Assembly (NCBI RefSeq): GCF_029626105.1
Contig: NZ_JARUBH010000009.1
Span: forward strand, 3,844,001 to 3,908,000
DNA: 64,000 nucleotides
Source of the DNA: Solwaraspora sp. WMMD792
Lineage (GTDB): Bacteria > Actinomycetota > Actinomycetes > Mycobacteriales > Micromonosporaceae
Direction of reading: 5' to 3'
Positions 1 through 64,000 of this stretch are shown here, piece after piece. Each line of letters starts with the position of its first letter. The stretch's first letter is position 1. The notes beneath the pieces are model-generated. The model was not told the origin of the DNA. It was given only the letters and a program-made list of their open reading frames with translations, and did no database searches. The position numbers were made by a program, and so were the translations under genes.

Positions 1-24
1 CGTCGCGTTCGGAGTGGTCGTCAT
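1..24 (-). CDS. Possible start of a gene running off the left edge
   Basis: An ATG at 24-22 on the minus strand opens a frame reading MTTTPNAT before the window ends. It lies just beyond a hairpin that would end the preceding transcript, which fits a new gene starting here. Only eight codons are visible, so no function can be given. The competing reading is the plus frame 2-163 (VAFGVVVMPAIVALV and onward), which could be the end of a membrane protein, but the hairpin sits inside that frame. Confidence 0.3.
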
Positions 25-66
25 GCCAGCGATCGTTGCCCTCGTGTCGCCGGAATGTCGCCCTGC

Positions 67-108
67 AGACAGCCGAACTGGACAGTGGATCAGGCAGTTC
101 GGCTGTCT
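67..108 (-). terminator. Hairpin downstream of the deazaflavin-type reductase gene
   Basis: Two perfect 13-base arms (AGACAGCCGAACT and its reverse complement) flank a 16-base loop about 60 bases past the reductase stop codon. There is no clear T run, which is common for actinobacterial terminators. Confidence 0.6.
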
Positions 109-168
109 ACGTGCTCCGCCCCCGTGGCTGATGCGACAGGCGTGGGGCCTCGCCAGCGAGTGAGCGGG

Positions 169-612
169 TCAGCCGCGCGACTGGAGGAGGAAAACCGGGT
201 GGCAGTCCGCTTCGGCGAGGAACCCGGACGGACCGTCGCCGGGGGTGGCGTCGAAGGCCTGCCGGACGAACGGGATGAACCCGAACGCGCGGCGGTAGCG
301 ATACAGAACGTCCAGCTTGGTTTCGCCGTCGACCTCGACGATGCCGACAGTGCGGAACCGGTGTCCGCGACCGAGTTCGGCGCGGCCGTTGGCGCGGATG
401 TTGCGCACCCACTGTGTGACACCGAACGGTGAGACGAGCCAGTCGAGGTCGGCGTGCCGCAGCGTGACGACCGGCACGGTACGCGGCAGGCCGCTGCGCC
501 GGCCCTGGGTACGCAGCAGGGTCAGCGGCCCCATCGGCACCCCCCAGCTGAGCAACCGGTACGGGATACGGCTGACCCGCTCCACCCCGGCGGGCAGGGC
601 AGCGGCGTTCAC
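169..612 (-). CDS. Nitroreductase-family deazaflavin (F420)-dependent oxidoreductase
   Basis: This 147-residue protein has the usual length and pattern of the DDN/FDOR family: a GRRSGLPRTVP segment near residues 37-47, then a strand with SPFGVTQWVRNIRANG, where family members bind the F420 cofactor and substrate. Members reduce quinones or other electrophiles with F420H2; this substrate is unknown. The GTG start at 612 overlaps the SDR stop by four bases (GTGA), so the two genes are translationally coupled and probably act together. Family assignment is firm; F420 use is inferred from the family. Confidence 0.8.
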   Translation of the reverse strand: MNAAALPAGVERVSRIPYRLLSWGVPMGPLTLLRTQGRRSGLPRTVPVVTLRHADLDWLVSPFGVTQWVRNIRANGRAELGRGHRFRTVGIVEVDGETKLDVLYRYRRAFGFIPFVRQAFDATPGDGPSGFLAEADCHPVFLLQSRG

Positions 613-1433
613 GACGGGGCCACCGTGGTGGTGGCTTCCCGTTCGGCGAGGCGGCGGGCGGCCTGGCCGAGCATCCGGCCGTTGAGGCGGATCGACCGGG
701 TCCGGGGCAGCAGCCGGGTCATGATCCGCATCGACCGACCCGGGATGTGGGTGGGCCGACCGCGCAGGAACGCGGCCACGCTCTCGCGTACGGCGGTCTG
801 GACCGGCTGGGGTCGGATCGGCATCGCCGCACGGTCGATGCCGTAGGCGTCGATGATCGGGGTGTCGACGTTGCCCGGCAACAGCACGGTGACGTCGACG
901 CCGCCGGCGGCGAGCTCGTGGTGCAGGGCCTCGCCGAGGTTGAGCACGTAGGCCTTGGCCGCGCTCTCGTGGGCCATGTTCGGCAGCCCGTGCACCGCGC
1001 CCAGTGCCGACACGAGGATGATGCCGCCCCGGCCACGGGTGACGAACCGCCGCCCGAAGGCGTGGGCCAGATCCAGGTGCGTGGTGGCGTTGATGGTGAA
1101 CCGGCGGTGCAGGTCGGCGAGGTCCTGGTCGAGGAGCGGGCCGGGGCGGCCGGTGCCGGCGTTGGAGACCAGCAGGCCGACGTCGAGATCCGCGGTCGCG
1201 TCGACGAGCTCGGCGGCGGCCTCGGTCCTGCCGAAGTCGACGGTGACCACCCGGCAACTGATGCCGTGGGCACGGGTCAGCGCGGTGGCGAGGGTTTCGA
1301 GCCGGTCGGTGGATCGGGCCGCCAGGACAAGGTGCAGCCCGGCAGCGGCGAGGTACTCGGCGAACGCCTCACCGATGCCGGACGAGGCACCGGTGATCAG
1401 CGCCCACGGACCGTAGGATCTGATTTCAACCAT
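609..1433 (-). CDS. SDR-family oxidoreductase lacking the catalytic tyrosine
   Basis: A 274-residue short-chain dehydrogenase/reductase. The NAD(P)-binding TGASSGIGEA is near the N-terminus, the SNAGTG segment follows, and the active-site serine is present in LVSALGA. The YxxxK motif reads ESAAK in the context MAHESAAKAYV, so glutamate replaces the catalytic tyrosine; the DNA at 963-980 confirms this. The enzyme may be inactive, use another residue, or have a different role. It is divergent from a TetR gene and coupled to the deazaflavin reductase, suggesting a small redox operon controlled by that regulator. Confidence 0.85.
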   Translation of the reverse strand: MVEIRSYGPWALITGASSGIGEAFAEYLAAAGLHLVLAARSTDRLETLATALTRAHGISCRVVTVDFGRTEAAAELVDATADLDVGLLVSNAGTGRPGPLLDQDLADLHRRFTINATTHLDLAHAFGRRFVTRGRGGIILVSALGAVHGLPNMAHESAAKAYVLNLGEALHHELAAGGVDVTVLLPGNVDTPIIDAYGIDRAAMPIRPQPVQTAVRESVAAFLRGRPTHIPGRSMRIMTRLLPRTRSIRLNGRMLGQAARRLAEREATTTVAPS

Positions 1434-1489
1434 GATTTAGACTGTAATCTGGATTCTGGTCCAGGGCAAGCCGGATAGGCTGTATCGAC
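1434..1489. promoter_or_regulatory. Divergent promoter region with a candidate TetR operator
   Basis: This 56-base gap separates the SDR and TetR starts. It contains the inverted repeat CTGGA-N6-TCCAG at 1449-1464, the likeliest binding site for the neighbouring TetR protein. TAGGCT at 1476-1481 sits just upstream of the TetR GTG and could be a -10 element for a leaderless transcript. Both are inferences from sequence alone. Confidence 0.45.
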
Positions 1490-2080
1490 GTGAAGACCCC
1501 TCCGGCTGACCTCGCGCGACGCCTGCTCGACGTCAGCGAGCAGGTGCTCCACGGCGACCCTGCGCCCCGTCTGGAAGACATCGCCGGCATGGTCGGGGCA
1601 TCGCGAGCGACGTTGTACTACTACTTCGCCGGCCGTGACGACCTGCTCACGTACCTCCTGACCGCGCACGCCCACGACGGAGCCCAGGCGGTGCAGGCCT
1701 CGATAGACCCCACCGACCCACCCGAGCGGCGACTACGGGCGATGGTGACGGCTCTCGCCACCTACTTGTCGCAGCACCCCGGGATCTGCGCCGGCCTGCT
1801 CAGCGCCCTCGGTTCCACCGGCCGGATGACCGACGTCATGGCCGCCAACGACAGATGGATCGCCGGCCCGCTCCGGGAACTCCTCGCCGAAACAAAGACC
1901 GACACCGACGGCGCAGTCACCGTCGCAGACATCGCCAACGCCATCCTCGGCGCGTTGCTGCTCGCCGTGCTCGGCCGGTCCGTCGCCGGAGCCGACCCCA
2001 CCGACGCCCGGTTCCGCGACCAACTCACCGACCAGGTACTGCACGGCGTACTCACCCGTGCACCAGCCAACGGATCCTGA
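1490..2080 (+). CDS. TetR/AcrR-family transcriptional regulator
   Basis: A 196-residue protein with an N-terminal helix-turn-helix at about residues 20-60 (LEDIAGMVGASRATLYYYFAGRDDLL, the classic TetR recognition region) and an all-helical ligand-binding C-terminus. It probably represses the divergent SDR/reductase operon through the 1449-1464 inverted repeat. The GTG start is chosen because the HTH needs the upstream residues. The ligand cannot be predicted. Confidence 0.85.
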   Translation: MKTPPADLARRLLDVSEQVLHGDPAPRLEDIAGMVGASRATLYYYFAGRDDLLTYLLTAHAHDGAQAVQASIDPTDPPERRLRAMVTALATYLSQHPGICAGLLSALGSTGRMTDVMAANDRWIAGPLRELLAETKTDTDGAVTVADIANAILGALLLAVLGRSVAGADPTDARFRDQLTDQVLHGVLTRAPANGS

Positions 2081-2157
2081 GCCATGACCTTGCCGCCGGA
2101 TCATGATCACTTGATGCTCTGCTGGGGGCCGGTCGGCGTGTCGGCCGAATTTTCGTC

Positions 2158-2195
2158 ATGTGATCATGACGCGGCGGGATGTGATCATGAGGCGG
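2158..2195. repeat. Two 17-base direct repeats around TGATCA
   Basis: ATGTGATCATGACGCGG (2158-2174) and ATGTGATCATGAGGCGG (2179-2195) differ at one base and are 21 bases apart, two DNA helix turns. A further GATCATGATC palindrome lies at 2099-2108. This AT-rich cluster is conspicuous in a 72% GC background and could be a protein-binding site or a remnant of a dispersed intergenic repeat. Confidence 0.55.
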
Positions 2196-2216
2196 TGGGC
2201 GGCTGCTCCGAGGCCG

Positions 2217-2735
2217 CTACGGGCAGGACACCGCCCTGGCGGTGATGTCCGAGTAGACGGTGGACTTCCGGTGGAGGTCCCACCTGACGCACACGGTCAC
2301 CTCGCCCTCCGCATAGAACCAGCCGCCGCCGGACGACACGTCCTCGGTGAACATTGCCTCCACCCGACCATGGTCGCCGTGCACGTCGACCAGGTAGACC
2401 CGGCCGGTGAGCCCGAGTTCCGTCCGTTCCCGGCCCTCGACGGTGGCGACGATCCGGATGACGTGCCCGGCCGGTGGGTCGTCCGCCGGCAACAGGCTCA
2501 CCTCCCGGCTGAGCCGCTGCGCCCGATCGGCGAACACCCGCGCCCCCGATTGCTGCAGCGGATCCTTGCGGAACTCCAGCACGGCGGCCGTCAGACACAG
2601 GGTGCAGGAAATCGCCACTACCCCGCAGAACACGAGCAGCAGGGAGGCAGCGGCACCCAGCGGCTTACGGGGTCGAGACGGCAACGGACAACCGCCATTC
2701 TGGCCGGAGACACCCAGTGTCTCAGCCGACGGCAA
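2217..2735 (-). CDS. Hypothetical membrane-anchored protein
   Basis: A 172-residue protein with one strong transmembrane segment at about residues 28-52 and an extracytoplasmic domain of about 120 residues, mostly beta-like, ending in an SDITARAVSCP tail. Cysteines in the membrane segment and at the C-terminus are notable. No family is recognised. It follows the sulfotransferase gene by 39 bases on the same strand, so it may belong to the exopolysaccharide operon. The start is a TTG with a weak ribosome site and is uncertain. Confidence 0.55.
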   Translation of the reverse strand: MPSAETLGVSGQNGGCPLPSRPRKPLGAAASLLLVFCGVVAISCTLCLTAAVLEFRKDPLQQSGARVFADRAQRLSREVSLLPADDPPAGHVIRIVATVEGRERTELGLTGRVYLVDVHGDHGRVEAMFTEDVSSGGGWFYAEGEVTVCVRWDLHRKSTVYSDITARAVSCP

Positions 2736-2774
2736 GCCCCGGCCGGCATCAGCGGAGCCGCGACCGAGCGTCGG

Positions 2775-3626
2775 TCAACTCCGGGGCGACCAGGTGTGCG
2801 GCCAGCCGAGCAGGTCGGCGAGGTCGGCGTTGTACGGGGCGAAATAGCCGCCGAGCTGGGCTCGCAGCGTGTCGGTCAGCTCCCCCGGCCCCCGGTCGGT
2901 ACGCCGGGTGTGCTGGGCGAACCCCGCCGGTGTGAACGGATCCAGGTCTAGGAAGCGCAGCACCCGGTCGTAGACGCCGGCCGGGTCGGCGTACATGTCC
3001 TCACTGCGCAGCACCAGCAGCCGGTCCGCCGGCAGGACGGCGTACCAGCGCCGCAGCTGCTCGGCGTAGCGCCCCCGGGCGAGGTAGGAGTAGTTGCGCA
3101 GGGCGGTGTGCGCGGTCGGGCTGTCCGGGCCGTCGCGCAACGCGTCGGCCAGCCGCTGATCTTCGGCGTCGACCGCGTCGGCGAACGACAGCGGTTCGGC
3201 ACCGTACGAGCGGGTGTGCAGGTAGTGCGAGTAGGCCCGTTCGACCGGGTCGCGCAGCAGGGCGATGCAGCGGGCCTGCGGCAGGCCGGCGGCGACCCGG
3301 GCCGGCACGCTCGGGTGAAACAGGTAGTACGGACTGGCCTCGAAGCTGCGGACACCGGCCGGGCGGGCCGGGAAGTGCGCCTGGTACCAGCGTTCGCCAC
3401 GTCCATGGTGGATGCTGAAGTACTGCAGCTCCTTACCGGTGGCCGGGCGGACCTGCGGATGGGCGGCGAGATAGTGGTGCAACGAGGTGGTACCGCAGCG
3501 CTGCCCGCCGATGATCAGGAAGTCCGGCAGGGCGCCGAGCTGGCCGGGGACCATCGTGCGTGCCCAGGCCCGGGCCCCGCGTACCGTGCGGCGCAGTCGG
3601 TCGGTGGTTCCCCGGTTGCCGGTCAA
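2775..3626 (-). CDS. PAPS-dependent sulfotransferase
   Basis: A 283-residue sulfotransferase. The 5'-phosphosulfate loop is IIGGQRCGTTSLHHYL at about residues 38-53, and the 3'-phosphate motif is LLRDPVERAYSHY at about 125-137. This is the layout of bacterial and heparan-type carbohydrate sulfotransferases, which move sulfate from PAPS to a hydroxyl or amine. The start is a TTG, well supported by the AGGAGGTGA ribosome site upstream and a TTGA overlap with the flippase stop. Its position at the end of a polysaccharide operon suggests it sulfates the polymer or a lipid-linked sugar. Confidence 0.85.
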   Translation of the reverse strand: MTGNRGTTDRLRRTVRGARAWARTMVPGQLGALPDFLIIGGQRCGTTSLHHYLAAHPQVRPATGKELQYFSIHHGRGERWYQAHFPARPAGVRSFEASPYYLFHPSVPARVAAGLPQARCIALLRDPVERAYSHYLHTRSYGAEPLSFADAVDAEDQRLADALRDGPDSPTAHTALRNYSYLARGRYAEQLRRWYAVLPADRLLVLRSEDMYADPAGVYDRVLRFLDLDPFTPAGFAQHTRRTDRGPGELTDTLRAQLGGYFAPYNADLADLLGWPHTWSPRS

Positions 3627-5236
3627 CGCGTCACCTCCTGCAGATCCGCCGCCGACTCACCGGAACGGCCCTGGCCGGCCGCACCGCCGGGACGGCCGGC
3701 CCCGCCGCGCCGGCCACCCCTGCGCAGGGTACGCAGCACCATGATGTCCTCCCGGCTCAGGCCGAGCGCCAGCACCACGCCAACGTAGACGGTCACCACC
3801 ACCGGCAGCCCGACCAGCAGCTGCTCCGGCCAGCCGGGCAGCAGCAGCCGAATGACCAGCCCGGCGGCCAGCGCGGCCAGCCCGGCACCGAGGCCTTTGA
3901 TCATGCCCACGGTCACCGGGACCGCCCGGATCAGGGCCCGGACCTGCAACACCCGGGCGACGTTGACCACCGCGAGGGAGATCGCCCAGGCGATCGCCGC
4001 GCCGATGATCCCGTACGCCGGGATCAGCCAGAGGTTGAGCAGGATGTTCAGCAGCAGGGCGGCGATGTTGTCGTACATGTTGATCGCCACCCGGCCGGAC
4101 ATGTTCAGCACCGTGCCGCACGGTCCGGTGGCGGCGTTGACCAGCTGCCCGACCGCGAGGACCAGGGTGACCGCCGCCCCGGCGGCGAACCCGCCGCCGA
4201 AGACCGTCAGCAGGCTCTCCGGGAAGACCAGCAGCGCCACGAACGCCGGCAGCGACAGTCGCACCACCCAGCCGGTGGCGGCACCGTAGATCCGCCGTAC
4301 CTCGTCGGCCCGCCCCTGGTGGTGCAGGTACGCCAGGTACGGCCCGAACGCGGCGTTGATCGGCGCCAGCACGAAGATCGCCACGGTGACCAGTCGGGTG
4401 GCGACGTTGTAGACGCCGATCTCGTCGTTGGCGAAGAAGCCGAGCATCAGGGTGTCGACCCAGATCAGGCCGGTCGACGACAGCGACGACACCCAGCTGA
4501 CCGTGGAAAAGCTGAACAGTTGCCGGGGCCGGTAGACGACCGGGCCCGGCGCCACCCGGCGCATCAGCCGGGCCAGCGCGCCGAGGGCCAGCAGCGCGGC
4601 CGACCAGCCGGCCACGACCAGCGCCCAGTAGCTGCCGGTGACCCCGACGCCGGTGATCAGGGCCAGCGCGGTGAGCAGCAGCCGGGTGCCGGGCTCGTAG
4701 ATCTGCCCGATCAAAGTGAACGGCCGCTGGGTGCGCCAGCCCCGGGTGGCGGCGAGCGCCGCCTCGCAGACGGTCAGCGCAGGCAGGGTCAACGCGACCA
4801 GGCGCAGCCCGGTGACCAGGCCGGGGTCGTGGAGCGCGGCGGCCAGCGCGGGGGCGGCCAGGGCCAGCGCGATCGCGATCACGGTCGCCGAGCCGGCGGA
4901 GATGGCCAGGCCGAGTCGGATGGTGCCGCGGATCGCGGCCGGGTCGTCGTCGGCGAGGTGTACGGCGACGAACCGGGTCAGCCCGGCCCGGAACCCGGAC
5001 AGCGACAGCAGGCTGAGCAGGGCCAGTACGGCGTAGCACTGGGCGTACTGGCCGACTTCGCTGATCCCGAGGAAGCGGGCCAGCAGCAGCATGACCAGAA
5101 AGACCGCGCCCTGGTTGAGGACCGCCCCGACCAGGTTGAGCCCGCCGCCGCGAGCCATGCCGCGAATGTGCTGGTCGCCGGAGTCAGGGGCCGACAAGGT
5201 GCCGGCGGCGGGGGCCGGGGGCGGCTCGGCCGTCAC
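3623..5236 (-). CDS. Polysaccharide flippase (Wzx/MATE-like, MOP superfamily)
   Basis: A 537-residue integral membrane protein with about 12-14 transmembrane helices, beginning around residue 30 (GGGLNLVGAVLNQGAVFLVM). It resembles oligosaccharide flippases that move lipid-linked repeat units to the outer face of the membrane. GTG at 5236 is chosen because it lies one base after the stop of the Wzz-like gene and gives a typical N-terminus; upstream sequence in this frame is low-complexity. It overlaps the sulfotransferase start by four bases. Confidence 0.85.
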   Translation of the reverse strand: MTAEPPPAPAAGTLSAPDSGDQHIRGMARGGGLNLVGAVLNQGAVFLVMLLLARFLGISEVGQYAQCYAVLALLSLLSLSGFRAGLTRFVAVHLADDDPAAIRGTIRLGLAISAGSATVIAIALALAAPALAAALHDPGLVTGLRLVALTLPALTVCEAALAATRGWRTQRPFTLIGQIYEPGTRLLLTALALITGVGVTGSYWALVVAGWSAALLALGALARLMRRVAPGPVVYRPRQLFSFSTVSWVSSLSSTGLIWVDTLMLGFFANDEIGVYNVATRLVTVAIFVLAPINAAFGPYLAYLHHQGRADEVRRIYGAATGWVVRLSLPAFVALLVFPESLLTVFGGGFAAGAAVTLVLAVGQLVNAATGPCGTVLNMSGRVAINMYDNIAALLLNILLNLWLIPAYGIIGAAIAWAISLAVVNVARVLQVRALIRAVPVTVGMIKGLGAGLAALAAGLVIRLLLPGWPEQLLVGLPVVVTVYVGVVLALGLSREDIMVLRTLRRGGRRGGAGRPGGAAGQGRSGESAADLQEVTR

Positions 5237-5237
5237 G

Positions 5238-6359
5238 TCACCGCCCCGGGTGCGGTTCGAGCGAGCCGCCCGCGCCGTAGACCCGACCGGCGGTCCGGGA
5301 CACCTGCCCGACCGGGGTGGCCCGGCCGACCCGGGCAGCCGGGATCTCCCGGGTCTCGTCGCCGCCGGTCGGACCGGGCCCCGGGGGCGGTGTGGGGTCG
5401 CCGCTGGGCGACGCCGGTGGTTCGCCGGCCCGGTTGCGGGCGAGCAGCTCCAGCATGGCGACCAGGACCACGGCGAGCAGCAGCCCGGCACCGGCGACCG
5501 GCACCGTGGTGTTGACCAGGCTCCTGGTGCGGGACACGGCCCGGACCGCTCCGACGCTGGTCACCTCGGTCGGATCGGCCGCCTGGGCCTGCGCCCGGGC
5601 GGCCTGCAGGCCCTGCCGGGCCGAGGAGAGCGCGCTGGTCGCGGCATCCCGCTGGGCGAGCAGCGCCTCGTAGTCGGGCAGCTTCGGGCCGATGGTGTCG
5701 AGTCGGCGCTGCCCGGCCTCGATCGCCTCGGTGGCGGCGTCGACGCCCCGGCCGTTGCCGACCGCCTGCATCTGCAGTCGCTGCTGGCGCAGGCTGGCCA
5801 ACTCGTTCAGCGTCGCCTGGTAGATCTTGTCCGGCTGGGTGACCTCGTTCTCGTCCTCCCAGGCGGTGATCGCGGCGGTCGCCTCGTCGACGTCGGTGCT
5901 GGCTGCGGTGACCTGCTCGGTGGCGATCGCGACCTGGGAGGAGAAGAGGAAGGCGAGGGCCCGTTCGGCGGTGGCGGCGAGCACCGGGCTCACCATCGAC
6001 CGGTCCGCCGACGCGAAGGTGATCTCCATCTGGCTGCTCGCCCCGACCTGGCTGACCACCAGCCCGGACCGCAGCCGGTTGGCGGCGACGCCGGTCTCGG
6101 CGGTCACCTCGTCCACGACCCGGGGCGAGGTGGCGGCGGCGCTGAACGCGGCGGCGAACTGGTTGGCCGCCTGGTTGCCGGTGTACTGCTGGGCGGCCGC
6201 CCCGCCGACCAGCGCCGGTGCCGCCACGTACGCGGTCGCGGTGTACTGCTGCGGGGCGATCAGCACCAGGGTCGCGGCCGCACCGGCGGCCAGCACCGGC
6301 ACACCGACCAGCAGCCACAGCCGCCGGCGCGCGATGCGCAGGTAGTCGACGATCTCCAC
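5238..6359 (-). CDS. Wzz-like polysaccharide chain-length/co-polymerase protein
   Basis: A 373-residue protein starting VEIVDYLRIARRRLWLL, with transmembrane segments at about residues 15-35 and 285-307 and a long, mostly helical periplasmic-type region between them, the typical Wzz/PCP layout. The short proline-rich cytoplasmic tail lacks Walker motifs, so no fused tyrosine kinase is present. GTG at 6359 has a GGAG site eight bases upstream that overlaps the end of the polymerase gene. It probably sets polymer length together with the adjacent Wzy-like protein. Confidence 0.8.
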   Translation of the reverse strand: MEIVDYLRIARRRLWLLVGVPVLAAGAAATLVLIAPQQYTATAYVAAPALVGGAAAQQYTGNQAANQFAAAFSAAATSPRVVDEVTAETGVAANRLRSGLVVSQVGASSQMEITFASADRSMVSPVLAATAERALAFLFSSQVAIATEQVTAASTDVDEATAAITAWEDENEVTQPDKIYQATLNELASLRQQRLQMQAVGNGRGVDAATEAIEAGQRRLDTIGPKLPDYEALLAQRDAATSALSSARQGLQAARAQAQAADPTEVTSVGAVRAVSRTRSLVNTTVPVAGAGLLLAVVLVAMLELLARNRAGEPPASPSGDPTPPPGPGPTGGDETREIPAARVGRATPVGQVSRTAGRVYGAGGSLEPHPGR

Positions 6360-6370
6360 GCTATGGGCTC

Positions 6371-7960
6371 CTACTCGTACCGAAGTTGTGGTGCCGGGGT
6401 GGTCACCGACCCGGTGCCGGCCCGGCCGTGGGTGATGGCGTCCGCGACTCGGCCGTGGGTCGTCGCGCTGGTCGTGCGACCGTGCGCGATGGCGCTGGTC
6501 GTCCGGCCGTGCGCGATGGCGCTGGCCGCGGCGGCGAACGCGACGAAGTACCACAGCGTCACCACGTTGGAGATGACGTTGGAGCCGAGGCTGACCGCGA
6601 TGAACACCACCGCGCAGCCGGCGAAGCCGACCGCGACGCCGCGTTCCAGGCTGTCCGGCGGGGCGCGGCGCAACGCCGTACGGGCGGTGTACAGCAACAG
6701 CACCAGCATCGCCAGGTAGGCCAGCAGCCCGGCCAGACCGGTCTCCACGTACGCCCGCAGCAGGTCGTTGTGCGGCTTCTTCGCCTCTGAGGTCTCGTGC
6801 TGGGTCATGTTCGGCCCGATCCCGGTGACCGGGTTGCGGTTGGCCAGGGTGACGATCTCCGCCCAGTAGTCGACCCGCCACTGCAGGGTGTTTCCGGTCG
6901 GCCCGCCGCCGGTGGGCCGGTCCTCGGCGAGCTGGGCGAACCTGTCCCCGACCGAGGGCAGCAGACTGACTCCGGCGACCGCGACGACCAGCAGGGTGGC
7001 GAGCATCCGACCGCTACGGTGCAGCACCGCGACGACGACCAGCCCGAGCGCCGCACCGAGGATCGCCGAACGGGTGTTGGTCAGCATCAGGAAAACCAGG
7101 GAAAGCCCGAGCAGTACGGCGAGGACCAACTGGGCGCGCCGGGCCAGGAACCGGTAGATCGCGAACCCGAAGACGATCATGAACATCAGGTACCGGCCGA
7201 AGGTGGTCGACTGGCTGAACGGGCCGCTGACCCTGATGAACTGGCCTTTGACCTCGGACGGCACCTGCCCGAATGCGCTGACCAGCACGGTGTAGAGCAG
7301 CGCCAGGGCCAGCGAGCCGTAGCAGGCGATCAGGATCCGCCGGACCGCCGCCCGGTCGGGCATCAACTGTTCGAGTACCACGAACATGACCACCACGGTC
7401 AGAATCCGCATCGCCTCGAGCAGGCTCGGCGTCGGCCGGTTCGCGCCGAGCGCGCTGACCAGCGCGGTCGCGCCGACCAGCAGCATCGCCCAGCCCAGCG
7501 GGGTGCCGCGCAACCGGCCGCTGCGGCGTAACTGGGCGGCGAGCCAGAGCCCGGCGGCGAGCAGGAAGAGCACCGCGACCATGGTCGACGGGTCGCTCAG
7601 CCGGGACGCCTGGTCGGTGTCCGCCCGGCCGGCGGTCGGTCCGCTCAGCTTGACCACGTCCAGCAGCGGACGCACGGCGAGCATCAGGATCACGTACCCG
7701 GAGAACCGGGTGATGGCCAGCACCCCGACGGCGGCTCCGGCGACGAGGGCGATCGGCAGCACCACGCCGCGCCGGTCACCGGCGGCGAGCGCCAGGCCGG
7801 CGGTGACGGCGACGGCCGCAGCGGCGACCGCAGCGAGCACGCTGAGCAGCCGGCCCGCTGGCCGGTACTCCCGCTGTTGTCTGGTCACCGCACGCCGATC
7901 CGCTGTTCCGCTTCGCCCGTGGTCCCGCTGCGCCCGTTGTCGGGTCGAGCCGCGCCGCAT
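6371..7960 (-). CDS. O-antigen ligase / Wzy-like polymerase with a C-terminal repeat tail
   Basis: A 529-residue membrane protein with about 12 helices and the O-antigen ligase/polymerase signature region around HNDLLRAYVETGLAGLLAYL (about residues 390-410). Such proteins join or polymerise lipid-linked sugar units outside the membrane. The last 50 residues are unusual: four tandem nine-residue units of the type SAIAHGRTT. ATG 7960 is taken as the start; GTG 7888 (VTRQQREYRPAG) is a good alternative that skips an arginine-rich leader. Same operon as wzz, flippase and sulfotransferase. Confidence 0.8.
   Translation of the reverse strand: MRRGSTRQRAQRDHGRSGTADRRAVTRQQREYRPAGRLLSVLAAVAAAAVAVTAGLALAAGDRRGVVLPIALVAGAAVGVLAITRFSGYVILMLAVRPLLDVVKLSGPTAGRADTDQASRLSDPSTMVAVLFLLAAGLWLAAQLRRSGRLRGTPLGWAMLLVGATALVSALGANRPTPSLLEAMRILTVVVMFVVLEQLMPDRAAVRRILIACYGSLALALLYTVLVSAFGQVPSEVKGQFIRVSGPFSQSTTFGRYLMFMIVFGFAIYRFLARRAQLVLAVLLGLSLVFLMLTNTRSAILGAALGLVVVAVLHRSGRMLATLLVVAVAGVSLLPSVGDRFAQLAEDRPTGGGPTGNTLQWRVDYWAEIVTLANRNPVTGIGPNMTQHETSEAKKPHNDLLRAYVETGLAGLLAYLAMLVLLLYTARTALRRAPPDSLERGVAVGFAGCAVVFIAVSLGSNVISNVVTLWYFVAFAAAASAIAHGRTTSAIAHGRTTSATTHGRVADAITHGRAGTGSVTTPAPQLRYE
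6416..6523 (-). repeat. Four 27-bp tandem repeats in the 3' end of the polymerase gene
   Basis: The units encode SAIAHGRTT, SAIAHGRTT, SATTHGRVA and DAITHGRAG. Repeat length equals nine codons exactly, so copy-number changes would keep the frame. This looks like a minisatellite able to vary the cytoplasmic tail. Confidence 0.8.
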
Positions 7961-8027
7961 ACCCGGACCGCCGCCGACCCCGGGTCGGGGGCGGGCGGAG
8001 GTCGATCTGCCGTCCCGGTGGGCCGGC

Positions 8028-8057
8028 CCGGCCCACCGCCGTTCGCCGGTGGGCCGG
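8028..8057 (-). terminator. Hairpin between the glycosyltransferase and polymerase genes
   Basis: Arms CCGGCCCACCG (8028-8038) and CGGTGGGCCGG (8047-8057) form a perfect 11-bp stem 58 bases past the glycosyltransferase stop. It could end the long upstream transcript or attenuate it before the exopolysaccharide genes. Confidence 0.5.
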
Positions 8058-8114
8058 CCTAATCTAGCTGGATCCTCGACGAGGCAGTATGGGCCGACAC
8101 GCCGGGGCCGGCCA

Positions 8115-9368
8115 TCAGCCGTCCGGTTCGCTGCGGGGCCGGCGGCGGGGCCGGATCAGCTGCGGCTTGCGGGCCGGCAGCAGATCCAGGTACAGCGCTT
8201 CCAGTTCGGCGGTGGCCGCGTCCCAGGTGTACTCGGCACCGACCCGGTCACGCAGGGCTTTGGCTCCGGTGCGCTCCGCGTCGGGATCGGCGGCCACCTG
8301 GCGCAGCGCGCGGACCAGATCGTCGGCGTCGCCGTCGCGGAAGATCCGGTGACCGGGCCCGTCGGTGGCGAGCACCTCGACGTGCGGGGTGATGTCGCTG
8401 GCCACCACCGGCAGACCGTAGGAGGCCGCTTCCAGCAGGGTCAGCGGCAGCCCTTCCAGCCGGGACGGCTGGACGAAACCGGCGGCGTGCGAGTAGAGCT
8501 CGGCCAGCAGATCGCCGTACGCGAACCCGGTGAAGACGACCCGGGGGTCGTCGACGGCCTCGGCGCGTACCCGGGCCACGAAGTCGTCGCTGAACGACGA
8601 TCCGCCGACGATGGCCAACCGCAGATCGGTGTCGACCTGGCGGAAGGCGCGGACCAGCAGATCCGCCGATTTCTCCGGCACGAGACGGCCGACCATCAGC
8701 AGGTACCGGCCGGGGGTGAGGCCGAAGCGGGGGCCGATCTGTCGGGCCGGGACCTGGCGTGGGGTGCCGACCCCGTTCGGGATGTAGCTGGCCGAACTGC
8801 CGAACCTGGTCTGGTAGTGGTTGGCCAGGCCGCGGGAGACGGCGACCCGGGCGTCGGGCACGTACCCGCTGAGCCAGTGGGCGGTGCCGAGCACCGTCTG
8901 GGCGAGCCGGCTCCACTTGGCCCGCTGCTGGTCCAGGCCGTGCACGGTGAGCACCACCTTGCTGCGGGCCAGGTAGCGAGGCAGCGGCGCGACCAGGCCG
9001 GGGCCGAGACCGTGGTAATGGACGATGTCCGGCCGGTCACGCATGGCGGCCAGGGTCGAGGTGGTGGAGTGCACGATGGCGTCGAGGTGTTTGCTGGCCA
9101 CGGTTCGCACCTGGCGCAGCCGTACGCCGCGGTACCGGTCCATCGGCACCGACCCGTAGCTGGGCCGGCAGTACACGGTGACGTCGTGTCCCCGAGCGGC
9201 CAGCCGGCTGGCCAGCTCCTCGACGTGGCGTTCGATCCCGCCGTACGTCGCGGGCATCCCCTTCTGGCCGATCATGGCTATCCGCAGCCGCCGGTGCTCC
9301 GTTCCCGGTTCGACACCATGCTGGTCGACCGGGTGTGAACCACCGGTCACCTGATGGGGTACGGCCAC
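8115..9368 (-). CDS. GT4-family glycosyltransferase
   Basis: A 417-residue GT-B glycosyltransferase. The N-terminal domain begins at about residue 29 with RIAMIGQKGMPATYGGIERHVEEL, and the C-terminal GT1 domain contains VGRLVPEKSADLLVRAF and the sugar-nucleotide motif PSRLEGLPLTLLEAASYGLPVV. The start is GTG with AAGGAGG upstream. Its stop precedes a hairpin and then the polymerase gene. It follows the polyprenyl synthase by only 24 bases, so it may be read both as the last gene of the ebo-type operon and as part of the polysaccharide set. Donor and acceptor are unknown. Confidence 0.85.
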   Translation of the reverse strand: MAVPHQVTGGSHPVDQHGVEPGTEHRRLRIAMIGQKGMPATYGGIERHVEELASRLAARGHDVTVYCRPSYGSVPMDRYRGVRLRQVRTVASKHLDAIVHSTTSTLAAMRDRPDIVHYHGLGPGLVAPLPRYLARSKVVLTVHGLDQQRAKWSRLAQTVLGTAHWLSGYVPDARVAVSRGLANHYQTRFGSSASYIPNGVGTPRQVPARQIGPRFGLTPGRYLLMVGRLVPEKSADLLVRAFRQVDTDLRLAIVGGSSFSDDFVARVRAEAVDDPRVVFTGFAYGDLLAELYSHAAGFVQPSRLEGLPLTLLEAASYGLPVVASDITPHVEVLATDGPGHRIFRDGDADDLVRALRQVAADPDAERTGAKALRDRVGAEYTWDAATAELEALYLDLLPARKPQLIRPRRRPRSEPDG

Positions 9369-9392
9369 GATGCCTCCTTGGGGTCCTGCGGG

Positions 9393-10508
9393 TCAGCTCT
9401 GCCGCTCGGCCACCGATTCAGCCAGGGCGGTCAATTCCGTGCGCGTCTCGGGGGTCAACGACGCATCGACGAGAATGGTCACCGCTTCCTGGGTACGAAT
9501 CCGGATCATCTGCTCGATCGCCTCGAGAGCTCCCGTGTCGACGATGATGCCGCGCAGCTCGTCGGCCCCGGTCGGGTCCAGCTCCGGATTGCCGAACAGC
9601 TCTCGCAACCGGGCTGCCTGGCTGCGGTCCGCCAGGTTGCGGGCCTGCGCCATCATCACCGTCGACTTGCCCTCTCGCAGATCGTCGAGCACCGACTTGC
9701 CGGTGACCGCCGGGTCGCCGAACACTCCGAGTACGTCGTCCCGGAGCTGGAACGCGTCACCCAGTGGATCACCGAAGGCAGCGTACGCGTCCAGCAGTTC
9801 GGGCCCGGCCCCGGCAAGGGCCGCACCGATCTGCAATGGTCGGGTAACTGTGTATCTAGCGGCTTTCATCCGGATTACCGTCAACGCACTGGCCACCGAA
9901 CCGTCGCCGACGCCGGACACCAGGTCCAGGTACTGCCCGGCGATCACCTCGGTACGCATCCCGGCGAAGACCGCGTAGCCGCGCCGGATCTGCGCGGCGT
10001 CGAGCCCGCACTCGTGGAACATCTGGTCCGCCCAGGCGGCGCAGAGGTCCCCGCAGAGCAGCGCCGCGTTGCGCCCGTACCGGCCGGAGTCGCCCCGCCA
10101 GGACGAGCGGGTGTGCAGGTCGGCGAAGATCCGGTGCACCGACGGCTCGCCCCGGCGACGGTCGCTTCCGTCCATGATGTCGTCGTGGATCAGCGCGAAC
10201 GCGTGGAAGATCTCCAGCGCGGCGGCGGCCGCGACGATCTCCCGGCAGTCCGCTCCCCCGGCACCGCGCCACCCCCAGTAGCAGAAGACCGGACGCAGCC
10301 GCTTGCCGCCGACCAGGACGAACCGGCGCAGTGTGTCGTACACCCCGCGCGGTGCCCCGTCCGGCCAGTGCGGATCCTGCCGGTCGAGGAACGCCGTCAG
10401 TTCGGCGTCGCACCGCTCGCGCAGCGACCAGCCCACCGCACCGGCACCGGCACCGGCCGGGGCGTCCGGACCCGGGCTGTCGCCGGGGCGGGCCGGCGCC
10501 ACGGTCAC
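9393..10508 (-). CDS. Polyprenyl diphosphate synthase
   Basis: A 371-residue trans-prenyltransferase. GGKRLRP is at about 67-73, the first aspartate-rich motif DDIMD at 109-113 and the second, DDVLG, at 257-261. It condenses IPP onto an allylic diphosphate; the chain length cannot be read confidently. The GTG start overlaps the upstream phosphodiesterase stop by four bases, placing it in the ebo-type operon with a UbiA-family prenyltransferase, for which it may supply the prenyl donor. The proline/alanine-rich first 25 residues are probably disordered. Confidence 0.88.
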   Translation of the reverse strand: MTVAPARPGDSPGPDAPAGAGAGAVGWSLRERCDAELTAFLDRQDPHWPDGAPRGVYDTLRRFVLVGGKRLRPVFCYWGWRGAGGADCREIVAAAAALEIFHAFALIHDDIMDGSDRRRGEPSVHRIFADLHTRSSWRGDSGRYGRNAALLCGDLCAAWADQMFHECGLDAAQIRRGYAVFAGMRTEVIAGQYLDLVSGVGDGSVASALTVIRMKAARYTVTRPLQIGAALAGAGPELLDAYAAFGDPLGDAFQLRDDVLGVFGDPAVTGKSVLDDLREGKSTVMMAQARNLADRSQAARLRELFGNPELDPTGADELRGIIVDTGALEAIEQMIRIRTQEAVTILVDASLTPETRTELTALAESVAERQS

Positions 10509-11932
10509 CGGGACACCTCAGGCGACGGCGCCTGAGCCGGTGCCGGTGCATCGGCGTCGAGCCCGGCCAATTCCAGCAGCAGCGACTTGACCTCGGTGGC
10601 GGCGAACCGGTCCCGGGCCGGCGCCGGGTCCGAGCAGAGCAGCACCGGACCGTCGGCGGGGTCGTCCGGCAGCCGGCCGTGCGATCCGTGTACCGCCCGC
10701 GCGCCGGCGTCCAGCCCGACCACGTTCATCGTGTACCGCAGGCCGATCTTCTTGCGGGCCAGGGCGATCGCCGCGCGTGCCTTGGCGGCACCCGGGTTGG
10801 TCGGGTCGAACAGCAGCTCCGCCGGGTCGTAGCCGGGCTTGCGGTGAATCTCCACCAACCGGGCGAAGTCCGGCGCGGCGGTGTCGTCGCGCCAGTAGTA
10901 GTAGGTGAACCAGGCCTGCGGCTGCGCCACCAGCACCAGCTCACCGGAGCGCGGATGGTCCAGGCCGGCGGCCGCCTTGCCGTCGGCGTCGAGGACCTGC
11001 GCCACCCCGGGCAGGCCGGCGCAGAGCTTGGCCACCGTCGCGACGTCGGCCGGATCCCGGACGTACACGTGGGCGATCTGGTGATCGGCGACGGCGAACG
11101 CCCGCGACGTCCACGGATCCAGGTACTCCATCCCGGCCTGGGTGTAGACCCGCAGCAGCCCTTCGGCGCGCAGCAGCCGGTTGACGTGCACCGGCTGCGA
11201 CACGTCGGTGATGCCGTACTCGGACAGCGCCACCACGGTCGCGCCGCGCGCCGCCGCCGCGTCCAGCAGCGGAGCCAGCACCGCGTCGAGTTCGGCCGCC
11301 GCCCGCTGCGCGTGCGGGCCGGCGCCACCGTAGCGTTGCAGGTCGTAGTCGAGATGCGGCAGGTACGCCAGGGTCAGATCCGGCGAATGGTCGGCCATGA
11401 TCTGCCGGGTCGCCTTCGCGATCCACTCCGACGACACCAGCCCGGCACCCGGCCCCCAGTAGTTGAACAGCGGGAACGTGCCGAGCCGACCAGTCAGCTC
11501 GTCGTGCAGCTGCGGCGGATCGGTGTAGCAGTCCGGGTCCTTGCGCCCGTCGGCGTGGTAGATCGGCCGGGGGGTGACCGTCCAGTTGACGTCCGCACCC
11601 ATCGCGTACCACCAGCAGATGTTCGCCACCGTGTAGTCGGGGCGGACCCGGCGCGCGGCCTGCCACAGTTTCTCCCCGCCGACCAGGGCGTTGTGCTGCC
11701 GCCAGAGGAACACCTCGCCGAGGTCGCGGAAGTACCAGCCGTTACCGACGATGCCGTGGCCGGACGGCGGCTCACCGGTCAGGAAGGTGGACTGCACCGA
11801 GCAGGTGACCGCCGGCAGCACGGTGCCGAGTTCGGCCTGGAAGCCGGTGTCGGCGACCGCCGCCAGCCGGGGCATGTGGCGCAGCAGCCGGGGGGTCAGG
11901 CCGACCACGTCGAGCACCAGCAACGGGTTCAT
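10505..11932 (-). CDS. eboF: Nucleotide pyrophosphatase/alkaline-phosphatase-type protein, EboF-like
   Basis: A 475-residue protein of the type I phosphodiesterase/nucleotide pyrophosphatase family. The N-terminus MNPLLVLDVVGLTPRLL carries the first metal-binding aspartate, and the nucleophile region is TVLPAVTCSVQSTFLTGEPPS, with a threonine in the usual place. Further metal ligands lie in LPHLDYDLQ and near the DHQIAHVYV segment. No signal peptide is seen. EboF of other ebo clusters is in this family, and this gene directly follows eboE with an ATGA overlap. Assignment to EboF rests on family plus context. Confidence 0.75.
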   Translation of the reverse strand: MNPLLVLDVVGLTPRLLRHMPRLAAVADTGFQAELGTVLPAVTCSVQSTFLTGEPPSGHGIVGNGWYFRDLGEVFLWRQHNALVGGEKLWQAARRVRPDYTVANICWWYAMGADVNWTVTPRPIYHADGRKDPDCYTDPPQLHDELTGRLGTFPLFNYWGPGAGLVSSEWIAKATRQIMADHSPDLTLAYLPHLDYDLQRYGGAGPHAQRAAAELDAVLAPLLDAAAARGATVVALSEYGITDVSQPVHVNRLLRAEGLLRVYTQAGMEYLDPWTSRAFAVADHQIAHVYVRDPADVATVAKLCAGLPGVAQVLDADGKAAAGLDHPRSGELVLVAQPQAWFTYYYWRDDTAAPDFARLVEIHRKPGYDPAELLFDPTNPGAAKARAAIALARKKIGLRYTMNVVGLDAGARAVHGSHGRLPDDPADGPVLLCSDPAPARDRFAATEVKSLLLELAGLDADAPAPAQAPSPEVSR

Positions 11933-13113
11933 GCGGCGGCCTCCGATCCGGCGGCGGTACGGGTGGCGGTGGTACGGGTGCGGGCGCTCATGCCGAGCCC
12001 GACCAGTTCGTCGCGGGCCTGGGCCAGCTCGGCGGCGATCCCGGCGGCGAGCTGGTCGGGTCCGGTAGGACGTTGTCCGGCCGGCAGCACCCCCCAGGTG
12101 TAGGTCTCCACGTCGAAGTGGTCACAGCCGTCGCCGTCGATGATCGCGGCGAGACCGGCCCGCAGCTGCGGCATCGTCGAGGCCAGCGGCGCGACCGGCG
12201 CGGCGTGCAGCGGCACGTGGTAGTGCACCCGCCACGGGCCGGGCAGCCCGGCGTCGAGCGCGGCGTCGAGATCGTCGGTCGCCCCGGCAACCCCGGACCG
12301 GGTCTGGTGCAGGAACCGAGGTTCGACGTACCCGGCGATCGCGGACCGGTCCCGCACCGGGTCGGTGACCTCCAACGCGGCCGACACCTGGACCTTGACC
12401 ACCGGTAGCCCGGCGGACCGCAGCCGACCGACCGCGGCGACCGGCTCCTCCCAGGCACAGGCGAGATGGGCCAGGTCGACGCAGACGCCGAGCCGGTCGG
12501 TGTCCACCCGGCCCAGCTGTTCGGCGGCCTGGGCGGTGGTCTCCACGACGCAGCCCGGTTCAGGTTCGAAGCCGACCCGGATCGTCCGACCGGTGTCCCG
12601 TTCGACCTCGGCCAGGCCGACGGCCAGCCGGTCCAGCATCCGGGCGCAGGCGTCGGCCCGCTCGGCGTCCCACGGCTCCCGCCAGGCCAGCGGCAGCGTG
12701 GAGATGGAGCCGCGCTCGGCGTCGTCGGGCAGCAGGTCGGCGAGGATCCGGGCCAGCGCCAGGGTGTAGTCCAGCCGGCGCGGGTCGGCCCAGTCCGGGT
12801 GGTACACGGCGTGTTTGACCACCGGCGCCTGGAACGCCTCGTACGGGAACCCGTTGAGGGTGACCACTTCCAGGCCACGGTCGGTGAGCGCGGTGCGCAG
12901 CCGGCGACGGGCGGCCGGGTCGGCGGCGAGCGCGGCGGCGGCCGGCGCGGCCAGCCACAGACCCAGGCCGAGCGGGTCAGCGGCGAGCCGGTCGCGGACC
13001 GGCACCGCGTACGTGTCGAGCTGGCCGAGCACTCCGTCGAGGTCCTCGGCCGGGTGCACGTTGGTGCAGTAGCTGAGGTGGACGGTGCGCCGCCGCCGGT
13101 CGTGCAGGCGCAT
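11929..13113 (-). CDS. eboE: EboE, TIM-barrel metabolite-traffic protein
   Basis: A 394-residue xylose-isomerase-like TIM-barrel protein. It has features I associate with EboE: LSYCTNVHPAE at the N-terminus, TLNGFPYEAF, the KHAVYHPDW segment and SISTLPLAW. Acidic and histidine residues in FEPEPG, VDLAHLAC and HYHVPLH may bind metal. In Nostoc the ebo genes are known to be needed to move a scytonemin precursor to the periplasm; the chemistry of EboE is unknown. ATG 13113 forms TGATG with the TatD stop. The threonine/arginine-rich C-terminal tail is probably flexible. Confidence 0.85.
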   Translation of the reverse strand: MRLHDRRRRTVHLSYCTNVHPAEDLDGVLGQLDTYAVPVRDRLAADPLGLGLWLAAPAAAALAADPAARRRLRTALTDRGLEVVTLNGFPYEAFQAPVVKHAVYHPDWADPRRLDYTLALARILADLLPDDAERGSISTLPLAWREPWDAERADACARMLDRLAVGLAEVERDTGRTIRVGFEPEPGCVVETTAQAAEQLGRVDTDRLGVCVDLAHLACAWEEPVAAVGRLRSAGLPVVKVQVSAALEVTDPVRDRSAIAGYVEPRFLHQTRSGVAGATDDLDAALDAGLPGPWRVHYHVPLHAAPVAPLASTMPQLRAGLAAIIDGDGCDHFDVETYTWGVLPAGQRPTGPDQLAAGIAAELAQARDELVGLGMSARTRTTATRTAAGSEAAA

Positions 13114-13964
13114 CAGCCACCGCCCCGCATGATCGAGCTGCCTTCGAAGGTCGGTGCGGTGGCGGCGACGTCGCTCAGGTCGAGCCGGCCGGACTGGCCG
13201 TAGAACTCCACCGGGTTGCGCCACAGCACCCGGTCGACGTCGTCGGCGCTGAATCCGGCGGCCAGCATCGCCTCGCCGGTGGTCCGGGTCAGCAACGGAT
13301 CGGACCGGCCCCAGTCGGCGGCCGAGTTGACCAGGATCCGCTCCGGGCCGTACTGCTTGAGGATCTCCACCATCCGCGGCGGCGACATCTTGGTCTCCGG
13401 ATAGATGGAGAAGCCCATCCAGCAGCCGGACTCCTTGACCAGCCCGACCGTCACCTCGTTGAGGTGGTCGACGACGACGCGGCCGGCGTCGATGCCGGAC
13501 TCGGCGACCACCGCCAGGGTCCGTTCGGTGCCCCGGGCCTTGTCCCGGTGCGGGGTGTGCACCAGGGCCGGCAACTCGTGCGCGCGGGCCAGCGCCAGCT
13601 GGGCGGCGAACGCCTCGTCCTCGGCCGGGGTCATCGAGTCGTAGCCGATCTCGCCGACCGCCACCACCCCGTCCTTGACCAGGTAGCGGGGCAGTACGTC
13701 GAGCACACCGGCGCAGCGGGGGTCGTTGGCCTCCTTCGGGTTCAGCGCGATCGTGGCGTGGTGCCGGATGCCGAACTGGCTGGCCCGGAACGGCTCCCAG
13801 CCGAGCAGCGAGTCGAAGTAGTCGACGAACGAGCCGACGTTGGTGCGCGGCTGGCCGAGCCAGAACGCCGGTTCGACCAGGGCCCGGACCCCGGCGTCGG
13901 CCATCGCCTGGTAGTCGTCGGTGGTCCGCGAGGTCATGTGGATGTGCGGGTCGAAGATGCGCAT
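13113..13964 (-). CDS. eboB: EboB, TatD-family metal-dependent hydrolase
   Basis: A 283-residue amidohydrolase-type protein with metal ligands in DPHIHM (residues 5-10), GEIGYDSM, LVHTPHRD and VVDHLNE, the pattern of TatD-like phosphoesterases. The C-terminus diverges from DNase TatD proteins, as expected for EboB. It begins directly after the EboA stop with no gap and ends overlapping the EboE start by one base. The substrate is unknown; the ebo context argues against a general DNase role. Confidence 0.83.
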   Translation of the reverse strand: MRIFDPHIHMTSRTTDDYQAMADAGVRALVEPAFWLGQPRTNVGSFVDYFDSLLGWEPFRASQFGIRHHATIALNPKEANDPRCAGVLDVLPRYLVKDGVVAVGEIGYDSMTPAEDEAFAAQLALARAHELPALVHTPHRDKARGTERTLAVVAESGIDAGRVVVDHLNEVTVGLVKESGCWMGFSIYPETKMSPPRMVEILKQYGPERILVNSAADWGRSDPLLTRTTGEAMLAAGFSADDVDRVLWRNPVEFYGQSGRLDLSDVAATAPTFEGSSIMRGGG

Positions 13965-14651
13965 TCACCCCTCCTGTCGGGTGGTGGTGTCCGCTGCGGC
14001 GGAGCGCAGCCGCTGCAGCAGGGCGAGCGCGTCGTCCGGCAGGGTCCGGCCGGCGGCGACCCGCTCGTCGTGCAGCCCAGCGAGCATGATCAGCAGTTCG
14101 GCGTCGGCGCGGGCGTCGAGGTCGTGCACGGCGGCCAGCGGTACGCCGGTGAAGACGCACTTGAGCACCGCCTGACGCCACGCCGGCTGGTCGAGGTGGC
14201 GGGCGTACCGGCCGAGCGCGGCGGCCAGCAGCCGGGTGTCGTTGGTCCGGATCGCGTCGTCGAGCAGCGGCACCGCCCGGTCGCCGACCGGCAGCAGCGG
14301 CAGCGCCTTGAGCACCGCCCGACGCTCCGCGGCGTCGCCGTGGTGGTAGCAGTCGGCGACCGCGGCGGCCAACTCCGCTTCGGTGGTGACGGTGGCCAGG
14401 TCGACGAGGAGCAGCACCCGGGCGGCCTCGTCGGCCGACCATCCCGGTACGGCAGCCAGCTCGGCCCGGCCGCAGCGGCGGCCCGCGCTGGCGAACAGCA
14501 TCGGCAGGCTGGCCGGGTCGGTGACGATCCGGCTCCGCGCCTGCGCGAGCCAGTCCGGATCGGGTACGCCGGACAGCGCGGCGGCGAGTCGGCCGGCGAC
14601 GTCGGCGGGGTCCTCGTGGGGGTCGTCGGCGGGCTGGGCGGGTCGGTTCAC
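13965..14651 (-). CDS. eboA: EboA-domain protein
   Basis: A 228-residue helical protein matching EboA, the marker of ebo clusters, in RRAVLKALPLLP, the following RTNDTRLLAAAL, WRQAVLKCVFTGVPL and the LHDERVAAGR segment near the C-terminus. Its biochemical role is not known; ebo genes have been linked to moving specialised metabolites or their precursors across membranes. GTG 14651 overlaps the upstream TIM-barrel stop by four bases. The aspartate- and alanine-rich N-terminus is likely disordered. Confidence 0.85.
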   Translation of the reverse strand: MNRPAQPADDPHEDPADVAGRLAAALSGVPDPDWLAQARSRIVTDPASLPMLFASAGRRCGRAELAAVPGWSADEAARVLLLVDLATVTTEAELAAAVADCYHHGDAAERRAVLKALPLLPVGDRAVPLLDDAIRTNDTRLLAAALGRYARHLDQPAWRQAVLKCVFTGVPLAAVHDLDARADAELLIMLAGLHDERVAAGRTLPDDALALLQRLRSAAADTTTRQEG

Positions 14652-15619
14652 GGCTGGCCTCCTTCAGCGACGGTGCGGGCCGAATCCGTACCGGCTGATG
14701 CCGTACCGGCCGGTCCCGTGCGGGCCTGGAGTTCGGCGGACCGAAGGAACTCGATGGACCGGGCGGCGACCGCCGGGGCGGCATGCGAATGCCGGGGCAG
14801 CTCGACGGCGACCAGGCCCCGGTAACCGGCGGCGTCGAGGGCGGCCAGCACCGGCGGGAAGTCGATCTCCCCGGTGCCGAACTCGAGGTGCTCGTGCACG
14901 CCCCGGCGCATGTCGTCGATCTGGACGTTGACCAGGTGCGCGGCCACGTCGGTCACGCACTGCGGCACCGGCACCGGCTCCAGGCAGCGGCAGTGTCCGA
15001 TGTCGAGAGTGATGCCGAACCGGTCCGGTCGGCCCAGCGCGTCGCGCAGCCGCCACCAGCCGGCGATGTCGGCCACCAGCATCCCGGGCTCGGGTTCGAA
15101 GCCGAGGGTGACGCCGGCGGCGTCGGCCGCCTCGACGACCGTCGCGCAGCCGGCGACCAGCCGGTCCCAGGCGATGGCGTCGTCGACGTCGGCCGGGCGC
15201 ACCCCGGACCAGAAGGAGACCGCCTCCGCGCCCAGGTCGGCGCCGATCGCCACCGCCCGGCGCAGGAAGTCGACCCGACGGGACGCGGTGTCGTGCAGCA
15301 GGGTCGGGGCGTGTTTGTGCCACGGGTCGAGCAGGTACCGGGCGCCGGTCTCGACCACGACCGCGAGGTCGAGGTCCCGCAACTGGTCGGCGACCCGGGC
15401 CACCTTGCCGGGCAGACCGGCGGCGTACGGGTCGAGGTGATCGTGGTCGAGGGTGAGCGCGACACCCTGGTAGCCGAGGTCGGCGAGCAGCGCCAGCGCG
15501 TCACCGAGCCGATGGTTGGCGAAGCCGTTGGTGCCGTACCCGAACCGCAGCCCGGCTGCTGCGGCCGGGCCGGACCCGCCGGTTGCCGGTTCCCGCTCGC
15601 CGGCCGGGTCGGCGTTCAT
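14648..15619 (-). CDS. Sugar phosphate isomerase/epimerase-like TIM-barrel protein
   Basis: A 323-residue AP-endonuclease-2/xylose-isomerase-fold protein. The barrel starts at about residue 24 (LRFGYGTNGFANHRL). Likely metal ligands are in FEPEPGM, LDIGHC, the VNVQIDD segment and VAVELPRHSH. It is separate from EboE and is probably a sugar or cyclitol isomerase, epimerase or lyase. It overlaps EboC and EboA by four bases each. ATG 15619 fits the overlap and gives a short disordered leader; longer frames upstream are antisense shadow. Confidence 0.82.
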   Translation of the reverse strand: MNADPAGEREPATGGSGPAAAAGLRFGYGTNGFANHRLGDALALLADLGYQGVALTLDHDHLDPYAAGLPGKVARVADQLRDLDLAVVVETGARYLLDPWHKHAPTLLHDTASRRVDFLRRAVAIGADLGAEAVSFWSGVRPADVDDAIAWDRLVAGCATVVEAADAAGVTLGFEPEPGMLVADIAGWWRLRDALGRPDRFGITLDIGHCRCLEPVPVPQCVTDVAAHLVNVQIDDMRRGVHEHLEFGTGEIDFPPVLAALDAAGYRGLVAVELPRHSHAAPAVAARSIEFLRSAELQARTGPAGTASAGTDSARTVAEGGQP

Positions 15620-16587
15620 GTCGGGGACACCTTGCGGGCCAGCCGCCGACCGATCGGCGCGGCGGCGGAGACGGCGAGCCCGACGGCGGTGGCCAGGCCG
15701 GTGCCGGTCGCCGCCGCCCGGGCGGTGAGCGCGCCCTGCAGGGCGGGCAGACCGACGATGCCGGCGCCGACCGCCGCGCGTACCTGCTCGGGCCGGGGGT
15801 CGCGGGCGACCGCGGTCTGCGCGGCACCGTATCGGGCGGCGTACCAGCCGGCGAGTCCGGCGGTGACCCCGGCCCGCCACCAGCGGGCGGAGGTGGCCTG
15901 GCGGGTCGTCGTGGCACGGACCGCCGTAGCCCGGCCGGTCGGCGTCGCCGCGCGGACCGACATGGCCCGGCCGGCCGCCGGCGCGACGCTGGCCAGTGCG
16001 ATGGCGGCGGTCCCGGCCAAGGTGGCCGCCGGCAGCCGGGGATCGGCGCCGCTGACCTCGCTGCGGGACAGTTCGGTCACGGTGTAGGTGTGCGCGGCGA
16101 CGGCCAGCGCGGCAGGCAGCGCGGCCCGGGTCCGGCCGGTGCCGGCCGAGCCGAGCAGGACGTCGAGCCCTCGGCAGGCGGCCATCACCGCCGGGCCGGC
16201 CGGGGTGTTCTTGGCCCACAGGTCGTACGCCCAGATGGCGGCGGTCAGCGGCACGCCGACGGCGAGCGCCCGGCGGCCGCCGGTCACGGCGGTGAGCGCC
16301 AGGCCGGCGGTGGTCAGCCCGGCGGCGACAGCGAGCGCGGCACCGGGGGTGACCCGGCCGGACGGGATGGGTCGCTGTGGCCGCTCGACCGCGTCGAGCT
16401 CCCGGTCGGCCCAGTCGTTGGCGGCCATCCCGGCCCAGTAGAGGCAGACCGACGCGCCGGCCAGTCCGGCGGTACGCGGGCCGAGCCCGCCGGCGGCAGC
16501 CGCCCCGGCGACCACGTCACCTGGTACGGACAGCGCTGCCGGTGCCCGGACCAGCTCGGCCAGGTCCGACAGCCGTGGCGGTGTCAT
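15616..16587 (-). CDS. eboC: EboC, UbiA-family membrane prenyltransferase
   Basis: A 323-residue membrane protein with about eight helices. The first aspartate-rich motif of UbiA enzymes is at 57-65 (NDWADRELD), followed by RPQRPIPSGR. The second conserved loop is YDLWAKNTPAGP with RGLDVLLG. UbiA enzymes attach a prenyl chain to an acceptor in the membrane. In this operon the prenyl donor may come from the co-encoded polyprenyl synthase and the acceptor may be a cyclitol; both are inferences. ATGA overlaps on both sides show tight coupling. Confidence 0.83.
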   Translation of the reverse strand: MTPPRLSDLAELVRAPAALSVPGDVVAGAAAAGGLGPRTAGLAGASVCLYWAGMAANDWADRELDAVERPQRPIPSGRVTPGAALAVAAGLTTAGLALTAVTGGRRALAVGVPLTAAIWAYDLWAKNTPAGPAVMAACRGLDVLLGSAGTGRTRAALPAALAVAAHTYTVTELSRSEVSGADPRLPAATLAGTAAIALASVAPAAGRAMSVRAATPTGRATAVRATTTRQATSARWWRAGVTAGLAGWYAARYGAAQTAVARDPRPEQVRAAVGAGIVGLPALQGALTARAAATGTGLATAVGLAVSAAAPIGRRLARKVSPT

Positions 16588-17756
16588 GCGGCACCGCCCG
16601 GCTCGGCCGTCTGACCGTGCAGGTACCCGGCGAACTCGACCAGGGCGCGCCACTGGTCGCCGAGGGCGTGCGGGCCCGACCCGATCGGGTCCTTGAAGAA
16701 GAACGCCAGTTCCGGCAGCGGCCCGGAGCGACCGGCGCGGGCGGCGGCGGCGGTCAGTCGGGCCAGGTCCAGCACCAACGGGGCGGCCAGTGCCGAGTCG
16801 CACCCGTGCCAGGTGAACTCCATCCGCATCCCGGTGCCGAGGAAGCCGGAGAAGGTGATCAGATCCCAGGCGGTCTTGAAGTCGCCGATGTCGTCGACGT
16901 ACTCGATCCGGGTGTGTCCCTGCGGCTGGTAACCGAGGATCTCACCGAGCACCCGCTGTTTGCTGGCCGCCTTGGCCGCGTTGGCCGCCGGCTCGGCCAG
17001 GTTGGCCCCGTCGCCGCCACCCAGCAGGTTGCTGCCGGACCAGCTGCGGACCCGCAGGTTACGCAGCGCGAACATGGGGGCCAGCACCGCTTTCACCAGC
17101 GTCTCGCCGGTCTTGCCGTCGTGCCCCGCGTACGGTGCCCCCCGCTGCCGGGCGAGCTCGTCGAGGGCCGGCAACCGGGCCCCCACCGACGGGGTGAAAT
17201 CGACGTAGCCGCAGCCGGCGCCGAGCGCGGCGTACGCCACCAACGCGCTCGGCGGCAGCACCGGCGCGCCGCTGGGCGCCTCGGTGAGCGCGGCTGCGAG
17301 CGCGGCGAGGTCGTCGTGTGCCGGATGCGGCGGCGGCGCCGGTTCAGTGGTCGAGACGTTGACCACCACCACCTGGTCGAGGTCGTGCCGGCGGCGGAAA
17401 GCGACCAGGTCCGCCGCGATCGCCGCCGCGGTCTCGGCCTGGGTGGCCCCGGCCGGCAGCGGACGCAACTGCGGTTCCAGGCCGGCCAGCTCGGTGTGCA
17501 GCGCGGCGACCAGCCGCCCCGGGACCACACCGGCGCTGGCCAACGCGTCGGCCTTCTTCACCAGGGGCGTCGCGGCGATGTCGTGTCCGCCGAAAACGAG
17601 ATCGGCGAAGCTGGGCAGGGCCGGGCCGCGCAGCGGCGGTAGTTCGGTGACGCAGCCGGTGGTGTCGGCCAGGCCGGCGCGCACGGCCAGCGCGCCGACG
17701 ATGCTGGTGACCGCGACCGAGCCACGCGCCCCGATCAGCCAGACTCCGGTACGCAT
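16584..17756 (-). CDS. Inositol-3-phosphate-synthase-like cyclase, first gene of the ebo-type operon
   Basis: A 390-residue protein related to myo-inositol-1-phosphate synthase. The Rossmann motif is GARGSVAVTS near residues 8-17; VVVVNVSTTEPA and the NLLGGGDGANL region follow. The C-terminal WHGCDSALAAPLVLDLARL resembles the MIPS active-site region. MIPS makes inositol-3-phosphate from glucose-6-phosphate with NAD. ATG 17756 has GGAGG five bases upstream; an in-frame TTG at 17768 is unlikely. It leads the operon, where many ebo clusters carry the dehydroquinate-synthase-like EboD instead. The true substrate may not be glucose-6-phosphate. Confidence 0.82.
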   Translation of the reverse strand: MRTGVWLIGARGSVAVTSIVGALAVRAGLADTTGCVTELPPLRGPALPSFADLVFGGHDIAATPLVKKADALASAGVVPGRLVAALHTELAGLEPQLRPLPAGATQAETAAAIAADLVAFRRRHDLDQVVVVNVSTTEPAPPPHPAHDDLAALAAALTEAPSGAPVLPPSALVAYAALGAGCGYVDFTPSVGARLPALDELARQRGAPYAGHDGKTGETLVKAVLAPMFALRNLRVRSWSGSNLLGGGDGANLAEPAANAAKAASKQRVLGEILGYQPQGHTRIEYVDDIGDFKTAWDLITFSGFLGTGMRMEFTWHGCDSALAAPLVLDLARLTAAAARAGRSGPLPELAFFFKDPIGSGPHALGDQWRALVEFAGYLHGQTAEPGGAA

Positions 17757-17768
17757 TCGTGCCTCCAA

Positions 17769-18112
17769 ACGCCCGCCGCTGGCGGTGGTCGTACTGCTGC
17801 CGGTTGTCGCCTTGCCGGTCTGGCAAGGCCCCGTCCGTCCGGGCGCGCCAGGGTGGCACCACCGTCGACGGCGCCGAGGTCGGCGTCAACGACGCCGTCG
17901 TTGGGCCCGGTCGACCGGACGGACGGGGCTGTGGCAGGCAGGGACGTTCGGCGTTCGGCCCTGCCTCCCCCGATTCGGTTGTCCCCGGCCGGGTCACCCC
18001 GGCCGTGGTCCTGCTGGTCGGTCCCGCCGGGGCGGACGGTACGCCCGCCCCGGCGGTCACCGGTTGTCGTCCGTGGGCCGGTGGCCGGCCGGCCACCGGC
18101 CCACGGACCGGG
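17769..18112 (-). terminator. Structured 344-base gap with three large hairpins
   Basis: From the ThuA gene leftwards: a perfect palindrome at 18069-18108 (20-base arms), starting five bases past the stop codon and clearly a terminator; a second hairpin at 18024-18056 with 12-base arms (CCGCCGGGGCGG); and a long-range pair of 15-base arms, GCCCCGTCCGTCCGG at 17828-17842 and its complement at 17915-17929, enclosing a nested CGACGGCG/CGCCGTCG stem. The promoter for the ebo-type operon should lie within or just left of this region; no clear -10/-35 is seen. Confidence 0.7.
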
Positions 18113-21100
18113 TCAGCTCGCCGGAACGAACTGCACCCAGTTGAGGTTGAACAGGTTGAACGTTGCTCCGCCTTCGACGGTTCGGAAGACCAGGTACAGC
18201 TGGTGGGTGCCGGCCGGGTGGTCGACCGCCACGTCGGTGCTGGCCCAGTCGTTGGAGCCGGTGGTGGCGGTCAGCGTGGTGCTGGCCACCAGCGGTCCGT
18301 CCGGCGCGTCGACCCGCAGCTCCACGGCGGCCCGCGGGGTGCCCGCGGTCGACGAGGAGCCACCGGCGTGGCGCAGTGTCACCGTGTCGATCCCGCCGAG
18401 GTTGATCGGGTCGAACGCGATGTAGTCGCCCTCGTTGATGCCGGAGACGTGCTGGCCGCCGCCGGTGTCCGAGGTGTTGGAGATCGACACGCCCTGCTGG
18501 ATCGGGGCGAACTCGGCCTGCTGCTGGTAGAGCTGGATGGTGGCCTGGCCGATCGTGGTCAGCGCCGGCTGGCCGCCGCCGCCCAGGTCGGTGTAGCTGG
18601 CGCTGATCCCGCCGAACAGGTAGCTGCCGGCGTGGTCGGCCCCGTCGGCCGGGGTCGGCAGGTTACCGGTGCACCCGGTGGTGGTGGTCTGCGGATGGCC
18701 GTGCTCGTCGTGGCCGAGCACGAAGCTGACCTCTACCCGCTCACAGTCGATGGCGCCGTCCTCGGGGTCGGTGACGGTGACGGTGTACGGCACCGAGTCG
18801 CCCCAGTTGAAGAAGGAACCGGACAGCGGGGCGGTGACCTCCACCGTCGGTGCGGTGTTGCCGACCGTGATGGTCCGACTCAACGTCGCCTGCTTGCCGT
18901 TGGAGTCGGTCACCGTCAGCTGGGCGTAGTAGACGCCGTTGCTGGTGTAGGTGTACGACGGGTTGGCCTCGGTGGAGTCGGTTGTGCCGTCCCCGTCGAA
19001 GTCCCAGGCGATGTCGATGCTGGCGCCCGGCTCCGGGGTGTTGGTGCCCTCGCTGGAGAACTGCACGGTCAGCGGGGCCTGGCCGGAGGTGGGCGACGCG
19101 TCGAGTTCGGCGACCGGTCCACGGGTGCCCTTGACGTACCGGATCTGGTAAAGCGACGCGTCCGGGTTTGGCCGGAAGAAGCCGTCACCGTAGTCCAGCA
19201 CGTAGAGGGTGCCGTCCGGGCCGATCTCCATGTCCATCGGGTTGTCGAAGGTGAAGGTGGACAGGAACCGCTCGACGCCGAACAGCTTGCCGCTGCCGTT
19301 GGTCCGCATGGTGAACATCCGGTCCCGGCTGAACTCACCGAAGAAGACGGCGTCGTGGAAGTACTGCGGCAGCTTGTAGTCCGACTCCAGCGACTCGTCG
19401 AACTTGTAGATCGGCCCGCCCATCGGGCCGACGCCACCGGTGCCGACGACCGGCCACTGGAAGTCGCAGGTGCCGGCCGGGTCGACCAGGTAGCTGTCCC
19501 GGCAGGTGGTGGTGGCGTTGAACGTGTACCAGAACTGCGGCTGCTCGACCGGCGGCAACAGGCTGCGACCGGTGTTGCGGGGCGAGTCGTTGATCGGCGC
19601 CGCGCAGTTGAACGGCTCACCCGAGGTCTGCGTCTCGAAGTCGTAGTCGATGTACGGCAGGGTCGGCGAGTAGCAGTACGGCCAGCCGTAGTTGCCGGCC
19701 CGCTTGGCGGCGAACCACCGTCCGGTGCCCTCCGGCCCGCGGGTCGCGCTCGGGTTGCGCGAGTCCGGCGAGTAGTCGCCGATGTAGACCCAGCCGCGCT
19801 CGTCGACGTCGAACCGGAAGGGGTTACGCAGACCCATCAGGAAGATCTCCGGGCGGGTCTGGTCGTCGAGGTCCTGCGACTCGGGGAACAGGTTGCCGGC
19901 CGGGATGGCGTAGCTGCCGTCCGGCTTGACCCGGATGCGCAGCACCTTGCCGCGCAGGTCGTTGGTGTTGGCCGAGGAACGGGCGGCGTCGTAGGCCGGG
20001 CCACGGGTCAGCGAGCGGTTGATCGGCGTGTAACCGTCCGAGCCGCTGGCGTTGGTGTCGTCGCCGGTGACCAGGTAGAGCAGGCCCTTGCCGTCGAACT
20101 TGACTTCACCGGCGACGTGGCAGCAGGCACCCCGGTCGGTGCCGACCTTGAGGATCTCCTGCTCGGTCGACAGGTCCAGGTGCGGGGTCGGCTCCTCGAC
20201 GAACTTGACCCGGGACAGCAGGTTATAGCCCTTGAACGCCTCCCAGACGCTGGGGTCCTCGCTGTTGGCCGGCGCGTCGCCCTCGTTGACGCCCGGGGTG
20301 GCCGGGTCGTCGACCGGGGTGTCCAGCGGCGGCGCGTAGTAGAGGTAGACCCACTTGTTCTCGGCGAAGTTAGGGTCGAGGGTGACCGACTGCAGGCCGT
20401 CCTCGTCGTGCTGGTAGACGTCGATGTTGCTGATGACCGGGCTGGCGCCGCTGGCCGGGTCGTAGAGCCGGACCTCTCCGCTGCGGGTGTTGTGCAGCAC
20501 CCGGCCGTCGGGCAGCACGGCGAGGCTCATCGGTTCACCGGGCTGGTCGTTGAGGACCACCCGCTCGTAGTTGGACTCGACGGTCGCGCCGCAGTCGCCC
20601 TCGGCGACGCCGGCGGCCCACTGGATGCCGCCGAGCAGGTGCTTGCGGAACGCGCCGATGGTGAACGTCTCCGGGGCGGAGCCGAGACCGGTGTACCAGG
20701 AGCGGCCGCCCTGGTAGTCCTGGCACCAGGAGACCGGGTGGTCGTAGCCCATGCTGCTGTCGCTGACCGTGTCGGTGTCGACGGTGGCCAGCACGTGCTG
20801 GATGCCGCGGACGTTCTCCGCGAAGTTGAGGTAGTTCTCGTCGATGGTCAGCTGGCGGGGGACGGTGCTGGTCGACGGGTGGTAGCGGTCCGCGACGTCG
20901 ATCACGCCCGCGCCGCTGGCGGTGGTGCCGGTCGAGGTGGTGCCGACCAGGTCACGGTAGAACGCCCAGTCCGGTTCGGCGTCGACGGCGGCGTGCACGC
21001 CGATGTACCCGTTGCCGGCCTTGACGTAGTTCTCGAACGCCTCCTGCTGCGCGTCGTCGAGCACGTCGCCGTTGTTGTTCAGGAAGACCACGGCGGCGTA

Positions 21101-21367
21101 GTTCGCCAGGTTCTCCTCGGTGAACACGGTTCCGTTGCGGGACACGTCGACGGTGAACCCGTTGTTCCTGCCGAGGCTGCGGACCGCGTTGACACCCTTG
21201 GCGGTCGAGGGGTGGGCTACTCCCTCGGTGCTGGTGAAGACCAGCACCTGGTAGTTCTCGTCGTGTTCGTGGCCATCGTGGGCGACCGCTGGCGCGGTGG
21301 TGATCATGGGTGCGGCGAGTGCCGCGCCCGCGGCGACGGCAAGCCATCGCCGGGCGGATCTGCTCAT
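18113..21367 (-). CDS. Secreted ThuA / sugar dehydrogenase / PKD / CBM6 protein
   Basis: A 1084-residue secreted multidomain protein. It has a signal peptide (1-29, cut near APAVA/HD), a ThuA-like domain (about 37-255, VLVFTSTEGVAHPS onward), a glucose/sorbosone-dehydrogenase-type beta-propeller (about 283-735), a PKD domain (about 740-825) and a C-terminal CBM6-type carbohydrate-binding domain (about 930-1083). It probably oxidises or processes a bound saccharide outside the cell. The ATG start is preceded by CGGAGGAACG. It lies in a sugar-uptake block; the substrate is unknown. A very long antisense frame covers the gene but is a codon-bias shadow. Confidence 0.88.
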   Translation of the reverse strand: MSRSARRWLAVAAGAALAAPMITTAPAVAHDGHEHDENYQVLVFTSTEGVAHPSTAKGVNAVRSLGRNNGFTVDVSRNGTVFTEENLANYAAVVFLNNNGDVLDDAQQEAFENYVKAGNGYIGVHAAVDAEPDWAFYRDLVGTTSTGTTASGAGVIDVADRYHPSTSTVPRQLTIDENYLNFAENVRGIQHVLATVDTDTVSDSSMGYDHPVSWCQDYQGGRSWYTGLGSAPETFTIGAFRKHLLGGIQWAAGVAEGDCGATVESNYERVVLNDQPGEPMSLAVLPDGRVLHNTRSGEVRLYDPASGASPVISNIDVYQHDEDGLQSVTLDPNFAENKWVYLYYAPPLDTPVDDPATPGVNEGDAPANSEDPSVWEAFKGYNLLSRVKFVEEPTPHLDLSTEQEILKVGTDRGACCHVAGEVKFDGKGLLYLVTGDDTNASGSDGYTPINRSLTRGPAYDAARSSANTNDLRGKVLRIRVKPDGSYAIPAGNLFPESQDLDDQTRPEIFLMGLRNPFRFDVDERGWVYIGDYSPDSRNPSATRGPEGTGRWFAAKRAGNYGWPYCYSPTLPYIDYDFETQTSGEPFNCAAPINDSPRNTGRSLLPPVEQPQFWYTFNATTTCRDSYLVDPAGTCDFQWPVVGTGGVGPMGGPIYKFDESLESDYKLPQYFHDAVFFGEFSRDRMFTMRTNGSGKLFGVERFLSTFTFDNPMDMEIGPDGTLYVLDYGDGFFRPNPDASLYQIRYVKGTRGPVAELDASPTSGQAPLTVQFSSEGTNTPEPGASIDIAWDFDGDGTTDSTEANPSYTYTSNGVYYAQLTVTDSNGKQATLSRTITVGNTAPTVEVTAPLSGSFFNWGDSVPYTVTVTDPEDGAIDCERVEVSFVLGHDEHGHPQTTTTGCTGNLPTPADGADHAGSYLFGGISASYTDLGGGGQPALTTIGQATIQLYQQQAEFAPIQQGVSISNTSDTGGGQHVSGINEGDYIAFDPINLGGIDTVTLRHAGGSSSTAGTPRAAVELRVDAPDGPLVASTTLTATTGSNDWASTDVAVDHPAGTHQLYLVFRTVEGGATFNLFNLNWVQFVPAS

Positions 21368-21661
21368 CAGTCGTTCCTCCGGGGGTTGGGGAGGCTAGCG
21401 CCTCACCGTGGGCACTGATTCCGTTGTGTACGGCCAGTTACGGTTGGTGCCTCACCCCTGGCGCGGTGCCACGTCCGCCAGAGTCTCTTCTGGTACGCCC
21501 TGCTGGCCGTCCGGCGTGACCGGGGAATCCCGATCCGGTCACGCCGGACGAGCCGTCCTCGTACCCGCGGATCACCCGGCGCGGGGCGCAACCGCGCCGG
21601 GCGACCCTCGCCCACGGGACGAGGAGTCTCGGTTCCAGGCGTCTCGACGAGGTCGAGCCGC
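21368..21661 (-). terminator. Gap holding a hairpin terminator after the oxidoreductase gene
   Basis: Perfect 15-base arms GTCCGGCGTGACCGG (21510-21524) and its complement (21536-21550) flank an 11-base loop about 110 bases past the Gfo/Idh stop. The rest of the gap should hold the promoter of the ThuA gene; no convincing -10/-35 pair or operator is visible. Confidence 0.6.
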
Positions 21662-22882
21662 TCAGGCCGGTGCCGTGGGCTTCGCCGAGTCCACGGTGAC
21701 CCATTCGCCGAGCTCGGCCGACTGCTCCACCGCGGCCAGCGCCTGCTGGACCTGGAGGGCGTCGTCGAAGGACGGTGTCGGGTCGTCTCCGGCCGCCAGC
21801 GCCGCGACGAAGTCACGTGCCTGGTGGGTGAAGGAGTGCTCGTACCCGATGCCGTGGCCGGGCGGCCACCAGGCGGACAGGTACGGGTGCTCCGGTTCGG
21901 TCACGATGATGCGGGTGAAGCCCTGCTCGGCCGCGGGCCGGGTGGCGTCGAAGAACTCCAGCTCGTTCATCCGCTCGAAGTCGAACGCGACCGACCCGAG
22001 CGAGCCGTTGATCTCGATCCGCAACCCGTTCTTGCGTCCGGTGGCGAAGCGGGTCGCCTCGTAGTTGGCCACCGCCCCGCCGTCGAGCCGGGCCATGAAC
22101 AGCGCGGCGTCGTCGACGGTGACCTCGCCGGTGGCTGGTTCGGCGCCGTCTGCGGACCCGCCGCCGGCCGCAGCGGTCAACCCGCTGGAACCGGCCGGCA
22201 GCGGCCGCCGCTTGACGAACGTCTCGGTCAGCCCGCTCACCTGGGCGATCCGTTGGCCCGTGACGAACTGGGTGGCGTCGATGATGTGCGCACCGATGTC
22301 ACCCAGCGCCCCGGAACCCGCCTTGTCCTTTTGCAACCGCCAGACCAGTGGAAAGTCCGGATCGAGGATCCAGTCCTGCAGGTACACCGCCCGCACGTGC
22401 CGGATCGTTCCGATCCGGCCGTCGGCGACGAGTTGACGCATCAACGTCACCGCCGGCACCCGCCGGTAGTTGAACCCGCACATCGACCGGACGCCGCTGG
22501 CCCGGGCGGCCCGGGCCGCGTCGGCCATCTGCTGCGCCTCGGCCACGGTGTTGGCCAGTGGCTTTTCGCACAGCACGTGCTTGCCGGCTGCGAGTGCCGC
22601 GATGGCGATCTCGGCGTGGCTGTCACCCGGCGTACAGATGTCGACCACGTCGATGTCATCCCGAGCGATCAGCGCCCGCCAGTCGGTGGTGTGCGACTCC
22701 CAGCCGAGTCGGTCGGCGGCCTCGGCCACCTTGGACTCGTCCCGGCCGCACACTGCGGTCATCCGGACCCGCGCCGGCAGATCGTAGACCCGGTTCACGG
22801 TTCGCCAGGCCTGCGAGTGCGCGGCGCCCATGAACGCGTAGCCGACCATGCCGACCCGCAGTTCGTTGTGTTCAGCGGACAA
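21662..22882 (-). CDS. Gfo/Idh/MocA-family oxidoreductase
   Basis: A 406-residue NAD(P)-dependent sugar oxidoreductase. The Rossmann motif is VGMVGYAFMGAAHS at about 9-22, the conserved lysine is in CEKPLANT, and the C-terminal alpha/beta domain contains LGDIGAHIIDATQF, where the histidine helps catalysis. Such enzymes oxidise or reduce sugars and cyclitols, often through 3-keto intermediates. It follows the ABC binding-protein gene by 20 bases and ends the importer operon, so it probably acts on the imported sugar. Confidence 0.88.
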   Translation of the reverse strand: MSAEHNELRVGMVGYAFMGAAHSQAWRTVNRVYDLPARVRMTAVCGRDESKVAEAADRLGWESHTTDWRALIARDDIDVVDICTPGDSHAEIAIAALAAGKHVLCEKPLANTVAEAQQMADAARAARASGVRSMCGFNYRRVPAVTLMRQLVADGRIGTIRHVRAVYLQDWILDPDFPLVWRLQKDKAGSGALGDIGAHIIDATQFVTGQRIAQVSGLTETFVKRRPLPAGSSGLTAAAGGGSADGAEPATGEVTVDDAALFMARLDGGAVANYEATRFATGRKNGLRIEINGSLGSVAFDFERMNELEFFDATRPAAEQGFTRIIVTEPEHPYLSAWWPPGHGIGYEHSFTHQARDFVAALAAGDDPTPSFDDALQVQQALAAVEQSAELGEWVTVDSAKPTAPA

Positions 22883-22902
22883 GGTAAGCCTCCCCGAAAA
22901 GG

Positions 22903-23994
22903 TCAGAACCCGAGCGGCAGGTACTCGCTCGCGTTCTCCTTGGTGATGGTCTCCGAGGCCAGGATGATCTCCTTGGGCACCTGCAGCTCGACCAGATCGG
23001 ACATGCCCCGGCCCTGCGCGATCAGGCGGGCGAGCGAGATCGCCGAGGAGGCCATCGACGGGCTGTAGGTGACGGTCGCCTTCAGCACGCTGTCGTCGGC
23101 CTGGATCGCCTCCATCGCCGCCCGCGAACCGGCGCCACCGACCATGATGAACTCCGACCGGTTGGCCTGGCTGATCGCGGCCAGTACCCCGATGCCCTGG
23201 TCGTCATCGTGGTTCCAGATGGCGTCGATCTTCGGCAGGGCCTGCAGCAGGTTGGCCGCCTCGCGCTGGCCGGAGTCCGCGGTGAACTCGGCCGCCCGCC
23301 GGTTGGCGATGGTGAAGCCGTGCACCTCGAGGGCGTCCTTGAAACCGGCGGACCGCTCCTGGGTCAGCTCCAACGCGTCGATCCCGGCGATCTCGGCGAT
23401 CACCGGGTTGGCGATGCCCTTCTCCTGCATCTGGGCGGCGATGAAGTTGCCCGCCGACACGCCCATGCCGTAGTTGTCGCCCTTGATCTGGGTACGGTAG
23501 GCGAGCGCCTGGGTGAACGCCCGGTCCAGGTTGACCACCGGGATGCCGGCCTCCATGGCCTGCAGGCCGCTGGCGGTCAGCTCGGCTCCGTCGTGCGGCA
23601 GCATCACGATGACGTCCGGGCTCTGCGAGATCAGGGTGTCCAGCGCGGCCCGTTGAGCGGCGGCGTCGGCGCCCGCCTCGACGGTGAGGAACTCCACGTC
23701 CGAGTACGCCTCGGCCTGGGCCCGGGCGTTGTTGGTGATCGCCGCGAGCCAGCCGTGGTCGGCCGCCGGGGCGGAGAAGCCGATGGTGACGGTCTCACCG
23801 GGCTCGGAGTTGGGGTTGCCCTGGTTGGCGGCCTGCGTCTGGGTGTTGGTCGGGGCGGCTTCGTTGCTGGTGCACGCGCTCAGCAGTACACCGGCACCGA
23901 CTGCGGCACCACCGGCGAGCAGCCGACGGCGGGACATGTCACCGGCGGCGGCGCCGCGCGCGCCGAACAGTGTCCGACGGGAGAAAGCGGTCAT
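22903..23994 (-). CDS. Sugar ABC transporter substrate-binding lipoprotein
   Basis: A 363-residue periplasmic-binding protein of the RbsB-like family (VTIGFSAPAADHGWLAAITNNA). The N-terminus has two arginine pairs (SRRTLFG and MSRRRLLAGG) and a lipobox LLSAC with the lipidated cysteine at 41, so Tat export followed by lipidation is plausible. ATG 23994 has AGGAGG five bases upstream; a second methionine at residue 20 could also start. The mature protein begins with an asparagine/threonine-rich linker. It is encoded with its permease and ATPase. Confidence 0.88.
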   Translation of the reverse strand: MTAFSRRTLFGARGAAAGDMSRRRLLAGGAAVGAGVLLSACTSNEAAPTNTQTQAANQGNPNSEPGETVTIGFSAPAADHGWLAAITNNARAQAEAYSDVEFLTVEAGADAAAQRAALDTLISQSPDVIVMLPHDGAELTASGLQAMEAGIPVVNLDRAFTQALAYRTQIKGDNYGMGVSAGNFIAAQMQEKGIANPVIAEIAGIDALELTQERSAGFKDALEVHGFTIANRRAAEFTADSGQREAANLLQALPKIDAIWNHDDDQGIGVLAAISQANRSEFIMVGGAGSRAAMEAIQADDSVLKATVTYSPSMASSAISLARLIAQGRGMSDLVELQVPKEIILASETITKENASEYLPLGF

Positions 23995-24100
23995 GACGAC
24001 CTCCTGGATCGCAATGGCGAGGGGTTATCGGGGTGTGCGGGGCCTGGCGACCGTCGGAGTCGACGGCCACCGGGCGGTGGATGGGTGTGTCAGGTGGGAC

Positions 24101-25180
24101 TCAGGCGGTTCTTCGGTTGAAGAGCTGGCTGAGGGAGTTGAACCGGAACTGCTGGATGAGAACGGCCACCACGATGATCCCGCCCTTGATCATGTTCTGG
24201 GATTCGGTGGAGAGTCCGTTGATGGCGAACAGGTTGGTGATGGTGGAGAAGACCAGCACCCCGAACAGGGCGCCGATGATGGTGCCGCGACCGCCGGTGA
24301 GCAGCGTGCCGCCGATGATCGCCGCGGCGATCGCGTCAAGCTCGTACAGGTTTGCCATGGCTGCCTGGGCCGAGTTGGCCTGCGCGGTCAGCATGATCGC
24401 GCCGATGCCGCAGCACAGCCCGGACAGGCCGTAGATGAGCAGCGTGTGCCACCGGACGTTGATCCCGGCGAGTCGGGCCGCTTCGGCGTTGCCGCCGATG
24501 GCGACGGTGCGTCGGCCGAAGGTGGTGCGGTTGAGCAGCACCCAGCCGGCGGCGACCACCGCGGCGAGGATGACGACCAGCAACGGGATTCCGAGGATCC
24601 GCTGGGTGGCCATTCCGTTGATCACCGACGAGGTGGAGACCTGGGTCTGCTTGCCGGAGATGAGCGCGGCCAACCCTCGCGCGGCCACCATCATCGCCAG
24701 GGTGGCGATGAACGGCACCAGCCGGCCGTACGAGATCAGCACTCCGTTGACCAGCCCGACGCACATCCCGACCACGACGGCGGTGAAGATCATGCCGCCG
24801 GGGCCGAAACTCTGGGTCGCCACCGTGGTGGCCCATACCCCGGCCAGCGCCATGATCGCGCCGACCGACAGGTCGATGCCGCCGGCGATGATCACGAATG
24901 TCATGCCGACGGTGACCACGCCGATCGCGGAGGCCTGCTGCAAGATGGTGAAGATGTTGTTGCGGACCCAGGTCGGGTCGCTGTATAGGTCGGGCCGGGT
25001 GGCGGCACCGATGATGACCAGAATGACGAGGACGCCGACCAGCCACAGGTTGCGTCGGGCATACTCGCTGGCGTCGGAACGCCACCAGCTCTGCCGGGGT
25101 GGTTCGTCCGCGCCGTGCGCCGGCGGCGCTGCCGGCTTCTCCTTACCGGGTACGGTCGCCGTGGCCTCTTCCGCGGTCAC
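24101..25180 (-). CDS. Sugar ABC transporter permease (RbsC/XylH-type)
   Basis: A 359-residue permease with about 10 helices and the family signature GGIDLSVGAIMALAG, followed by YGRLVPFIATLAMM and GGRGTIIGALFGVL. It forms the membrane channel for the adjacent RbsA-like ATPase and RbsB-like binding protein. GTG 25180 has GGAG seven bases upstream; longer frames upstream lack sense. The first 45 residues are a charged, proline-rich cytoplasmic leader. Confidence 0.88.
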   Translation of the reverse strand: MTAEEATATVPGKEKPAAPPAHGADEPPRQSWWRSDASEYARRNLWLVGVLVILVIIGAATRPDLYSDPTWVRNNIFTILQQASAIGVVTVGMTFVIIAGGIDLSVGAIMALAGVWATTVATQSFGPGGMIFTAVVVGMCVGLVNGVLISYGRLVPFIATLAMMVAARGLAALISGKQTQVSTSSVINGMATQRILGIPLLVVILAAVVAAGWVLLNRTTFGRRTVAIGGNAEAARLAGINVRWHTLLIYGLSGLCCGIGAIMLTAQANSAQAAMANLYELDAIAAAIIGGTLLTGGRGTIIGALFGVLVFSTITNLFAINGLSTESQNMIKGGIIVVAVLIQQFRFNSLSQLFNRRTA

Positions 25181-25235
25181 AGTCCTACTCCTTCGTTTAC
25201 CGGCTGGCCGCTGGCCAACCGGTCGGGTCGCCCGG

Positions 25236-26822
25236 TCACGCCGCGGCACTTTCCTTCGCCGACCCCGACATGACGAGGTCGAGCACGGTCTCCTCATCGA
25301 TCTCACCGGCCGGGGCCTGGTGGACGACGCGTCCTTCCCGCATCACCAGCACCCGGTCGGCCAGCCCCAGTACCTCGGGCACCTCGCTGGAGACCAGCAG
25401 GACGCCCACGCCCTGCGCGGCGAGGTCGTGGATCACCTGGTACAGCTCGGCCCGGGCACCGACGTCGACGCCCCGGGTCGGCTCGTCGAGCAGCAGCAGC
25501 CGGGTGTCACCGAGCAGCCACCGGCCGACCACCACCTTCTGCTGGTTGCCGCCGGAGAGCTGGCGCACCGGACGGTGCACACCCCGGGGACGCAGCTCCA
25601 GCGAGCCGGCCACCCGTTCGGCGGCGCTGACCTCTCGGCCGGCGTCGGTGAACCCGGCCCGGGCGAGGCGACCGAAGGTGGCCAGCGTGATGTTCCGGAA
25701 GATCGGTTCACCCAGCAGCAGCGCCTGGCTCTTGCGTTCCTCCGGCGCCATGCCCATGCCGGCCCGCACTGCGGCACCGACGCTGCCGGCCCGTACCGGT
25801 TTGCCGGCCATCGTGACCCTGCCGGTGTCGGCGGTCCGGGCTCCGAAGATCGTCTCCAGCAGTTCCGAACGACCGGCACCGACCAGACCGGCGATGCCGA
25901 CGATCTCCCCCCGCGCGACGGTAAGTGAGACGTCGCTGAACTCCCCCGCGCGGCTGAGCCGGGACACCTCCAGTAGCTGCTCCCCGTGCGGGTTGGGCTC
26001 CCGCTGTGGGAACACGTACTCGATCGACCGGCCGGTCATCCGGCTGACCAGTTCCTTGGTCGGGGTGGTCTGCGCCGACAGGTTCTGCGCGGTGGTCCGG
26101 CCGTCCTTGAGTACGGTGACCCGGTCACCGATCTCGCGGATCTCCTCCAACCGGTGCGAAATGTAGATGACCGCGATGCCCTGAGCGGTCAGTTCGCGAA
26201 TGATCCGGAACAGGTTCTCGACCTCGTCGTGGGCGAGCACCGCGCTCGGCTCGTCCATGATGATCAGCTTGGCCTGGTGGGACAGTGCCCGGGCCATGCT
26301 GACCACCTGCTTGCCGGCCGCCGGCAGCGACCGGACCAGCCCGCGGGGTCGGATCTCGGCGTGGCCGAGTCGGCCCAGGATGTCGCGGGTGCGCCGGGCC
26401 ATCGCCGCCCGACGGACGAAGCCCGCGGTCCGCGGCTCGTGGCCGAGGAAGGCGTTCTCCGCCACGGAGAGGTCGTCGACCAGGTCGAGTTCCTGGTAGA
26501 TGGTGGCGATGCCGGCCCTCATCGCGGCCTGCGGATTGGCGAACCGGACCGGTCGGCCCTGCCATTCGACCCGCCCGGAGTCGGGGCGGTGCACGCCGGC
26601 CAGCACCTTGATCAGGGTCGACTTGCCGGCCCCGTTCTGGCCGAGCAGGCAGTGCACCTCCCCGGCGCGCACCTCGAGCTGCACCCCGTCCAGCGCGCGT
26701 ACCCCGGGGAAGGTCTTCACGACGTCGGTCAGCCGCAGCACCACGTCGCCGCCGGCAGCCACGGCCGGGGTGCCGCCGGGCTCGTCGACCGGCGCGGCGC
26801 CGGTGGCCTCGGGGGCGCTCAC
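25236..26822 (-). CDS. Sugar ABC transporter ATPase, duplicated (RbsA/MglA-type)
   Basis: A 528-residue protein with two ABC domains. The first has Walker A GQNGAGKS at 61-68. The second begins GEIVGIAGLVGAGRSELL, the usual degenerate Walker A of this family, and has signature LSGGNQQKVVVGRWL and Walker B LLLLDEPTRGVD. It powers uptake of a monosaccharide or similar compound. The GTG start overlaps the ROK stop by four bases, so regulator and transporter form one operon. The 25-residue leader is probably disordered. Confidence 0.88.
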   Translation of the reverse strand: MSAPEATGAAPVDEPGGTPAVAAGGDVVLRLTDVVKTFPGVRALDGVQLEVRAGEVHCLLGQNGAGKSTLIKVLAGVHRPDSGRVEWQGRPVRFANPQAAMRAGIATIYQELDLVDDLSVAENAFLGHEPRTAGFVRRAAMARRTRDILGRLGHAEIRPRGLVRSLPAAGKQVVSMARALSHQAKLIIMDEPSAVLAHDEVENLFRIIRELTAQGIAVIYISHRLEEIREIGDRVTVLKDGRTTAQNLSAQTTPTKELVSRMTGRSIEYVFPQREPNPHGEQLLEVSRLSRAGEFSDVSLTVARGEIVGIAGLVGAGRSELLETIFGARTADTGRVTMAGKPVRAGSVGAAVRAGMGMAPEERKSQALLLGEPIFRNITLATFGRLARAGFTDAGREVSAAERVAGSLELRPRGVHRPVRQLSGGNQQKVVVGRWLLGDTRLLLLDEPTRGVDVGARAELYQVIHDLAAQGVGVLLVSSEVPEVLGLADRVLVMREGRVVHQAPAGEIDEETVLDLVMSGSAKESAAA

Positions 26823-27997
26823 GACGCCTGCTCGAAGGCGACGTCGCTGGCCAGCACGGAGGCACCGGTCACGCCGGCCCGCGAGCCCAGCTCGGAGAGC
26901 ACGACCGGCAGGTTGCCGGTGGCCAGCGGCAGCGACCGCCGGTAGACCACGCTGCGGATCTCGGCCAGCAGGATGTGCCCGAGGTGGGCCAGACCACCGC
27001 CGATCACGATCATCGACGGGTTGGCGAAGCTGACCAGACCGGCGAGGACGCCGCCGAGCCGTCGGCCGCCGTCGCGGATCAGCCGGATGCAGGTGACGTC
27101 GCCTTCCATGGCGCACTCGGCGACGTCGCGCGCGGTGAGCTCGGCCCGCTGGGTGAGCCGCTCGGCCAGCGCCGGAGAGGTGCCGGCCCGGGCGGTGGCG
27201 GCCGCCTCCTTGGCCAGCGCCGCACCGCTGAACAGCGCCTCCAGGCATCCCGCGTTGCCGCAGGAGCACATCGGACCGTGCGAGTCGACCTGGATGTGGC
27301 CGATGTCGCCGGCGCAGCCGTCGATCCCCCGGTAGACCTGGCCCGCGAGGTAGATGCCGCAGCCGACGCCGGTGCCGAGCTTGACGAACAGGAAGTCGTC
27401 GACCGAGTGGGCCACGCCGCCGTGCCGTTCCCCGATGGCCATGATGTTCACGTCGTTGTCCACCACCGCCGGGCAGCCGTGCTCCCGGGCGAGCAGCTCA
27501 CGGACCGGGAACCGGTCCCAGCCCGGCATGATCGGCGGGGAGACCGGCACTCCGTCGCGGTAGCTGACCGGCCCGGGCACCCCGATACCGATACCGTCGA
27601 GGCGCTCGTGCACCCCTTCGACCCGGGCCTTGGCGAGCAGCTCGTTGATCCGGTGCAGGATGACCTTCGGCCCCTGCCGGATGTCGGCGGGCTCGGTGTA
27701 CGCGGCCACCGGCTCCAGCCGGCCGTTGGTGATCTCCACGTCGACCGAGCTGGCACCCAGGTCGATCGCGGCGAACCGCAGGTCCGGGTTGAGCTCAACC
27801 AGGGTCGAGCGGCGGCCGCCCCGTGAGGCGGCCATTCCTGCTTCGGTCACGAAGCCGGAGGCGACCAGCCGCTCCAACTCGGACAGCAGGCGAGGGCGGG
27901 GAATCTCCAGCTGGTCGGCGAGCTCGGCCCGGGAGACCGGTCCGTTGTCCCGCAGCAGTCGCAGCAGCTGGAGGTGCAGAGGATCCGCCGTACGCAT
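26819..27997 (-). CDS. ROK-family transcriptional regulator (copy 1)
   Basis: A 392-residue protein with a winged HTH at about 10-60 (SRAELADQLEIPRPRLLSEL) and a ROK sugar-binding domain. The ATPase-like strand is AAIDLGASSVDVEI, the sugar-binding region GIGVPGPVS, and the catalytic-type aspartate is in VVDNDVN. The zinc-type motif is CSCGNAGCLE, after GDIGH (usually GEIGH). It heads the importer operon and probably represses it, with an imported sugar or its phosphate as inducer. ATG 27997 has GGAGG upstream. It is closely similar to the ROK protein at 34830-36020. Confidence 0.88.
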   Translation of the reverse strand: MRTADPLHLQLLRLLRDNGPVSRAELADQLEIPRPRLLSELERLVASGFVTEAGMAASRGGRRSTLVELNPDLRFAAIDLGASSVDVEITNGRLEPVAAYTEPADIRQGPKVILHRINELLAKARVEGVHERLDGIGIGVPGPVSYRDGVPVSPPIMPGWDRFPVRELLAREHGCPAVVDNDVNIMAIGERHGGVAHSVDDFLFVKLGTGVGCGIYLAGQVYRGIDGCAGDIGHIQVDSHGPMCSCGNAGCLEALFSGAALAKEAAATARAGTSPALAERLTQRAELTARDVAECAMEGDVTCIRLIRDGGRRLGGVLAGLVSFANPSMIVIGGGLAHLGHILLAEIRSVVYRRSLPLATGNLPVVLSELGSRAGVTGASVLASDVAFEQAS

Positions 27998-28340
27998 GGG
28001 TCCACCTCCGACCGTGAGTTAACACCGAGGCGACCTCGGCGTGTCGTGACCGAAACACTAAGAGTCTTCTCAGCCTCGTGTCCAGAGTTTCGGTCTGCTG
28101 AAGCAAAACTTTTTCTGTTCGTGACAGAAGTTGGGGAAGCATGCTCGAACAGGGGTTGACCTGGCCCGATGAATCTGGTTCAGGGCACGAGGGATCGACA
28201 GACCGGCCCGCTACGACGAGGGCGGAACGGGCACGCGGAACCGGGGTGTCGACCGCCGCCGTGACGGCGGTCGGCACCCCGGACGGGCACCCGCGGTTGG
28301 ATCAGTGGCCGCCGCGCCGGGTGGCTCGGCGGCCAGTGGA
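27998..28340. promoter_or_regulatory. ROK-1 promoter region and a terminator
   Basis: This 343-base gap holds two signals. On the ROK side, an AT-rich block contains, on the minus strand, AAAAGTTTTGCTTCA (28099-28113), close to the palindrome in front of the second ROK gene; next to it AACTTTTTCTGT and ACAGAAGTT form a gapped inverted repeat (28107-28132). This is the likely autoregulatory operator. On the left, a hairpin at 28258-28265 and flanks (28241-28282, one mismatch) would instead end transcription of the Tat-exported TIM-barrel gene. Confidence 0.55.
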
Positions 28341-29456
28341 TCACTCGCTCTGGCTGTAGACGGTCAGCTCCGACATGTGCTGGTAGCTGCGCTCGGCGAA
28401 CTCCAGCGACTGGCCCGGGTTCGCCGAGCCACCGGGAGCGGTGTCCTGCTCCCAGTTGGCGTGGTGGAAGTCGTAGTGCCCGATGGTCTGGAAGAACTGC
28501 TGGAAGTTGATGTCGCCGTCGCCCATCGGCGTCATCTCGTAGCCGTTGCTCAGCTCGGGGTTCTTGTCGCCGTCCTTGGCATGGAACAGCGGGAACCGCC
28601 GGGGCCGACGGGCCACGGTCAGCAGCGGGTCGAACACCCGGGTCCGCTCCTGACCGGCCGAGTTGACGAAGGTGTGGTGCTTGTGCCGGGCGACGTAGCC
28701 CCAGTAGATGTCCATCTCGAAGTAGACGTACTTCGCGTCGGTCTTGGCCATGAAGTACTCGAGCTTGCGGACGCCGGACGACCGGGTCGGCCGTCCCTGG
28801 TCGTCCAGCGGACCGGCGTCAAGCAGGAAGTTGTACGCCGCGTCGTGGTTGTGCGTGTAGAGCCGCATCTTGCGGTCCCGGGCCTGACGGCCGAGCTCGT
28901 TCCACAGGTCAGCAGCCGCGTCCCAGTCCGACTGATAGTCGCTGCGGGTCGGGTCGCTGCCGGTGCCGATGTTCTTCATGCCGAGTTCTTCGGCGATGTC
29001 CAGTTGCTCCTGGAAGGTGTCCGGCCGGATCGACACGTGGCAGCCGTTGGCGACCAGCCCGTTGTCGTCCAGGATCTTGCGGATCTCGGTCGGCGTGATC
29101 TGCCGGCCGAGGATGTCGGGGTGCTGGTTGTAGCCGGCGAACTCGATCTCCTTGTAGCCCATCTCGGCGAGGCGGGCCAGGACCCGCTCGAAGCCGTACG
29201 GCACGCCGCTGTCGTCCGGGGCCGCACCGATCCGGTCGCGGACCGAGTAGAGGATGATGCCCCGGTTCTGCTCGGGGATCAGCGGGTCCACGGACCAGCC
29301 GCCGCCGGCCCGGGCCGGCCGGCTGGTCTGCAGCACCGGCAGCCCGGCCGCGCCGAGTACGGCGGCGGCGCCGGCCGACGCGGCGAGGATGTTGCGGCGG
29401 GTGAGCGCGGGGTTGGGCGGAGTGAGCTGACCGTTGCGGCGTAGCACCTCGTCCAT
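28341..29456 (-). CDS. Tat-exported sugar phosphate isomerase/epimerase-like protein
   Basis: A 371-residue TIM-barrel protein with a Tat signal at about 17-50 (LTRRNILAASAGAAAVLG, cleaved near RPARA/GG). The mature domain starts IILYSVRDRI. Likely metal ligands occur in IEFAGYN, YTHNHD, YFEMDIYW and FHAKDGD, as in extracytoplasmic xylose-isomerase-like proteins of sugar-degrading bacteria, some of which act on keto-glycosides. It is monocistronic, flanked by hairpins, and its upstream region has a motif resembling the ROK sites. It may process the sugar before import. Confidence 0.83.
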   Translation of the reverse strand: MDEVLRRNGQLTPPNPALTRRNILAASAGAAAVLGAAGLPVLQTSRPARAGGGWSVDPLIPEQNRGIILYSVRDRIGAAPDDSGVPYGFERVLARLAEMGYKEIEFAGYNQHPDILGRQITPTEIRKILDDNGLVANGCHVSIRPDTFQEQLDIAEELGMKNIGTGSDPTRSDYQSDWDAAADLWNELGRQARDRKMRLYTHNHDAAYNFLLDAGPLDDQGRPTRSSGVRKLEYFMAKTDAKYVYFEMDIYWGYVARHKHHTFVNSAGQERTRVFDPLLTVARRPRRFPLFHAKDGDKNPELSNGYEMTPMGDGDINFQQFFQTIGHYDFHHANWEQDTAPGGSANPGQSLEFAERSYQHMSELTVYSQSE

Positions 29457-29876
29457 TCTTGTCCACCTTTCTGCAGCGGCTCGCAGAGCCGCCGATGACG
29501 AGTGAGGAGGGTCGGGGTGTACGGAGTCGCACGCCGCCGAAACGCACGACCCCGGGGGCGGAGGGGGTTCGGATGGGTGGGGGTTCGGGTCGGTGCCGCG
29601 GTGGCGGCACCGACCCGAACCGCGGCTGTCTCCGCCACGCCCCTGGCGGGAGACAGCTCGGGCCTGGTGGCCCTGGTCGCGACCGGCGTTTACGACGCTG
29701 TGTCGCTGGTGTTACGTCTGGGGCAGACATTAACCCCAGAGACCAGGGGAAAGAAAGACCCCGACGAACCAAACTTTCAGGTGAACTACCGATGGCTTTG
29801 TCTTCTACCAGCCAGAAGTCTCTACCACAAGACCCAGATAGATCGATGGCTGTCGCAGAAGGGTGCTCCTAGGACG
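29457..29876. promoter_or_regulatory. Gap with a perfect hairpin and a possible ROK site
   Basis: Perfect 18-base arms (29582-29599 and 29604-29621) around a GGTG loop form a very stable hairpin in the 5' region of the Tat-exported protein gene, or a late terminator for the ABC-2 permease gene. Further right, an AT-richer stretch contains, on the minus strand, CTGAAAGTTTGGTTC (29766-29780), loosely like the two ROK-linked motifs. No coding region is seen in these 420 bases. Confidence 0.5.
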
Positions 29877-30688
29877 TCAGTTGCAGAGCAGCCGACCGAC
29901 CCGACGCCCGGCGACGGTCAGCCCGAGCACCGTCACCGCGACGAGATAGCCGACGTCGACCAACTGCATCCACCCGACAGTGTCCACGGCGATCGCCCGG
30001 ATCAGATGGACCGACCGGTACAGCGGGGTCAGCTCAACCAGCCAGCGCAGCACCGACGGGTACGCCTCGGCCGGCACGAACGTCCCGGAGAACAGGAAGA
30101 CCGCGAACTGGGCCGAGCCCATCAGGTCGAAGTCCTGCCAGCTGCGCATGTAGGTGGACAGCGCCATGCCGAGCCCGCCGAAGGCGAACCCGACCAGGAT
30201 CGCGGCCGGGAACGCCAGCAGCGCCCGGGGACCGTCGTCAGCCCCATCACGACCATCACCAGCAGGAAGGTCGCCGAATAGATACTGCCCCGCGCCATCG
30301 CCCAGCCGAGTTCACCGAAGGCCAGCTCGGTCGGGCGGACCGGGGTGGCCAGGATCCCGTCGTAGAGCTTGACGAACTTCATCTTGGCGAAGAAGTTGAA
30401 CGTCGTCTCCGACAACGCGCCGGTCATCGCCGAGGCGGCGAGCATCGCCGGCGCGACGAACGCGGCGTACCCGATGACGGCCCCACTGCCCGGCAGGGTG
30501 ATGTCCCCGATCAGCCGGCCCACGCCGACACCGATCGAGAACAGGTAGAGCAACGGCTCGACCACCCCGGAGATCATCACCACCCAGTACGCGGACTTCA
30601 GGGCGGCCGCGTTGCGCTCCATCACCGACCCGGCCCGCCGCACTGCCGCGCCGACCCCGAGCATCTGCGGCAGGACGAGGGTCACCAC
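29877..30688 (-). pseudogene. ABC-2 transporter permease, frameshifted
   Basis: Two frames together make one ABC-2 permease of about 270 residues. The first runs from GTG 30688 (AGGAGG five bases upstream) through VVMISGVVEPLLYLFSIGVG and FVKLYDGILATPVRPTE to LTTVPG, then turns into arginine/serine-rich nonsense. The expected continuation, ALLAFPAAILVGFAFGGLGMALSTYMRSWQDFD and on to LLCN, is in another frame ending at 29877. The shift is near 30221-30232, in a CCCGGGG run, and is consistent with loss of one base. It is either a genuine inactivation or a sequencing error in GC-rich sequence. Confidence 0.8.
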
Positions 30689-30697
30689 TGTTGCCTC

Positions 30698-30735
30698 CTC
30701 TAGTGGATCAGACGCTCTCTAGTGGATCAGACGCT
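30698..30735. repeat. 19-bp tandem duplication spanning a stop codon
   Basis: CTCTAGTGGATCAGACGCT occurs twice without a gap (30698-30716 and 30717-30735). One copy encodes the last codons and TAG stop of the upstream permease; the other repeats them in the gap before the next gene. Confidence 0.9.
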
Positions 30736-31555
30736 TGCGGAACCGGGTAACGGCCAGCCACCACCCGGCCGCCACCCAGAGGCTCAGGTAGCCGAGATGC
30801 CCGGGGACGGACCAGGCGGGCGTGGTGCCGAGCGAGGCCGCCCGACACAGGTCGACCCCGTGCCAGAGCGGCGACAGGTACGCCAGCCAGCGCACTGTCA
30901 CCGGCAGCGACTCCACCGGAAAGAACACTCCGGCGAACAGGGTCATCGGGATGACCGCGAACCGGAACACGATGACCATGTAGCTGTCGCTACGGATGGT
31001 GGCCGCGAAGGCGGCCACCGGCAGGGCGACGGCCGCTGCCAGCAGCACGGCCACCGGCAGGGTCAGCACCGCCCAACCCGAATGCAGCGCACCGAACGCG
31101 GCGGCCACCGCGAGGAAGGCCACGGCGCTGGCCAGCACCCGCAGCAGGACGAAGGCGAGCAGCCCACCGACGATGTCGGCGATCCGTAACGGAGCGGCTA
31201 TCTGTGAGTAGTAGATCCGTTGCCAGGTGAACCCGCCCAGCACTGGCCAGGAGGACTCCCCGATGGCCACCTGCAACGCGGTGGAAGCGATCAGACCGGG
31301 GACGATCCAGTCGAGATAGCTGAACCCACCGACCCCCTGGTCGACGTAGGCTCCCACCCCCACACCGAAGCTGAGCACCGTCAACAGCGGCAGCAGGAAC
31401 GACGAGAAGACCGACGACCGCCAGGTCCGCCGGTAGGCGGTCAGGTTGGCTTCCAGGACGCTCGACGCCGGCCCGAACCAGCTCCGGGCCCGCGCCCCGG
31501 TCGATCGCGCGGTTGTCGTGGCCGTCGGCGTCGCGCCAGTGTCTGTCCCGGACAT
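30719..31555 (-). CDS. ABC-2 type transporter permease
   Basis: A 278-residue permease with six predicted helices. It has the ABC-2/NodJ-like pattern: TWRSSVFSSFLLPLLTVLSFGVG near the N-terminus, DWIVPGLIASTALQ, and FFPVESLPVTVRWLAYLSPLWHGVDLCR near the C-terminus. It would pair with the frameshifted permease just downstream and with the DrrA-like ATPase at 33623-34561 to make an exporter. The threonine-rich first 20 residues are probably disordered. The substrate is unknown. Confidence 0.83.
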   Translation of the reverse strand: MSGTDTGATPTATTTARSTGARARSWFGPASSVLEANLTAYRRTWRSSVFSSFLLPLLTVLSFGVGVGAYVDQGVGGFSYLDWIVPGLIASTALQVAIGESSWPVLGGFTWQRIYYSQIAAPLRIADIVGGLLAFVLLRVLASAVAFLAVAAAFGALHSGWAVLTLPVAVLLAAAVALPVAAFAATIRSDSYMVIVFRFAVIPMTLFAGVFFPVESLPVTVRWLAYLSPLWHGVDLCRAASLGTTPAWSVPGHLGYLSLWVAAGWWLAVTRFRKRLIH

Positions 31556-31669
31556 CCGTCGTCGCCCTCCCCCGTACCCGGTCCCCGGCCGATGTTGTAC
31601 CGCCCGGGTACGACATCGTGGAAACGACGCCCCGGAACGATCGCCCGGGATCCGCCGGCCCGGCGTACT

Positions 31670-32809
31670 CTACGGCGACGACGGGACATCCTCACCGGGA
31701 TTTCCGTCTCCCGGGTCCGCCGACCGGGCTACGGTGCAGAGCACCTCGGCCAGCGGGCGTCGCGGCGTGGCCGGGGCGGGCTGACCGTAGCCGACCCGGA
31801 CGACCATCTGCGCCACGGTCCCCCGCCGCTGGCTGGCCAGCAGTTGCCGGATCCCGGGTATCTCCAACGGCTGACTGATCGGGGTGGTCGCCAGGTTCTC
31901 GACGGTGGCCAGCAACAGCACCCGTTGCAGCGCCTGCCCGGCGGCCAACCACTGCCGCTCGGTGTCGCCCGTGGTGGACAGCACGAGGATGGTGGGGTAC
32001 GGCTCGAAGCGTTCGGTGGACCGGGTCAGACGCGGCGCCACCAGGCCGAAGTCACGGATCGGCAGGGTTTCCAGGGCGTCCCACGGACCGATCGCCGAGC
32101 GGGGAATCCCCTCCCGCCGCCCGTGCCTGGGCATCGTCCATCGGGACAGTTCCGCGCGGTAGGCGCCGTCGGCCCGCTGCCGCTGTTCGGCGCTGCGGGC
32201 GAGGGTGAGAATCGCCCCTCGGGCGACGGCACCGGCGACGGCGAGCTCTGCTCCCTCTCGACGTGCCGCGACGACCAGACCCTCGATCACGTCGGCCGGA
32301 ACGACCGCCGGAGTGAACGGCCAGCGGTTGGTGTGTCGCCGGGGGATGGCATCGGCCAGCGCCGCGAGCTGTGGGTACGGTGCGGCGGTGCGCCCGGGGA
32401 CGACCCGGGCCACCAGGTCCGGTTCGGCCGGGTCGGGAAACGGATGGACCTCGGGCAGCCAGCCCTGCTGCCGCAGGGCCACCCGCAGGTTGAACAGGGC
32501 CGCCCCGACACTGATCAGCAGTTCCCGGCCCGCAGGATCGATGACGTCCAGCTGACGGTGCCGATCGGCGAGGACCTCGATGGCCGGCGCGGGCACGCCG
32601 TCGGGTCCGTCCGTCGCCGGGTGGGTGCCGCCCTCGCCAGGGCCGGCCCGGCCACCGGGCCGGATCCGGAACCGCCACGGCTGGCTGTTGTGCAGTGACG
32701 GCGCGGCGACGGCAGCCCGTACGCAGGCGACGGGATCGTACGAGGAGCCAGCCCCGCCGGGCACGGCGGCGGTGTCGGGCGCGGGTGCTGGTACGCGTTC
32801 CTCGGTCAC
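31670..32809 (-). CDS. Acg-type nitroreductase-fold protein
   Basis: A 379-residue protein like mycobacterial Acg/Rv3131 proteins: AAVAAPSLHNSQPWRFRI near the N-terminus is the FMN-site signature, followed by RQLDVIDPAGRELLISVGAALFNLRVAL and the C-terminal AAGQALQRVLLLATVENLATTPISQPLE. Such proteins contain two nitroreductase-like halves with a lid and often respond to hypoxia or redox stress; activity is uncertain. GTG 32809 is chosen. It sits within the exporter region but has no evident functional tie to it. Confidence 0.8.
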   Translation of the reverse strand: MTEERVPAPAPDTAAVPGGAGSSYDPVACVRAAVAAPSLHNSQPWRFRIRPGGRAGPGEGGTHPATDGPDGVPAPAIEVLADRHRQLDVIDPAGRELLISVGAALFNLRVALRQQGWLPEVHPFPDPAEPDLVARVVPGRTAAPYPQLAALADAIPRRHTNRWPFTPAVVPADVIEGLVVAARREGAELAVAGAVARGAILTLARSAEQRQRADGAYRAELSRWTMPRHGRREGIPRSAIGPWDALETLPIRDFGLVAPRLTRSTERFEPYPTILVLSTTGDTERQWLAAGQALQRVLLLATVENLATTPISQPLEIPGIRQLLASQRRGTVAQMVVRVGYGQPAPATPRRPLAEVLCTVARSADPGDGNPGEDVPSSP

Positions 32810-32929
32810 AACCCCAGCCTGATCCGCCGATGCCCGGCCGGCCCAGAGGCTTCCGCCCGTCCGGGCAGGGTCCAACGGGCCTGGTCGAAGACCGCCGGGC
32901 GAGGGCCCGCCCGGATGGCGACCCAGCTG

Positions 32930-33610
32930 TCAGTGCGGACGGTTGCCCTCGATCGCCGGCGGCATCCGGGCTACCGACATCGTCCGGGTGCCGCTGGCCG
33001 CCGCAGCGTGCGCCGCCCAGTCGACCCGGCGCACCTCGTATTCGACCTCGCCGTGCTCGACGCCCTCGATCGGATCGTCCCACTGCAGGTGGAAGCAGCG
33101 GGCCAGGCGTAATCCGGCCGCCTCCATCACCCGCCGCGAGGCGACGTTGACCGCCATCGTCTCGGCGAAGACCCGGTCGACGGTCGGGTGGTCGAACGCC
33201 ATCCGCAGCAGCGCTCGGGCACCCTCCGAGGCGTACCCCCGGCCCCAGGAGGCGCGCCGCAGTCGGTACCCGAGCTCCACCTCGGTGATCGCCAGCCGAC
33301 CACCCCGGCCGTTGACCACACCGCTGGCGGGACCGACACCGGCCGGCCCGGCGGCGGCCGGCTTCAGCGCGAACCAGCCGATGAAGGCACCGCTGGAGCG
33401 CTCGATGGCGGCCCACTTGCCGAAGCCCGGAAAGCGCAGATAGTCACGCAGGATCGCGGGCAGGACCTCGCGGCGTACGGTTTCGGCCGGGGTCGGTCTG
33501 CCCCCGGTGAGGTACCGCATCACCTCGGGGTCACTGTCCAGCTCGACGAGCAGTGGCAGGTCGTCGATGGTGAAGCGGCGTAGTGACAGCCGGTCGGTCT
33601 GCGCGATCAT
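32930..33610 (-). CDS. GNAT-family N-acetyltransferase
   Basis: A 226-residue RimJ/RimL-like acetyltransferase: TDRLSLRRFTIDDLPLLVEL at the N-terminus, VELGYRLRRASWGRGYASEGARALL for acetyl-CoA binding at about 112-135, and NVASRRVMEAAGLRL near the C-terminus. It transfers acetyl from acetyl-CoA to an amine on an unknown small molecule or protein terminus. TAGAAT lies nine bases before ATG 33610 and could be a -10 element for a leaderless transcript. A glycine/alanine-rich insertion at about 84-105 is unusual. Confidence 0.8.
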   Translation of the reverse strand: MIAQTDRLSLRRFTIDDLPLLVELDSDPEVMRYLTGGRPTPAETVRREVLPAILRDYLRFPGFGKWAAIERSSGAFIGWFALKPAAAGPAGVGPASGVVNGRGGRLAITEVELGYRLRRASWGRGYASEGARALLRMAFDHPTVDRVFAETMAVNVASRRVMEAAGLRLARCFHLQWDDPIEGVEHGEVEYEVRRVDWAAHAAAASGTRTMSVARMPPAIEGNRPH

Positions 33611-33622
33611 GCCCGGCCGATT

Positions 33623-34561
33623 CTAGTCGATCAGGGTCCGGCCGGTGAGATGCAGGAAGACGTCCTCCAGACCGCTGCGCCGGATCAACGCGCTGGTCGG
33701 CGCCAGCCCACGGCGGTGCACCTCGTTGAGCGCCCCGTCGCCGTCGCCGGTGTAGAGCAGGATCCGGTCCGGCAGCACCTCGGTCCGTTCGGCGATTCCG
33801 TCCAGTTTGCCGGCGAAGCTGTACTGGTCGTCGGTCGGGAACCGGAGTTCGACCACCTCCCGGGTGGAGTAGCGGGTGATCAGGTCCCGTGGCGAGCCCT
33901 CGGCCACGATCCGACCGCCGTCCATCACCACCAGTCGGTCGCAGAGCTGCTCGGCCTCGTCCATGTAGTGCGTGGTCAGCACCAGGGTGACACCCCGTTG
34001 CTTGAGCCGGAACAGCCGCTCCCACACCAGGTGCCGGGCCTGCGGGTCCAGCCCGGTGGTCGGCTCGTCGAGCAGCACGATGTCCGGCTCGTTGACCAGG
34101 GCACGGGCGATGGTGAGCCGGCGTTTCATGCCGCCGGACAGCGGCTCCACCTTGCTGCCCGCCCGGTCGCGCAACTGCACGAAATCGAGCAGTTCGTCGG
34201 CGCGTCGCCGGGCGACCGGTCGCGAGATCTGAAAGTAGCGGGCGTAACTGACCAGGTTCTCCCGTACCGTCAGTTCCTGGTCGAGGTTGTCCAGCTGCGG
34301 GCAGACGCCGAGCCGGGCCCGGATCGCCGGGCCGTCCCGCTGCGGATCCATCCCGAGGATGCGCAGGGTGCCGCCGCTGGGCGGGGAGACGCAGCCCACC
34401 ATCCGCATGGTGGAGCTCTTGCCGGCGCCGTTCGGCCCCAGGAAGCCGAACGCCTCACCGGGCGCGACATCGACGTCGATGCCGGCGACCGCGGTGAACG
34501 CCCCGAACCGCTTGACCAGACCGCGTGCGTGGATGAGTGGCCCGCTACCCCGTTCAGTCAC
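33623..34561 (-). CDS. ABC exporter ATPase (DrrA-like)
   Basis: A 312-residue ATPase with Walker A GPNGAGKSS, a Q-loop in VCPQLDNL, signature LSGGMKRRL, Walker B DIVLLDEPTTGLDPQ and a C-terminal extension, as in daunorubicin-resistance (DrrA) ATPases. Its partners are probably the ABC-2 permeases at 29877-31555, from which two unrelated genes separate it. GTG 34561 (VTERGSGPLIHARG) is preferred; TAGCGT seven bases upstream may be a -10 element. An in-frame ATG at 34657 would add 32 poorly conserved-looking residues. Confidence 0.83.
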   Translation of the reverse strand: MTERGSGPLIHARGLVKRFGAFTAVAGIDVDVAPGEAFGFLGPNGAGKSSTMRMVGCVSPPSGGTLRILGMDPQRDGPAIRARLGVCPQLDNLDQELTVRENLVSYARYFQISRPVARRRADELLDFVQLRDRAGSKVEPLSGGMKRRLTIARALVNEPDIVLLDEPTTGLDPQARHLVWERLFRLKQRGVTLVLTTHYMDEAEQLCDRLVVMDGGRIVAEGSPRDLITRYSTREVVELRFPTDDQYSFAGKLDGIAERTEVLPDRILLYTGDGDGALNEVHRRGLAPTSALIRRSGLEDVFLHLTGRTLID

Positions 34562-34658
34562 GGCCACGACGCTACCGCGCGGCCCCGACAGGGACGCCAG
34601 CGAGTTTCGCGAGCAGGCGTCTTTCGTCAGATCGAGGACAAAGTACGGTACGAACATC

Positions 34659-34676
34659 TTGAAGTTTTAGCTTCAA
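34659..34676. promoter_or_regulatory. Palindromic operator candidate between the ATPase and ROK-2 genes
   Basis: TTGAAG-TTTTAG-CTTCAA is a perfect six-base inverted repeat in an AT-rich island about 155 bases upstream of the second ROK gene. Its GAAGTTTTAGCTTCA core resembles AAAAGTTTTGCTTCA upstream of the first ROK gene. The site also lies about 100 bases upstream of the ATPase GTG, so one protein could control both directions. The remainder of 34562-34829 shows no other clear signal. Confidence 0.55.
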
Positions 34677-34829
34677 TGCACTAAGTTTGCCATCCTGACT
34701 CGCTACTCCCGGGTCGGCGGGCGAGTTCGTCACCTCGCCCGGTCCCTGCCCACGCCGGTCCGCTTCGCCCGCGTGTCCACCGGCCCTCCACGTCGGACGA
34801 CGCCACGTGCCGGACCCAGGTAAAGGACA

Positions 34830-36020
34830 ATGACCAACGTGTTGGGAGTGTGGCCGGAGAACACGCATCAGGCGCAGATTCTGCGCCTGCTCCGCGACGG
34901 CCCGTGCTCGCGCGCCGAACTCGGCGACGCGGTCGGCCTCTCCAGGTCGAAGGTGGCCACCGAGCTCGACCGGATGATCGACCGGGGTCTGGTGGAGACC
35001 GCCGGTCCGGCCGCGTCCCGGGGCGGTCGTCCGTCGTCGATCGTCCGGATCGCCGCCGCCACCCGCTTCCTCAGCATCGACATCGGCGCGAGCACCCTGG
35101 ACGTGGCGCTCACCGACGGCGAGCTGCAGGTCGTGGCCCGGCTGACCGAGCGCACCGAGCTACGTCAGGGTCCGACAGCGGTGATCGCGCAGGCCCTCGA
35201 ACTGGTCACCAAACTGGCCGCCGACTCGGGAACCACGCGGTTCACCGGCGCCGGCATCGGGGTGCCCGGTCCGGTCAGTTTCCACGAAGGCGTGCCGGTC
35301 TCGCCGCCGTTCATGCCGGGTTGGCACCGCTTTCCGGTACGGGAGATGTTCAGCACCGAACTCGGCTGCCCGGTGCTGGTCGACAACGACGTCAACATCA
35401 TGGCGCTCGGTGAGAAACACGCCGGCATCGCCCGTTCGTTCGACGATTTCCTGTTCGTCAAGATCGGCGCCGGGATCGGCGCCGGGATAGTGGTCGGCGG
35501 GGACGTCTACCGGGGAGCCAACGGTTGCGCCGGCGACATCGGCCACACCGCTGTCGACGAGAACGGGCCGCAGTGCCTCTGCGGCAACGTCGGCTGCCTG
35601 GAGGCGTACTTCGGCGGTGCGGCGCTGACCCGCGACGCGGTCGCCGCCGCCCGAGCCGGGCGTTCCGACCAGCTCGCCGAACAACTCGCCCGGATCGGCA
35701 CGCTCACCGCGCTGGACGTCACCCGGGCGGCCGCCGCCGGCGACCCGGTCGCGGTCGGCATGGTTCGCGACGGCGGACGACGCGTCGGCCAGGTGCTGGC
35801 CCGGCTGGTGAGCTTCTTCAACCCGGGGATGGTGGTGATCGGCGGCGGGCTCGCCGGGATGGGGCACGCGTTACTGGCCGAGATCCGAGGCGTCGTCTAC
35901 CGCAGCTCACTGCCGCTGGCCACCGGCGACATGCCGATCGTCCTGTCCGAGCTGGGTGACCAGACCGGTCTGATCGGCGCTACCCGGATGATCAGCGACC
36001 ACGTCTTCACCGCCAGCTGA
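34830..36020 (+). CDS. ROK-family transcriptional regulator (copy 2)
   Basis: A 396-residue ROK repressor with a winged HTH at about 15-65 (CSRAELGDAVGLSRSKVATEL) and a sugar-binding domain with SIDIGASTLDVAL, GIGVPGPVSFHEGVPVSPP, VDNDVNIMALGE and the zinc motif CLCGNVGCLE after GDIGH. Long stretches match the ROK protein at 26819-27997, so the two are paralogues with related ligands. ATG 34830 has AAGGA upstream. No sugar genes lie immediately downstream, so it may act in trans on the 18-29 kb block. Confidence 0.87.
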   Translation: MTNVLGVWPENTHQAQILRLLRDGPCSRAELGDAVGLSRSKVATELDRMIDRGLVETAGPAASRGGRPSSIVRIAAATRFLSIDIGASTLDVALTDGELQVVARLTERTELRQGPTAVIAQALELVTKLAADSGTTRFTGAGIGVPGPVSFHEGVPVSPPFMPGWHRFPVREMFSTELGCPVLVDNDVNIMALGEKHAGIARSFDDFLFVKIGAGIGAGIVVGGDVYRGANGCAGDIGHTAVDENGPQCLCGNVGCLEAYFGGAALTRDAVAAARAGRSDQLAEQLARIGTLTALDVTRAAAAGDPVAVGMVRDGGRRVGQVLARLVSFFNPGMVVIGGGLAGMGHALLAEIRGVVYRSSLPLATGDMPIVLSELGDQTGLIGATRMISDHVFTAS

Positions 36021-36036
36021 GCCGACCTGCCCGGCC

Positions 36037-36068
36037 CGGGCGCATCCGCTACCGGGCGCATCCGCTAC
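36037..36068. repeat. 16-bp tandem duplication after the second ROK gene
   Basis: CGGGCGCATCCGCTAC is repeated directly (36037-36052, 36053-36068) in the gap between the convergent ROK and hypothetical genes, 17 bases past the ROK stop. Confidence 0.85.
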
Positions 36069-36093
36069 CGGACGGCTCCACCACGGCGGCTGG

Positions 36094-36621
36094 TCACGGC
36101 TGTTGCTCGACCGACGCCCGGGCCGCGGCCACCAGTTCGGCGGTACGCTCGGGCAGCCAGGCCGCGTCGGTGTCGACGCCGGCGTCGTAGCGCACCGTCC
36201 AGCTCAGGCCGTCGATGCCGGACACCCTCCGGCCCACCACCCGAGCCCCGCCACCGTCCAGCTGGTGGTGCATGCTGTAGCCGACCGACCGGGTCACCCT
36301 GGTCCGGACCTGGTCCGGGACGTCTCCCGGGTCCGAGAGGTCGAACGAGATTGCCGGTCCGTCGGCGACCACGGTGTAGCCGTCGTGCTCCGACACCGTC
36401 TCGGCCGGCGTGACGACCAGCGTCTCGCCCGACCAGACCGCCTTGTGCACCTGGTGCCAGCCGAGCCGGGTGTCCCGGCCCGGCAACCACAGGCCCCGGT
36501 TGGTGACGACCAGCGCGCCGGTCGCGGTCCCACTCCAGGCCAGCACCCGCTCGTCACGGTCCAGCGGCGGCCGCTGGGCGGCCGGCAGCCGGGCGCTGGG
36601 CCGAAACAATCTCCACACCAT
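36094..36621 (-). CDS. Hypothetical protein coupled to dnaG
   Basis: A 175-residue soluble protein of mixed alpha/beta character: LDRDERVLAWSGTATGALVVTNRGLWLP, then GWHQVHKAVWSGETLVVTPAE, resembling a PH-like fold (strands ending in a helix, VRTRVTRSVGYS). The ATG forms TGATG with the dnaG stop, so it is co-translated with primase. I know of no defined function; similar small proteins occur beside dnaG in actinobacteria. Confidence 0.7.
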   Translation of the reverse strand: MVWRLFRPSARLPAAQRPPLDRDERVLAWSGTATGALVVTNRGLWLPGRDTRLGWHQVHKAVWSGETLVVTPAETVSEHDGYTVVADGPAISFDLSDPGDVPDQVRTRVTRSVGYSMHHQLDGGGARVVGRRVSGIDGLSWTVRYDAGVDTDAAWLPERTAELVAAARASVEQQP

Positions 36622-38495
36622 CACAACCCTCCCACGGCTTGTTCGCGCAACGCACGCGCATGCTGTTCCAGGGAGAACAGCTCTCCGGCCAGGGTCAGAT
36701 ACTCGTCCTGGTTGGTCACCGGATTGATCCGCTGCACCTTCGACTTCAGCTCCCGGATCCGGGTGGTGACCGCTCCCCACTGCAGGCGGGCCAGGGTCAC
36801 CGAGACGTAGTACGGGTCCGCGTCCCGGTCGACGTGCAGCGGTTCGACCGCCAGCTCGGCGACCAACGCCCGGGCCGCGAGGTCGGCGCAGTTGTCCCGG
36901 ACCCGCTCGATCCACACCGCTCCGGTGGTGGCGGCCGCGGCCCCACCGGCCTGCGCCATCGCGTCCCGCAGCACGGCGTGTACCGGATGCTGGTAGACCT
37001 CCGCGCCGAGGTTGTCGAACATCGGACCGGCGAGCACCGGCACCTGGAGTCCGAGCTTCAACGCCTCCCGTTCGACCAGCGCCTGAGGATCGTCCGGCTC
37101 GTTGCGCGGCTTCGGCGCCGCCGGCTCGGGCACCGCCGCCCGGCCGCCAGCGGTCCGCTGCGGCCCGGCCGCCGCCGCGAGCACCGCCCGCTGCACCGGT
37201 TCGATCTCCATTCCGAGATCACCGGCGAGCTTGCGCACGTACTCCGGGCGTTTGTCCCGGTCCTTGAGCTTCGCCACCAGCGGTGCGGCCCGCCGCATCG
37301 CCTCCACCCGGCCGTCGACGGTGTCCAGGTCGAACCGGCTCAGGACCTGCCGCAGCGCGAAGTCGACCAGCGGTTCCCGGCGCGCGACCAGGTCGCGCAC
37401 CGCGAGGTCGCCCTTTGCCAGCCGCAGATCGCACGGATCCATGTTGTCCGGGCTGACCGCGATGAAGGTACGCCCGACGAAACGCTGATCCTCCTCGAAC
37501 GCGCGCAGCGCCGCCTTCTGCCCGGCCGCGTCCCCGTCGAAGGTGAAGATGATCTCCCCAGCGACCGCCTCGGTGTCCATCAGCAGCCGGCGCAGTACGC
37601 CGATGTGGTCCGCGCCGAACGCGGTGCCGCAGGTGGCGACGGCGGTCGGCACCCCGGCCAGGTGGCAGGCCATCACGTCGGTGTAGCCCTCCACGATCAC
37701 CGCCCGGCCCTGCCGGGCGATCTCCCGCTTCGCCTGGTCGATCCCGTACAGCACGTGGGACTTCTTGTAGATCGGGGTCTCCGGGGTGTTCAGGTACTTG
37801 GGTCCGTCGTCGTCGTCGAAGAGCTTGCGCGCGCCGAAGCCGATGACGTCGCCGCCGAGCTCCCGGATCGGCCACAACAGGCGGCGCCGGAAGCGGTCGA
37901 TCAACGAGCCGGACCGGGCCTGGCGGGCCAGCCCCGCGGTGATCAACTCCTGGGCGGTGTAGCCCCGCTGGCGCAGGTGCCGGGTCAGTTCGTCCCACGC
38001 GTCCGGGGCGAAGCCGCACGCGTACCGCTCGGCGGTCGCCCGGTCGAACCCCCGGCGGGCGAGGAACTCGCGGGCCGGCCGGGCCGCCGGGTCGGTCAGC
38101 CGGTCGACGTAGAACTCGACTGCGGCGGCGTGTGCCGCGGTCAGCCGTTGCCGCTGACCGGTCTGCTGGCGGACCGGCGCGGGACCGGCCTCGATGTAGC
38201 GCAGCTGGATCCCGGCGCGGGCGGCGAGCCGCTCCACCGACTCGACGAAGGTGAGGTGCTCGGCCTCCATCAGGAAGGTGATCGCGTCCCCGCCCTTGCC
38301 ACAACCGTGACAGAAGTACACGTTCCGGCCGGGTGCCACGGTGAACGACGGCGTCTTCTCGTCGTGGAAGGGGCAGAGCCCTTTGAGGTTGCCACCACCG
38401 GCCGACTTGAGCGTGACGCTCTCCGAGATGATGTCGGCGATCGACGTACGCTCCCGCACCAGCGAGATGTCCTCGTCCCGGATCCGACCAGCCAT
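36621..38495 (-). CDS. dnaG: DNA primase
   Basis: A 624-residue primase that makes RNA primers for replication. The N-terminal CHC2 zinc finger has ligands C41, H44, C62 and C65 (CPFH and CHGC); the TOPRIM core includes AVIVEGYTDVMACHLAG and IIFTFDGDAAGQKAA; a C-terminal helicase-binding region follows a proline-rich linker near residue 440. Length is normal for actinobacteria. ATG 38495 starts the conserved MAGRIRDEDI N-terminus; longer upstream reading is not supported. The gene is close to dgt, as in mycobacteria. Confidence 0.95.
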   Translation of the reverse strand: MAGRIRDEDISLVRERTSIADIISESVTLKSAGGGNLKGLCPFHDEKTPSFTVAPGRNVYFCHGCGKGGDAITFLMEAEHLTFVESVERLAARAGIQLRYIEAGPAPVRQQTGQRQRLTAAHAAAVEFYVDRLTDPAARPAREFLARRGFDRATAERYACGFAPDAWDELTRHLRQRGYTAQELITAGLARQARSGSLIDRFRRRLLWPIRELGGDVIGFGARKLFDDDDGPKYLNTPETPIYKKSHVLYGIDQAKREIARQGRAVIVEGYTDVMACHLAGVPTAVATCGTAFGADHIGVLRRLLMDTEAVAGEIIFTFDGDAAGQKAALRAFEEDQRFVGRTFIAVSPDNMDPCDLRLAKGDLAVRDLVARREPLVDFALRQVLSRFDLDTVDGRVEAMRRAAPLVAKLKDRDKRPEYVRKLAGDLGMEIEPVQRAVLAAAAGPQRTAGGRAAVPEPAAPKPRNEPDDPQALVEREALKLGLQVPVLAGPMFDNLGAEVYQHPVHAVLRDAMAQAGGAAAATTGAVWIERVRDNCADLAARALVAELAVEPLHVDRDADPYYVSVTLARLQWGAVTTRIRELKSKVQRINPVTNQDEYLTLAGELFSLEQHARALREQAVGGL

Positions 38496-38808
38496 GCTCT
38501 GCCGCCCCCCTTCGAGGTACATCCTGCCCTGCCGCCACCATCACCGACGGTGCGGGTGCCGGGAGCCGGGTCCCGGCACCTCACCGGCTGCGGCGAACCT
38601 CCCGAACCCCGCCCTGACCAGGCAGGCTCCTGTCAATACGCACTTTCCACGCCTCGCCGAAGAACAGACCTTGTCCTTCCCTGTGACCACGGCAATACTG
38701 TCTGTGTCGTACCTAGTGAACCGTTCGCTGGCTTGTTTCTCTTTCTTCACGATTCACTGTGTCTTGTCTACATTGCCGGATCCCCAGCCCGAAGGAGGAG
38801 GCACCCCC
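38496..38808. other. Non-coding gap between dnaG and a divergent small gene
   Basis: These 313 bases must hold the promoters for dnaG (minus) and the 98-residue protein (plus). The right half, about 38690-38780, is clearly less GC-rich than its surroundings (for example TTGTTTCTCTTTCTTCACG), as for a promoter or untranslated leader, but I cannot assign a -10/-35 pair. No RNA gene is recognised. Confidence 0.4.
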
Positions 38809-39105
38809 ATGCCCCAGCTGCTGCCCGAGACCAGCGCCACCGACCACCTGGACGTGATCGCCCTCGACGAAGCGCCCCGACTGTGTGCCCTCTACCGCAG
38901 CCAGGACGCCGAGCTGGCACCGGAGGACGAGCTACCGCACATCGCCGGCTGGGTGCTGGCCTGGCCGGACGGCTCGGCCCTGACCCTGCTCACCGAGGGC
39001 GACCAGCCACGGATCATCTCCGGATCGCTGTCGAACGTCGAGACCTGGTGGTCGGCGCTGCTCGCCGCAGACCTGGTCGCGGTCCGCCCGCCGGCCGAGA
39101 GCTGA
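38809..39105 (+). CDS. Hypothetical 98-residue protein
   Basis: A small acidic soluble protein (MPQLLPETSATDHLDVIAL onward) with a tryptophan-rich middle (GWVLAWPDGSAL) and end (VETWWSALLAADLVAV). It has an excellent GGAGGAGG ribosome site at 38793-38800, ten bases before the ATG. It lies between dnaG and dgt and is convergent with dgt. No family is recognised. Confidence 0.7.
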   Translation: MPQLLPETSATDHLDVIALDEAPRLCALYRSQDAELAPEDELPHIAGWVLAWPDGSALTLLTEGDQPRIISGSLSNVETWWSALLAADLVAVRPPAES

Positions 39106-39129
39106 GTGAGCCACCGGCCGTGAACCGGA

Positions 39130-40425
39130 TCAGACGCGGGTCGGACCCGGCCGCCCCGCCGGCCGGGTCAGCCGCCGGTGCCAGGAGATCGCCGCCAGAT
39201 CGGTGAGTGACGCGACCTGGTCGATGATCACCCGGGCCCGGTCCCGGTCATCCGACGCGTCCGACCACAATGGGAGGAAGACCGGGTCCAGACCGGCCGG
39301 GGCGTACGCGGTCAACGCCTCGACGAGTTCGGCGAGGATCTCCCGCTGCCGCAGGTAGCCGGCGGCGGCACCCGGCCGACGCATCACGTAGCGCAACGTC
39401 AGCCCCTTCAACAGCGCGCAGCGGGCGCGCACCACCCGGGGCACCACCAGATCGGCCGCGTACCGCCGCACCGGCAGCCCGCCGGAGCGCTCCCGGGTAG
39501 CGGACACCGCGGCGGCGACGAACGCCCCGGTGAGCATGCTGGTCGTGCCCTTCAGCGCCGCCTGCGCCGGGTGGCTGCCGTCGTAGCCGACCAGCAGCCG
39601 CAACTCCGGTCGGGCCAGCAGTTCGGCCAGGATGCCGGCCAGGTCGTCGGCGGACTCGGTGGAGTACACCGCAGCGACGTCGGCCGCCAGCGCGGCCTGT
39701 TCGTCGGGGTCCGCGATCAGCCGACCGAGGTCGATGTAGCCGCCATGGATACCGTCCTCCAGGTCGTGCACCGAGTACGCGACGTCGTCGGCCCAGTCCA
39801 TCACCTGCGCTTCCAGGCAGCGCCGCCGGCCGTCAGGAGCGCCGTCGCGCAGCCAGGCGAACACCGGCTGGTCGTCGGCGTACACCCCGAACTTGCGCTC
39901 GCCGGGCCCGCGTGGCCAGGGGTACTTGCAGGTAGCGTCGAGCGAGGCCCGGGTGAGGTTGAGCCCGACGGAGTCGCCGGACGGACCGATCACCTTGGCT
40001 TCCAGGCGGGTGAGCACCCGCAGCGTCTGCGCGTTGCCTTCGAAGCCGCCGTAGCCGGCGGCGACCTCGTCCAGTGCCCGCTCACCGTTGTGTCCGAAGG
40101 GCGGGTGTCCGAGGTCGTGGGCCAGGCCCGCGACGTCCACCACGTCCGGGTCACAGCCGAGCCGGGCACCCATCTCACGGGCGATCTGCGCGACCTCCAG
40201 CGAATGGGTCAGCCGGGTCCGGGGTACGCCGTCCGCACCGCTCGGATCCGCCAGATGCACCTGGGTCTTGGCCGCCAGCCGCCGAAACCCGGCCGAGTGC
40301 AGCACCCGGGCCCGGTCCCGCTCGTACGGGCTGCGCCCGTAGCCGGTGTCCTTGGCCGGCTCCGGCACCAGACGGTGGGCGTCGGCGGCGCGACCAACCG
40401 CCGGGCCGTCCGGAGAGGCACTCAC
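39130..40425 (-). CDS. dgt: Deoxyguanosinetriphosphate triphosphohydrolase-like protein
   Basis: A 431-residue HD-domain dNTPase that hydrolyses dNTPs to deoxynucleoside plus triphosphate. Signature features are RTRLTHSLEVAQIAREM, the HD motif in LAHDLGHPPFGHNGE and the MDWADDVAYSVHDLEDG segment with later metal ligands. The start is GTG 40425. Its position next to dnaG is conserved in actinobacteria, including M. tuberculosis, and fits a role in nucleotide pool control. Confidence 0.92.
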   Translation of the reverse strand: MSASPDGPAVGRAADAHRLVPEPAKDTGYGRSPYERDRARVLHSAGFRRLAAKTQVHLADPSGADGVPRTRLTHSLEVAQIAREMGARLGCDPDVVDVAGLAHDLGHPPFGHNGERALDEVAAGYGGFEGNAQTLRVLTRLEAKVIGPSGDSVGLNLTRASLDATCKYPWPRGPGERKFGVYADDQPVFAWLRDGAPDGRRRCLEAQVMDWADDVAYSVHDLEDGIHGGYIDLGRLIADPDEQAALAADVAAVYSTESADDLAGILAELLARPELRLLVGYDGSHPAQAALKGTTSMLTGAFVAAAVSATRERSGGLPVRRYAADLVVPRVVRARCALLKGLTLRYVMRRPGAAAGYLRQREILAELVEALTAYAPAGLDPVFLPLWSDASDDRDRARVIIDQVASLTDLAAISWHRRLTRPAGRPGPTRV

Positions 40426-40446
40426 CTTCAGCAGCCTAACCGCCCT

Positions 40447-40497
40447 GGCGGGGCGGCGAACCGGCAGCCCGACCAGGCCGGCGGGGCGGCGAACCGG
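40447..40497. repeat. 18-bp direct repeat upstream of dgt
   Basis: GGCGGGGCGGCGAACCGG occurs at 40447-40464 and 40480-40497, separated by 15 bases, in the gap between dgt and the plus-strand hypothetical gene. The remainder of the gap to 40617 is AT-richer and may hold promoters. Confidence 0.8.
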
Positions 40498-40617
40498 ACC
40501 CCTCGTGCGGCGGTGCCGTCACCCGATCGGGGTAACGATTTCGGGGTGGTTTCCAGTTTGTGTCGTGATGTTGACGTCGACCCTGCGGGACCGCACCGAC
40601 CAGCCCACAATCGGGGC

Positions 40618-41178
40618 GTGGCTGACCAGGGGTGGACCCGTACCAGCCGGCTCGTACACATCTGCGATGTCGCCGAACCGATGCGGTACGCCGTCGAGGA
40701 GCACTGCGCCGGCCAGCTCATGGGAGAGCTGGCCGGCGCCAGCGCCTGCTGTCTGACCAGTTCGACCGGGCCGACCGGATCGGCGCGACCACCGCGCCGT
40801 CATCATCGGGTCGACATCCTGCTCGGGCGGCACCTGGTCACGGCCGGGGACGATCCGCCGCACCGCTACGCCCGGTCGGCCCGACTGGCCACGCTGGCGC
40901 TGGCCCTGCCGGCCACGGACGGCATCCTGGTCACCGCCCGCTGGCAGACCCACGGCCGGCCCGAGTCCTGCTGGCTGGGATTCGGCGACGGGCCGGACGG
41001 CCGGACGTTCCTACTGCTGCTGCAGGCCGCGGTCGAGCGGGCCACTCAGCCACGTCCGCTGAGCACGCAGAACTCGTTGCCCTCCGGATCCGCCAGCACC
41101 ATCCAGGTGACGTCGCCCTGGTCGATGTCGACCCGGCGGGCGCCCATGTCGACCAGCCGTTCGACCTCCGCTGCCTGA
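40618..41178 (+). CDS. Hypothetical protein overlapping the VOC gene tail-to-tail
   Basis: An open frame of 186 residues with GTG start and strong third-position GC up to about 41045 (VADQGWTRTSRLVHICDVAEP, then RYARSARLATLALALPATDGILVTARWQ). It then runs 133 bases into the antisense of the VOC gene, where codon usage stops looking real. It may be a genuine gene with an overlong tail caused by a mutated stop or a frameshift. No family is recognised; start at 40618 or ATG 40681. Confidence 0.5.
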   Translation: MADQGWTRTSRLVHICDVAEPMRYAVEEHCAGQLMGELAGASACCLTSSTGPTGSARPPRRHHRVDILLGRHLVTAGDDPPHRYARSARLATLALALPATDGILVTARWQTHGRPESCWLGFGDGPDGRTFLLLLQAAVERATQPRPLSTQNSLPSGSASTIQVTSPWSMSTRRAPMSTSRSTSAA

Positions 41179-41396
41179 TCCGTCGGACGCAGGTCGATGT
41201 GCAGCCGGTTCTTCAACTGCTTGCTCTCCGGCACCGGGACGAAGATCAGACCGGGCAGTTGGTCCGGCGAACGCCGGATCTCCACCTCGTCCGGCGCCTC
41301 GTGCACGATCTGGTAGCCGAGCGCCTGCGCCCACCATCTGGCCAGCCGGGCCGGGTCGTGGGCGTCGACCACCAGGTTTTCCCACTGACTTGCCAC
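41046..41396 (-). CDS. VOC-superfamily (glyoxalase-like) protein
   Basis: A 116-residue single-domain glyoxalase/bleomycin-resistance-fold protein: ENLVVDAHDPARLARWWAQALGY at the N-terminus, HIDLRPTD in the middle and VLADPEGNEFCVL at the end, the typical paired beta-alpha-beta-beta-beta units. Members are metal enzymes or binding proteins for small molecules. GTG 41396 has AGGAGG six bases upstream. Function is not predictable. Confidence 0.82.
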   Translation of the reverse strand: MASQWENLVVDAHDPARLARWWAQALGYQIVHEAPDEVEIRRSPDQLPGLIFVPVPESKQLKNRLHIDLRPTDQAAEVERLVDMGARRVDIDQGDVTWMVLADPEGNEFCVLSGRG

Positions 41397-41858
41397 CGGC
41401 CACCTCCTGAGGTCGTACGGAACCCGGTTCCAGGCCTACCGTACGGCGACCATCACCGACCCGGCAGGGTGACGGGCCAAACACCCGAAGTCAGTTTGAT
41501 GATCGTTCGCAATAGCCGATCAGTTATCAGTTGCTGTCCGATTGCCGATGGTTACGGGTCCACAAAGAAACATCGCCTGCGGTAACGTGCCAGGAGCACA
41601 TCGTCACTGCCGCCTCGACCGGACGATTGGACAATCCGCTGGTGTCGATCATCGACCGACCGAGGCCCGCCGGCACCCCACCCGGCCCGGTGGCGGAACC
41701 CTGCGCCCCACCGTCGCGCGACGCGCAACGTCGCCGACGCCGCGCCGACCGCAGTCGCCCTCCCCACCCGGCCACCACCCGCCCGTACGCCTGCGGCGGG
41801 TCGGTCGGGACGAGGTCGGCGACCAGCCAACCGGACGATCGAGTGAAGGAGACCGCCG
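41397..41858. other. 462-base gap without a supported gene
   Basis: The left part (about 41490-41600) is AT-richer, with TTATCAGTTGCTG-type sequence, and may contain the promoter of the roadblock gene together with a long leader. The right part is GC-rich and open in several frames, but none has a ribosome site or family resemblance. No hairpin or known RNA was recognised. Confidence 0.35.
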
Positions 41859-42347
41859 GTGGACACTGACACCGCTATCGTTGCCGAGCTGAACGGGCTG
41901 CGCCACCGGGTGCCCGACGTGACCGGCTCCGTACTGACCGGGGTGGACGGCCTGCTGATCACCCACGACCTCGCCAACGCCGAGGCGGAGAGCATCGCCG
42001 CACTGGCCGCCGCCAGCGTCGGCCTGGGGCGGCGGTTCGCGATGACCGCCGGCCACGGTGACCTGCGGGAGACCGTCATCCACGGCAACCGTGGCCAGGT
42101 CGCCCTCTACCCGGTGGGCGACCGGGCGCTGCTCGCCGTGCTCGCCGGACCGGGCACCGATCCCGGCCTGCTGCACGCGCATGGCCGTCGGGCCGCCCGG
42201 TCGATCGGCGAACTGCTGCGGAGCAGGCCGGCCGGCAACGTCGCGGCACCGGTGCCGGGCCTGCTGGACAACCACGCGCCGCTGGCGGTCCGCACCCCGA
42301 TGGCGACCCTGCCGTACAACCCGGCGCTACCTCGCCGCCGGTTCTGA
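41859..42347 (+). CDS. Roadblock/LC7-domain protein
   Basis: A 162-residue protein with a Roadblock/LC7 fold over about residues 5-120 (VTGSVLTGVDGLLITHDL, then SIAALAAASVGLGRRFA and GQVALYPVGDRALLAVLAG). Relatives regulate small Ras-like GTPases such as MglA. Here the usual actinobacterial partners (histidine-kinase-like protein, DUF742, GTPase) are not adjacent, so it stands alone. GTG start with GAAGGAGA upstream. The C-terminal 40 residues are probably disordered. Confidence 0.82.
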   Translation: MDTDTAIVAELNGLRHRVPDVTGSVLTGVDGLLITHDLANAEAESIAALAAASVGLGRRFAMTAGHGDLRETVIHGNRGQVALYPVGDRALLAVLAGPGTDPGLLHAHGRRAARSIGELLRSRPAGNVAAPVPGLLDNHAPLAVRTPMATLPYNPALPRRRF

Positions 42348-42375
42348 CCGACGCCGGCCGGCGGGAACCGAAGCG

Positions 42376-42415
42376 GCGGCCGGGCACCCTCCCGCCCCCC
42401 AGGGTGCCCGGCCGC
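42376..42415. terminator. Bidirectional terminator between the roadblock gene and ppdK
   Basis: Perfect 15-base arms, GCGGCCGGGCACCCT (42376-42390) and its complement (42401-42415), flank a ten-base C-rich loop between two convergent genes. Confidence 0.75.
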
Positions 42416-42436
42416 TCTTCGCCAGCGGCCACTCTT

Positions 42437-42505
42437 CGCCAGCGGTCGGTCAGCGACTGTCCGAGCCCGGTCAGCGCCAGCGGTCGGTCAGCGACTGTCC
42501 GAGCC
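42437..42505. repeat. 31-bp direct repeat spanning the ppdK stop codon
   Basis: The same 31 bases (beginning CGCCAGCGGTCGG) occur at 42437-42467 and 42475-42505. The right copy contains the last ppdK codons and TGA; the left copy repeats them downstream of the gene. Confidence 0.9.
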
Positions 42506-45223
42506 GGTCGACTCGACCGTCGCCCGGCCGGCCTCCAGCCGGGCCACCGGCACCCGGAACGGCGAGCAGGACACGTAGTCCAGACCCGCCTCGTGGAAGA
42601 AGTGCACCGAGTCGGGGTCGCCGCCGTGCTCGCCGCAGACCCCGATCTTCAGGCCGGGCCGGGCGGCGCGGCCCTCCTCGACGGCGATCCGCACCAGCCG
42701 GCCCACGCCGTCCCGGTCGATCGACTCGAACGGCGAGATGCCGAAGATGCCAAGCTCCAGGTAACGCCAGAAGAACGCACCCTCCACGTCGTCACGGGAG
42801 AATCCCCAGCCCATCTGGGTCAGGTCGTTGGTGCCGAAGGAGAAGAACTGCGCCGATCCGGCGAGCTGACCGGCGGTCAACGCGGCCCGGGGCACCTCGA
42901 TCATGGTGCCGATCAGGATCTCGACTGACCGGTCGCCGAGCACCTCGGCGATGATCCGGTCGGCTTCCGCGCGTACCGTCTCCAGTTCCTGGACCGCACC
43001 GACCAGCGGGACCATGATCTCCGGGCGCGGATCGCGCCCGGCGGCGGCCAACTCGACGGCAGCCTCGGTGATCGCCCGCACCTGCATCGCGAACAACCCC
43101 GGGATGACCAGGCCGAGCCGCACGCCGCGCAGGCCGAGCATCGGATTCTGCTCGTGCATCCGGCGCACCGCGGCGAGCAGCGCCGTGTCGCGGCCGGCGT
43201 CCTGACCCCGGGCCTGCGCCAGGGCGACCGAGACGGCCAGCTCCTCAAGCGACGGCAGGAACTCGTGCAGCGGCGGGTCGATCAGCCGTACGGTGACCGG
43301 CAGGCCGTCCATCTCCTGGAAGATCTCCCGGAAGTCGGCCCGCTGCAGGGGCAGCAGTTCGGCCAGCGCAGCCGCACGCTCCGCCTCGTCACGGGCCAGG
43401 ATCAACCGCTCCACCAGTTCCCGGCGGTCGCCGAGGAACATGTGCTCGGTTCGGCACAGCCCGATCCCCTCAGCGCCGAACCGCCGGGCCCGCGCGGCGT
43501 CTGCGCCGGTGTCGGCGTTCGTGCGCACCGCCAGCCGTCGCCGGTCGTCGGCGTGGGACAGAATCCGGTGTACGGCGAGCACCAGCGGGTCGGTGGTGCT
43601 CGCCGGGTCGACGGTGCCTTCGAAGTACTGCACCACCTCGGACGGGCGCACCGGCACCGCACCGAGGTACAGGCAGCCGCTGGTGCCGTCGATCGACACC
43701 ACGTCACCTTCGGAGACGGTGAGATCGCCGACGATGAACCGCCCGGCCCCGGCGTCGATGTCGAGGGCGTCGGCCCCGCACAGGCAGGTCTTGCCCATCC
43801 CCCGGGCCACCACGGCGGCGTGGCTGGTCTTGCCGCCCCGGCTGGTCAGGATGCCCTGCGCGGCGATCATGCCGGGCAGGTCGTCGGGGTTGGTCTCCCG
43901 CCGGACCAGGATCACCTGCTCTCCCTGCCTGGCCAGCTCGACCGCCCGCGCCGAGTCGAAGACGACCCTGCCGACCGCGGCACCCGGCGAGGCACCCACC
44001 CCGGTGGCGATCGTCGGCGGCGCGCCGGACAGGTCGAAGCAGGGGAACATCAGCTGCGCCAGCTGTGCCCCGCTGACCCGGTGCAGCGCCTCGTCCAGAT
44101 CGATGATCCCCTCGTCGACCAGCTGGCTGGCGATGATGAACGCGGCGGCGGCGGTCCGCTTGCCGACCCGGGTCTGCAGCATCCACAGCTTGCCGCGTTC
44201 GATGGTGAACTCGATGTCGCACAGGTCCCGGTAGTGGTTCTCCAGCCGGGCCATGATGGCCAGCAACTCGTCGTACGAGCGGGGGTCGAGCCGGGCCAGC
44301 TCCTGCAGCGGCAGCGTGTTGCGGATCCCGGCGACCACGTCCTCGCCCTGCGCGTTGGCCAGGTAGTCGCCGTAAACCCCCTGGTCACCGCTGGCCGGGT
44401 CGCGGGTGAAGGCGACGCCGGTGCCGGAGTCCGGCCCCAGGTTGCCGAAGACCATCGCGACCACGTTGACCGCGGTGCCGAGTTCGGCGGGGATCCGCTC
44501 CTGACGCCGGTAGATCACCGCCCGTTCGGCGTTCCACGAGTCGAAGACCGCCCGGATCGCCAGGTCGAGCTGCTCGCGGGGGTCCTGCGGGAAGTCCCGG
44601 CCGGTGTGCGCGAAAAAGATCTTCTGGTACGCCCGGACCAGTCCACGCAGCGCGGCGGCGTCCAGCGCGAGATCGTCGTCGGAGCCGGTGGCCCGCTTGG
44701 CCGCCTCCAGCGCCTGGTCGAACTCCTCCCCCGGCACCCCGCAGACCGTTCGGCCGAACATCTGGACCAGCCGACGGTAGGAGTCCCAGGCGAACCGTTC
44801 GTCACCGCCGGCCTGGGCGGCGAGCCCCGCCACGCACTCGTCGTTGAGGCCCACGTTGAGCACCGTCTCCATCATTCCCGGCATGGAGAACCTGGCCCCG
44901 GAGCGGACCGAGACCAGCAGCGGGTCGGCGGGGTCACCGAGCCGTTTGCCGCGCTGGCGTTCCAGCCGGGCCAGGGCGGCGGCGATCTGGTCGGGCAGAT
45001 CCGGCGGTACCGCGCCGGTCGTCAGGTAGGCCCGGCACGCCTCGGTGGTGATGGTGAAGCCGGGTGGGACCGGCAGGCCGAGATTGGTCATCTCGGCCAG
45101 GTTCGCCCCCTTGCCGCCGAGCAGATCCCGCTGGGAGCGGTTCCCTTCGGTGAAGTCGTAGACGTACCTGTGGTGATCGGTTGTCTGCCGGGACGGGTCG
45201 CCCGGTCCGCCGGATTCCGCCAT
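42488..45223 (-). CDS. ppdK: Pyruvate, phosphate dikinase
   Basis: A 911-residue enzyme interconverting pyruvate, ATP and Pi with PEP, AMP and PPi. The ATP-grasp N-terminal domain has GGKGANLAEMTNLGLPVPPGF and GMMETVLNVGLND; the phospho-carrier histidine is in GGKTSHAAVVARGMGK (about residue 455); the C-terminal PEP/pyruvate TIM barrel has GLRGVRLG, GTNDLTQM and CGEHGGDPDSV. Full length. ATG 45223 has GGGAGG six bases upstream. A perfect 16-base palindrome about 40 bases upstream suggests specific regulation. Confidence 0.95.
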   Translation of the reverse strand: MAESGGPGDPSRQTTDHHRYVYDFTEGNRSQRDLLGGKGANLAEMTNLGLPVPPGFTITTEACRAYLTTGAVPPDLPDQIAAALARLERQRGKRLGDPADPLLVSVRSGARFSMPGMMETVLNVGLNDECVAGLAAQAGGDERFAWDSYRRLVQMFGRTVCGVPGEEFDQALEAAKRATGSDDDLALDAAALRGLVRAYQKIFFAHTGRDFPQDPREQLDLAIRAVFDSWNAERAVIYRRQERIPAELGTAVNVVAMVFGNLGPDSGTGVAFTRDPASGDQGVYGDYLANAQGEDVVAGIRNTLPLQELARLDPRSYDELLAIMARLENHYRDLCDIEFTIERGKLWMLQTRVGKRTAAAAFIIASQLVDEGIIDLDEALHRVSGAQLAQLMFPCFDLSGAPPTIATGVGASPGAAVGRVVFDSARAVELARQGEQVILVRRETNPDDLPGMIAAQGILTSRGGKTSHAAVVARGMGKTCLCGADALDIDAGAGRFIVGDLTVSEGDVVSIDGTSGCLYLGAVPVRPSEVVQYFEGTVDPASTTDPLVLAVHRILSHADDRRRLAVRTNADTGADAARARRFGAEGIGLCRTEHMFLGDRRELVERLILARDEAERAAALAELLPLQRADFREIFQEMDGLPVTVRLIDPPLHEFLPSLEELAVSVALAQARGQDAGRDTALLAAVRRMHEQNPMLGLRGVRLGLVIPGLFAMQVRAITEAAVELAAAGRDPRPEIMVPLVGAVQELETVRAEADRIIAEVLGDRSVEILIGTMIEVPRAALTAGQLAGSAQFFSFGTNDLTQMGWGFSRDDVEGAFFWRYLELGIFGISPFESIDRDGVGRLVRIAVEEGRAARPGLKIGVCGEHGGDPDSVHFFHEAGLDYVSCSPFRVPVARLEAGRATVESTGSDSR

Positions 45224-45264
45224 TGTTGGCCTCCCATGTGCCGTTCGGCGCTGAACGATGGTTC

Positions 45265-45280
45265 ACCAATGGCCATTGGT
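45265..45280. promoter_or_regulatory. Perfect palindrome upstream of ppdK
   Basis: ACCAATGGCCATTGGT is a perfect 16-base palindrome 42 bases upstream of the ppdK start, placed to act as an operator over its promoter. The regulator is unknown. The rest of the 241-base gap to the dus gene shows no further signal. Confidence 0.55.
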
Positions 45281-45464
45281 TGGCGCAGGTTAAGCGACCA
45301 GGGAGGCCAGCCGACAGTAGTGGGTGACCAGCCGCACAGGAAACGACACGGGTGGCGATCGGATACCGTTCTGGGAGCGCTTCCGTGCGCAGTTCTGCGC
45401 ATTCACCGGTGTGCTGGATCACGCCGGCCGAGCGGTGTGAAGTACGGGATCCGCCAGCGCGGAT

Positions 45465-46658
45465 TCAGCCGCCGGAATCGGCGATCTCCGCCCCCGCCGG
45501 GACGGAATCGTCGTCCCGGCTGGCCAGCCATCCGTACGGAAGGAAGACCTTGCCCGGCGAGTTCGTCCGGCCCCGCGGCTGGCCCAACGTGTGCCGGGGG
45601 AACGGCTCGGCCGGGTCGAGCCTGGACAGCAGCGCGTCGAGCTCCGCCAGGCTGGACACCATGGCGAGGGCCCGGCGCAGCTCACCGCCGACCGGGAAGC
45701 CCTTCAGATACCAGGCCACGTGCTTGCGGAAGTCGGTGCAGCCGTCCCGCTCGGCGTCGGCTCGCCCGTCCCGTCCGGTGCCGAACCAGTCGACCAGCAG
45801 CTCGGCGTGCCGGCGCATGGTGGCGGCGACCGCGCCCAGGGTCGGCAACGTCCGCCCGGACCCGCCCTCGAACGCCGCCGACAGGTCGGCGAACAGCCAC
45901 GGCCGGCCCAGACAGCCCCGGCCGACGACGACCCCGTCGGCGGCGGTGTGCGCCACCATCCGCACCGCGTCGTCGGCCTCCCAGATGTCACCGTTGCCGA
46001 GCACCGGCACGCTCAGGGCCTGCTTGAGCCGGCCGATCGCGTCCCAGTCGGCGGTGCCCGAGTACCGCTGGGCGGCGGTACGGGCGTGCAGCGCCACCGC
46101 CGCGACCCCCGCCTCCTGGGCGGCCAGCCCGGCGTCCAGATACGTCAGGTGATCGTCGTCGATACCCTTGCGCATCTTCACCGTCACCGGCACCCCGGCG
46201 GGCGCGGCCGCCCGGACCGCGCCGGCGACGATCCGGCTGAACAGCCGGTGCCGCCACGGCAACGCCGCACCACCGCCCTTGCGGGTGACCTTGGGCACCG
46301 GGCAGCCGAAGTTCAGGTCGATGTGATCGGCCAGGTCACGTTCCACCACGATCCGCACGGCGGCTGCGGTGACCTGCGGATCGACTCCGTACAGCTGCAG
46401 GCTCCGGGGCCGTTCGGACGGCGCGAACGCGATCATCCGCAGCGTCTTCGGGTTGCGCTCGACCAACGCCTGCGTGGTGATCATCTCGCAGACGTACAGC
46501 CCGCCGCCCTGCTCGCGGCACAACCGGCGGAAGGCGACATTGGTGATCCCGGCCATCGGCGCCAGGACCACCGGGGGCCACACCTGGTGACGGCCGAGCG
46601 GCAACGGCGGCAGGACCGGCGCGGACCCACCGGCCGGCCGGGACACGGTGACAGACAC
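45465..46658 (-). CDS. dus: tRNA-dihydrouridine synthase
   Basis: A 397-residue FMN enzyme that reduces uridines in tRNA to dihydrouridine. It has VVLAPMAGITNVAFRRLCRE near the N-terminus, the HIDLNFGCPVPKVTRKGGGAAL segment with the active-site cysteine, VTVKMRKGIDDDH, and LGNGDIWEADDA with VGRGCLGRPWLF for FMN phosphate binding. It is DusB-like. GTG start. Adjacent to glyS on the same strand with an 86-base gap. Confidence 0.92.
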   Translation of the reverse strand: MSVTVSRPAGGSAPVLPPLPLGRHQVWPPVVLAPMAGITNVAFRRLCREQGGGLYVCEMITTQALVERNPKTLRMIAFAPSERPRSLQLYGVDPQVTAAAVRIVVERDLADHIDLNFGCPVPKVTRKGGGAALPWRHRLFSRIVAGAVRAAAPAGVPVTVKMRKGIDDDHLTYLDAGLAAQEAGVAAVALHARTAAQRYSGTADWDAIGRLKQALSVPVLGNGDIWEADDAVRMVAHTAADGVVVGRGCLGRPWLFADLSAAFEGGSGRTLPTLGAVAATMRRHAELLVDWFGTGRDGRADAERDGCTDFRKHVAWYLKGFPVGGELRRALAMVSSLAELDALLSRLDPAEPFPRHTLGQPRGRTNSPGKVFLPYGWLASRDDDSVPAGAEIADSGG

Positions 46659-46744
46659 GCCGTCCAGGATTCCACGGGCCCACCCGGCCCCGGCCCCGGC
46701 CCCGGGTTGGGGTCAGCCGGCCGGCCCCGGGTCGGGTCCGGTGG

Positions 46745-48124
46745 TCAGCCGGTCGGCAACCGCTCCAGCAGGTACCGCTCGACCTGGTCCAGCGACACCC
46801 GCTGCTGCGCCATGGTGTCCCGGTCCCGCACGGTCACCGCGTCGTCGGTCAGCGTCTCGAAGTCGACCGTGACGCAGTACGGGGTACCGATCTCGTCCTG
46901 CCGCCGGTAGCGGCGACCGATGGCCTGCGAATCGTCGAATTCGACCATCCACCGGCGGCGCAGCGCGGCACCAAGGTCACGGGCCTTCGGCGAGAGGTCG
47001 GCGTTGCGCGACAGCGGCAGCACCGCGACCTTGACCGGCGCGATCCGCGGGTCGAGACGCAGCACGGTCCGCTTGTCGACGCCGCCCTTGGTGTTCGGTG
47101 CCTCGTCCTCGTCGTACGCCGCCAGCAGCAGAGCGAAGACCGTCGCGGTGAGGTCCGCCGCCGGCTCGATCGCGTACGGCACCCACCGCTCGCCCCGGTC
47201 CTGGTCGAAATAGGAAAGGTCGGCACCGGAATGCTTGGCGTGCGCGGTCAGATCGTAGTCGGCGCGGTTCGTGATCCCTTCCAGCACCACGAATTCCTGA
47301 TAGGCGCCACCGAGCCGGAATTCGATCTCGACGATCCGCTTGGCGTGCTGCGGCAGGCCGGCGAGGGGCACCTCGGTACGGCGCAACTGCTGTGGCGCGA
47401 GACCCAGGTCGACGTACCAGTCCCACCGCTGCTGCGCCCAGTACTCCAGCCAGTCGTCGTCGGTTCCGGGCTCGACGAAGTACTCCAGCTCCATCCGCTC
47501 CCGCTCGTGACTGCGCAGCAGGAACTCGCCGGGGCCGACGACGTTGCGGAAGACCCGGCCGACCTGGGCGATGCCGAACGGCGGCTTCTTGCGGGCGGCG
47601 ATCATCACGTTGGCGAAGTTCACGAAGGTGCCCGGTGCCGCCTCCGGCCGCAGGTAGTACCGATCCGGTGGTGGCCCCGGACGGTCCGGCGAGACCTCGA
47701 GCAGCCCGCTGACCTGCTGCGGGTCGGTGAGGCTGCCCCGGCTGCCGCAGCTCGGACAGGCGAGCTCGGCGAGTGCGGCAGCCGGCTGTTCCCGGCGTAC
47801 GGTGAACGCCTCGACGATCCGGTCCAGCGGCTGGGTGAGGTCGCAGGCCCGGCACCGGACCCGGGTCTGGGTGTAGGTGTCGAGCAGGCCGGACGCGGTG
47901 AACACCGGCCTCGCCTGGATGACCGCCGCGTCGAGGCCGACGACGTCGTCGCGGTGCTGCACCACCGTGCGCCACCACTGCCGGCGGACATGCTCCTTGA
48001 GCTCCACGCCGAGTGGCCCGTAGTCCCAGGCGACCGGCTGGCCACCGTAGACCTCACCAGACGGGAACGCGAAACCACGCCGGTGGGCGAGACTGGCCAC
48101 GGCGTCGATGCGGTCGGCTGGCAT
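46745..48124 (-). CDS. glyS: Glycyl-tRNA synthetase (alpha2 type)
   Basis: A 459-residue class II synthetase charging tRNA-Gly. It has SLAHRRGFAFPSGEVYGG at the N-terminus, a zinc-ribbon-like insertion with CRACD and CPSCG (about 100-130), class II motif 2 in GRVFRNVVGPGEFLLRSHERE, motif 3 near ADLTATVFALLLAAYDED, and the anticodon-binding domain at the end. Length is typical. In mycobacteria glyS neighbours smtB and the zur gene furB; here both are found about 4.4 kb further on. Confidence 0.95.
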   Translation of the reverse strand: MPADRIDAVASLAHRRGFAFPSGEVYGGQPVAWDYGPLGVELKEHVRRQWWRTVVQHRDDVVGLDAAVIQARPVFTASGLLDTYTQTRVRCRACDLTQPLDRIVEAFTVRREQPAAALAELACPSCGSRGSLTDPQQVSGLLEVSPDRPGPPPDRYYLRPEAAPGTFVNFANVMIAARKKPPFGIAQVGRVFRNVVGPGEFLLRSHERERMELEYFVEPGTDDDWLEYWAQQRWDWYVDLGLAPQQLRRTEVPLAGLPQHAKRIVEIEFRLGGAYQEFVVLEGITNRADYDLTAHAKHSGADLSYFDQDRGERWVPYAIEPAADLTATVFALLLAAYDEDEAPNTKGGVDKRTVLRLDPRIAPVKVAVLPLSRNADLSPKARDLGAALRRRWMVEFDDSQAIGRRYRRQDEIGTPYCVTVDFETLTDDAVTVRDRDTMAQQRVSLDQVERYLLERLPTG

Positions 48125-48195
48125 GCGCTGCTCCTACACCGGCTGGCGGCCGGCGGGGATGTGCGGACGGGCTGATCCTGACGGATGTTCGGAGG

Positions 48196-48927
48196 CTACC
48201 CTTCGACGCCGCAGACCTCTAGCTCACCGGTGCCGGTGTCCTGGTTGAGCGACACCCGCAGGGTGTCCCCGCCGCCTTGGGCGTAGTCGACCTCCACCGG
48301 TACGACGATCCGGCTGGTGACCGAGACCTGACCGACCTCGTAGGCGGTGATCTCCGGCTCCGTGGCGAGGCGCCGGGCGAACTCGCTGGCCGATTCACGG
48401 CTCTGCGCCTCGGCGCAGAGCATGTCGTACGCAGCGCCGAAGTCCTGCTGGCTCACCGCTTCGAAGTAGTCGCCGACCGCGATCCGGGCCTGTTCGTCGA
48501 TCGCTTCGGCGCCAGTGACGATGAGTCCGACCAGGGCGACGGTGCCACCACCGCAGCACAGCAGTAGCGCGAGCGCCGCGACCCCGAGCCCGATCCAGAC
48601 CCGCGCGGTACGGCCCTCGGCCGGCGGAGCGGCGAACGGCGGCGCGACTCCTGGACCAGCCGGCACCGGGTAGGTCGGGCCGGGCACCGGAGTCACCGGG
48701 CCGGCAGCCGAGGTCACCGGGCCGGGCACCGGAGTCACCGAGCCGGGCACCGGGATCACCGGGCCGGCAGCCGGCGTGGTGTCCGGTGCGGCCTCAGGCT
48801 GTCCGGTCGCAGCAGGCTGCGGCGGCTGGCGGTCCGGCGGAGCCCACGGCGAGGGTGCCTGCCACGGGGACGCCTCGTCGGGCACGGCGGACGGCGGGCG
48901 CGGTTGCGCCGGTCCGGGATCGGTCAT
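48196..48927 (-). CDS. Membrane-anchored proline-rich protein
   Basis: A 243-residue protein: a proline-rich cytoplasmic region (1-110) with repeated PVTPVPGP-type units, one transmembrane helix (about 112-140, ARVWIGLGVAALALLLCCGGG) and an outer domain (about 145-243) with ARIAVGDYFEAVSQQDFGAAYDMLC, like DUF4878/NTF2-type lipoprotein domains of actinobacteria. Function unknown. ATG 48927 is the only reasonable start. Confidence 0.75.
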   Translation of the reverse strand: MTDPGPAQPRPPSAVPDEASPWQAPSPWAPPDRQPPQPAATGQPEAAPDTTPAAGPVIPVPGSVTPVPGPVTSAAGPVTPVPGPTYPVPAGPGVAPPFAAPPAEGRTARVWIGLGVAALALLLCCGGGTVALVGLIVTGAEAIDEQARIAVGDYFEAVSQQDFGAAYDMLCAEAQSRESASEFARRLATEPEITAYEVGQVSVTSRIVVPVEVDYAQGGGDTLRVSLNQDTGTGELEVCGVEG

Positions 48928-48952
48928 GGGGCAAAGGGTAGTGCCCGCCGGC

Positions 48953-49294
48953 TCACCGTCCCGGCTCCGCCGCCCGGTCACTGCTGTGGGCTGCGGGTTC
49001 TTCTCCGGGCCCGGCGGTGACCAGTTCCTCGTACGCGGACGGCTCGTCGAGCGATTCGGCGAGCAGCGGCGTCGCGTCCACCTTCACCTCGAAGGAGCCG
49101 AGCGCCCGCCGGTAGGTGCCCACCGACTCCCATTCGGTGACCAGGCACCAGCGGTGCGGGTCCTCCAGCGCCCGGGTCAGTGCGCCGCGCCGGTACCCCG
49201 GGCGGCCGGCCAGGGCCCGCAACGCGGCCCGGGCGCGATCGACGAAGCCGGGCGTGTCCGCCTCCGGCACGGCGAACCGGTTGACCACCAGCAC
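48953..49294 (-). CDS. Antibiotic-biosynthesis-monooxygenase-fold protein
   Basis: A 113-residue ABM-fold protein: VLVVNRFAVPEADTPGFVDRARAALRALAGRPGYRRG, then RWCLVTEWESVGTYRRALGSFEVK. The family includes heme-degrading and quinone monooxygenases as well as proteins with no known activity; the histidine/asparagine pairs of heme-degrading members are not evident. GTG 49294 follows AGGAGGGG. It is divergent from a small membrane protein gene. Confidence 0.75.
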   Translation of the reverse strand: MLVVNRFAVPEADTPGFVDRARAALRALAGRPGYRRGALTRALEDPHRWCLVTEWESVGTYRRALGSFEVKVDATPLLAESLDEPSAYEELVTAGPGEEPAAHSSDRAAEPGR

Positions 49295-49325
49295 GTCGAG
49301 TCCCCTCCTGACTAGAGTCGGTCGG

Positions 49326-49583
49326 ATGCAGCCTACGCAACCGTCGCCGCCGGTCCGCCCCGGGCCGATCAGCCCGACCGGGGCGTTCCTCGCCGCCCTG
49401 GTGCTCGTCCTGGTCGGGCTCTTCGCGCCGGGCGTCGTCGGCGCGACGGCGCTGCTGGTGCTGGCCGCCGGGCTGGTCTGGTTGCTGCGTCGCAGCTGGC
49501 CGGCGGTGCCGGCCGCCGGGCGCATGTTTCGCCTGGTGGCGCTCACCCTGCTGGTGGCGGTCGCCCTCGCCAAGATCTTCTAG
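49326..49583 (+). CDS. Small membrane protein
   Basis: An 85-residue protein with two or three transmembrane helices (about 17-54 and 65-85), ending ALAKIF. TAGAGT lies a few bases upstream of the ATG, suggesting a leaderless transcript. Similar short membrane proteins of unknown function are common in actinobacteria. Confidence 0.7.
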   Translation: MQPTQPSPPVRPGPISPTGAFLAALVLVLVGLFAPGVVGATALLVLAAGLVWLLRRSWPAVPAAGRMFRLVALTLLVAVALAKIF

Positions 49584-49638
49584 CCCGCTTCCGGGCCACT
49601 CGTCGCGGCCGGTACCGAATCATGCAACCATGCGTTTT

Positions 49639-49653
49639 TGACAATCATTATCG
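49639..49653. promoter_or_regulatory. Zur box upstream of the zinc importer operon
   Basis: TGACAATCATTATCG is an imperfect palindrome matching the actinobacterial Zur consensus (TGATAATCATTATCA type) and lies 20 bases upstream of the znuA ATG. A Zur gene is encoded at 52873. Zinc repression of the importer is therefore likely. Confidence 0.8.
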
Positions 49654-49673
49654 TCGCCACGGACAGTTGCCCG

Positions 49674-50753
49674 ATGCACAGCCACCTCTTCCGCCGTACC
49701 GTCGCCACCACCGCAGGTGCCCTGCTGGTCCTGGGCGGCACCGCCGCCTGCGCCCAGGACGGCGGCGACGGGTCCGCCGACGACGCAACGGTCGGCGTGG
49801 TAGCCGCCTTCTACCCCTTGCAGTTCCTGGCCGAACGGATCGGCGGCGACGCCGTCACGGTGACCGGTCTCGCGCCCCCCGGAGCGGAGCCGCACGACCT
49901 GGAGCTCAGCCCTCGGCAGGTCGGTGAGGTCAGCGACGCCGACCTGGTCGTCTATCTGAGTGGCTTCCAGCCCGCCGTCGATGCCGCGGTGGAGCAGGAG
50001 GCCGGTGACCACTCCTTCGACGTGGTGGAGGTCGAGCCGCTGCTGGACGCCACCGACGGTGGGCACAGCCACGACCACGACGGCACCGACGAGCACCCCG
50101 AAGAGGACGGGCACGGCTCCGAGGAGGAACCGGGCCACGAAGACGAGGCCGACCACGCCAACGAGGCGGAGCACACCGAGGAACCCGCCGACGACCACAC
50201 CGACGAGGCGGACGACCACGCCGACGAGACCGGCGCGAAGGACCCGCACCTGTGGCTGGACCCCACCCGGTTCGCCACCGTCGGTGACGCGCTGGCCGAG
50301 CGACTCGCCGCCGTCGCCCCCGACCACGCCGCCGATTTCACCGCCCGCGCCGCCGCGCTGCGCACCGAGTTGGAGGCCCTGGACACCGAGTTCGCCGAGC
50401 GGCTGGCCGACTGCGAGCGCCGGGAGATCATCACCAGTCACGCCGCCTTCGGCTACCTGGCCGTCCGCTACCAACTCGACCAGATCGCGATCACCGGGTT
50501 GAGCCCGGAGGACGAGCCGACGCCGCAGCGCCTCGCCGAGGTGATCGAGGAGGCCCGGGAGCACCAGGCGACGACGATCTTCTTCGAGACCCTGGTCAGC
50601 CCGAGCGTCGCCGAGACCATCGCCGACGAGACCGGCACCGAGACCGCGGTGCTCGATCCGATCGAGGGACTGCAGCCGGACGCCGATGACGACTATTTTT
50701 CGGTGATGCGCAACAATCTGAACAATCTGACCGCCGCCCTGGGATGTTCGTGA
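49674..50753 (+). CDS. znuA: Zinc ABC transporter substrate-binding protein
   Basis: A 359-residue ZnuA-like protein. It has a signal peptide with a lipobox-like GTAAC (about 22-26), metal-ligand histidines in PPGAEPHDLELSP and ITSHAAFGYLA, and a long acidic, histidine-rich loop (about 120-190, with HSHDHD) of the kind that captures zinc. ATG 49674 is chosen; an in-frame TTG at 49638 would lie in the Zur box. It heads znuACB, with a ten-base overlap into znuC. Confidence 0.9.
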   Translation: MHSHLFRRTVATTAGALLVLGGTAACAQDGGDGSADDATVGVVAAFYPLQFLAERIGGDAVTVTGLAPPGAEPHDLELSPRQVGEVSDADLVVYLSGFQPAVDAAVEQEAGDHSFDVVEVEPLLDATDGGHSHDHDGTDEHPEEDGHGSEEEPGHEDEADHANEAEHTEEPADDHTDEADDHADETGAKDPHLWLDPTRFATVGDALAERLAAVAPDHAADFTARAAALRTELEALDTEFAERLADCERREIITSHAAFGYLAVRYQLDQIAITGLSPEDEPTPQRLAEVIEEAREHQATTIFFETLVSPSVAETIADETGTETAVLDPIEGLQPDADDDYFSVMRNNLNNLTAALGCS

Positions 50754-51511
50754 CCGCCAGCGTCGTCCAGGTATCGCGCGGAGCGGTCGGCTACGACAAC
50801 CGCTCCGTACTGCGCTCCGTCGACCTCACCGTGACCAGCGGTGAGGTCGTCGCGCTGCTGGGTGCCAACGGTTCCGGCAAGTCGACCCTGATCCGCGCCG
50901 CGCTCGGGCTGGTGCCGCTGCGCGGCGGCTCGGTGCACCTGTTCGGGGTGCCGGCCGGGCGGTTCCGGCAGTGGCACCGGATCGGCTACGTCCCGCAACG
51001 GCTCGGTGCCGGCAGCGGCGTACCGGCCACCGTCGGCGAGGTGGTCGCCTCCGGCCGACTGGCCCGTCGCGGCGTACTGCGGCCGCCCGGCGCCGCCGAC
51101 CGCACCGCTGTCGCTGCGGCGCTGACCGCCGTCGGCCTCGCCGACCGGGCCCGGGACCCGGTGGCCACGCTCTCCGGCGGCCAGCAGCAGCGGACGCTGA
51201 TCGCCCGCGCGCTGGCCGGCGAACCGGAGCTGCTGGTGCTCGACGAACCCACCGCCGGGGTCGACGCGGCCAGCCAGGAGGCGTTCGCCCGGGCGCTCGG
51301 CGCGTTCGTGGCCGGCAACGGTACGGTGCTCCTCGTCGCCCACGAGCTCGGTCCGCTGCAACCGCTGATCGACCGGGCCGTGGTGCTGCACCACGGCGAG
51401 GTGGTGCACGACGGCCCGGTGCCCGCGCCGGCCGGCCACCACGCGGACCCGGGACACGACCACGTCCATCCGCATGCTTCGGTGGAGCCGTCCCGGATGT
51501 GGAGCGCATGA
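50744..51511 (+). CDS. znuC: Zinc ABC transporter ATPase
   Basis: A 255-residue ATPase with Walker A LLGANGSGKST, signature TLSGGQQQR and Walker B LLVLDEPTAGVD, plus a histidine-rich C-terminal tail (AGHHADPGHDHVHPHASVE) that may bind zinc. The start is ATG 50744, or GTG 50750 in a GTGA overlap with znuA. It overlaps the permease start by four bases. Confidence 0.9.
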   Translation: MFVTASVVQVSRGAVGYDNRSVLRSVDLTVTSGEVVALLGANGSGKSTLIRAALGLVPLRGGSVHLFGVPAGRFRQWHRIGYVPQRLGAGSGVPATVGEVVASGRLARRGVLRPPGAADRTAVAAALTAVGLADRARDPVATLSGGQQQRTLIARALAGEPELLVLDEPTAGVDAASQEAFARALGAFVAGNGTVLLVAHELGPLQPLIDRAVVLHHGEVVHDGPVPAPAGHHADPGHDHVHPHASVEPSRMWSA

Positions 51512-52425
51512 GCATCTTCCAGTACGAGTTCATGATCCGGGCCCTGATCGGGGCCCTGGTCATCGGTCTGGCCGCCCCGGCCCTCGGCATCTATCTGGTG
51601 CAGCGTCGGATGTCGTTGATCGGCGACGGCGTCGGCCACGTGGCGCTGACCGGCGTCGGCGTCGGTCTGCTGCTGGACCGCTCCCCGGTGCTCACCGCCG
51701 TGATCGCCGCCGCGGTCGGGGCGGTCGCCATCGAGCTGCTGCGCGAACGCGGGCGTACCTCCGGTGACATGGCGCTGGCCCTGCTCTTCTACGGCGGCAT
51801 CGCCGGTGGGGTGATGCTGGTCGGGCTGGCCGGCGACCGCAGCAACGCCAACCTGATGGCGTACCTGTTCGGCTCGCTCACCACCGCCTCCGTCGAGGAC
51901 CTGTGGGTGATCGTGGTGCTGGCCGCAGTCGTGCTGACCGCGATGCTGCTGCTGCGGCCGGCGCTGTTCGCCATCTGCCACGACGAGGAGTACGCCCGGG
52001 TCTCCGGCCTGCCGGTGCGCACCCTCAACCTGCTGATCGCGGTGACCACCGCGGTGACCGTCACCATCGCCATGCGGGCGGTCGGTCTGCTGCTGGTCAG
52101 TGCGCTGATGGTGGTCCCGGTGGCGACCGCCCAGCAGATCACCCGGGGCTTCCGCAGCACCATGGCGATGGCGATGATCATCGGTACGGCCTCCGCCGGC
52201 GGCGGGGTGTGGCTGGCCGGTACCGCCGACACCGCGATGGGCGCGACCATCGTGATCCTGGCCATCGCCGCCTTCGCGGCCACCGCCGTCGGTGCCGGGA
52301 CGTGGCGGCTGCTGCGCCGCCGGGCCGGCACGCTGGCCGTTCACCGCCGGCAGCCCCGGGAGGTCGAGCCACCCGAGGTGGTCCTGGACAGTCCCGCCGA
52401 GATGGTCCCGGAACGTCCTGCCTAG
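51508..52425 (+). CDS. znuB: Zinc ABC transporter permease
   Basis: A 305-residue ABC-3 permease with about eight helices: FQYEFMIRALIGALVIGLAAP, the QRRMSLIGDGVGHVALTG family motif and VGLLLVSALMVVPVATA. It forms the channel of the importer. ATGA overlap with znuC. The last 35 residues are a charged tail not needed for transport. Confidence 0.9.
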   Translation: MSIFQYEFMIRALIGALVIGLAAPALGIYLVQRRMSLIGDGVGHVALTGVGVGLLLDRSPVLTAVIAAAVGAVAIELLRERGRTSGDMALALLFYGGIAGGVMLVGLAGDRSNANLMAYLFGSLTTASVEDLWVIVVLAAVVLTAMLLLRPALFAICHDEEYARVSGLPVRTLNLLIAVTTAVTVTIAMRAVGLLLVSALMVVPVATAQQITRGFRSTMAMAMIIGTASAGGGVWLAGTADTAMGATIVILAIAAFAATAVGAGTWRLLRRRAGTLAVHRRQPREVEPPEVVLDSPAEMVPERPA

Positions 52426-52526
52426 GTGTCCCGGATCGTCCCGTCTGGCGTGGTCCTGAACCGTCGGCGAGCACCGCTGAGCCGCCTGCCTGCCGATCCG
52501 GCTCCGGTATTGGTTACCGTTGCGGG

Positions 52527-52826
52527 GTGACGATGGCCAACGGCTACGACGGGTACGAGAGCGCCAGCGAGTTGCTGCGCGCGCTCTCGGCCCCGCTGCG
52601 GGTGGCGATCGTGACCGAGCTCGCCCAGGGCGAGCGGTGTGTCCACGAACTCGTGCAGAAGCTCGGCGCGCCGCAGCCACTGGTGTCCCAGCATCTGCGG
52701 GTGCTGCGGGGCGCGGGGGTGGTGCACGGCTCCCGACGTGGCCGGGAGATCGCGTACGCGCTGGTCGACGAACACGTCGCGCACATCGTCGCGGACGCTG
52801 TCAGCCATGCCCGGGAGGTCCGGTGA
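52527..52826 (+). CDS. smtB: ArsR/SmtB-family zinc-sensing repressor
   Basis: A 99-residue winged-helix repressor (LSAPLRVAIVTELAQGERCVHELVQKLGAPQPLVSQHLRVLRGAG). The C-terminal helix has DEHVAHIVADAVSHARE, with D, H, H and E spaced as in the alpha5 zinc site (DxHx10HxxE) of SmtB/CzrA proteins. Zinc would release it from DNA, usually to permit efflux. TACCGT just before GTG 52527 suggests a leaderless transcript. As in mycobacteria, it is next to the zur gene. Confidence 0.88.
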   Translation: MTMANGYDGYESASELLRALSAPLRVAIVTELAQGERCVHELVQKLGAPQPLVSQHLRVLRGAGVVHGSRRGREIAYALVDEHVAHIVADAVSHAREVR

Positions 52827-52872
52827 GCAGCCGCCGGCCCCGTCCCGGGCAGAACACGTCCCGGAGGCCCTG

Positions 52873-53313
52873 ATGAGGACTGGAGACACCACGCCCGGCA
52901 CCGCGGAGCCCTCGACGGTGCGCAACACCCGGCAACGCAGCGCGGTCAGCGCCATCCTCGACGAGCTCGCCGGCTTCCACAGCGCCCAGGAGCTGCACGC
53001 CATGCTGCGCCAGCGGGGCGACCGGGTCGGTCTGACCACGGTCTACCGGACGTTGCAGGGGCTGGCCGACTCCGGCGAGGTCGACGTGATGCGTCCGCCC
53101 GGCGGCGAGCACCTGTACCGGCGGTGCAGTCAGGGCCACCACCACCATCTGGTCTGCCGCTCGTGCGGCAGCGCGGTCGAGGTGGCCGGGCCGGCGGTGG
53201 AGAGTTGGGCGGAACGGATCGCGGCCCAGCACGGCTATGTCGGGGTCAGCCACACGATGGAGATCTTCGGGACCTGCCCGAAATGCGCCGCCCGGCGTAC
53301 CCCGACGACGTGA
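52873..53313 (+). CDS. zur: Zinc uptake regulator (Fur family)
   Basis: A 146-residue Fur-family repressor: NTRQRSAVSAILDELAGFHSAQELHAMLRQRGDRVGLTTVYRTLQGLADSGEVDV forms the DNA-binding domain, HHHHLVCRSCGSAVEV the regulatory metal site and first CxxC, and CPKC the second half of the structural zinc site. With zinc bound it should repress znuACB through the box at 49639. It follows smtB by 46 bases. Confidence 0.9.
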   Translation: MRTGDTTPGTAEPSTVRNTRQRSAVSAILDELAGFHSAQELHAMLRQRGDRVGLTTVYRTLQGLADSGEVDVMRPPGGEHLYRRCSQGHHHHLVCRSCGSAVEVAGPAVESWAERIAAQHGYVGVSHTMEIFGTCPKCAARRTPTT

Positions 53314-53404
53314 CCGGGCAGGCCGCCGGCTGCCGGCACTCCACGGGCCCGGCTGGCGGGACTGCGCACGCGCGATTCCGGTCCTCGTACGGCACGCTGT
53401 GCGC

Positions 53405-54010
53405 ATGCAGATCTACGCCGACCGCTTTCCGCGCGCCGCCCGGCAACTCGCCACCGACCTGATCGTCGTCGTCTGGGTCTACCTGTGGATCCGTGCCGCC
53501 AGCTGGCTACATGACCGGGTCAGTGGGCTGGCCGACGCTGGTCGGACACTGGAGAACGCCGGCACCGGGCTGGCCGACAACCTCGCCGACGTCGGCGGCC
53601 GGGTCGGCCGGGTGCCACTGGTCGGCGACGAGCTGACCGGGCCGTTCGAGCAGGCCGCCGGGGCGGCCCGTTCGGTCGCCGCCGCCGGGCAGGAGCAGCA
53701 GGACCTGGTCGGTGAGCTGGCCCTGGTGCTGGCCGCTACGGTGCTGGTCTTCCCGCTGGGTCTGGTGCTGTTCGGCTGGTTGCCGTTGCGGGTGCGCTGG
53801 ATCCGGCGGGCGAGCGCGGCGGCCCGACTGCGCGACGTACCAGCCGGGTCGGATCTGCTGGCGTTGCGGGCGCTGGCCACCCGCCCGATCGGCACCATCG
53901 CCGCGCTGGGCCCGGACGTCGCCGCCGGGTGGCGGCGGGGCGACCCGGCGGTCACCGACGCGTTGGCGGAGCTGGAGCTGCGGGCGTTGGGCCTACGTGG
54001 CCGGCGCTGA
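53405..54010 (+). CDS. Hypothetical membrane protein
   Basis: A 201-residue protein with transmembrane segments at about 17-32 and 105-128, separated by an alanine/glycine-rich region with amphipathic helices (AGRTLENAGTGLADNLADVGG). The C-terminal domain (about 135-201) is cytoplasmic and helical. No family recognised. It ends overlapping a convergent gene by 18 bases. Confidence 0.7.
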   Translation: MQIYADRFPRAARQLATDLIVVVWVYLWIRAASWLHDRVSGLADAGRTLENAGTGLADNLADVGGRVGRVPLVGDELTGPFEQAAGAARSVAAAGQEQQDLVGELALVLAATVLVFPLGLVLFGWLPLRVRWIRRASAAARLRDVPAGSDLLALRALATRPIGTIAALGPDVAAGWRRGDPAVTDALAELELRALGLRGRR

Positions 54011-54535
54011 CCGGCCGCCGCGCCCGGCACCACCGTCGGCACCACCGTCGCCACCCTCGTCCTCGTCGTCCTCCTCGTCGCCGTCCAGCCAGCCACGGTG
54101 CACGAACGGCAGGGCGGCCCAGAAGATCAGGAACCACACCCCGGTGAGGCCGCTGAGCACGAACGCGACCGGTCGGGGCAGGATGAAGTCGGTGACCAGC
54201 AGCACCGAGCTGACCATGGCGACCAGCATCAGGCTGAGGCCGCCGCTGGCCATCCGGTGGGCGAACCGGACCAGCTCCGGCTTACGGCCACGCCGGAAGA
54301 GCACCCGGTGGAACGCCACCGGGGAGATGATCAACGCTGCGGCGGCCGCCGCCGCCAGCAGCGCCACCACGTACACGTCCCGTTGAAACCCGTTCGTGTC
54401 GGGGAACCCGCTGCTGAACGGCAAGGTCAGCAGGAACGCGAAGAGGATCTGCACCCCGGTCTGGGCGACCCTGAGCTCCTGCAGCAGATCGGAGAAGTTG
54501 CGCTGCCAGCGTTCCTTCTCGGTCTCCCGGTCCAC
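53993..54535 (-). CDS. DUF6328-like four-helix membrane protein
   Basis: A 180-residue membrane protein whose N-terminus ETEKERWQRNFSDLLQELRVAQTGVQILFAFLLTLPFS resembles the DUF6328 family. Four helices follow (about 24-42, 54-75, 100-120 and 125-145), then an acidic, glycine-rich tail of repeated E and D. GTG 54535 is preferred over an in-frame TTG at 54571. Function unknown. Confidence 0.7.
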   Translation of the reverse strand: MDRETEKERWQRNFSDLLQELRVAQTGVQILFAFLLTLPFSSGFPDTNGFQRDVYVVALLAAAAAAALIISPVAFHRVLFRRGRKPELVRFAHRMASGGLSLMLVAMVSSVLLVTDFILPRPVAFVLSGLTGVWFLIFWAALPFVHRGWLDGDEEDDEDEGGDGGADGGAGRGGRSAPAT

Positions 54536-54614
54536 GTCCGCTCGTCCTCCTGCCGGACCGCCCACGCTCAACTGGCGGTCAGCAATGTGCCCCGGACGCC
54601 ACGGCGGAAAACCT

Positions 54615-55394
54615 CTACTCGTACTGCTGCCGGGGTGCGTCGATCTGCTGCCACGACTCGACCGCCAGGTAGGGGATGCTGGCCCCGTTCACCGGGTCGG
54701 TGCCGATCCGGTCGCTGTACCGGCCGACCACCTCGATCCAGGTGTCCGCCGGCAGCCCGGTCGGAGCGCTGCCGTCCATCCCGACCTTGATCGGCCGGCC
54801 GTCGGCGGCGCAGCAGGACAACACGATCCGGGCCAGCATCGGCTCACCGTCCGGGCCGTCGGTGACAAAGCCGGTGAGCCGTACGTTGCGCCCGTCCAGC
54901 GACCGGCCCTCGTCGAAGATCGCCCGGGAGGCATAGTCGAGCACGCTGATCTCGGCCGGATCGCCGTCCGGCAGCGGCGGATAGTCCGACGATGCCTGCT
55001 CGCTGCTCAACGCGGTGCCGGCCTGCGCGACGGCGTACGAACCCAGCGCCGGCGGGGCGACCAGCAGCAGCCCGAGCACCGGCAGGATCAGCAGCCAGCC
55101 CACCCTCGGCTCGTGATGGGCGTGGCCGTGGCCGTCGTCGGCGGTGCCACCGTGCCCGTCGTCGGCGGCGTGGCCGTGCCCGGCGGGTACGCCGACGGCC
55201 GGGGCCGGTGTCGACCGCCGCCGCAGGTCGTGCCAGAGCGTCATGACCGCTGCGGCGATCAGCAGCAGGCCGGCGACGATCAGGAATGGCTGCAGCGCTT
55301 CCTTGACGTACCGCAGGTACATGTCGGTGACACTGGCCCGGACCACCGCGCCGCCGAGGAGCAGCAGTACCACGCCTTGAGCCTGCTTGTTCAC
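54615..55394 (-). CDS. TIGR03943-family membrane protein
   Basis: A 259-residue protein with two N-terminal helices, a histidine-rich loop (GHGHAADDGHGGTADDGHGHAHH), one more helix (about 100-122) and an extracytoplasmic domain with RNVRLTGFVTDG and LSCCAADGRPIKV, the pattern of TIGR03943 proteins. These pair with DUF318-like permeases and are often linked to metal homeostasis, which fits the zinc genes nearby. GTG 55394 overlaps the permease stop by four bases. Confidence 0.78.
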   Translation of the reverse strand: MNKQAQGVVLLLLGGAVVRASVTDMYLRYVKEALQPFLIVAGLLLIAAAVMTLWHDLRRRSTPAPAVGVPAGHGHAADDGHGGTADDGHGHAHHEPRVGWLLILPVLGLLLVAPPALGSYAVAQAGTALSSEQASSDYPPLPDGDPAEISVLDYASRAIFDEGRSLDGRNVRLTGFVTDGPDGEPMLARIVLSCCAADGRPIKVGMDGSAPTGLPADTWIEVVGRYSDRIGTDPVNGASIPYLAVESWQQIDAPRQQYE

Positions 55395-56488
55395 AACAGC
55401 ACCGTCCCCACCGCGACCGCCACCACGACGGCGATCAGGAATGTCGCCGGAGCGAACCGGTACGCGAATCTGCGCCCGAACGTGCCGGCCTGCATCGAGA
55501 CAAGTTTCAGGTCGACCATCGGGCCGACGACCAGGAAGACCAGCCGTGAGGTGAGCGAGAACTGCGACAGCGAGGCCGCGACGAAGGCGTCCGCCTCGGA
55601 GCAGATCGACAACAGCACGGCGAGTACGGCGAGCGCCAGGATGGACAGCACCGGGTTGTCGGCGAGGGTCTGCAGCCAGCGCTCCGGCACCAGCACGTTG
55701 ATGCTGGCGGCGGCCATCGCCCCGATCACCAGGAACCCGCCGGCGTGCATGATGTCGTGCCGGACCGCCGCCCAGAACGCCCGCGCCCGGGACAGGTCGT
55801 CCAGGTCGGGCCGGTGCGGCAGGCGGATCCAGTCGGTGCGCCCCAGCCGCAGCCACAGCCAGCCCATCACGACCGCGACGAGCAGACTGGCGACGCCCCG
55901 GCCGACGACCATCTCGGGGTTGTTCGGGAAGGCGACCGCCGTGGCCACCAGCACGATCGGGTTGATCGCCGGGGCGGCGAGCAGGAATGCCAGCGCGGCG
56001 GCCGGTGTCACGCCCCGACGGATCAGCGACCCGGCGATCGGCACCGAGCCGCACTCGCAGCCGGGCAGCACCACCCCTGCGGCGCTGGCCACCGGCACCG
56101 CCAGCGCCGGGTGTTTCGGCAGCGCCTTCGCCCAGAACGACCGGGGTACGAAGACCGCGATCACCGCGGAGAGCACCACCCCGAAGACGAGGAACGGCAT
56201 CGCCTGGACCATCACCGAGACGAAGACCGTGGTCCAGGTCTGCAGCCGGGGGTCGGAGATCAGGTTGGCCAACGGCTCGCGGAAGATCACCAGCCCGATC
56301 AGCAGGAAGGCGAGCACCTCCACCGAGCCGACCCGGTCACCGAACAGCCGGCGTCGGGGTGGTCGTGGGCCACCGGGCGGCCCGGCGCCGCCGCCGGGCC
56401 CGGGCAGGTCGTCGTCGGCCGGTGCGGCCCAGTCGATCTCGTCGCCTGGGCGCGTCCGACGCGTCACGGTGCGATCGGCAGCGGTCAC
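55391..56488 (-). CDS. DUF318-type permease
   Basis: A 365-residue membrane permease with about eight helices. The family core repeats are VVLPGCECGSVPIAGSLIRRGVTPAAALAFLLAAPAINPIVLVAT and CSEADAFVAASLSQFSLTSRLVFLVVGPMVDLKL. Its partner is the TIGR03943 protein; together they may move a metal or metallophore, but no substrate is proven. GTG 56488 is preferred. No convincing Zur box is seen upstream. Confidence 0.8.
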   Translation of the reverse strand: MTAADRTVTRRTRPGDEIDWAAPADDDLPGPGGGAGPPGGPRPPRRRLFGDRVGSVEVLAFLLIGLVIFREPLANLISDPRLQTWTTVFVSVMVQAMPFLVFGVVLSAVIAVFVPRSFWAKALPKHPALAVPVASAAGVVLPGCECGSVPIAGSLIRRGVTPAAALAFLLAAPAINPIVLVATAVAFPNNPEMVVGRGVASLLVAVVMGWLWLRLGRTDWIRLPHRPDLDDLSRARAFWAAVRHDIMHAGGFLVIGAMAAASINVLVPERWLQTLADNPVLSILALAVLAVLLSICSEADAFVAASLSQFSLTSRLVFLVVGPMVDLKLVSMQAGTFGRRFAYRFAPATFLIAVVVAVAVGTVLL

Positions 56489-56620
56489 GGCGGGCTGGTC
56501 CCCTCGCTGGTGTGAAGGCGGGCAGTTCACGATAACCCGCGCAGGGGTGCCGGCCACCACACCGAGACGCGCCCACTGTCCCTGAGGTGCCACCGGTGCT
56601 AGCGTCGGTGGCACAACCTG

Positions 56621-56711
<91 letters not shown>

Positions 56712-56721
56712 GGAGCGAGCT

Positions 56722-57321
56722 ATGCCGCAGCAATCTTTGCCCGCCGACCGTAGCTGGCGGACCGTCGACATCGTGGTCGCCTCGGTGATCGCCGTCGCGT
56801 TCGGGGTGGTCTTCTGGCTGTGGGGGTTGATCTGGACCGCCACCGAGGCCGCGTTCACCTTCTTCCCGCCCGCTCAGGCGGTGCTGTACGGGGTGTGGCT
56901 GGTGCCGGCCGTGCTCGGCGCACTGGTGATCCGCAAACCGGGGGCCGCGCTGTTCTGCGAGCTGGTCGCCGCGATCGTCTCGGCCGCGTTGGGCAGCCAG
57001 TGGGGCGCCGTGGTGATCGTGCAGGGGCTGGCCCAGGGGGTCGGTGCCGAACTGGTCTTCCTGGCGGTGGCGTACCGCTCGTTCCGGCTGCCGGTGGCGC
57101 TGGCCGCCGGTGCGGCCGCCGGGCTCGGCGCGGCGATCTTCGACCAGATCCGCTACTACGCGCCGTACGACCTGGTCAGTTTCCGGATTCCGATCTTCAT
57201 CGTCACCGTGGTCAGCGCGATCGTGCTGGCCGGTGCCGGCAGCGTGGCGCTGACCCGGGCGCTGGCGCGCACCGGGGTGCTCGACCGGTTCCCCGCCGGC
57301 CGCGACCGCGCCACGGTGTGA
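56722..57321 (+). CDS. ykoE: ECF transporter S component YkoE (thiamine precursor)
   Basis: A 199-residue membrane protein with six helices: WRTVDIVVASVIAVAFGVVFWLWGLIW, PAQAVLYGVWLVPAVLGALVIRKPGAALFCELVAA and QGVGAELVFLAVAYRSFRLP match YkoE, the substrate-binding subunit for hydroxymethylpyrimidine. ATG 56722 has GGAG upstream, directly after the TPP riboswitch. It is followed by its ATPase and transmembrane subunit genes. Confidence 0.92.
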   Translation: MPQQSLPADRSWRTVDIVVASVIAVAFGVVFWLWGLIWTATEAAFTFFPPAQAVLYGVWLVPAVLGALVIRKPGAALFCELVAAIVSAALGSQWGAVVIVQGLAQGVGAELVFLAVAYRSFRLPVALAAGAAAGLGAAIFDQIRYYAPYDLVSFRIPIFIVTVVSAIVLAGAGSVALTRALARTGVLDRFPAGRDRATV

Positions 57322-57362
57322 GCCGGCCGGGGCCGCACCACCGGATGAGCCGGCCGGGGCCG
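57319..57362. repeat. 17-bp repeat spanning the ykoE stop codon
   Basis: TGAGCCGGCCGGGGCCG is at 57319-57335 (beginning with the ykoE stop) and again at 57346-57362; a partial third copy of GCCGGCCGGGGCC follows. It lies in the short gap before ykoD. Confidence 0.8.
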
Positions 57363-57400
57363 GCCGGGGCCGTGGCGATCGAGCTGGGGTTGACCAGGTC

Positions 57401-58825
57401 GTGAGCCGGCTGGAGCTGCGCGGGTTCGGCTGGCGGCACGCCGGCCGTCGGGCCTGGGCGGTCCGCGACGTCGACCTGAGCGTCGATGCCGGCGAGCGGG
57501 TCCTGCTGCTCGGGCCGTCGGGGGCCGGCAAGAGCACGCTGCTGGCGGCGATCGCCGGGCTGCTGCCCGCCGACTCGGGCGAGCAGGCCGGCACGGTCAC
57601 CGTCGACGGGCTCGACCCGCGCAAGGCCCGCGAGCGGGTCGGCATCGTCTTCCAGGACCCGCAGAGCCAGCTGGTGATGGCGCGCAGCGGCGACGACGTC
57701 GCCTTCGGGCTGGAAAACCGGGGAGTGCCGGCCGAGCAGATCTGGCCACGGGTGGACGCCGCGCTGGCCCGGGTCGGTTTCCGGTACGGCCGGGACCGGC
57801 CGACGGCCGCGCTGTCCGGCGGCGAGCAGCAGCGACTGGCCCTGGCCGGGGCGCTCGCCCTGCGGCCGGGTCTGCTGCTGCTGGACGAGCCGACCGCGAA
57901 CCTGGACCCGGCCGGTGCCGACCTGGTCCGCGACGCCGTCGCCGGGGCGCTCGACGGGGACCGGGACACCACGCTGGTGATCGTCGAACACCGGGTGGCG
58001 CAGGCGCTGCCGCTGGTCGACCGGGTGGTGGTGCTGTCCGCCGGTGGCGGCGTGCGGGCCGACGGCAAGCCGGACGAGATCTTCGACCGGTACGGCGGGC
58101 AACTGGCCGCCGACGGTGTCTGGGTGCCCGATCAGCCGTTGCCGCAGCGCGGTGGTTCCGCCGCCCCGGCCGGTGAGCCGTTGCTGATCGCCGACCGGGT
58201 CGGGCTGGTGCCCCGGCTCGCCCCGCTCTCCGACGACGTGCCGGTACGCGCTGGCGAGGCGCTGGCCGTGCTGGGGCCCAACGGTGCCGGCAAGACCACG
58301 CTGGCCCTGCTGCTCGGCGGGCTGGTCGCGGCCACCGACGGAGCGGTCCGGGCCACCGCCGCGTTGACCGGCGACGGCCGGGTCGGTCCGGCCCCGCACC
58401 GGTGGCGGGCGCCGGAGCTGGTCCGCCGGATCGGCAACGTGTTCCAGAACCCGGAGCACCAGTTCGTCGCCACCACGGTGGCCGACGAGCTGGCTCTCGG
58501 CCCGCGCCGCTGCGGGCTGCCGGAGTCGGCCGTCGCGCCGGTGGTCGACGAGCTGCTGCACCGGCTGCGACTGGACCGGCTGGCGGCGGCCAACCCGTAC
58601 ACCCTCTCCGGTGGTGAGGCGCGGCGGCTGAGTGTGGCGACCGCCCTGGCCACCGCGCCCCGCCTGCTGGTGCTCGACGAGCCGACGTTCGGCCAGGACC
58701 GGCGCACCTGGCTCGAATTGGTCGCGCTGCTCGGTGAGCTGCGCGACGCCGGGCACGGGATCGTGACGGTGACCCACGACGTCGACCTCGTCGCCGCGCT
58801 CGCCGACCGGCGGCTGACCCTGTGA
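57401..58825 (+). CDS. ykoD: ECF transporter ATPase, duplicated (YkoD)
   Basis: A 474-residue protein with two ABC domains. The first has GPSGAGKST, LSGGEQQRLAL and LLLLDEPTANLD; the second GPNGAGKTT, LSGGEARRLSV and LLVLDEPTFGQD, where an aspartate replaces the usual catalytic-loop residue. Both Q-loops are present (FQDPQSQ and FQNPEHQ). It energises uptake with YkoE and YkoC. GTG start; the stop is in a 24-bp duplication that overlaps the ykoC start. Confidence 0.9.
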   Translation: MSRLELRGFGWRHAGRRAWAVRDVDLSVDAGERVLLLGPSGAGKSTLLAAIAGLLPADSGEQAGTVTVDGLDPRKARERVGIVFQDPQSQLVMARSGDDVAFGLENRGVPAEQIWPRVDAALARVGFRYGRDRPTAALSGGEQQRLALAGALALRPGLLLLDEPTANLDPAGADLVRDAVAGALDGDRDTTLVIVEHRVAQALPLVDRVVVLSAGGGVRADGKPDEIFDRYGGQLAADGVWVPDQPLPQRGGSAAPAGEPLLIADRVGLVPRLAPLSDDVPVRAGEALAVLGPNGAGKTTLALLLGGLVAATDGAVRATAALTGDGRVGPAPHRWRAPELVRRIGNVFQNPEHQFVATTVADELALGPRRCGLPESAVAPVVDELLHRLRLDRLAAANPYTLSGGEARRLSVATALATAPRLLVLDEPTFGQDRRTWLELVALLGELRDAGHGIVTVTHDVDLVAALADRRLTL

Positions 58826-58849
58826 GCCGACCGACGGCTGACCCTGTGA
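58802..58849. repeat. 24-bp near-perfect tandem repeat at the ykoD/ykoC junction
   Basis: Two adjacent 24-base units (58802-58825 and 58826-58849) differ at one position. The first carries the ykoD stop codon and the ykoC GTG; the second carries an additional in-frame GTG (58846). The duplication therefore creates two possible ykoC starts. Confidence 0.9.
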
Positions 58850-59622
58850 CCGGCGGCGCGTTGGCCCGCCGTAACCCGGTGGCGAAGCTCGCCGCCGCGC
58901 TGGTCTTCTCGGTGCTGCTGCTGGCCACCCTGGACCCGCTGGCGCCGGCCGTCGCGATCGCCGTCGAGCTGGCCGTGGTCCCACTGTTCGGGTTGGGCTA
59001 CCGTGCCCTGCTGCGCCGGATGGCGCCGCTGCTGCTGAGCGCCGCCGGCGTGCTGGTCACCCTGACGCTGTTCGCCGCCGAACGGACCGGCCCGGTGCTG
59101 CTCGCCGCCGGGCCGGTGCTGGTGACCAGCGGCGTGCTGGTCACCGCGCTCGGACTGGCGTTGCGGCTGCTGGCCGTGGCGCTGCCCGGGGTGCTGGTCT
59201 TCGCCACCACCGACCCGACCGACCTGGCCGACGCCCTGGTGCAGAACGTCAAGGCCCCGCCCCGGTTCGCGATCGGGGCGCTCGCCGCGTTCCGCCTGGT
59301 GCCGATGCTGACCGCCGAGTGGCAGTTGCTGGCGATGGCCCGCCGGGCCCGGGGCATCGACGCGGGCCGCAACCCGGTGCGCCGGCTCCGGTTGTTCGCG
59401 GCGACCGCCTTCGGGTTGCTGGTGCTGGCGATCCGTCGGGGCACCCGGCTGGCCACCGCGATGGATGCCCGGGGGTTCGACGCGGGTATCCCCCGGACCA
59501 GCGCCCGGCGGCAACGGTTCGGGGCGGCCGACGCGGCTCTGGTCGTCGGTGCCGCGATCGCCGCCGGCGGGTCGCTGGCGGTCAGTTTCGCCGCCGGGGT
59601 CTTCCGCCCGGTGATCGGCTGA
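58822..59622 (+). CDS. ykoC: ECF transporter transmembrane (T) component YkoC
   Basis: A 266-residue CbiQ/EcfT-family protein with about five helices and the coupling motif LAMARRARGIDAGRN and the DARGFDAG segment that docks on the ATPases. The first GTG (58822) overlaps the ykoD stop; GTG 58846 (VTGGALARRNPVAKL) gives a more typical N-terminus. Last gene of the riboswitch-controlled ykoEDC operon. Confidence 0.88.
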   Translation: MSRPTADPVTGGALARRNPVAKLAAALVFSVLLLATLDPLAPAVAIAVELAVVPLFGLGYRALLRRMAPLLLSAAGVLVTLTLFAAERTGPVLLAAGPVLVTSGVLVTALGLALRLLAVALPGVLVFATTDPTDLADALVQNVKAPPRFAIGALAAFRLVPMLTAEWQLLAMARRARGIDAGRNPVRRLRLFAATAFGLLVLAIRRGTRLATAMDARGFDAGIPRTSARRQRFGAADAALVVGAAIAAGGSLAVSFAAGVFRPVIG

Positions 59623-59785
59623 GCCTGCCGGCAGACCGCGCCGCAGGTCAACAGTGGTGTGACTGATGCATACATGGCTACACCTTCACGGCACGTGCGC
59701 CGCGACGACGGCGGTACGTCGCCTGTTGTTTCCCCTCCTCCACGAGATTGACCGCGACAAAGTTGATCTGGGAGGCGAAGCAGGG

Positions 59786-61501
59786 ATGGGAAACCACCAC
59801 CACCATCACCACCACGACCACGCGGCGACCGGTGCCGACGTACCGGCACCACTCGACCTGTCGGTGCCGGACGCCGAACTGTCGCCGACCGAGGCGTCCC
59901 GGCGTACCTTCCTGCGTAACGCCGGGCTGCTCGGAGCCGGCGCGGCCGCGTCGTCGGTGCTGGCCGGCGGGCACGCCGCGCACGCCGCACCGGCCAACGA
60001 CCACGCCGGCGGCGGCACCGGCGGTGGCCAGGCCAACGACGGCGAGTTTGTCTGGCTGGCCGGCGACCACCACATCCACACCCAGTACAGCTCGGACGCC
60101 ATGTACCGGGTGGTCGACCAGGCCAAGCACGCCCGCGCGTACGGTCTGGACTGGATCGTCATCACCGACCACGGCAACGCCACCCACTCCCGCATCGGGG
60201 TGGAGAAGGTCAACCCGGACATCGTCGAGACCCGCAAGGAAATCAAGGACCTGCTGATCTACCAGGGCCTGGAGTGGAACATCCCGTCCGCCGAGCACGG
60301 CACGGTCTTCGTCCAGCCGGGGCCGAACGAGGTCGCCGTACTCAAGCAGTTCGAGACCGATTACGACGGCTCGGTGAACGGCACCAGCAGCCCGAGCCCG
60401 GAGAACGAGGCGCTCGCCATCGCCGGCATCAAGTTCCTCGGTGACGAGGTCCGCCGGCGCCGGATCGGCGGTGCGCTGTTCCTGGCCAACCACCCGTCCC
60501 GGCGGGGCGTCGACTCGCCGCACGAGGTGCGGGCCTGGCGCGACGCCGACCCGACCGTGGCGGTCGGCATGGAGGGCGCGCCCGGTCACCAGGCGTCCAG
60601 CCTGCCGGCACCGAACGGCCCGGGTCGCGGTCGCGGCTACTACGAGGGCAGCCCGTCGGCGGCGTCGTTCCCCGGCTACCCGCTGGAGAGCTACCGCACC
60701 TGGGGCGGGTTCGACTGGATGACCTCCACCGTGGGCGGGCTGTGGGACAGCCTGCTCGCCGAGGGCAAGCCGTGGTGGATCAGCGCCAACTCCGACTCGC
60801 ACATCAACTACCTGGGTACGTCGATGCGCGGGCCGGACAGCGACTTCAACGCCAACGGCAAGTACAACGACCCGGTGTACGGGCCGCTGATCACCACCGC
60901 CGGTGACTTCTGGCCGGGCCAGTACAGCCGTACCCACGTCGGCGCGCAGGCGTTCGGTTACCGCGCGGTGATGGACGCCATCCGGGCCGGCCGGGTCTGG
61001 GTGGACCACGGCGGCCTGATCGGTGGCCTGGACATGCGGGTCCGCCGGCTCAACGACCAGCGTCCCGGTGCCGGTGCCACGCTCGGCGGGACGCTGAAGA
61101 TCAAGAGTGGTACGTCGGTCGTGGTGACCCTGGACATCGATCTGGCGACCGTGCCGAACTGGGCGCAGTTCGTGCCGAAGCTGGCCCGGGTGGACCTGAT
61201 CGTCGGCGACGTCACCGGACCGGTCACCGACCAGGACACCTTCACCGCCCCGACCACCCGGGTCGCCGCCTCGTTCGAGGTGCAGCCGGGCCGCAAGCGG
61301 GTGTCGTTCAGCTACCCGCTGGGCCGGGTGGACCGACCGATGTACGTCCGGGTCCGGGGCACCGACGGCAACCGCAGCGCGCCCGGTCTGATGGGTGCCT
61401 CGGTCGACCCGCACGGTCCGGCGATGGACGTCCTCGGCGACGCCGACCCGTGGCTGGACCTGTGGTTCTACGGCAACCCGATCTGGGTCCTGCCATCCTG
61501 A
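59786..61501 (+). CDS. Tat-exported PHP-domain protein with an N-terminal poly-histidine run
   Basis: A 571-residue protein. The N-terminus is MGNHHHHHHHDH, seven consecutive histidines ahead of a Tat signal at about 36-70 (SRRTFLRNAGLLGAGAAASS). The PHP domain follows with metal ligands GDHHIHTQYSSD, VITDHGN and NSDSHINYLG (about residues 92-350), then a beta-rich C-terminal domain of about 180 residues. PHP proteins are metal-dependent phosphoesterases; an exported one may act on a phosphorylated or sugar ligand. ATG 59786 has GGAGG ten bases upstream; the upstream frame continues but lacks support. Confidence 0.85.
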   Translation: MGNHHHHHHHDHAATGADVPAPLDLSVPDAELSPTEASRRTFLRNAGLLGAGAAASSVLAGGHAAHAAPANDHAGGGTGGGQANDGEFVWLAGDHHIHTQYSSDAMYRVVDQAKHARAYGLDWIVITDHGNATHSRIGVEKVNPDIVETRKEIKDLLIYQGLEWNIPSAEHGTVFVQPGPNEVAVLKQFETDYDGSVNGTSSPSPENEALAIAGIKFLGDEVRRRRIGGALFLANHPSRRGVDSPHEVRAWRDADPTVAVGMEGAPGHQASSLPAPNGPGRGRGYYEGSPSAASFPGYPLESYRTWGGFDWMTSTVGGLWDSLLAEGKPWWISANSDSHINYLGTSMRGPDSDFNANGKYNDPVYGPLITTAGDFWPGQYSRTHVGAQAFGYRAVMDAIRAGRVWVDHGGLIGGLDMRVRRLNDQRPGAGATLGGTLKIKSGTSVVVTLDIDLATVPNWAQFVPKLARVDLIVGDVTGPVTDQDTFTAPTTRVAASFEVQPGRKRVSFSYPLGRVDRPMYVRVRGTDGNRSAPGLMGASVDPHGPAMDVLGDADPWLDLWFYGNPIWVLPS

Positions 61502-61518
61502 CCGCCACCGCCACCGCC

Positions 61519-62028
61519 ATGATCATTACTGGAGTGAGCCTCGGGCACGCCGACGACGCCGCCGCCGAACACTGGCTGCACGACGTCGTCGGCGTGGCCG
61601 ACCTGCCCGACCTCGTCGCCTGCACCCATCTGGTGCGGACGCCGAGGCCACACGTGGCGATCAGTCTGGCCGCCCCCGACGGGCTGCCCGACCTGCCTGC
61701 CACCCCGGCCGATCTGGTCCCGGCGGCGGAGCTCGCCGCCGCCGAGCACCGGGCCGGCCGGTCCGGGCGGGCGGTCCGCTACCCCGGGGTCGACCGTCTG
61801 GTCGGCACACTCACCGTCGCGGAGCTGCTCGAGTTCAGTGCGATCGAGCAGGTCATCATGCTCGGTGGCGCGCAGCCGGATGAGGACACTCCGCTGGTGA
61901 CCCGGGACTTCGTCCGGCCGCAGTGGATCAACGGGGTGCTGACGTTGATCACCACTCCGGTCGGGCCGGGGCGGATCGGGCCGTTCGAGCTGCCCGACCC
62001 GACCCCGTGCTGCGCCGACAAACACTGA
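61519..62028 (+). CDS. Hypothetical 169-residue protein
   Basis: A soluble protein (GVSLGHADDAAAEHWLHDVVGVADLPDLVACTHLV onward) ending PDPTPCCADKH. It follows the PHP gene by 17 bases and is probably co-transcribed. Start ATG 61519, or GTG 61534 with GGAG upstream. The terminal CC and scattered histidines could bind metal; no family is recognised. Confidence 0.65.
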   Translation: MIITGVSLGHADDAAAEHWLHDVVGVADLPDLVACTHLVRTPRPHVAISLAAPDGLPDLPATPADLVPAAELAAAEHRAGRSGRAVRYPGVDRLVGTLTVAELLEFSAIEQVIMLGGAQPDEDTPLVTRDFVRPQWINGVLTLITTPVGPGRIGPFELPDPTPCCADKH

Positions 62029-62063
62029 CCGTACGCCTCACCTGTTTAGCCTCGCCTATTTAG

Positions 62064-62102
62064 CCTCCGGCGCTGGTCACATCCTGTGGCCAGCGCCGGA
62101 GG
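62064..62102 (+). terminator. Hairpin terminator after the PHP operon
   Basis: Eighteen-base arms with one mismatch (62064-62081, 62085-62102, core CCTCCGGCGCTGG) and a three-base loop lie 36 bases past the stop codon. Confidence 0.75.
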
Positions 62103-62138
62103 CGTTCAACGCTCAACGGCCTTCCCTTGCCGGAGCCG

Positions 62139-62194
62139 CGAGGTGAGGCTGGCGCACGTCATTTCGCGTTTTGAGGTGCGTCAGCCTCACCTCG
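62139..62194. repeat. Second large inverted repeat in the 62 kb gap
   Basis: Arms of 19 bases (CGAGGTGAGGCTGGCGCAC at 62139-62157 and its complement at 62176-62194, one mismatch) flank an 18-base loop. It may be the terminator of the minus-strand genes to the right. The rest of the 304-base gap shows no gene. Confidence 0.65.
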
Positions 62195-62332
62195 TAGACG
62201 GTGGGGTGGTGGTCAGCTCGCCGCACCGAGGGCACCAGCGACTCTTGACTCGGAATGAGAATAACCCGGCGAGGAAACCGAGTAACGCGGCGCTCGTCAA
62301 CGCGCAGATGTCCATGATCCTCTTTGACTTCT

Positions 62333-62608
62333 CTACGAGTGTGGATGGTCGACGCCGTTGAGTGGCTGCCGGCGTTGCACCACGCCGGAGCGGGTCAGGG
62401 CACTCTTGTAGACGCCGATCGCGGCCATCCGCCCGTCCCGCCCGGCCAAGGTGATCGTGGCGAGGATGCCCACCACGGGGGAATCGGCGTCGTCGAGGCC
62501 GTACCGGATGTCGGATACCCGAACCGTCATCGACCGGTCACCGAACACCCAGTCCGCCTTGCCGAGATGCAGCGTGTCACCCACCCGCAGGAGATCACCC
62601 TCGGCCAT
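62333..62608 (-). CDS. Hypothetical 91-residue protein
   Basis: A small protein of probable all-beta structure (MAEGDLLRVGDTLHLGKADWVFG, then TVRVSDIRYGLDDADSPVVGILATITLAGRDGRMAAIGVYKSAL). ATG 62608 forms TGATG with the upstream stop, so it is translationally coupled to that gene. No family recognised. Confidence 0.7.
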   Translation of the reverse strand: MAEGDLLRVGDTLHLGKADWVFGDRSMTVRVSDIRYGLDDADSPVVGILATITLAGRDGRMAAIGVYKSALTRSGVVQRRQPLNGVDHPHS

Positions 62609-63081
62609 CAGTCGTCCCGGCCGTCGTGGACGTACCCGTCCGGCCAGAGTCCGGCGTACTGCAACACCGCCCGCACCCGACGCGCCCGACTGTGGTCCCA
62701 GCGGTCCAGCACCGCCAACGCGTTGGCGAACGGCGGGCAGAACGCCGCCACGTCACACACCCGGCATTCGGCCAACCGACTCGGCATGTGCTCAGCCACC
62801 GTCTCCCGCGCACGGTCCAACACGTCCACGCCCGGCCGGTTCCTCATCGCCGCCGCCACCTCGCCCAGCACCGCCCGCTCGGCGTCGACAGCCGGCCGCC
62901 CGGCATCCGGCGCAGGCGATACGCCGCGCGCGGCCAGCAGCCGGAACCGTGGGTCCCGCCCGATGTCCGTCTGCCCCGGCGTTCGGCGCGCCAACGGCGG
63001 CCGGTCCGGCGTCGGACCTTCATTACCGCTGAAGTACGGCGACGAGCAGTACCCGCTGCTCGGCGGGTTGTTTCCGGCCAT
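62608..63081 (-). CDS. Hypothetical cysteine-containing protein
   Basis: A 157-residue protein. The first 65 residues are low-complexity; the C-terminal half is helical with CRVCDVAAFCPPFANALAVLDRWDHSRARRVRAVLQYAGLW, three cysteines that may bind a metal. ATG 63081 has GGAGG eight bases upstream. It is divergent from the HTH gene, a layout often seen for regulator/effector pairs. No family recognised. Confidence 0.65.
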   Translation of the reverse strand: MAGNNPPSSGYCSSPYFSGNEGPTPDRPPLARRTPGQTDIGRDPRFRLLAARGVSPAPDAGRPAVDAERAVLGEVAAAMRNRPGVDVLDRARETVAEHMPSRLAECRVCDVAAFCPPFANALAVLDRWDHSRARRVRAVLQYAGLWPDGYVHDGRDD

Positions 63082-63327
63082 GCGCTTTCCTCCGTGGAGA
63101 CATGTCAAGGGATTCAGTAGATGAACGTCAACGCCGTTTATTGCCACTCATAGAACTCCGCTACATCCACGTTCGCCTACGTCACACGCACGCCACTACC
63201 CGCCTGCGTCCGGAGATTCGGAGAGACCCATTCCCCGTACCACGGGGAAGTTCACAAGATTGGAGCAGTCGCGTAAGGTCTATCCAAATAGGTCTGCGGA
63301 TCTTTTTGATCATGAGCGGGTGACGGC

Positions 63328-64000
63328 ATGGGCGAATCAAGATCGGAAAGTCTTCGGCGGCAGCAGGCTCGCCTCGCGGCCGAGTTGCGGTCGGAGGGAA
63401 AGACGTGGGTCGAGGTGGCCGAGGTCTTCCGGCAGCGGTTTCGGCTCAACCCCCGGGTCGCGCTGCGCGCCGTCCGGGGCTGGAGTCAGGCTCAGGCGGC
63501 CGAGGAGTGGAACCGGCGCTGGCCCGACGAACCCAAGACCCACAAGAGCTTCTCGTACTGGGAGATCTGGCCCGGCAAGGGCGGCTACACGCCCTCGCAG
63601 GACAACCTGGTCCGCCTGGCCGAAATCTACGAGTGCGCCGTCGCCGACCTGCTGGCCGACCTGCCCAGCTTCCGCCACCTCGACACCGCGACCCGAACAA
63701 CTTTCACCGTCGCACGGGGTACTTCCGTCGCCCTCACCGGTGAGACCATGGTGCCGAGAGAAGCAGAGATCCTGCTTCGCGACCTGCTCGGCCGGCGGCC
63801 CGGTGCCGAGGCGGGTGCCCCGCCACGAGCGGACCTCACCGGCCCGCACCGCCTGCCCGAGGAGGTCGACTTCGGAGAGTTGGCGCAGGTCATCGTCATG
63901 TGGATGCAACGGATACCGGACCCGCAGACCCGCCGGGCCATGCTCGGCAAACTGACCGCCGCGCTCGCGGTCGCCACCACCGCGCCGCTGACCGAGCTGG
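63328..64000 (+). CDS. Helix-turn-helix protein, cut by the right edge
   Basis: At least 224 residues, still open at the window end. The N-terminal region (about 15-110) has LRSEGKTWVEVAEVFRQRFRLNPRVALRAVRGWSQAQAAEEWN and FSYWEIWPGKGGYTPSQDNLVRLAEIYECAVADLLADL, an XRE-like HTH pattern of actinomycete regulators. A C-terminal helical part starts near residue 180. Divergent from the two small genes and likely to regulate them; ATG 63328 lies after an AT-rich stretch (TATCCAAATAGGTC, 63281-63294) that may be the promoter. Confidence 0.75.
   Translation, partial: MGESRSESLRRQQARLAAELRSEGKTWVEVAEVFRQRFRLNPRVALRAVRGWSQAQAAEEWNRRWPDEPKTHKSFSYWEIWPGKGGYTPSQDNLVRLAEIYECAVADLLADLPSFRHLDTATRTTFTVARGTSVALTGETMVPREAEILLRDLLGRRPGAEAGAPPRADLTGPHRLPEEVDFGELAQVIVMWMQRIPDPQTRRAMLGKLTAALAVATTAPLTEL

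Follow-up and report, generated by a model that had tools for sequence, protein, structure and literature searches.

Organization of the ebo operon in Solwaraspora sp. WMMD792

The minus strand of the window (the whole 64,000-nucleotide stretch of Solwaraspora sp. WMMD792 DNA that was analyzed) carries, at positions 9393 to 17756, eight genes that overlap or abut, as confirmed from open frames and coordinates (Table 1). Read 5′ to 3′ on that strand, the order is MIPS (myo-inositol phosphate synthase), EboC-type UbiA, TIM barrel, EboA, EboB, EboE, EboF, and polyprenyl synthase, in agreement with an earlier note on this DNA that had placed MIPS at the head of seven adjacent minus-strand genes, followed by a polyprenyl synthase. 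Overlaps of 4 bases join MIPS/EboC, EboC/TIM, TIM/EboA, EboB/EboE (with TTG presumed as the EboE start), EboE/EboF, and EboF/polyprenyl synthase, and EboA and EboB abut. The ebo set here is eight genes, counting the polyprenyl synthase. This arrangement is not due to chance, as the same gene order recurs throughout the class. A scan of positions 17500 to 18400 detected no promoter or terminator.

Table 1. Genes of the ebo operon and of its upstream neighborhood, with positions in the window
Feature	Position	Strand	Evidence or occurrence
MIPS-type cyclase, operon head	16584..17756	-	PF07994 155 bits, PF01658 105 bits
EboC-type UbiA prenyltransferase (SCO3242 family)	15616..16587	-	PF01040; NF045897 368 bits
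Xylose-isomerase-like TIM barrel, ketose-3-epimerase fold	14648..15619	-	PF01261; AlphaFold2 and Foldseek
EboA-domain protein	13965..14651	-	NF035938 155 bits, cut-off 50
EboB (TatD/amidohydrolase superfamily)	13113..13964	-	PF01026 44 bits, cut-off 27
EboE, TIM barrel	11929..13116	-	PF01261; NF035939 410 bits, cut-off 250
EboF-type phosphodiesterase/phosphatase	10505..11932	-	PF01663 208 bits
Short-chain polyprenyl diphosphate synthase	9393..10508	-	PF00348 162 bits
Large protein (domains: ThuA, glucose/sorbosone dehydrogenase, PKD, CBM6)	18113..21367	-	Pfam
Gfo/Idh/MocA oxidoreductase	21662..22882	-	Related gene in 11/80 fetched loci
ABC transporter sugar-binding lipoprotein-type component	22903..23994	-	Related gene in 9/80 fetched loci
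ABC transporter permease	24101..25306	-	Related gene in 15/80 fetched loci
ROK-family regulator	26819..27997	-	Related gene in 10/80 fetched loci

With eboA, eboB, eboC, eboE, and eboF clustered in the window, the locus is an ebo cluster, as the earlier note had held. Its count of five matches to Ebo families needs qualification. Two proteins, the EboA domain and EboE, pass curated Ebo models of NCBIfam; Pfam gave no match for EboA, and a longer EboA-family NCBIfam model was not passed (75 bits against 320). The other three are assigned by gene order and by homology with EboD-containing clusters, since EboB and EboF matched no Ebo-named NCBIfam model and the UbiA protein falls below the cut-off of the EboC model NF035940 (116 bits against 250). 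The UbiA protein passes the sister model, "SCO3242 family prenyltransferase" (cut-off 260). EboC proteins of EboD-type clusters in Azospirillum, Deinococcus, and Ketogulonicigenium also reach just 80 to 96 bits on the EboC model, so its cut-off does not define the kind of ebo cluster.

The ebo clusters of cyanobacteria, Bacteroidota, Proteobacteria, and eustigmatophyte plastids share clustered EboA, EboB, EboC-type, EboE, and EboF genes with the window (PMC5133447; PMC6282210). The window differs from them in three respects: a MIPS-type cyclase stands in place of EboD, an extra TIM barrel is present (Ketogulonicigenium also has one), and EboC passes a separate NCBIfam model.

The cyclase at the head of the operon

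Both the NAD-binding and the catalytic family domains of MIPS are over cut-off in the operon protein. Its nearest solved structure is the MIPS of Archaeoglobus (A. fulgidus, 1u1i; 236 bits), and Lys 262, 266, 294, and 355 align with the archaeal enzyme's four catalytic lysines. All four are kept in 38/38 alignment rows. The conservation of these lysines points to conversion of glucose 6-phosphate to 1L-myo-inositol 1-phosphate as the most likely reaction. The predicted enzyme differs from archaeal-type MIPS in being encoded inside an ebo operon. A five-membered-cyclitol-phosphate synthase (6k96), presumably Ari2 of aristeromycin, offers a parallel as a member of the MIPS superfamily recruited to a secondary pathway, but its similarity to the operon protein is much weaker (50 bits).

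The domains and lysines of a true MIPS would also suit a passenger of the ebo genes that does no more than top up the inositol phosphate needed for phospholipids or mycothiol. We regard this as highly improbable, because a canonical ino1 sits elsewhere in the genome and MIPS is found repeatedly at the operon head with EboD excluded. This other MIPS gene passes the mycothiol-type INO1 model TIGR03450 (651 bits, cut-off 638), on which the operon protein scores 24 bits; the operon MIPS is thus a second, distinct enzyme, and its assignment as a housekeeping INO1 was rejected.

The earlier note had seen no EboD in the cluster. Search of the cluster and of the whole genome found none in either. A concealed EboD was rejected, as the sole DHQ-synthase-family genes of the host are AroB and one 2-deoxy-scyllo-inosose-synthase-like gene.

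Distribution of the two cyclases

The earlier note had also proposed a survey of EboD versus MIPS in ebo clusters, and its results now back the swapped first step suggested there, in which one cyclase replaces another of an unrelated family. In 296 genomes of the class, 73 of the 78 other places with an over-cut-off eboE are ebo clusters, of which 69 have MIPS and none has EboD. MIPS lies upstream of EboC on the same strand in 67/67 loci in which both were detected, and the recurrent order is MIPS-EboC-TIM-EboA-EboB-EboE-EboF. The MIPS-headed operon is therefore the usual form of ebo in actinomycetes and no special case, and it occurs as well in haloarchaea and on a Gemmatimonadota plasmid. 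Restriction of the arrangement to the host genome was likewise rejected.

The EboD-containing family was over cut-off in 0/296 genomes of the class (sub-cut-off matches in 283), and six EboD-type proteins score 531 to 594 on it against a cut-off of 333. A phylum-wide search for EboD (0/198) adds little, its E-value being strict and its control genomes giving no match. Outside Actinomycetota the survey covered plasmid records. The 51 plasmid records with EboF, including three haloarchaea and one Gemmatimonadota member, divided into 32 with MIPS, 15 with EboD, none with both, and 4 with neither (in one of these, from S. fungicidicus, EboF starts at base 379, close to the end of the record); these are records and not independent events, as many come from near-identical Streptomyces plasmids, and the largest start-to-start distance entering the cyclase count was 6.4 kb. 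Collectively, the two cyclases are mutually exclusive over many clusters, which supports an exchanged first step.

Some clusters lack both cyclases. This holds for 2 of the 73 sample clusters (L038 and L080) despite at least 3 kb of upstream sequence, and some Streptomyces clusters have neither cyclase alongside. The best 80 of 589 loci, a set skewed towards the window's kind, comprise 54 with MIPS, 13 that have neither cyclase despite 3 kb or more of upstream sequence, and 13 without MIPS but with little upstream sequence. The first description of ebo also reports clusters without eboD (PMC5133447). Other clusters are reduced elsewhere: L061 and L148 keep MIPS-EboA-EboB-EboE and L156 keeps MIPS-TIM-EboA-EboB-EboE, with no EboC or EboF detected beside them, and the L061 genome encodes EboC on a separate contig.

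Trees were built for MIPS and EboF. In the MIPS tree, which is midpoint-rooted and whose bootstrap is unsettled, the 25 actinomycete ebo-MIPS proteins form a single clade (support 100/99), and the placement of the Gemmatirosa MIPS is weakly supported (81/41). In the EboF tree, four cyclase-free Streptomyces clusters nest inside MIPS-type rows, which reads as cyclase loss. The MIPS-type Gemmatirosa groups among EboD-type rows (98/93), a placement that interchangeable cyclases would predict; a single acquisition behind every MIPS-type cluster was rejected on this ground.

Downstream enzymes and a proposed pathway

MIPS yields a phosphorylated C6 ring. EboD-type enzymes, according to the first description, probably yield an unphosphorylated C7 ring (PMC5133447). 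Given this difference, a common set of downstream genes is not self-evident. The presence of EboF with either cyclase argues against its acting on the MIPS phosphate alone.

The UbiA superfamily is expected to carry a second Asp-rich motif, which is absent from EboC; T..S/A..E stands in its place (T..S..E in the window). Of the 35 rows, 28 cover this motif; 27 of them have the E and 26 the T (exceptions: L225 with Q, L038 and L177 with M). This unusual motif is common to MIPS-type, EboD-type, and haloarchaeal clusters. The first motif (NDxxDxxxD, donor; NDWADRELD in the window) is kept in 27/27 rows covering it. Rows L131, L155, L169, L191, L109, L044, and L080 are fragments that leave both motifs uncovered, and L202 has a gap at the first motif. 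The EboC-type enzymes with a described assay prenylate an aromatic acid in vitro (PMC9235831), which counts against the earlier note's suggestion of a cyclitol phosphate as the EboC acceptor. The sequence cluster of the polyprenyl synthase contains 27 of up to 162 sources (L033 to L193 and the window); the gene lies 3′ of the ebo genes in 24, at a median distance of 3 bases, and strong matches come mostly from Micromonosporaceae-type loci.

EboB, which also matches PTE in Pfam, has H9, E105, H136, H167, and D217 among its invariant residues (35 rows), and these are presumably metal ligands. The AlphaFold2 model of the extra TIM barrel (pLDDT 90.5) has UlaE and L-ribulose 3-epimerase as its top Foldseek matches. 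That of EboE (pLDDT 91.9) resembles a generic sugar-isomerase barrel, and the best solved match of the EboE profile is IolI (E 2e-4), an inosose isomerase.

From the observed genes, their order, the cyclase exchange, and the kept active-site residues, we infer that the window probably holds the ebo pathway in its actinomycete form, with the ring-forming first step replaced non-homologously and a cyclitol-derived prenyl lipid as product. The reaction order, substrates, product, and role are proposed as follows. First, the MIPS-type NAD-dependent enzyme would form the ring in place of the DHQ-synthase-like EboD. Second, EboB, EboE, and the extra TIM barrel may remodel the ring through metal-dependent hydrolysis, isomerization, or dehydration, with EboA as a putative helper. 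Third, EboC would couple the ring to a short prenyl chain, supplied in the window by the adjacent polyprenyl synthase, and EboF would hydrolyze a phosphate ester. The end product would be a membrane-bound lipid for an extracytoplasmic process.

Alternatively, a membrane-anchored Ebo complex could export diverse metabolites from the cytoplasm, as proposed for the scytonemin monomer, with the cyclase accessory or dispensable. Deletion of eboA, B, C, E, or F in Nostoc leaves this monomer in the cytoplasm (PMC6282210), clusters without a cyclase exist, and the neighbors differ between clusters, with ferritin-like genes, sugar dehydrogenases, and ABC transporters among them. However, UbiA, TatD, epimerase, and phosphodiesterase are all enzyme families, the EboB metal site appears complete, the EboC donor motif is invariant where covered, and the cyclase is kept in nearly all class clusters (69/73). 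Export by such a complex is thus considered rather unlikely.

The upstream neighborhood

The ABC transporter, ROK regulator, Gfo/Idh/MocA, and ThuA-glucose/sorbosone dehydrogenase (GSDH) genes upstream could also place the cluster in an island for sugar uptake and oxidation, whose ebo enzymes would process an external oxidized sugar or inositol. A GSDH-like gene occurs in 35/80 fetched loci. Among 25 genomes of 22 genera (the window's included, picked from 80 with an eboE match), GSDH lies within 12 kb of ebo in 14 (0.58 expected) and ThuA in 10 (0.44 expected), by start-to-start distances and genome-wide match counts that include split matches; the test is not independent, as the genomes were chosen after these neighbors had been noticed in loci that include them. 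In genome G284 the only GSDH lies at 13 kb and was left out of the count. Catabolism is nevertheless quite improbable as the role of the cluster: genes for prenyl diphosphate synthesis, prenyl transfer, and biosynthetic cyclization are unsuited to it, 11/25 genomes have no nearby GSDH, and the transporter and Gfo/Idh genes recur in just 9 to 15 of the 80 loci.

Other dehydrogenase-type neighbors were observed. Beside ebo, Natronococcus has a GSDH-cupredoxin protein, Salipiger a PQQ-type dehydrogenase, and Streptomyces camelliae a ScyD/ScyE-family gene; the Haladaptatus cluster adjoins a 3-keto-disaccharide hydrolase, which would fit use of keto-sugars. The pqqC gene was found in 1/25 ebo genomes, which has no GSDH close by, and no control genome matched. 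Literature joining sorbosone dehydrogenase with ThuA was searched for and none was found.

A broader reading, which we hold very doubtful, is that every kind of ebo cluster produces a redox lipid or cofactor, derived from a cyclitol by ring remodeling and prenylation, for use by beta-propeller oxidoreductases outside the cytoplasm, with the ring coming from either of two unrelated cyclases. It would explain the GSDH-type dehydrogenases beside ebo in many actinomycetes, the Natronococcus, Salipiger, and S. camelliae neighbors, the pqqC count, and the scytonemin genes beside ebo in cyanobacteria (PMC6282210). Against it, ScyD/ScyE-like genes lie near just 2/80 fetched loci, and no GSDH-, PQQ-, or Scy-type dehydrogenase annotation was seen near 8 of the 9 EboD-type and 3 of the 4 haloarchaeal plasmid loci viewed.

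Implications for the ebo family

SCO3243 of Streptomyces coelicolor is listed as a myo-inositol phosphate synthase and SCO3242 as a putative transferase (PMC3610822), and SCO3237 as a phosphodiesterase (PMC8981147). The SCO3237 to SCO3243 region, inside the CDA locus, resembles the operon in these annotations, and the EboC-like NCBI model is named after SCO3242. No literature joining CDA, inositol, and a prenyltransferase was found.

The earlier proposal of a cyclitol origin for the ebo product rested on the family of EboD. An unrelated sugar-phosphate cyclase in the same place, in most actinomycete and some archaeal clusters, provides independent evidence for sugar-phosphate ring formation as the entry step, and MIPS in ebo operons thus supports a sugar-derived ring as the basis of the product. 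The candidate first substrate is narrowed to one testable by a simple assay, and the question can be taken up in a tractable host, for example Streptomyces coelicolor, with annotated members of the set in its CDA locus.

The ebo operon and its cyclase

The ebo operon of the window consists of eight genes without gaps. Six of its junctions are 4-base overlaps, one of them conditional on a TTG start of EboE, and one junction is abutting. The EboA-domain protein and EboE both scored above the curated NCBI cut-offs, and the UbiA protein was over the cut-off of the "SCO3242 family prenyltransferase" model and under that of the EboC model. The polysaccharide-type genes that begin 24 bases past the polyprenyl synthase gene may share a transcript with it.

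Features of the window discussed in this section
Feature	Position	Strand	Content
ebo operon	17756-9393	minus	MIPS-type cyclase, UbiA-type prenyltransferase, TIM barrel, EboA-domain protein, TatD-like EboB, EboE, EboF-type phosphodiesterase, short-chain polyprenyl diphosphate synthase, in this order
Polysaccharide-type genes	3623-9368	minus	Flippase, O-antigen ligase, glycosyltransferase

The earlier note had suggested a swapped first step, with a myo-inositol-phosphate-synthase-type (MIPS) cyclase heading the operon in place of EboD, the unrelated dehydroquinate (DHQ)-synthase-like cyclase of known ebo clusters. The swap is real. In a survey of 73 actinomycete ebo clusters, MIPS was found in 69 (in one, L050, at 55 bits only) and EboD, searched for by phmmer, in none. 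EboE matches occurred in 80 of 296 actinomycete genomes, over the cut-off in 76. The over-cut-off places numbered 79 with the window included; the other 78 were retrieved with two below the cut-off, and these 80 loci were typed by phmmer with window proteins and EboD-type proteins as queries, an ebo cluster being EboB with EboE. Clusters were present at 73 of the 78 over-cut-off places, the other five being lone, divergent EboE genes, and contained EboC in 69, EboA in 70 and EboF in 72 cases. MIPS lay upstream on the same strand in all 67 loci with both MIPS and EboC detected. Two of the four MIPS-less clusters lie at contig ends (<0.5 kb upstream) and two are real absences (L038 and L080). 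No protein exceeded the cut-off of the EboD-containing family in any of the 296 genomes. Among the named loci, the best 80 of 589 and biased towards the window's kind, MIPS was found in 54 and was absent in 13 despite at least 3 kb upstream, all titled Streptomyces; 13 had little upstream sequence, and no EboD match was seen in this set.

An EboD encoded elsewhere in the genome could in principle serve the operon. Its absence, noted earlier for the operon, held for the whole genome, which has two DHQ-synthase-family matches. The first, aroB, scores 323 bits (cut-off 305) and is preceded by a frame that we take to be chorismate synthase. The second exceeded no model's cut-off. In the EboD-containing family (cut-off 333) it reached 154; EboD-type proteins of Azospirillum, Ketogulonicigenium, Deinococcus, Aureibacter, Gloeothece and Mycetohabitans reach 531-594 there. 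By inference this second gene is 2-deoxy-scyllo-inosose-synthase-like, the aminotransferase ahead of it being, as we presume, scyllo-inosose-aminotransferase-like. Its place behind an aminotransferase (record L002), elsewhere in the genome, hints at an aminocyclitol cluster.

Relationships of the Ebo proteins

The closest solved structure to the window MIPS is that of the Archaeoglobus fulgidus enzyme (A. fulgidus MIPS, 236 bits), compared to 50 bits for the five-membered-cyclitol-phosphate synthase and 27 bits for the 1gr0 enzyme. Lys 262, 266, 294 and 355 align with the catalytic lysines of A. fulgidus MIPS, and all 38 rows conserve the four residues. In a midpoint-rooted tree whose bootstrap had not settled, 25 actinomycete ebo enzymes formed one clade (100/99) adjoined by haloarchaeal MIPS (88/82), with the canonical INO1 of the window's genome far away.

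The first aspartate motif of EboC is kept in all 27 rows covering it. The usual form of the second is replaced by T..S/A..E in MIPS-type, EboD-type and haloarchaeal rows (28 of 35 rows cover it; E in 27, T in 26). EboB H9, E105, H136, H167 and D217 are kept in 35 rows. The operon TIM barrel resembles ketose 3-epimerases, and EboE is a sugar-isomerase barrel with IolI as best profile match (E 2e-4). Haloarchaea branch separately in the EboF tree, where EboD-type rows form one clade (98/93) with the MIPS-type Gemmatirosa inside.

Cyclase-free, reduced and lone sets

Four cyclase-free Streptomyces rows are nested (100/100) in MIPS-type rows of the EboF tree, which points to loss of the cyclase. 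Among the cyclase-free Streptomyces clusters (L151, L157, L158, L038 and others), several are preceded by a gene for a desaturase-like oxidoreductase (8 genes), and seven such loci have an inositol-monophosphatase-family gene like that of L038, Pfam-checked in L038 only. Three loci (L061, L148, L156) have reduced MIPS-EboA-EboB-EboE sets, with a TIM barrel in L156, in which EboC and EboF were not detected; in the L061 genome, EboC sits on another contig. The lone EboE genes over the NCBIfam cut-off (L068, L097, L100, L108, L110) score higher with Azospirillum EboE than with window EboE, and no other ebo gene was detected with them in about 19 kb. Sub-cut-off EboE-like matches (L111, L112 and other places) cover profile positions 1-242 only and belong to one actinomycete family (f18); other ebo genes were not detected in these two retrieved loci.

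Neighboring genes

On the same strand upstream of the operon lie genes for a ThuA-GSDH-PKD-CBM6 protein (GSDH, glucose/sorbosone dehydrogenase), a Gfo/Idh/MocA oxidoreductase, sugar ABC transporter parts and a ROK regulator. Similar neighbors were found in the 80 fetched loci: GSDH in 35, ThuA in 20, permease in 15, Gfo/Idh in 11, ROK in 10, binding protein in 9 and ScyD/ScyE-like in 2. In a test run after these neighbors had been noticed in overlapping loci, 14 of 25 eboE genomes had a GSDH no more than 12 kb from eboE (0.58 expected), and 10 had a ThuA (0.44 expected). A PQQ-type dehydrogenase is near ebo on a Salipiger plasmid, and a GSDH-cupredoxin protein on a Natronococcus plasmid. Against a general link count the 11 of 25 eboE genomes lacking a nearby GSDH, and the 8 of 9 EboD-type and 3 of 4 haloarchaeal plasmid loci viewed in which no such dehydrogenase is annotated. 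The pqqC family was present in one of the 25 eboE genomes, one without nearby GSDH.

Plasmid records and clusters outside actinomycetes

Of the 51 plasmid records that contain EboF, MIPS (within 6.4 kb) was found in 32, EboD in 15, both in none and neither in four. Haloarchaeal MIPS-type clusters (Natronococcus, Halocatena, Halobaculum) contain TatD, UbiA, two to three TIM barrels and EboF, with no EboA or EboE annotated; Haladaptatus has the same set, with no MIPS in the stretch viewed. Gemmatirosa has a MIPS-type cluster with EboE at 446 bits. Two Halomarina records each carry a related MIPS, L200 without annotated ebo genes and the other unannotated.

In L225, L229 and L230, EboD genes have a ferritin-like gene nearby, confirmed as PF12902 in L225 and annotated as such in the other two. 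It lies behind a large protein, for which Pfam gave no match in L225 and L230, the two examined; of the ebo set, TatD and EboD alone are visible in L229. On Roseomonas and Hymenobacter plasmids (L198, L199), MIPS heads another kind of gene set, which includes YcaO, Gfo/Idh/MocA, sugar isomerase and PIG-L genes. On a Streptomyces camelliae plasmid (L193), a sigma factor, an MFS transporter and a ScyD/ScyE-family gene precede a MIPS-type ebo operon.

Implications

In the portions of the open-licence literature available, no description of MIPS in ebo clusters was found. Fusion of EboA with a xylose-isomerase-like protein in actinobacteria has been noted (PMC5133447), Saccharomonospora clusters have been shown (PMC9235831), and SCO3242 and SCO3243 (PMC3610822) and SCO3237 (PMC8981147) have been placed in the Streptomyces coelicolor CDA locus. 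MIPS in place of EboD is the usual state in the actinomycete class, and is best read as an unrelated enzyme replacing the ring-forming first step.
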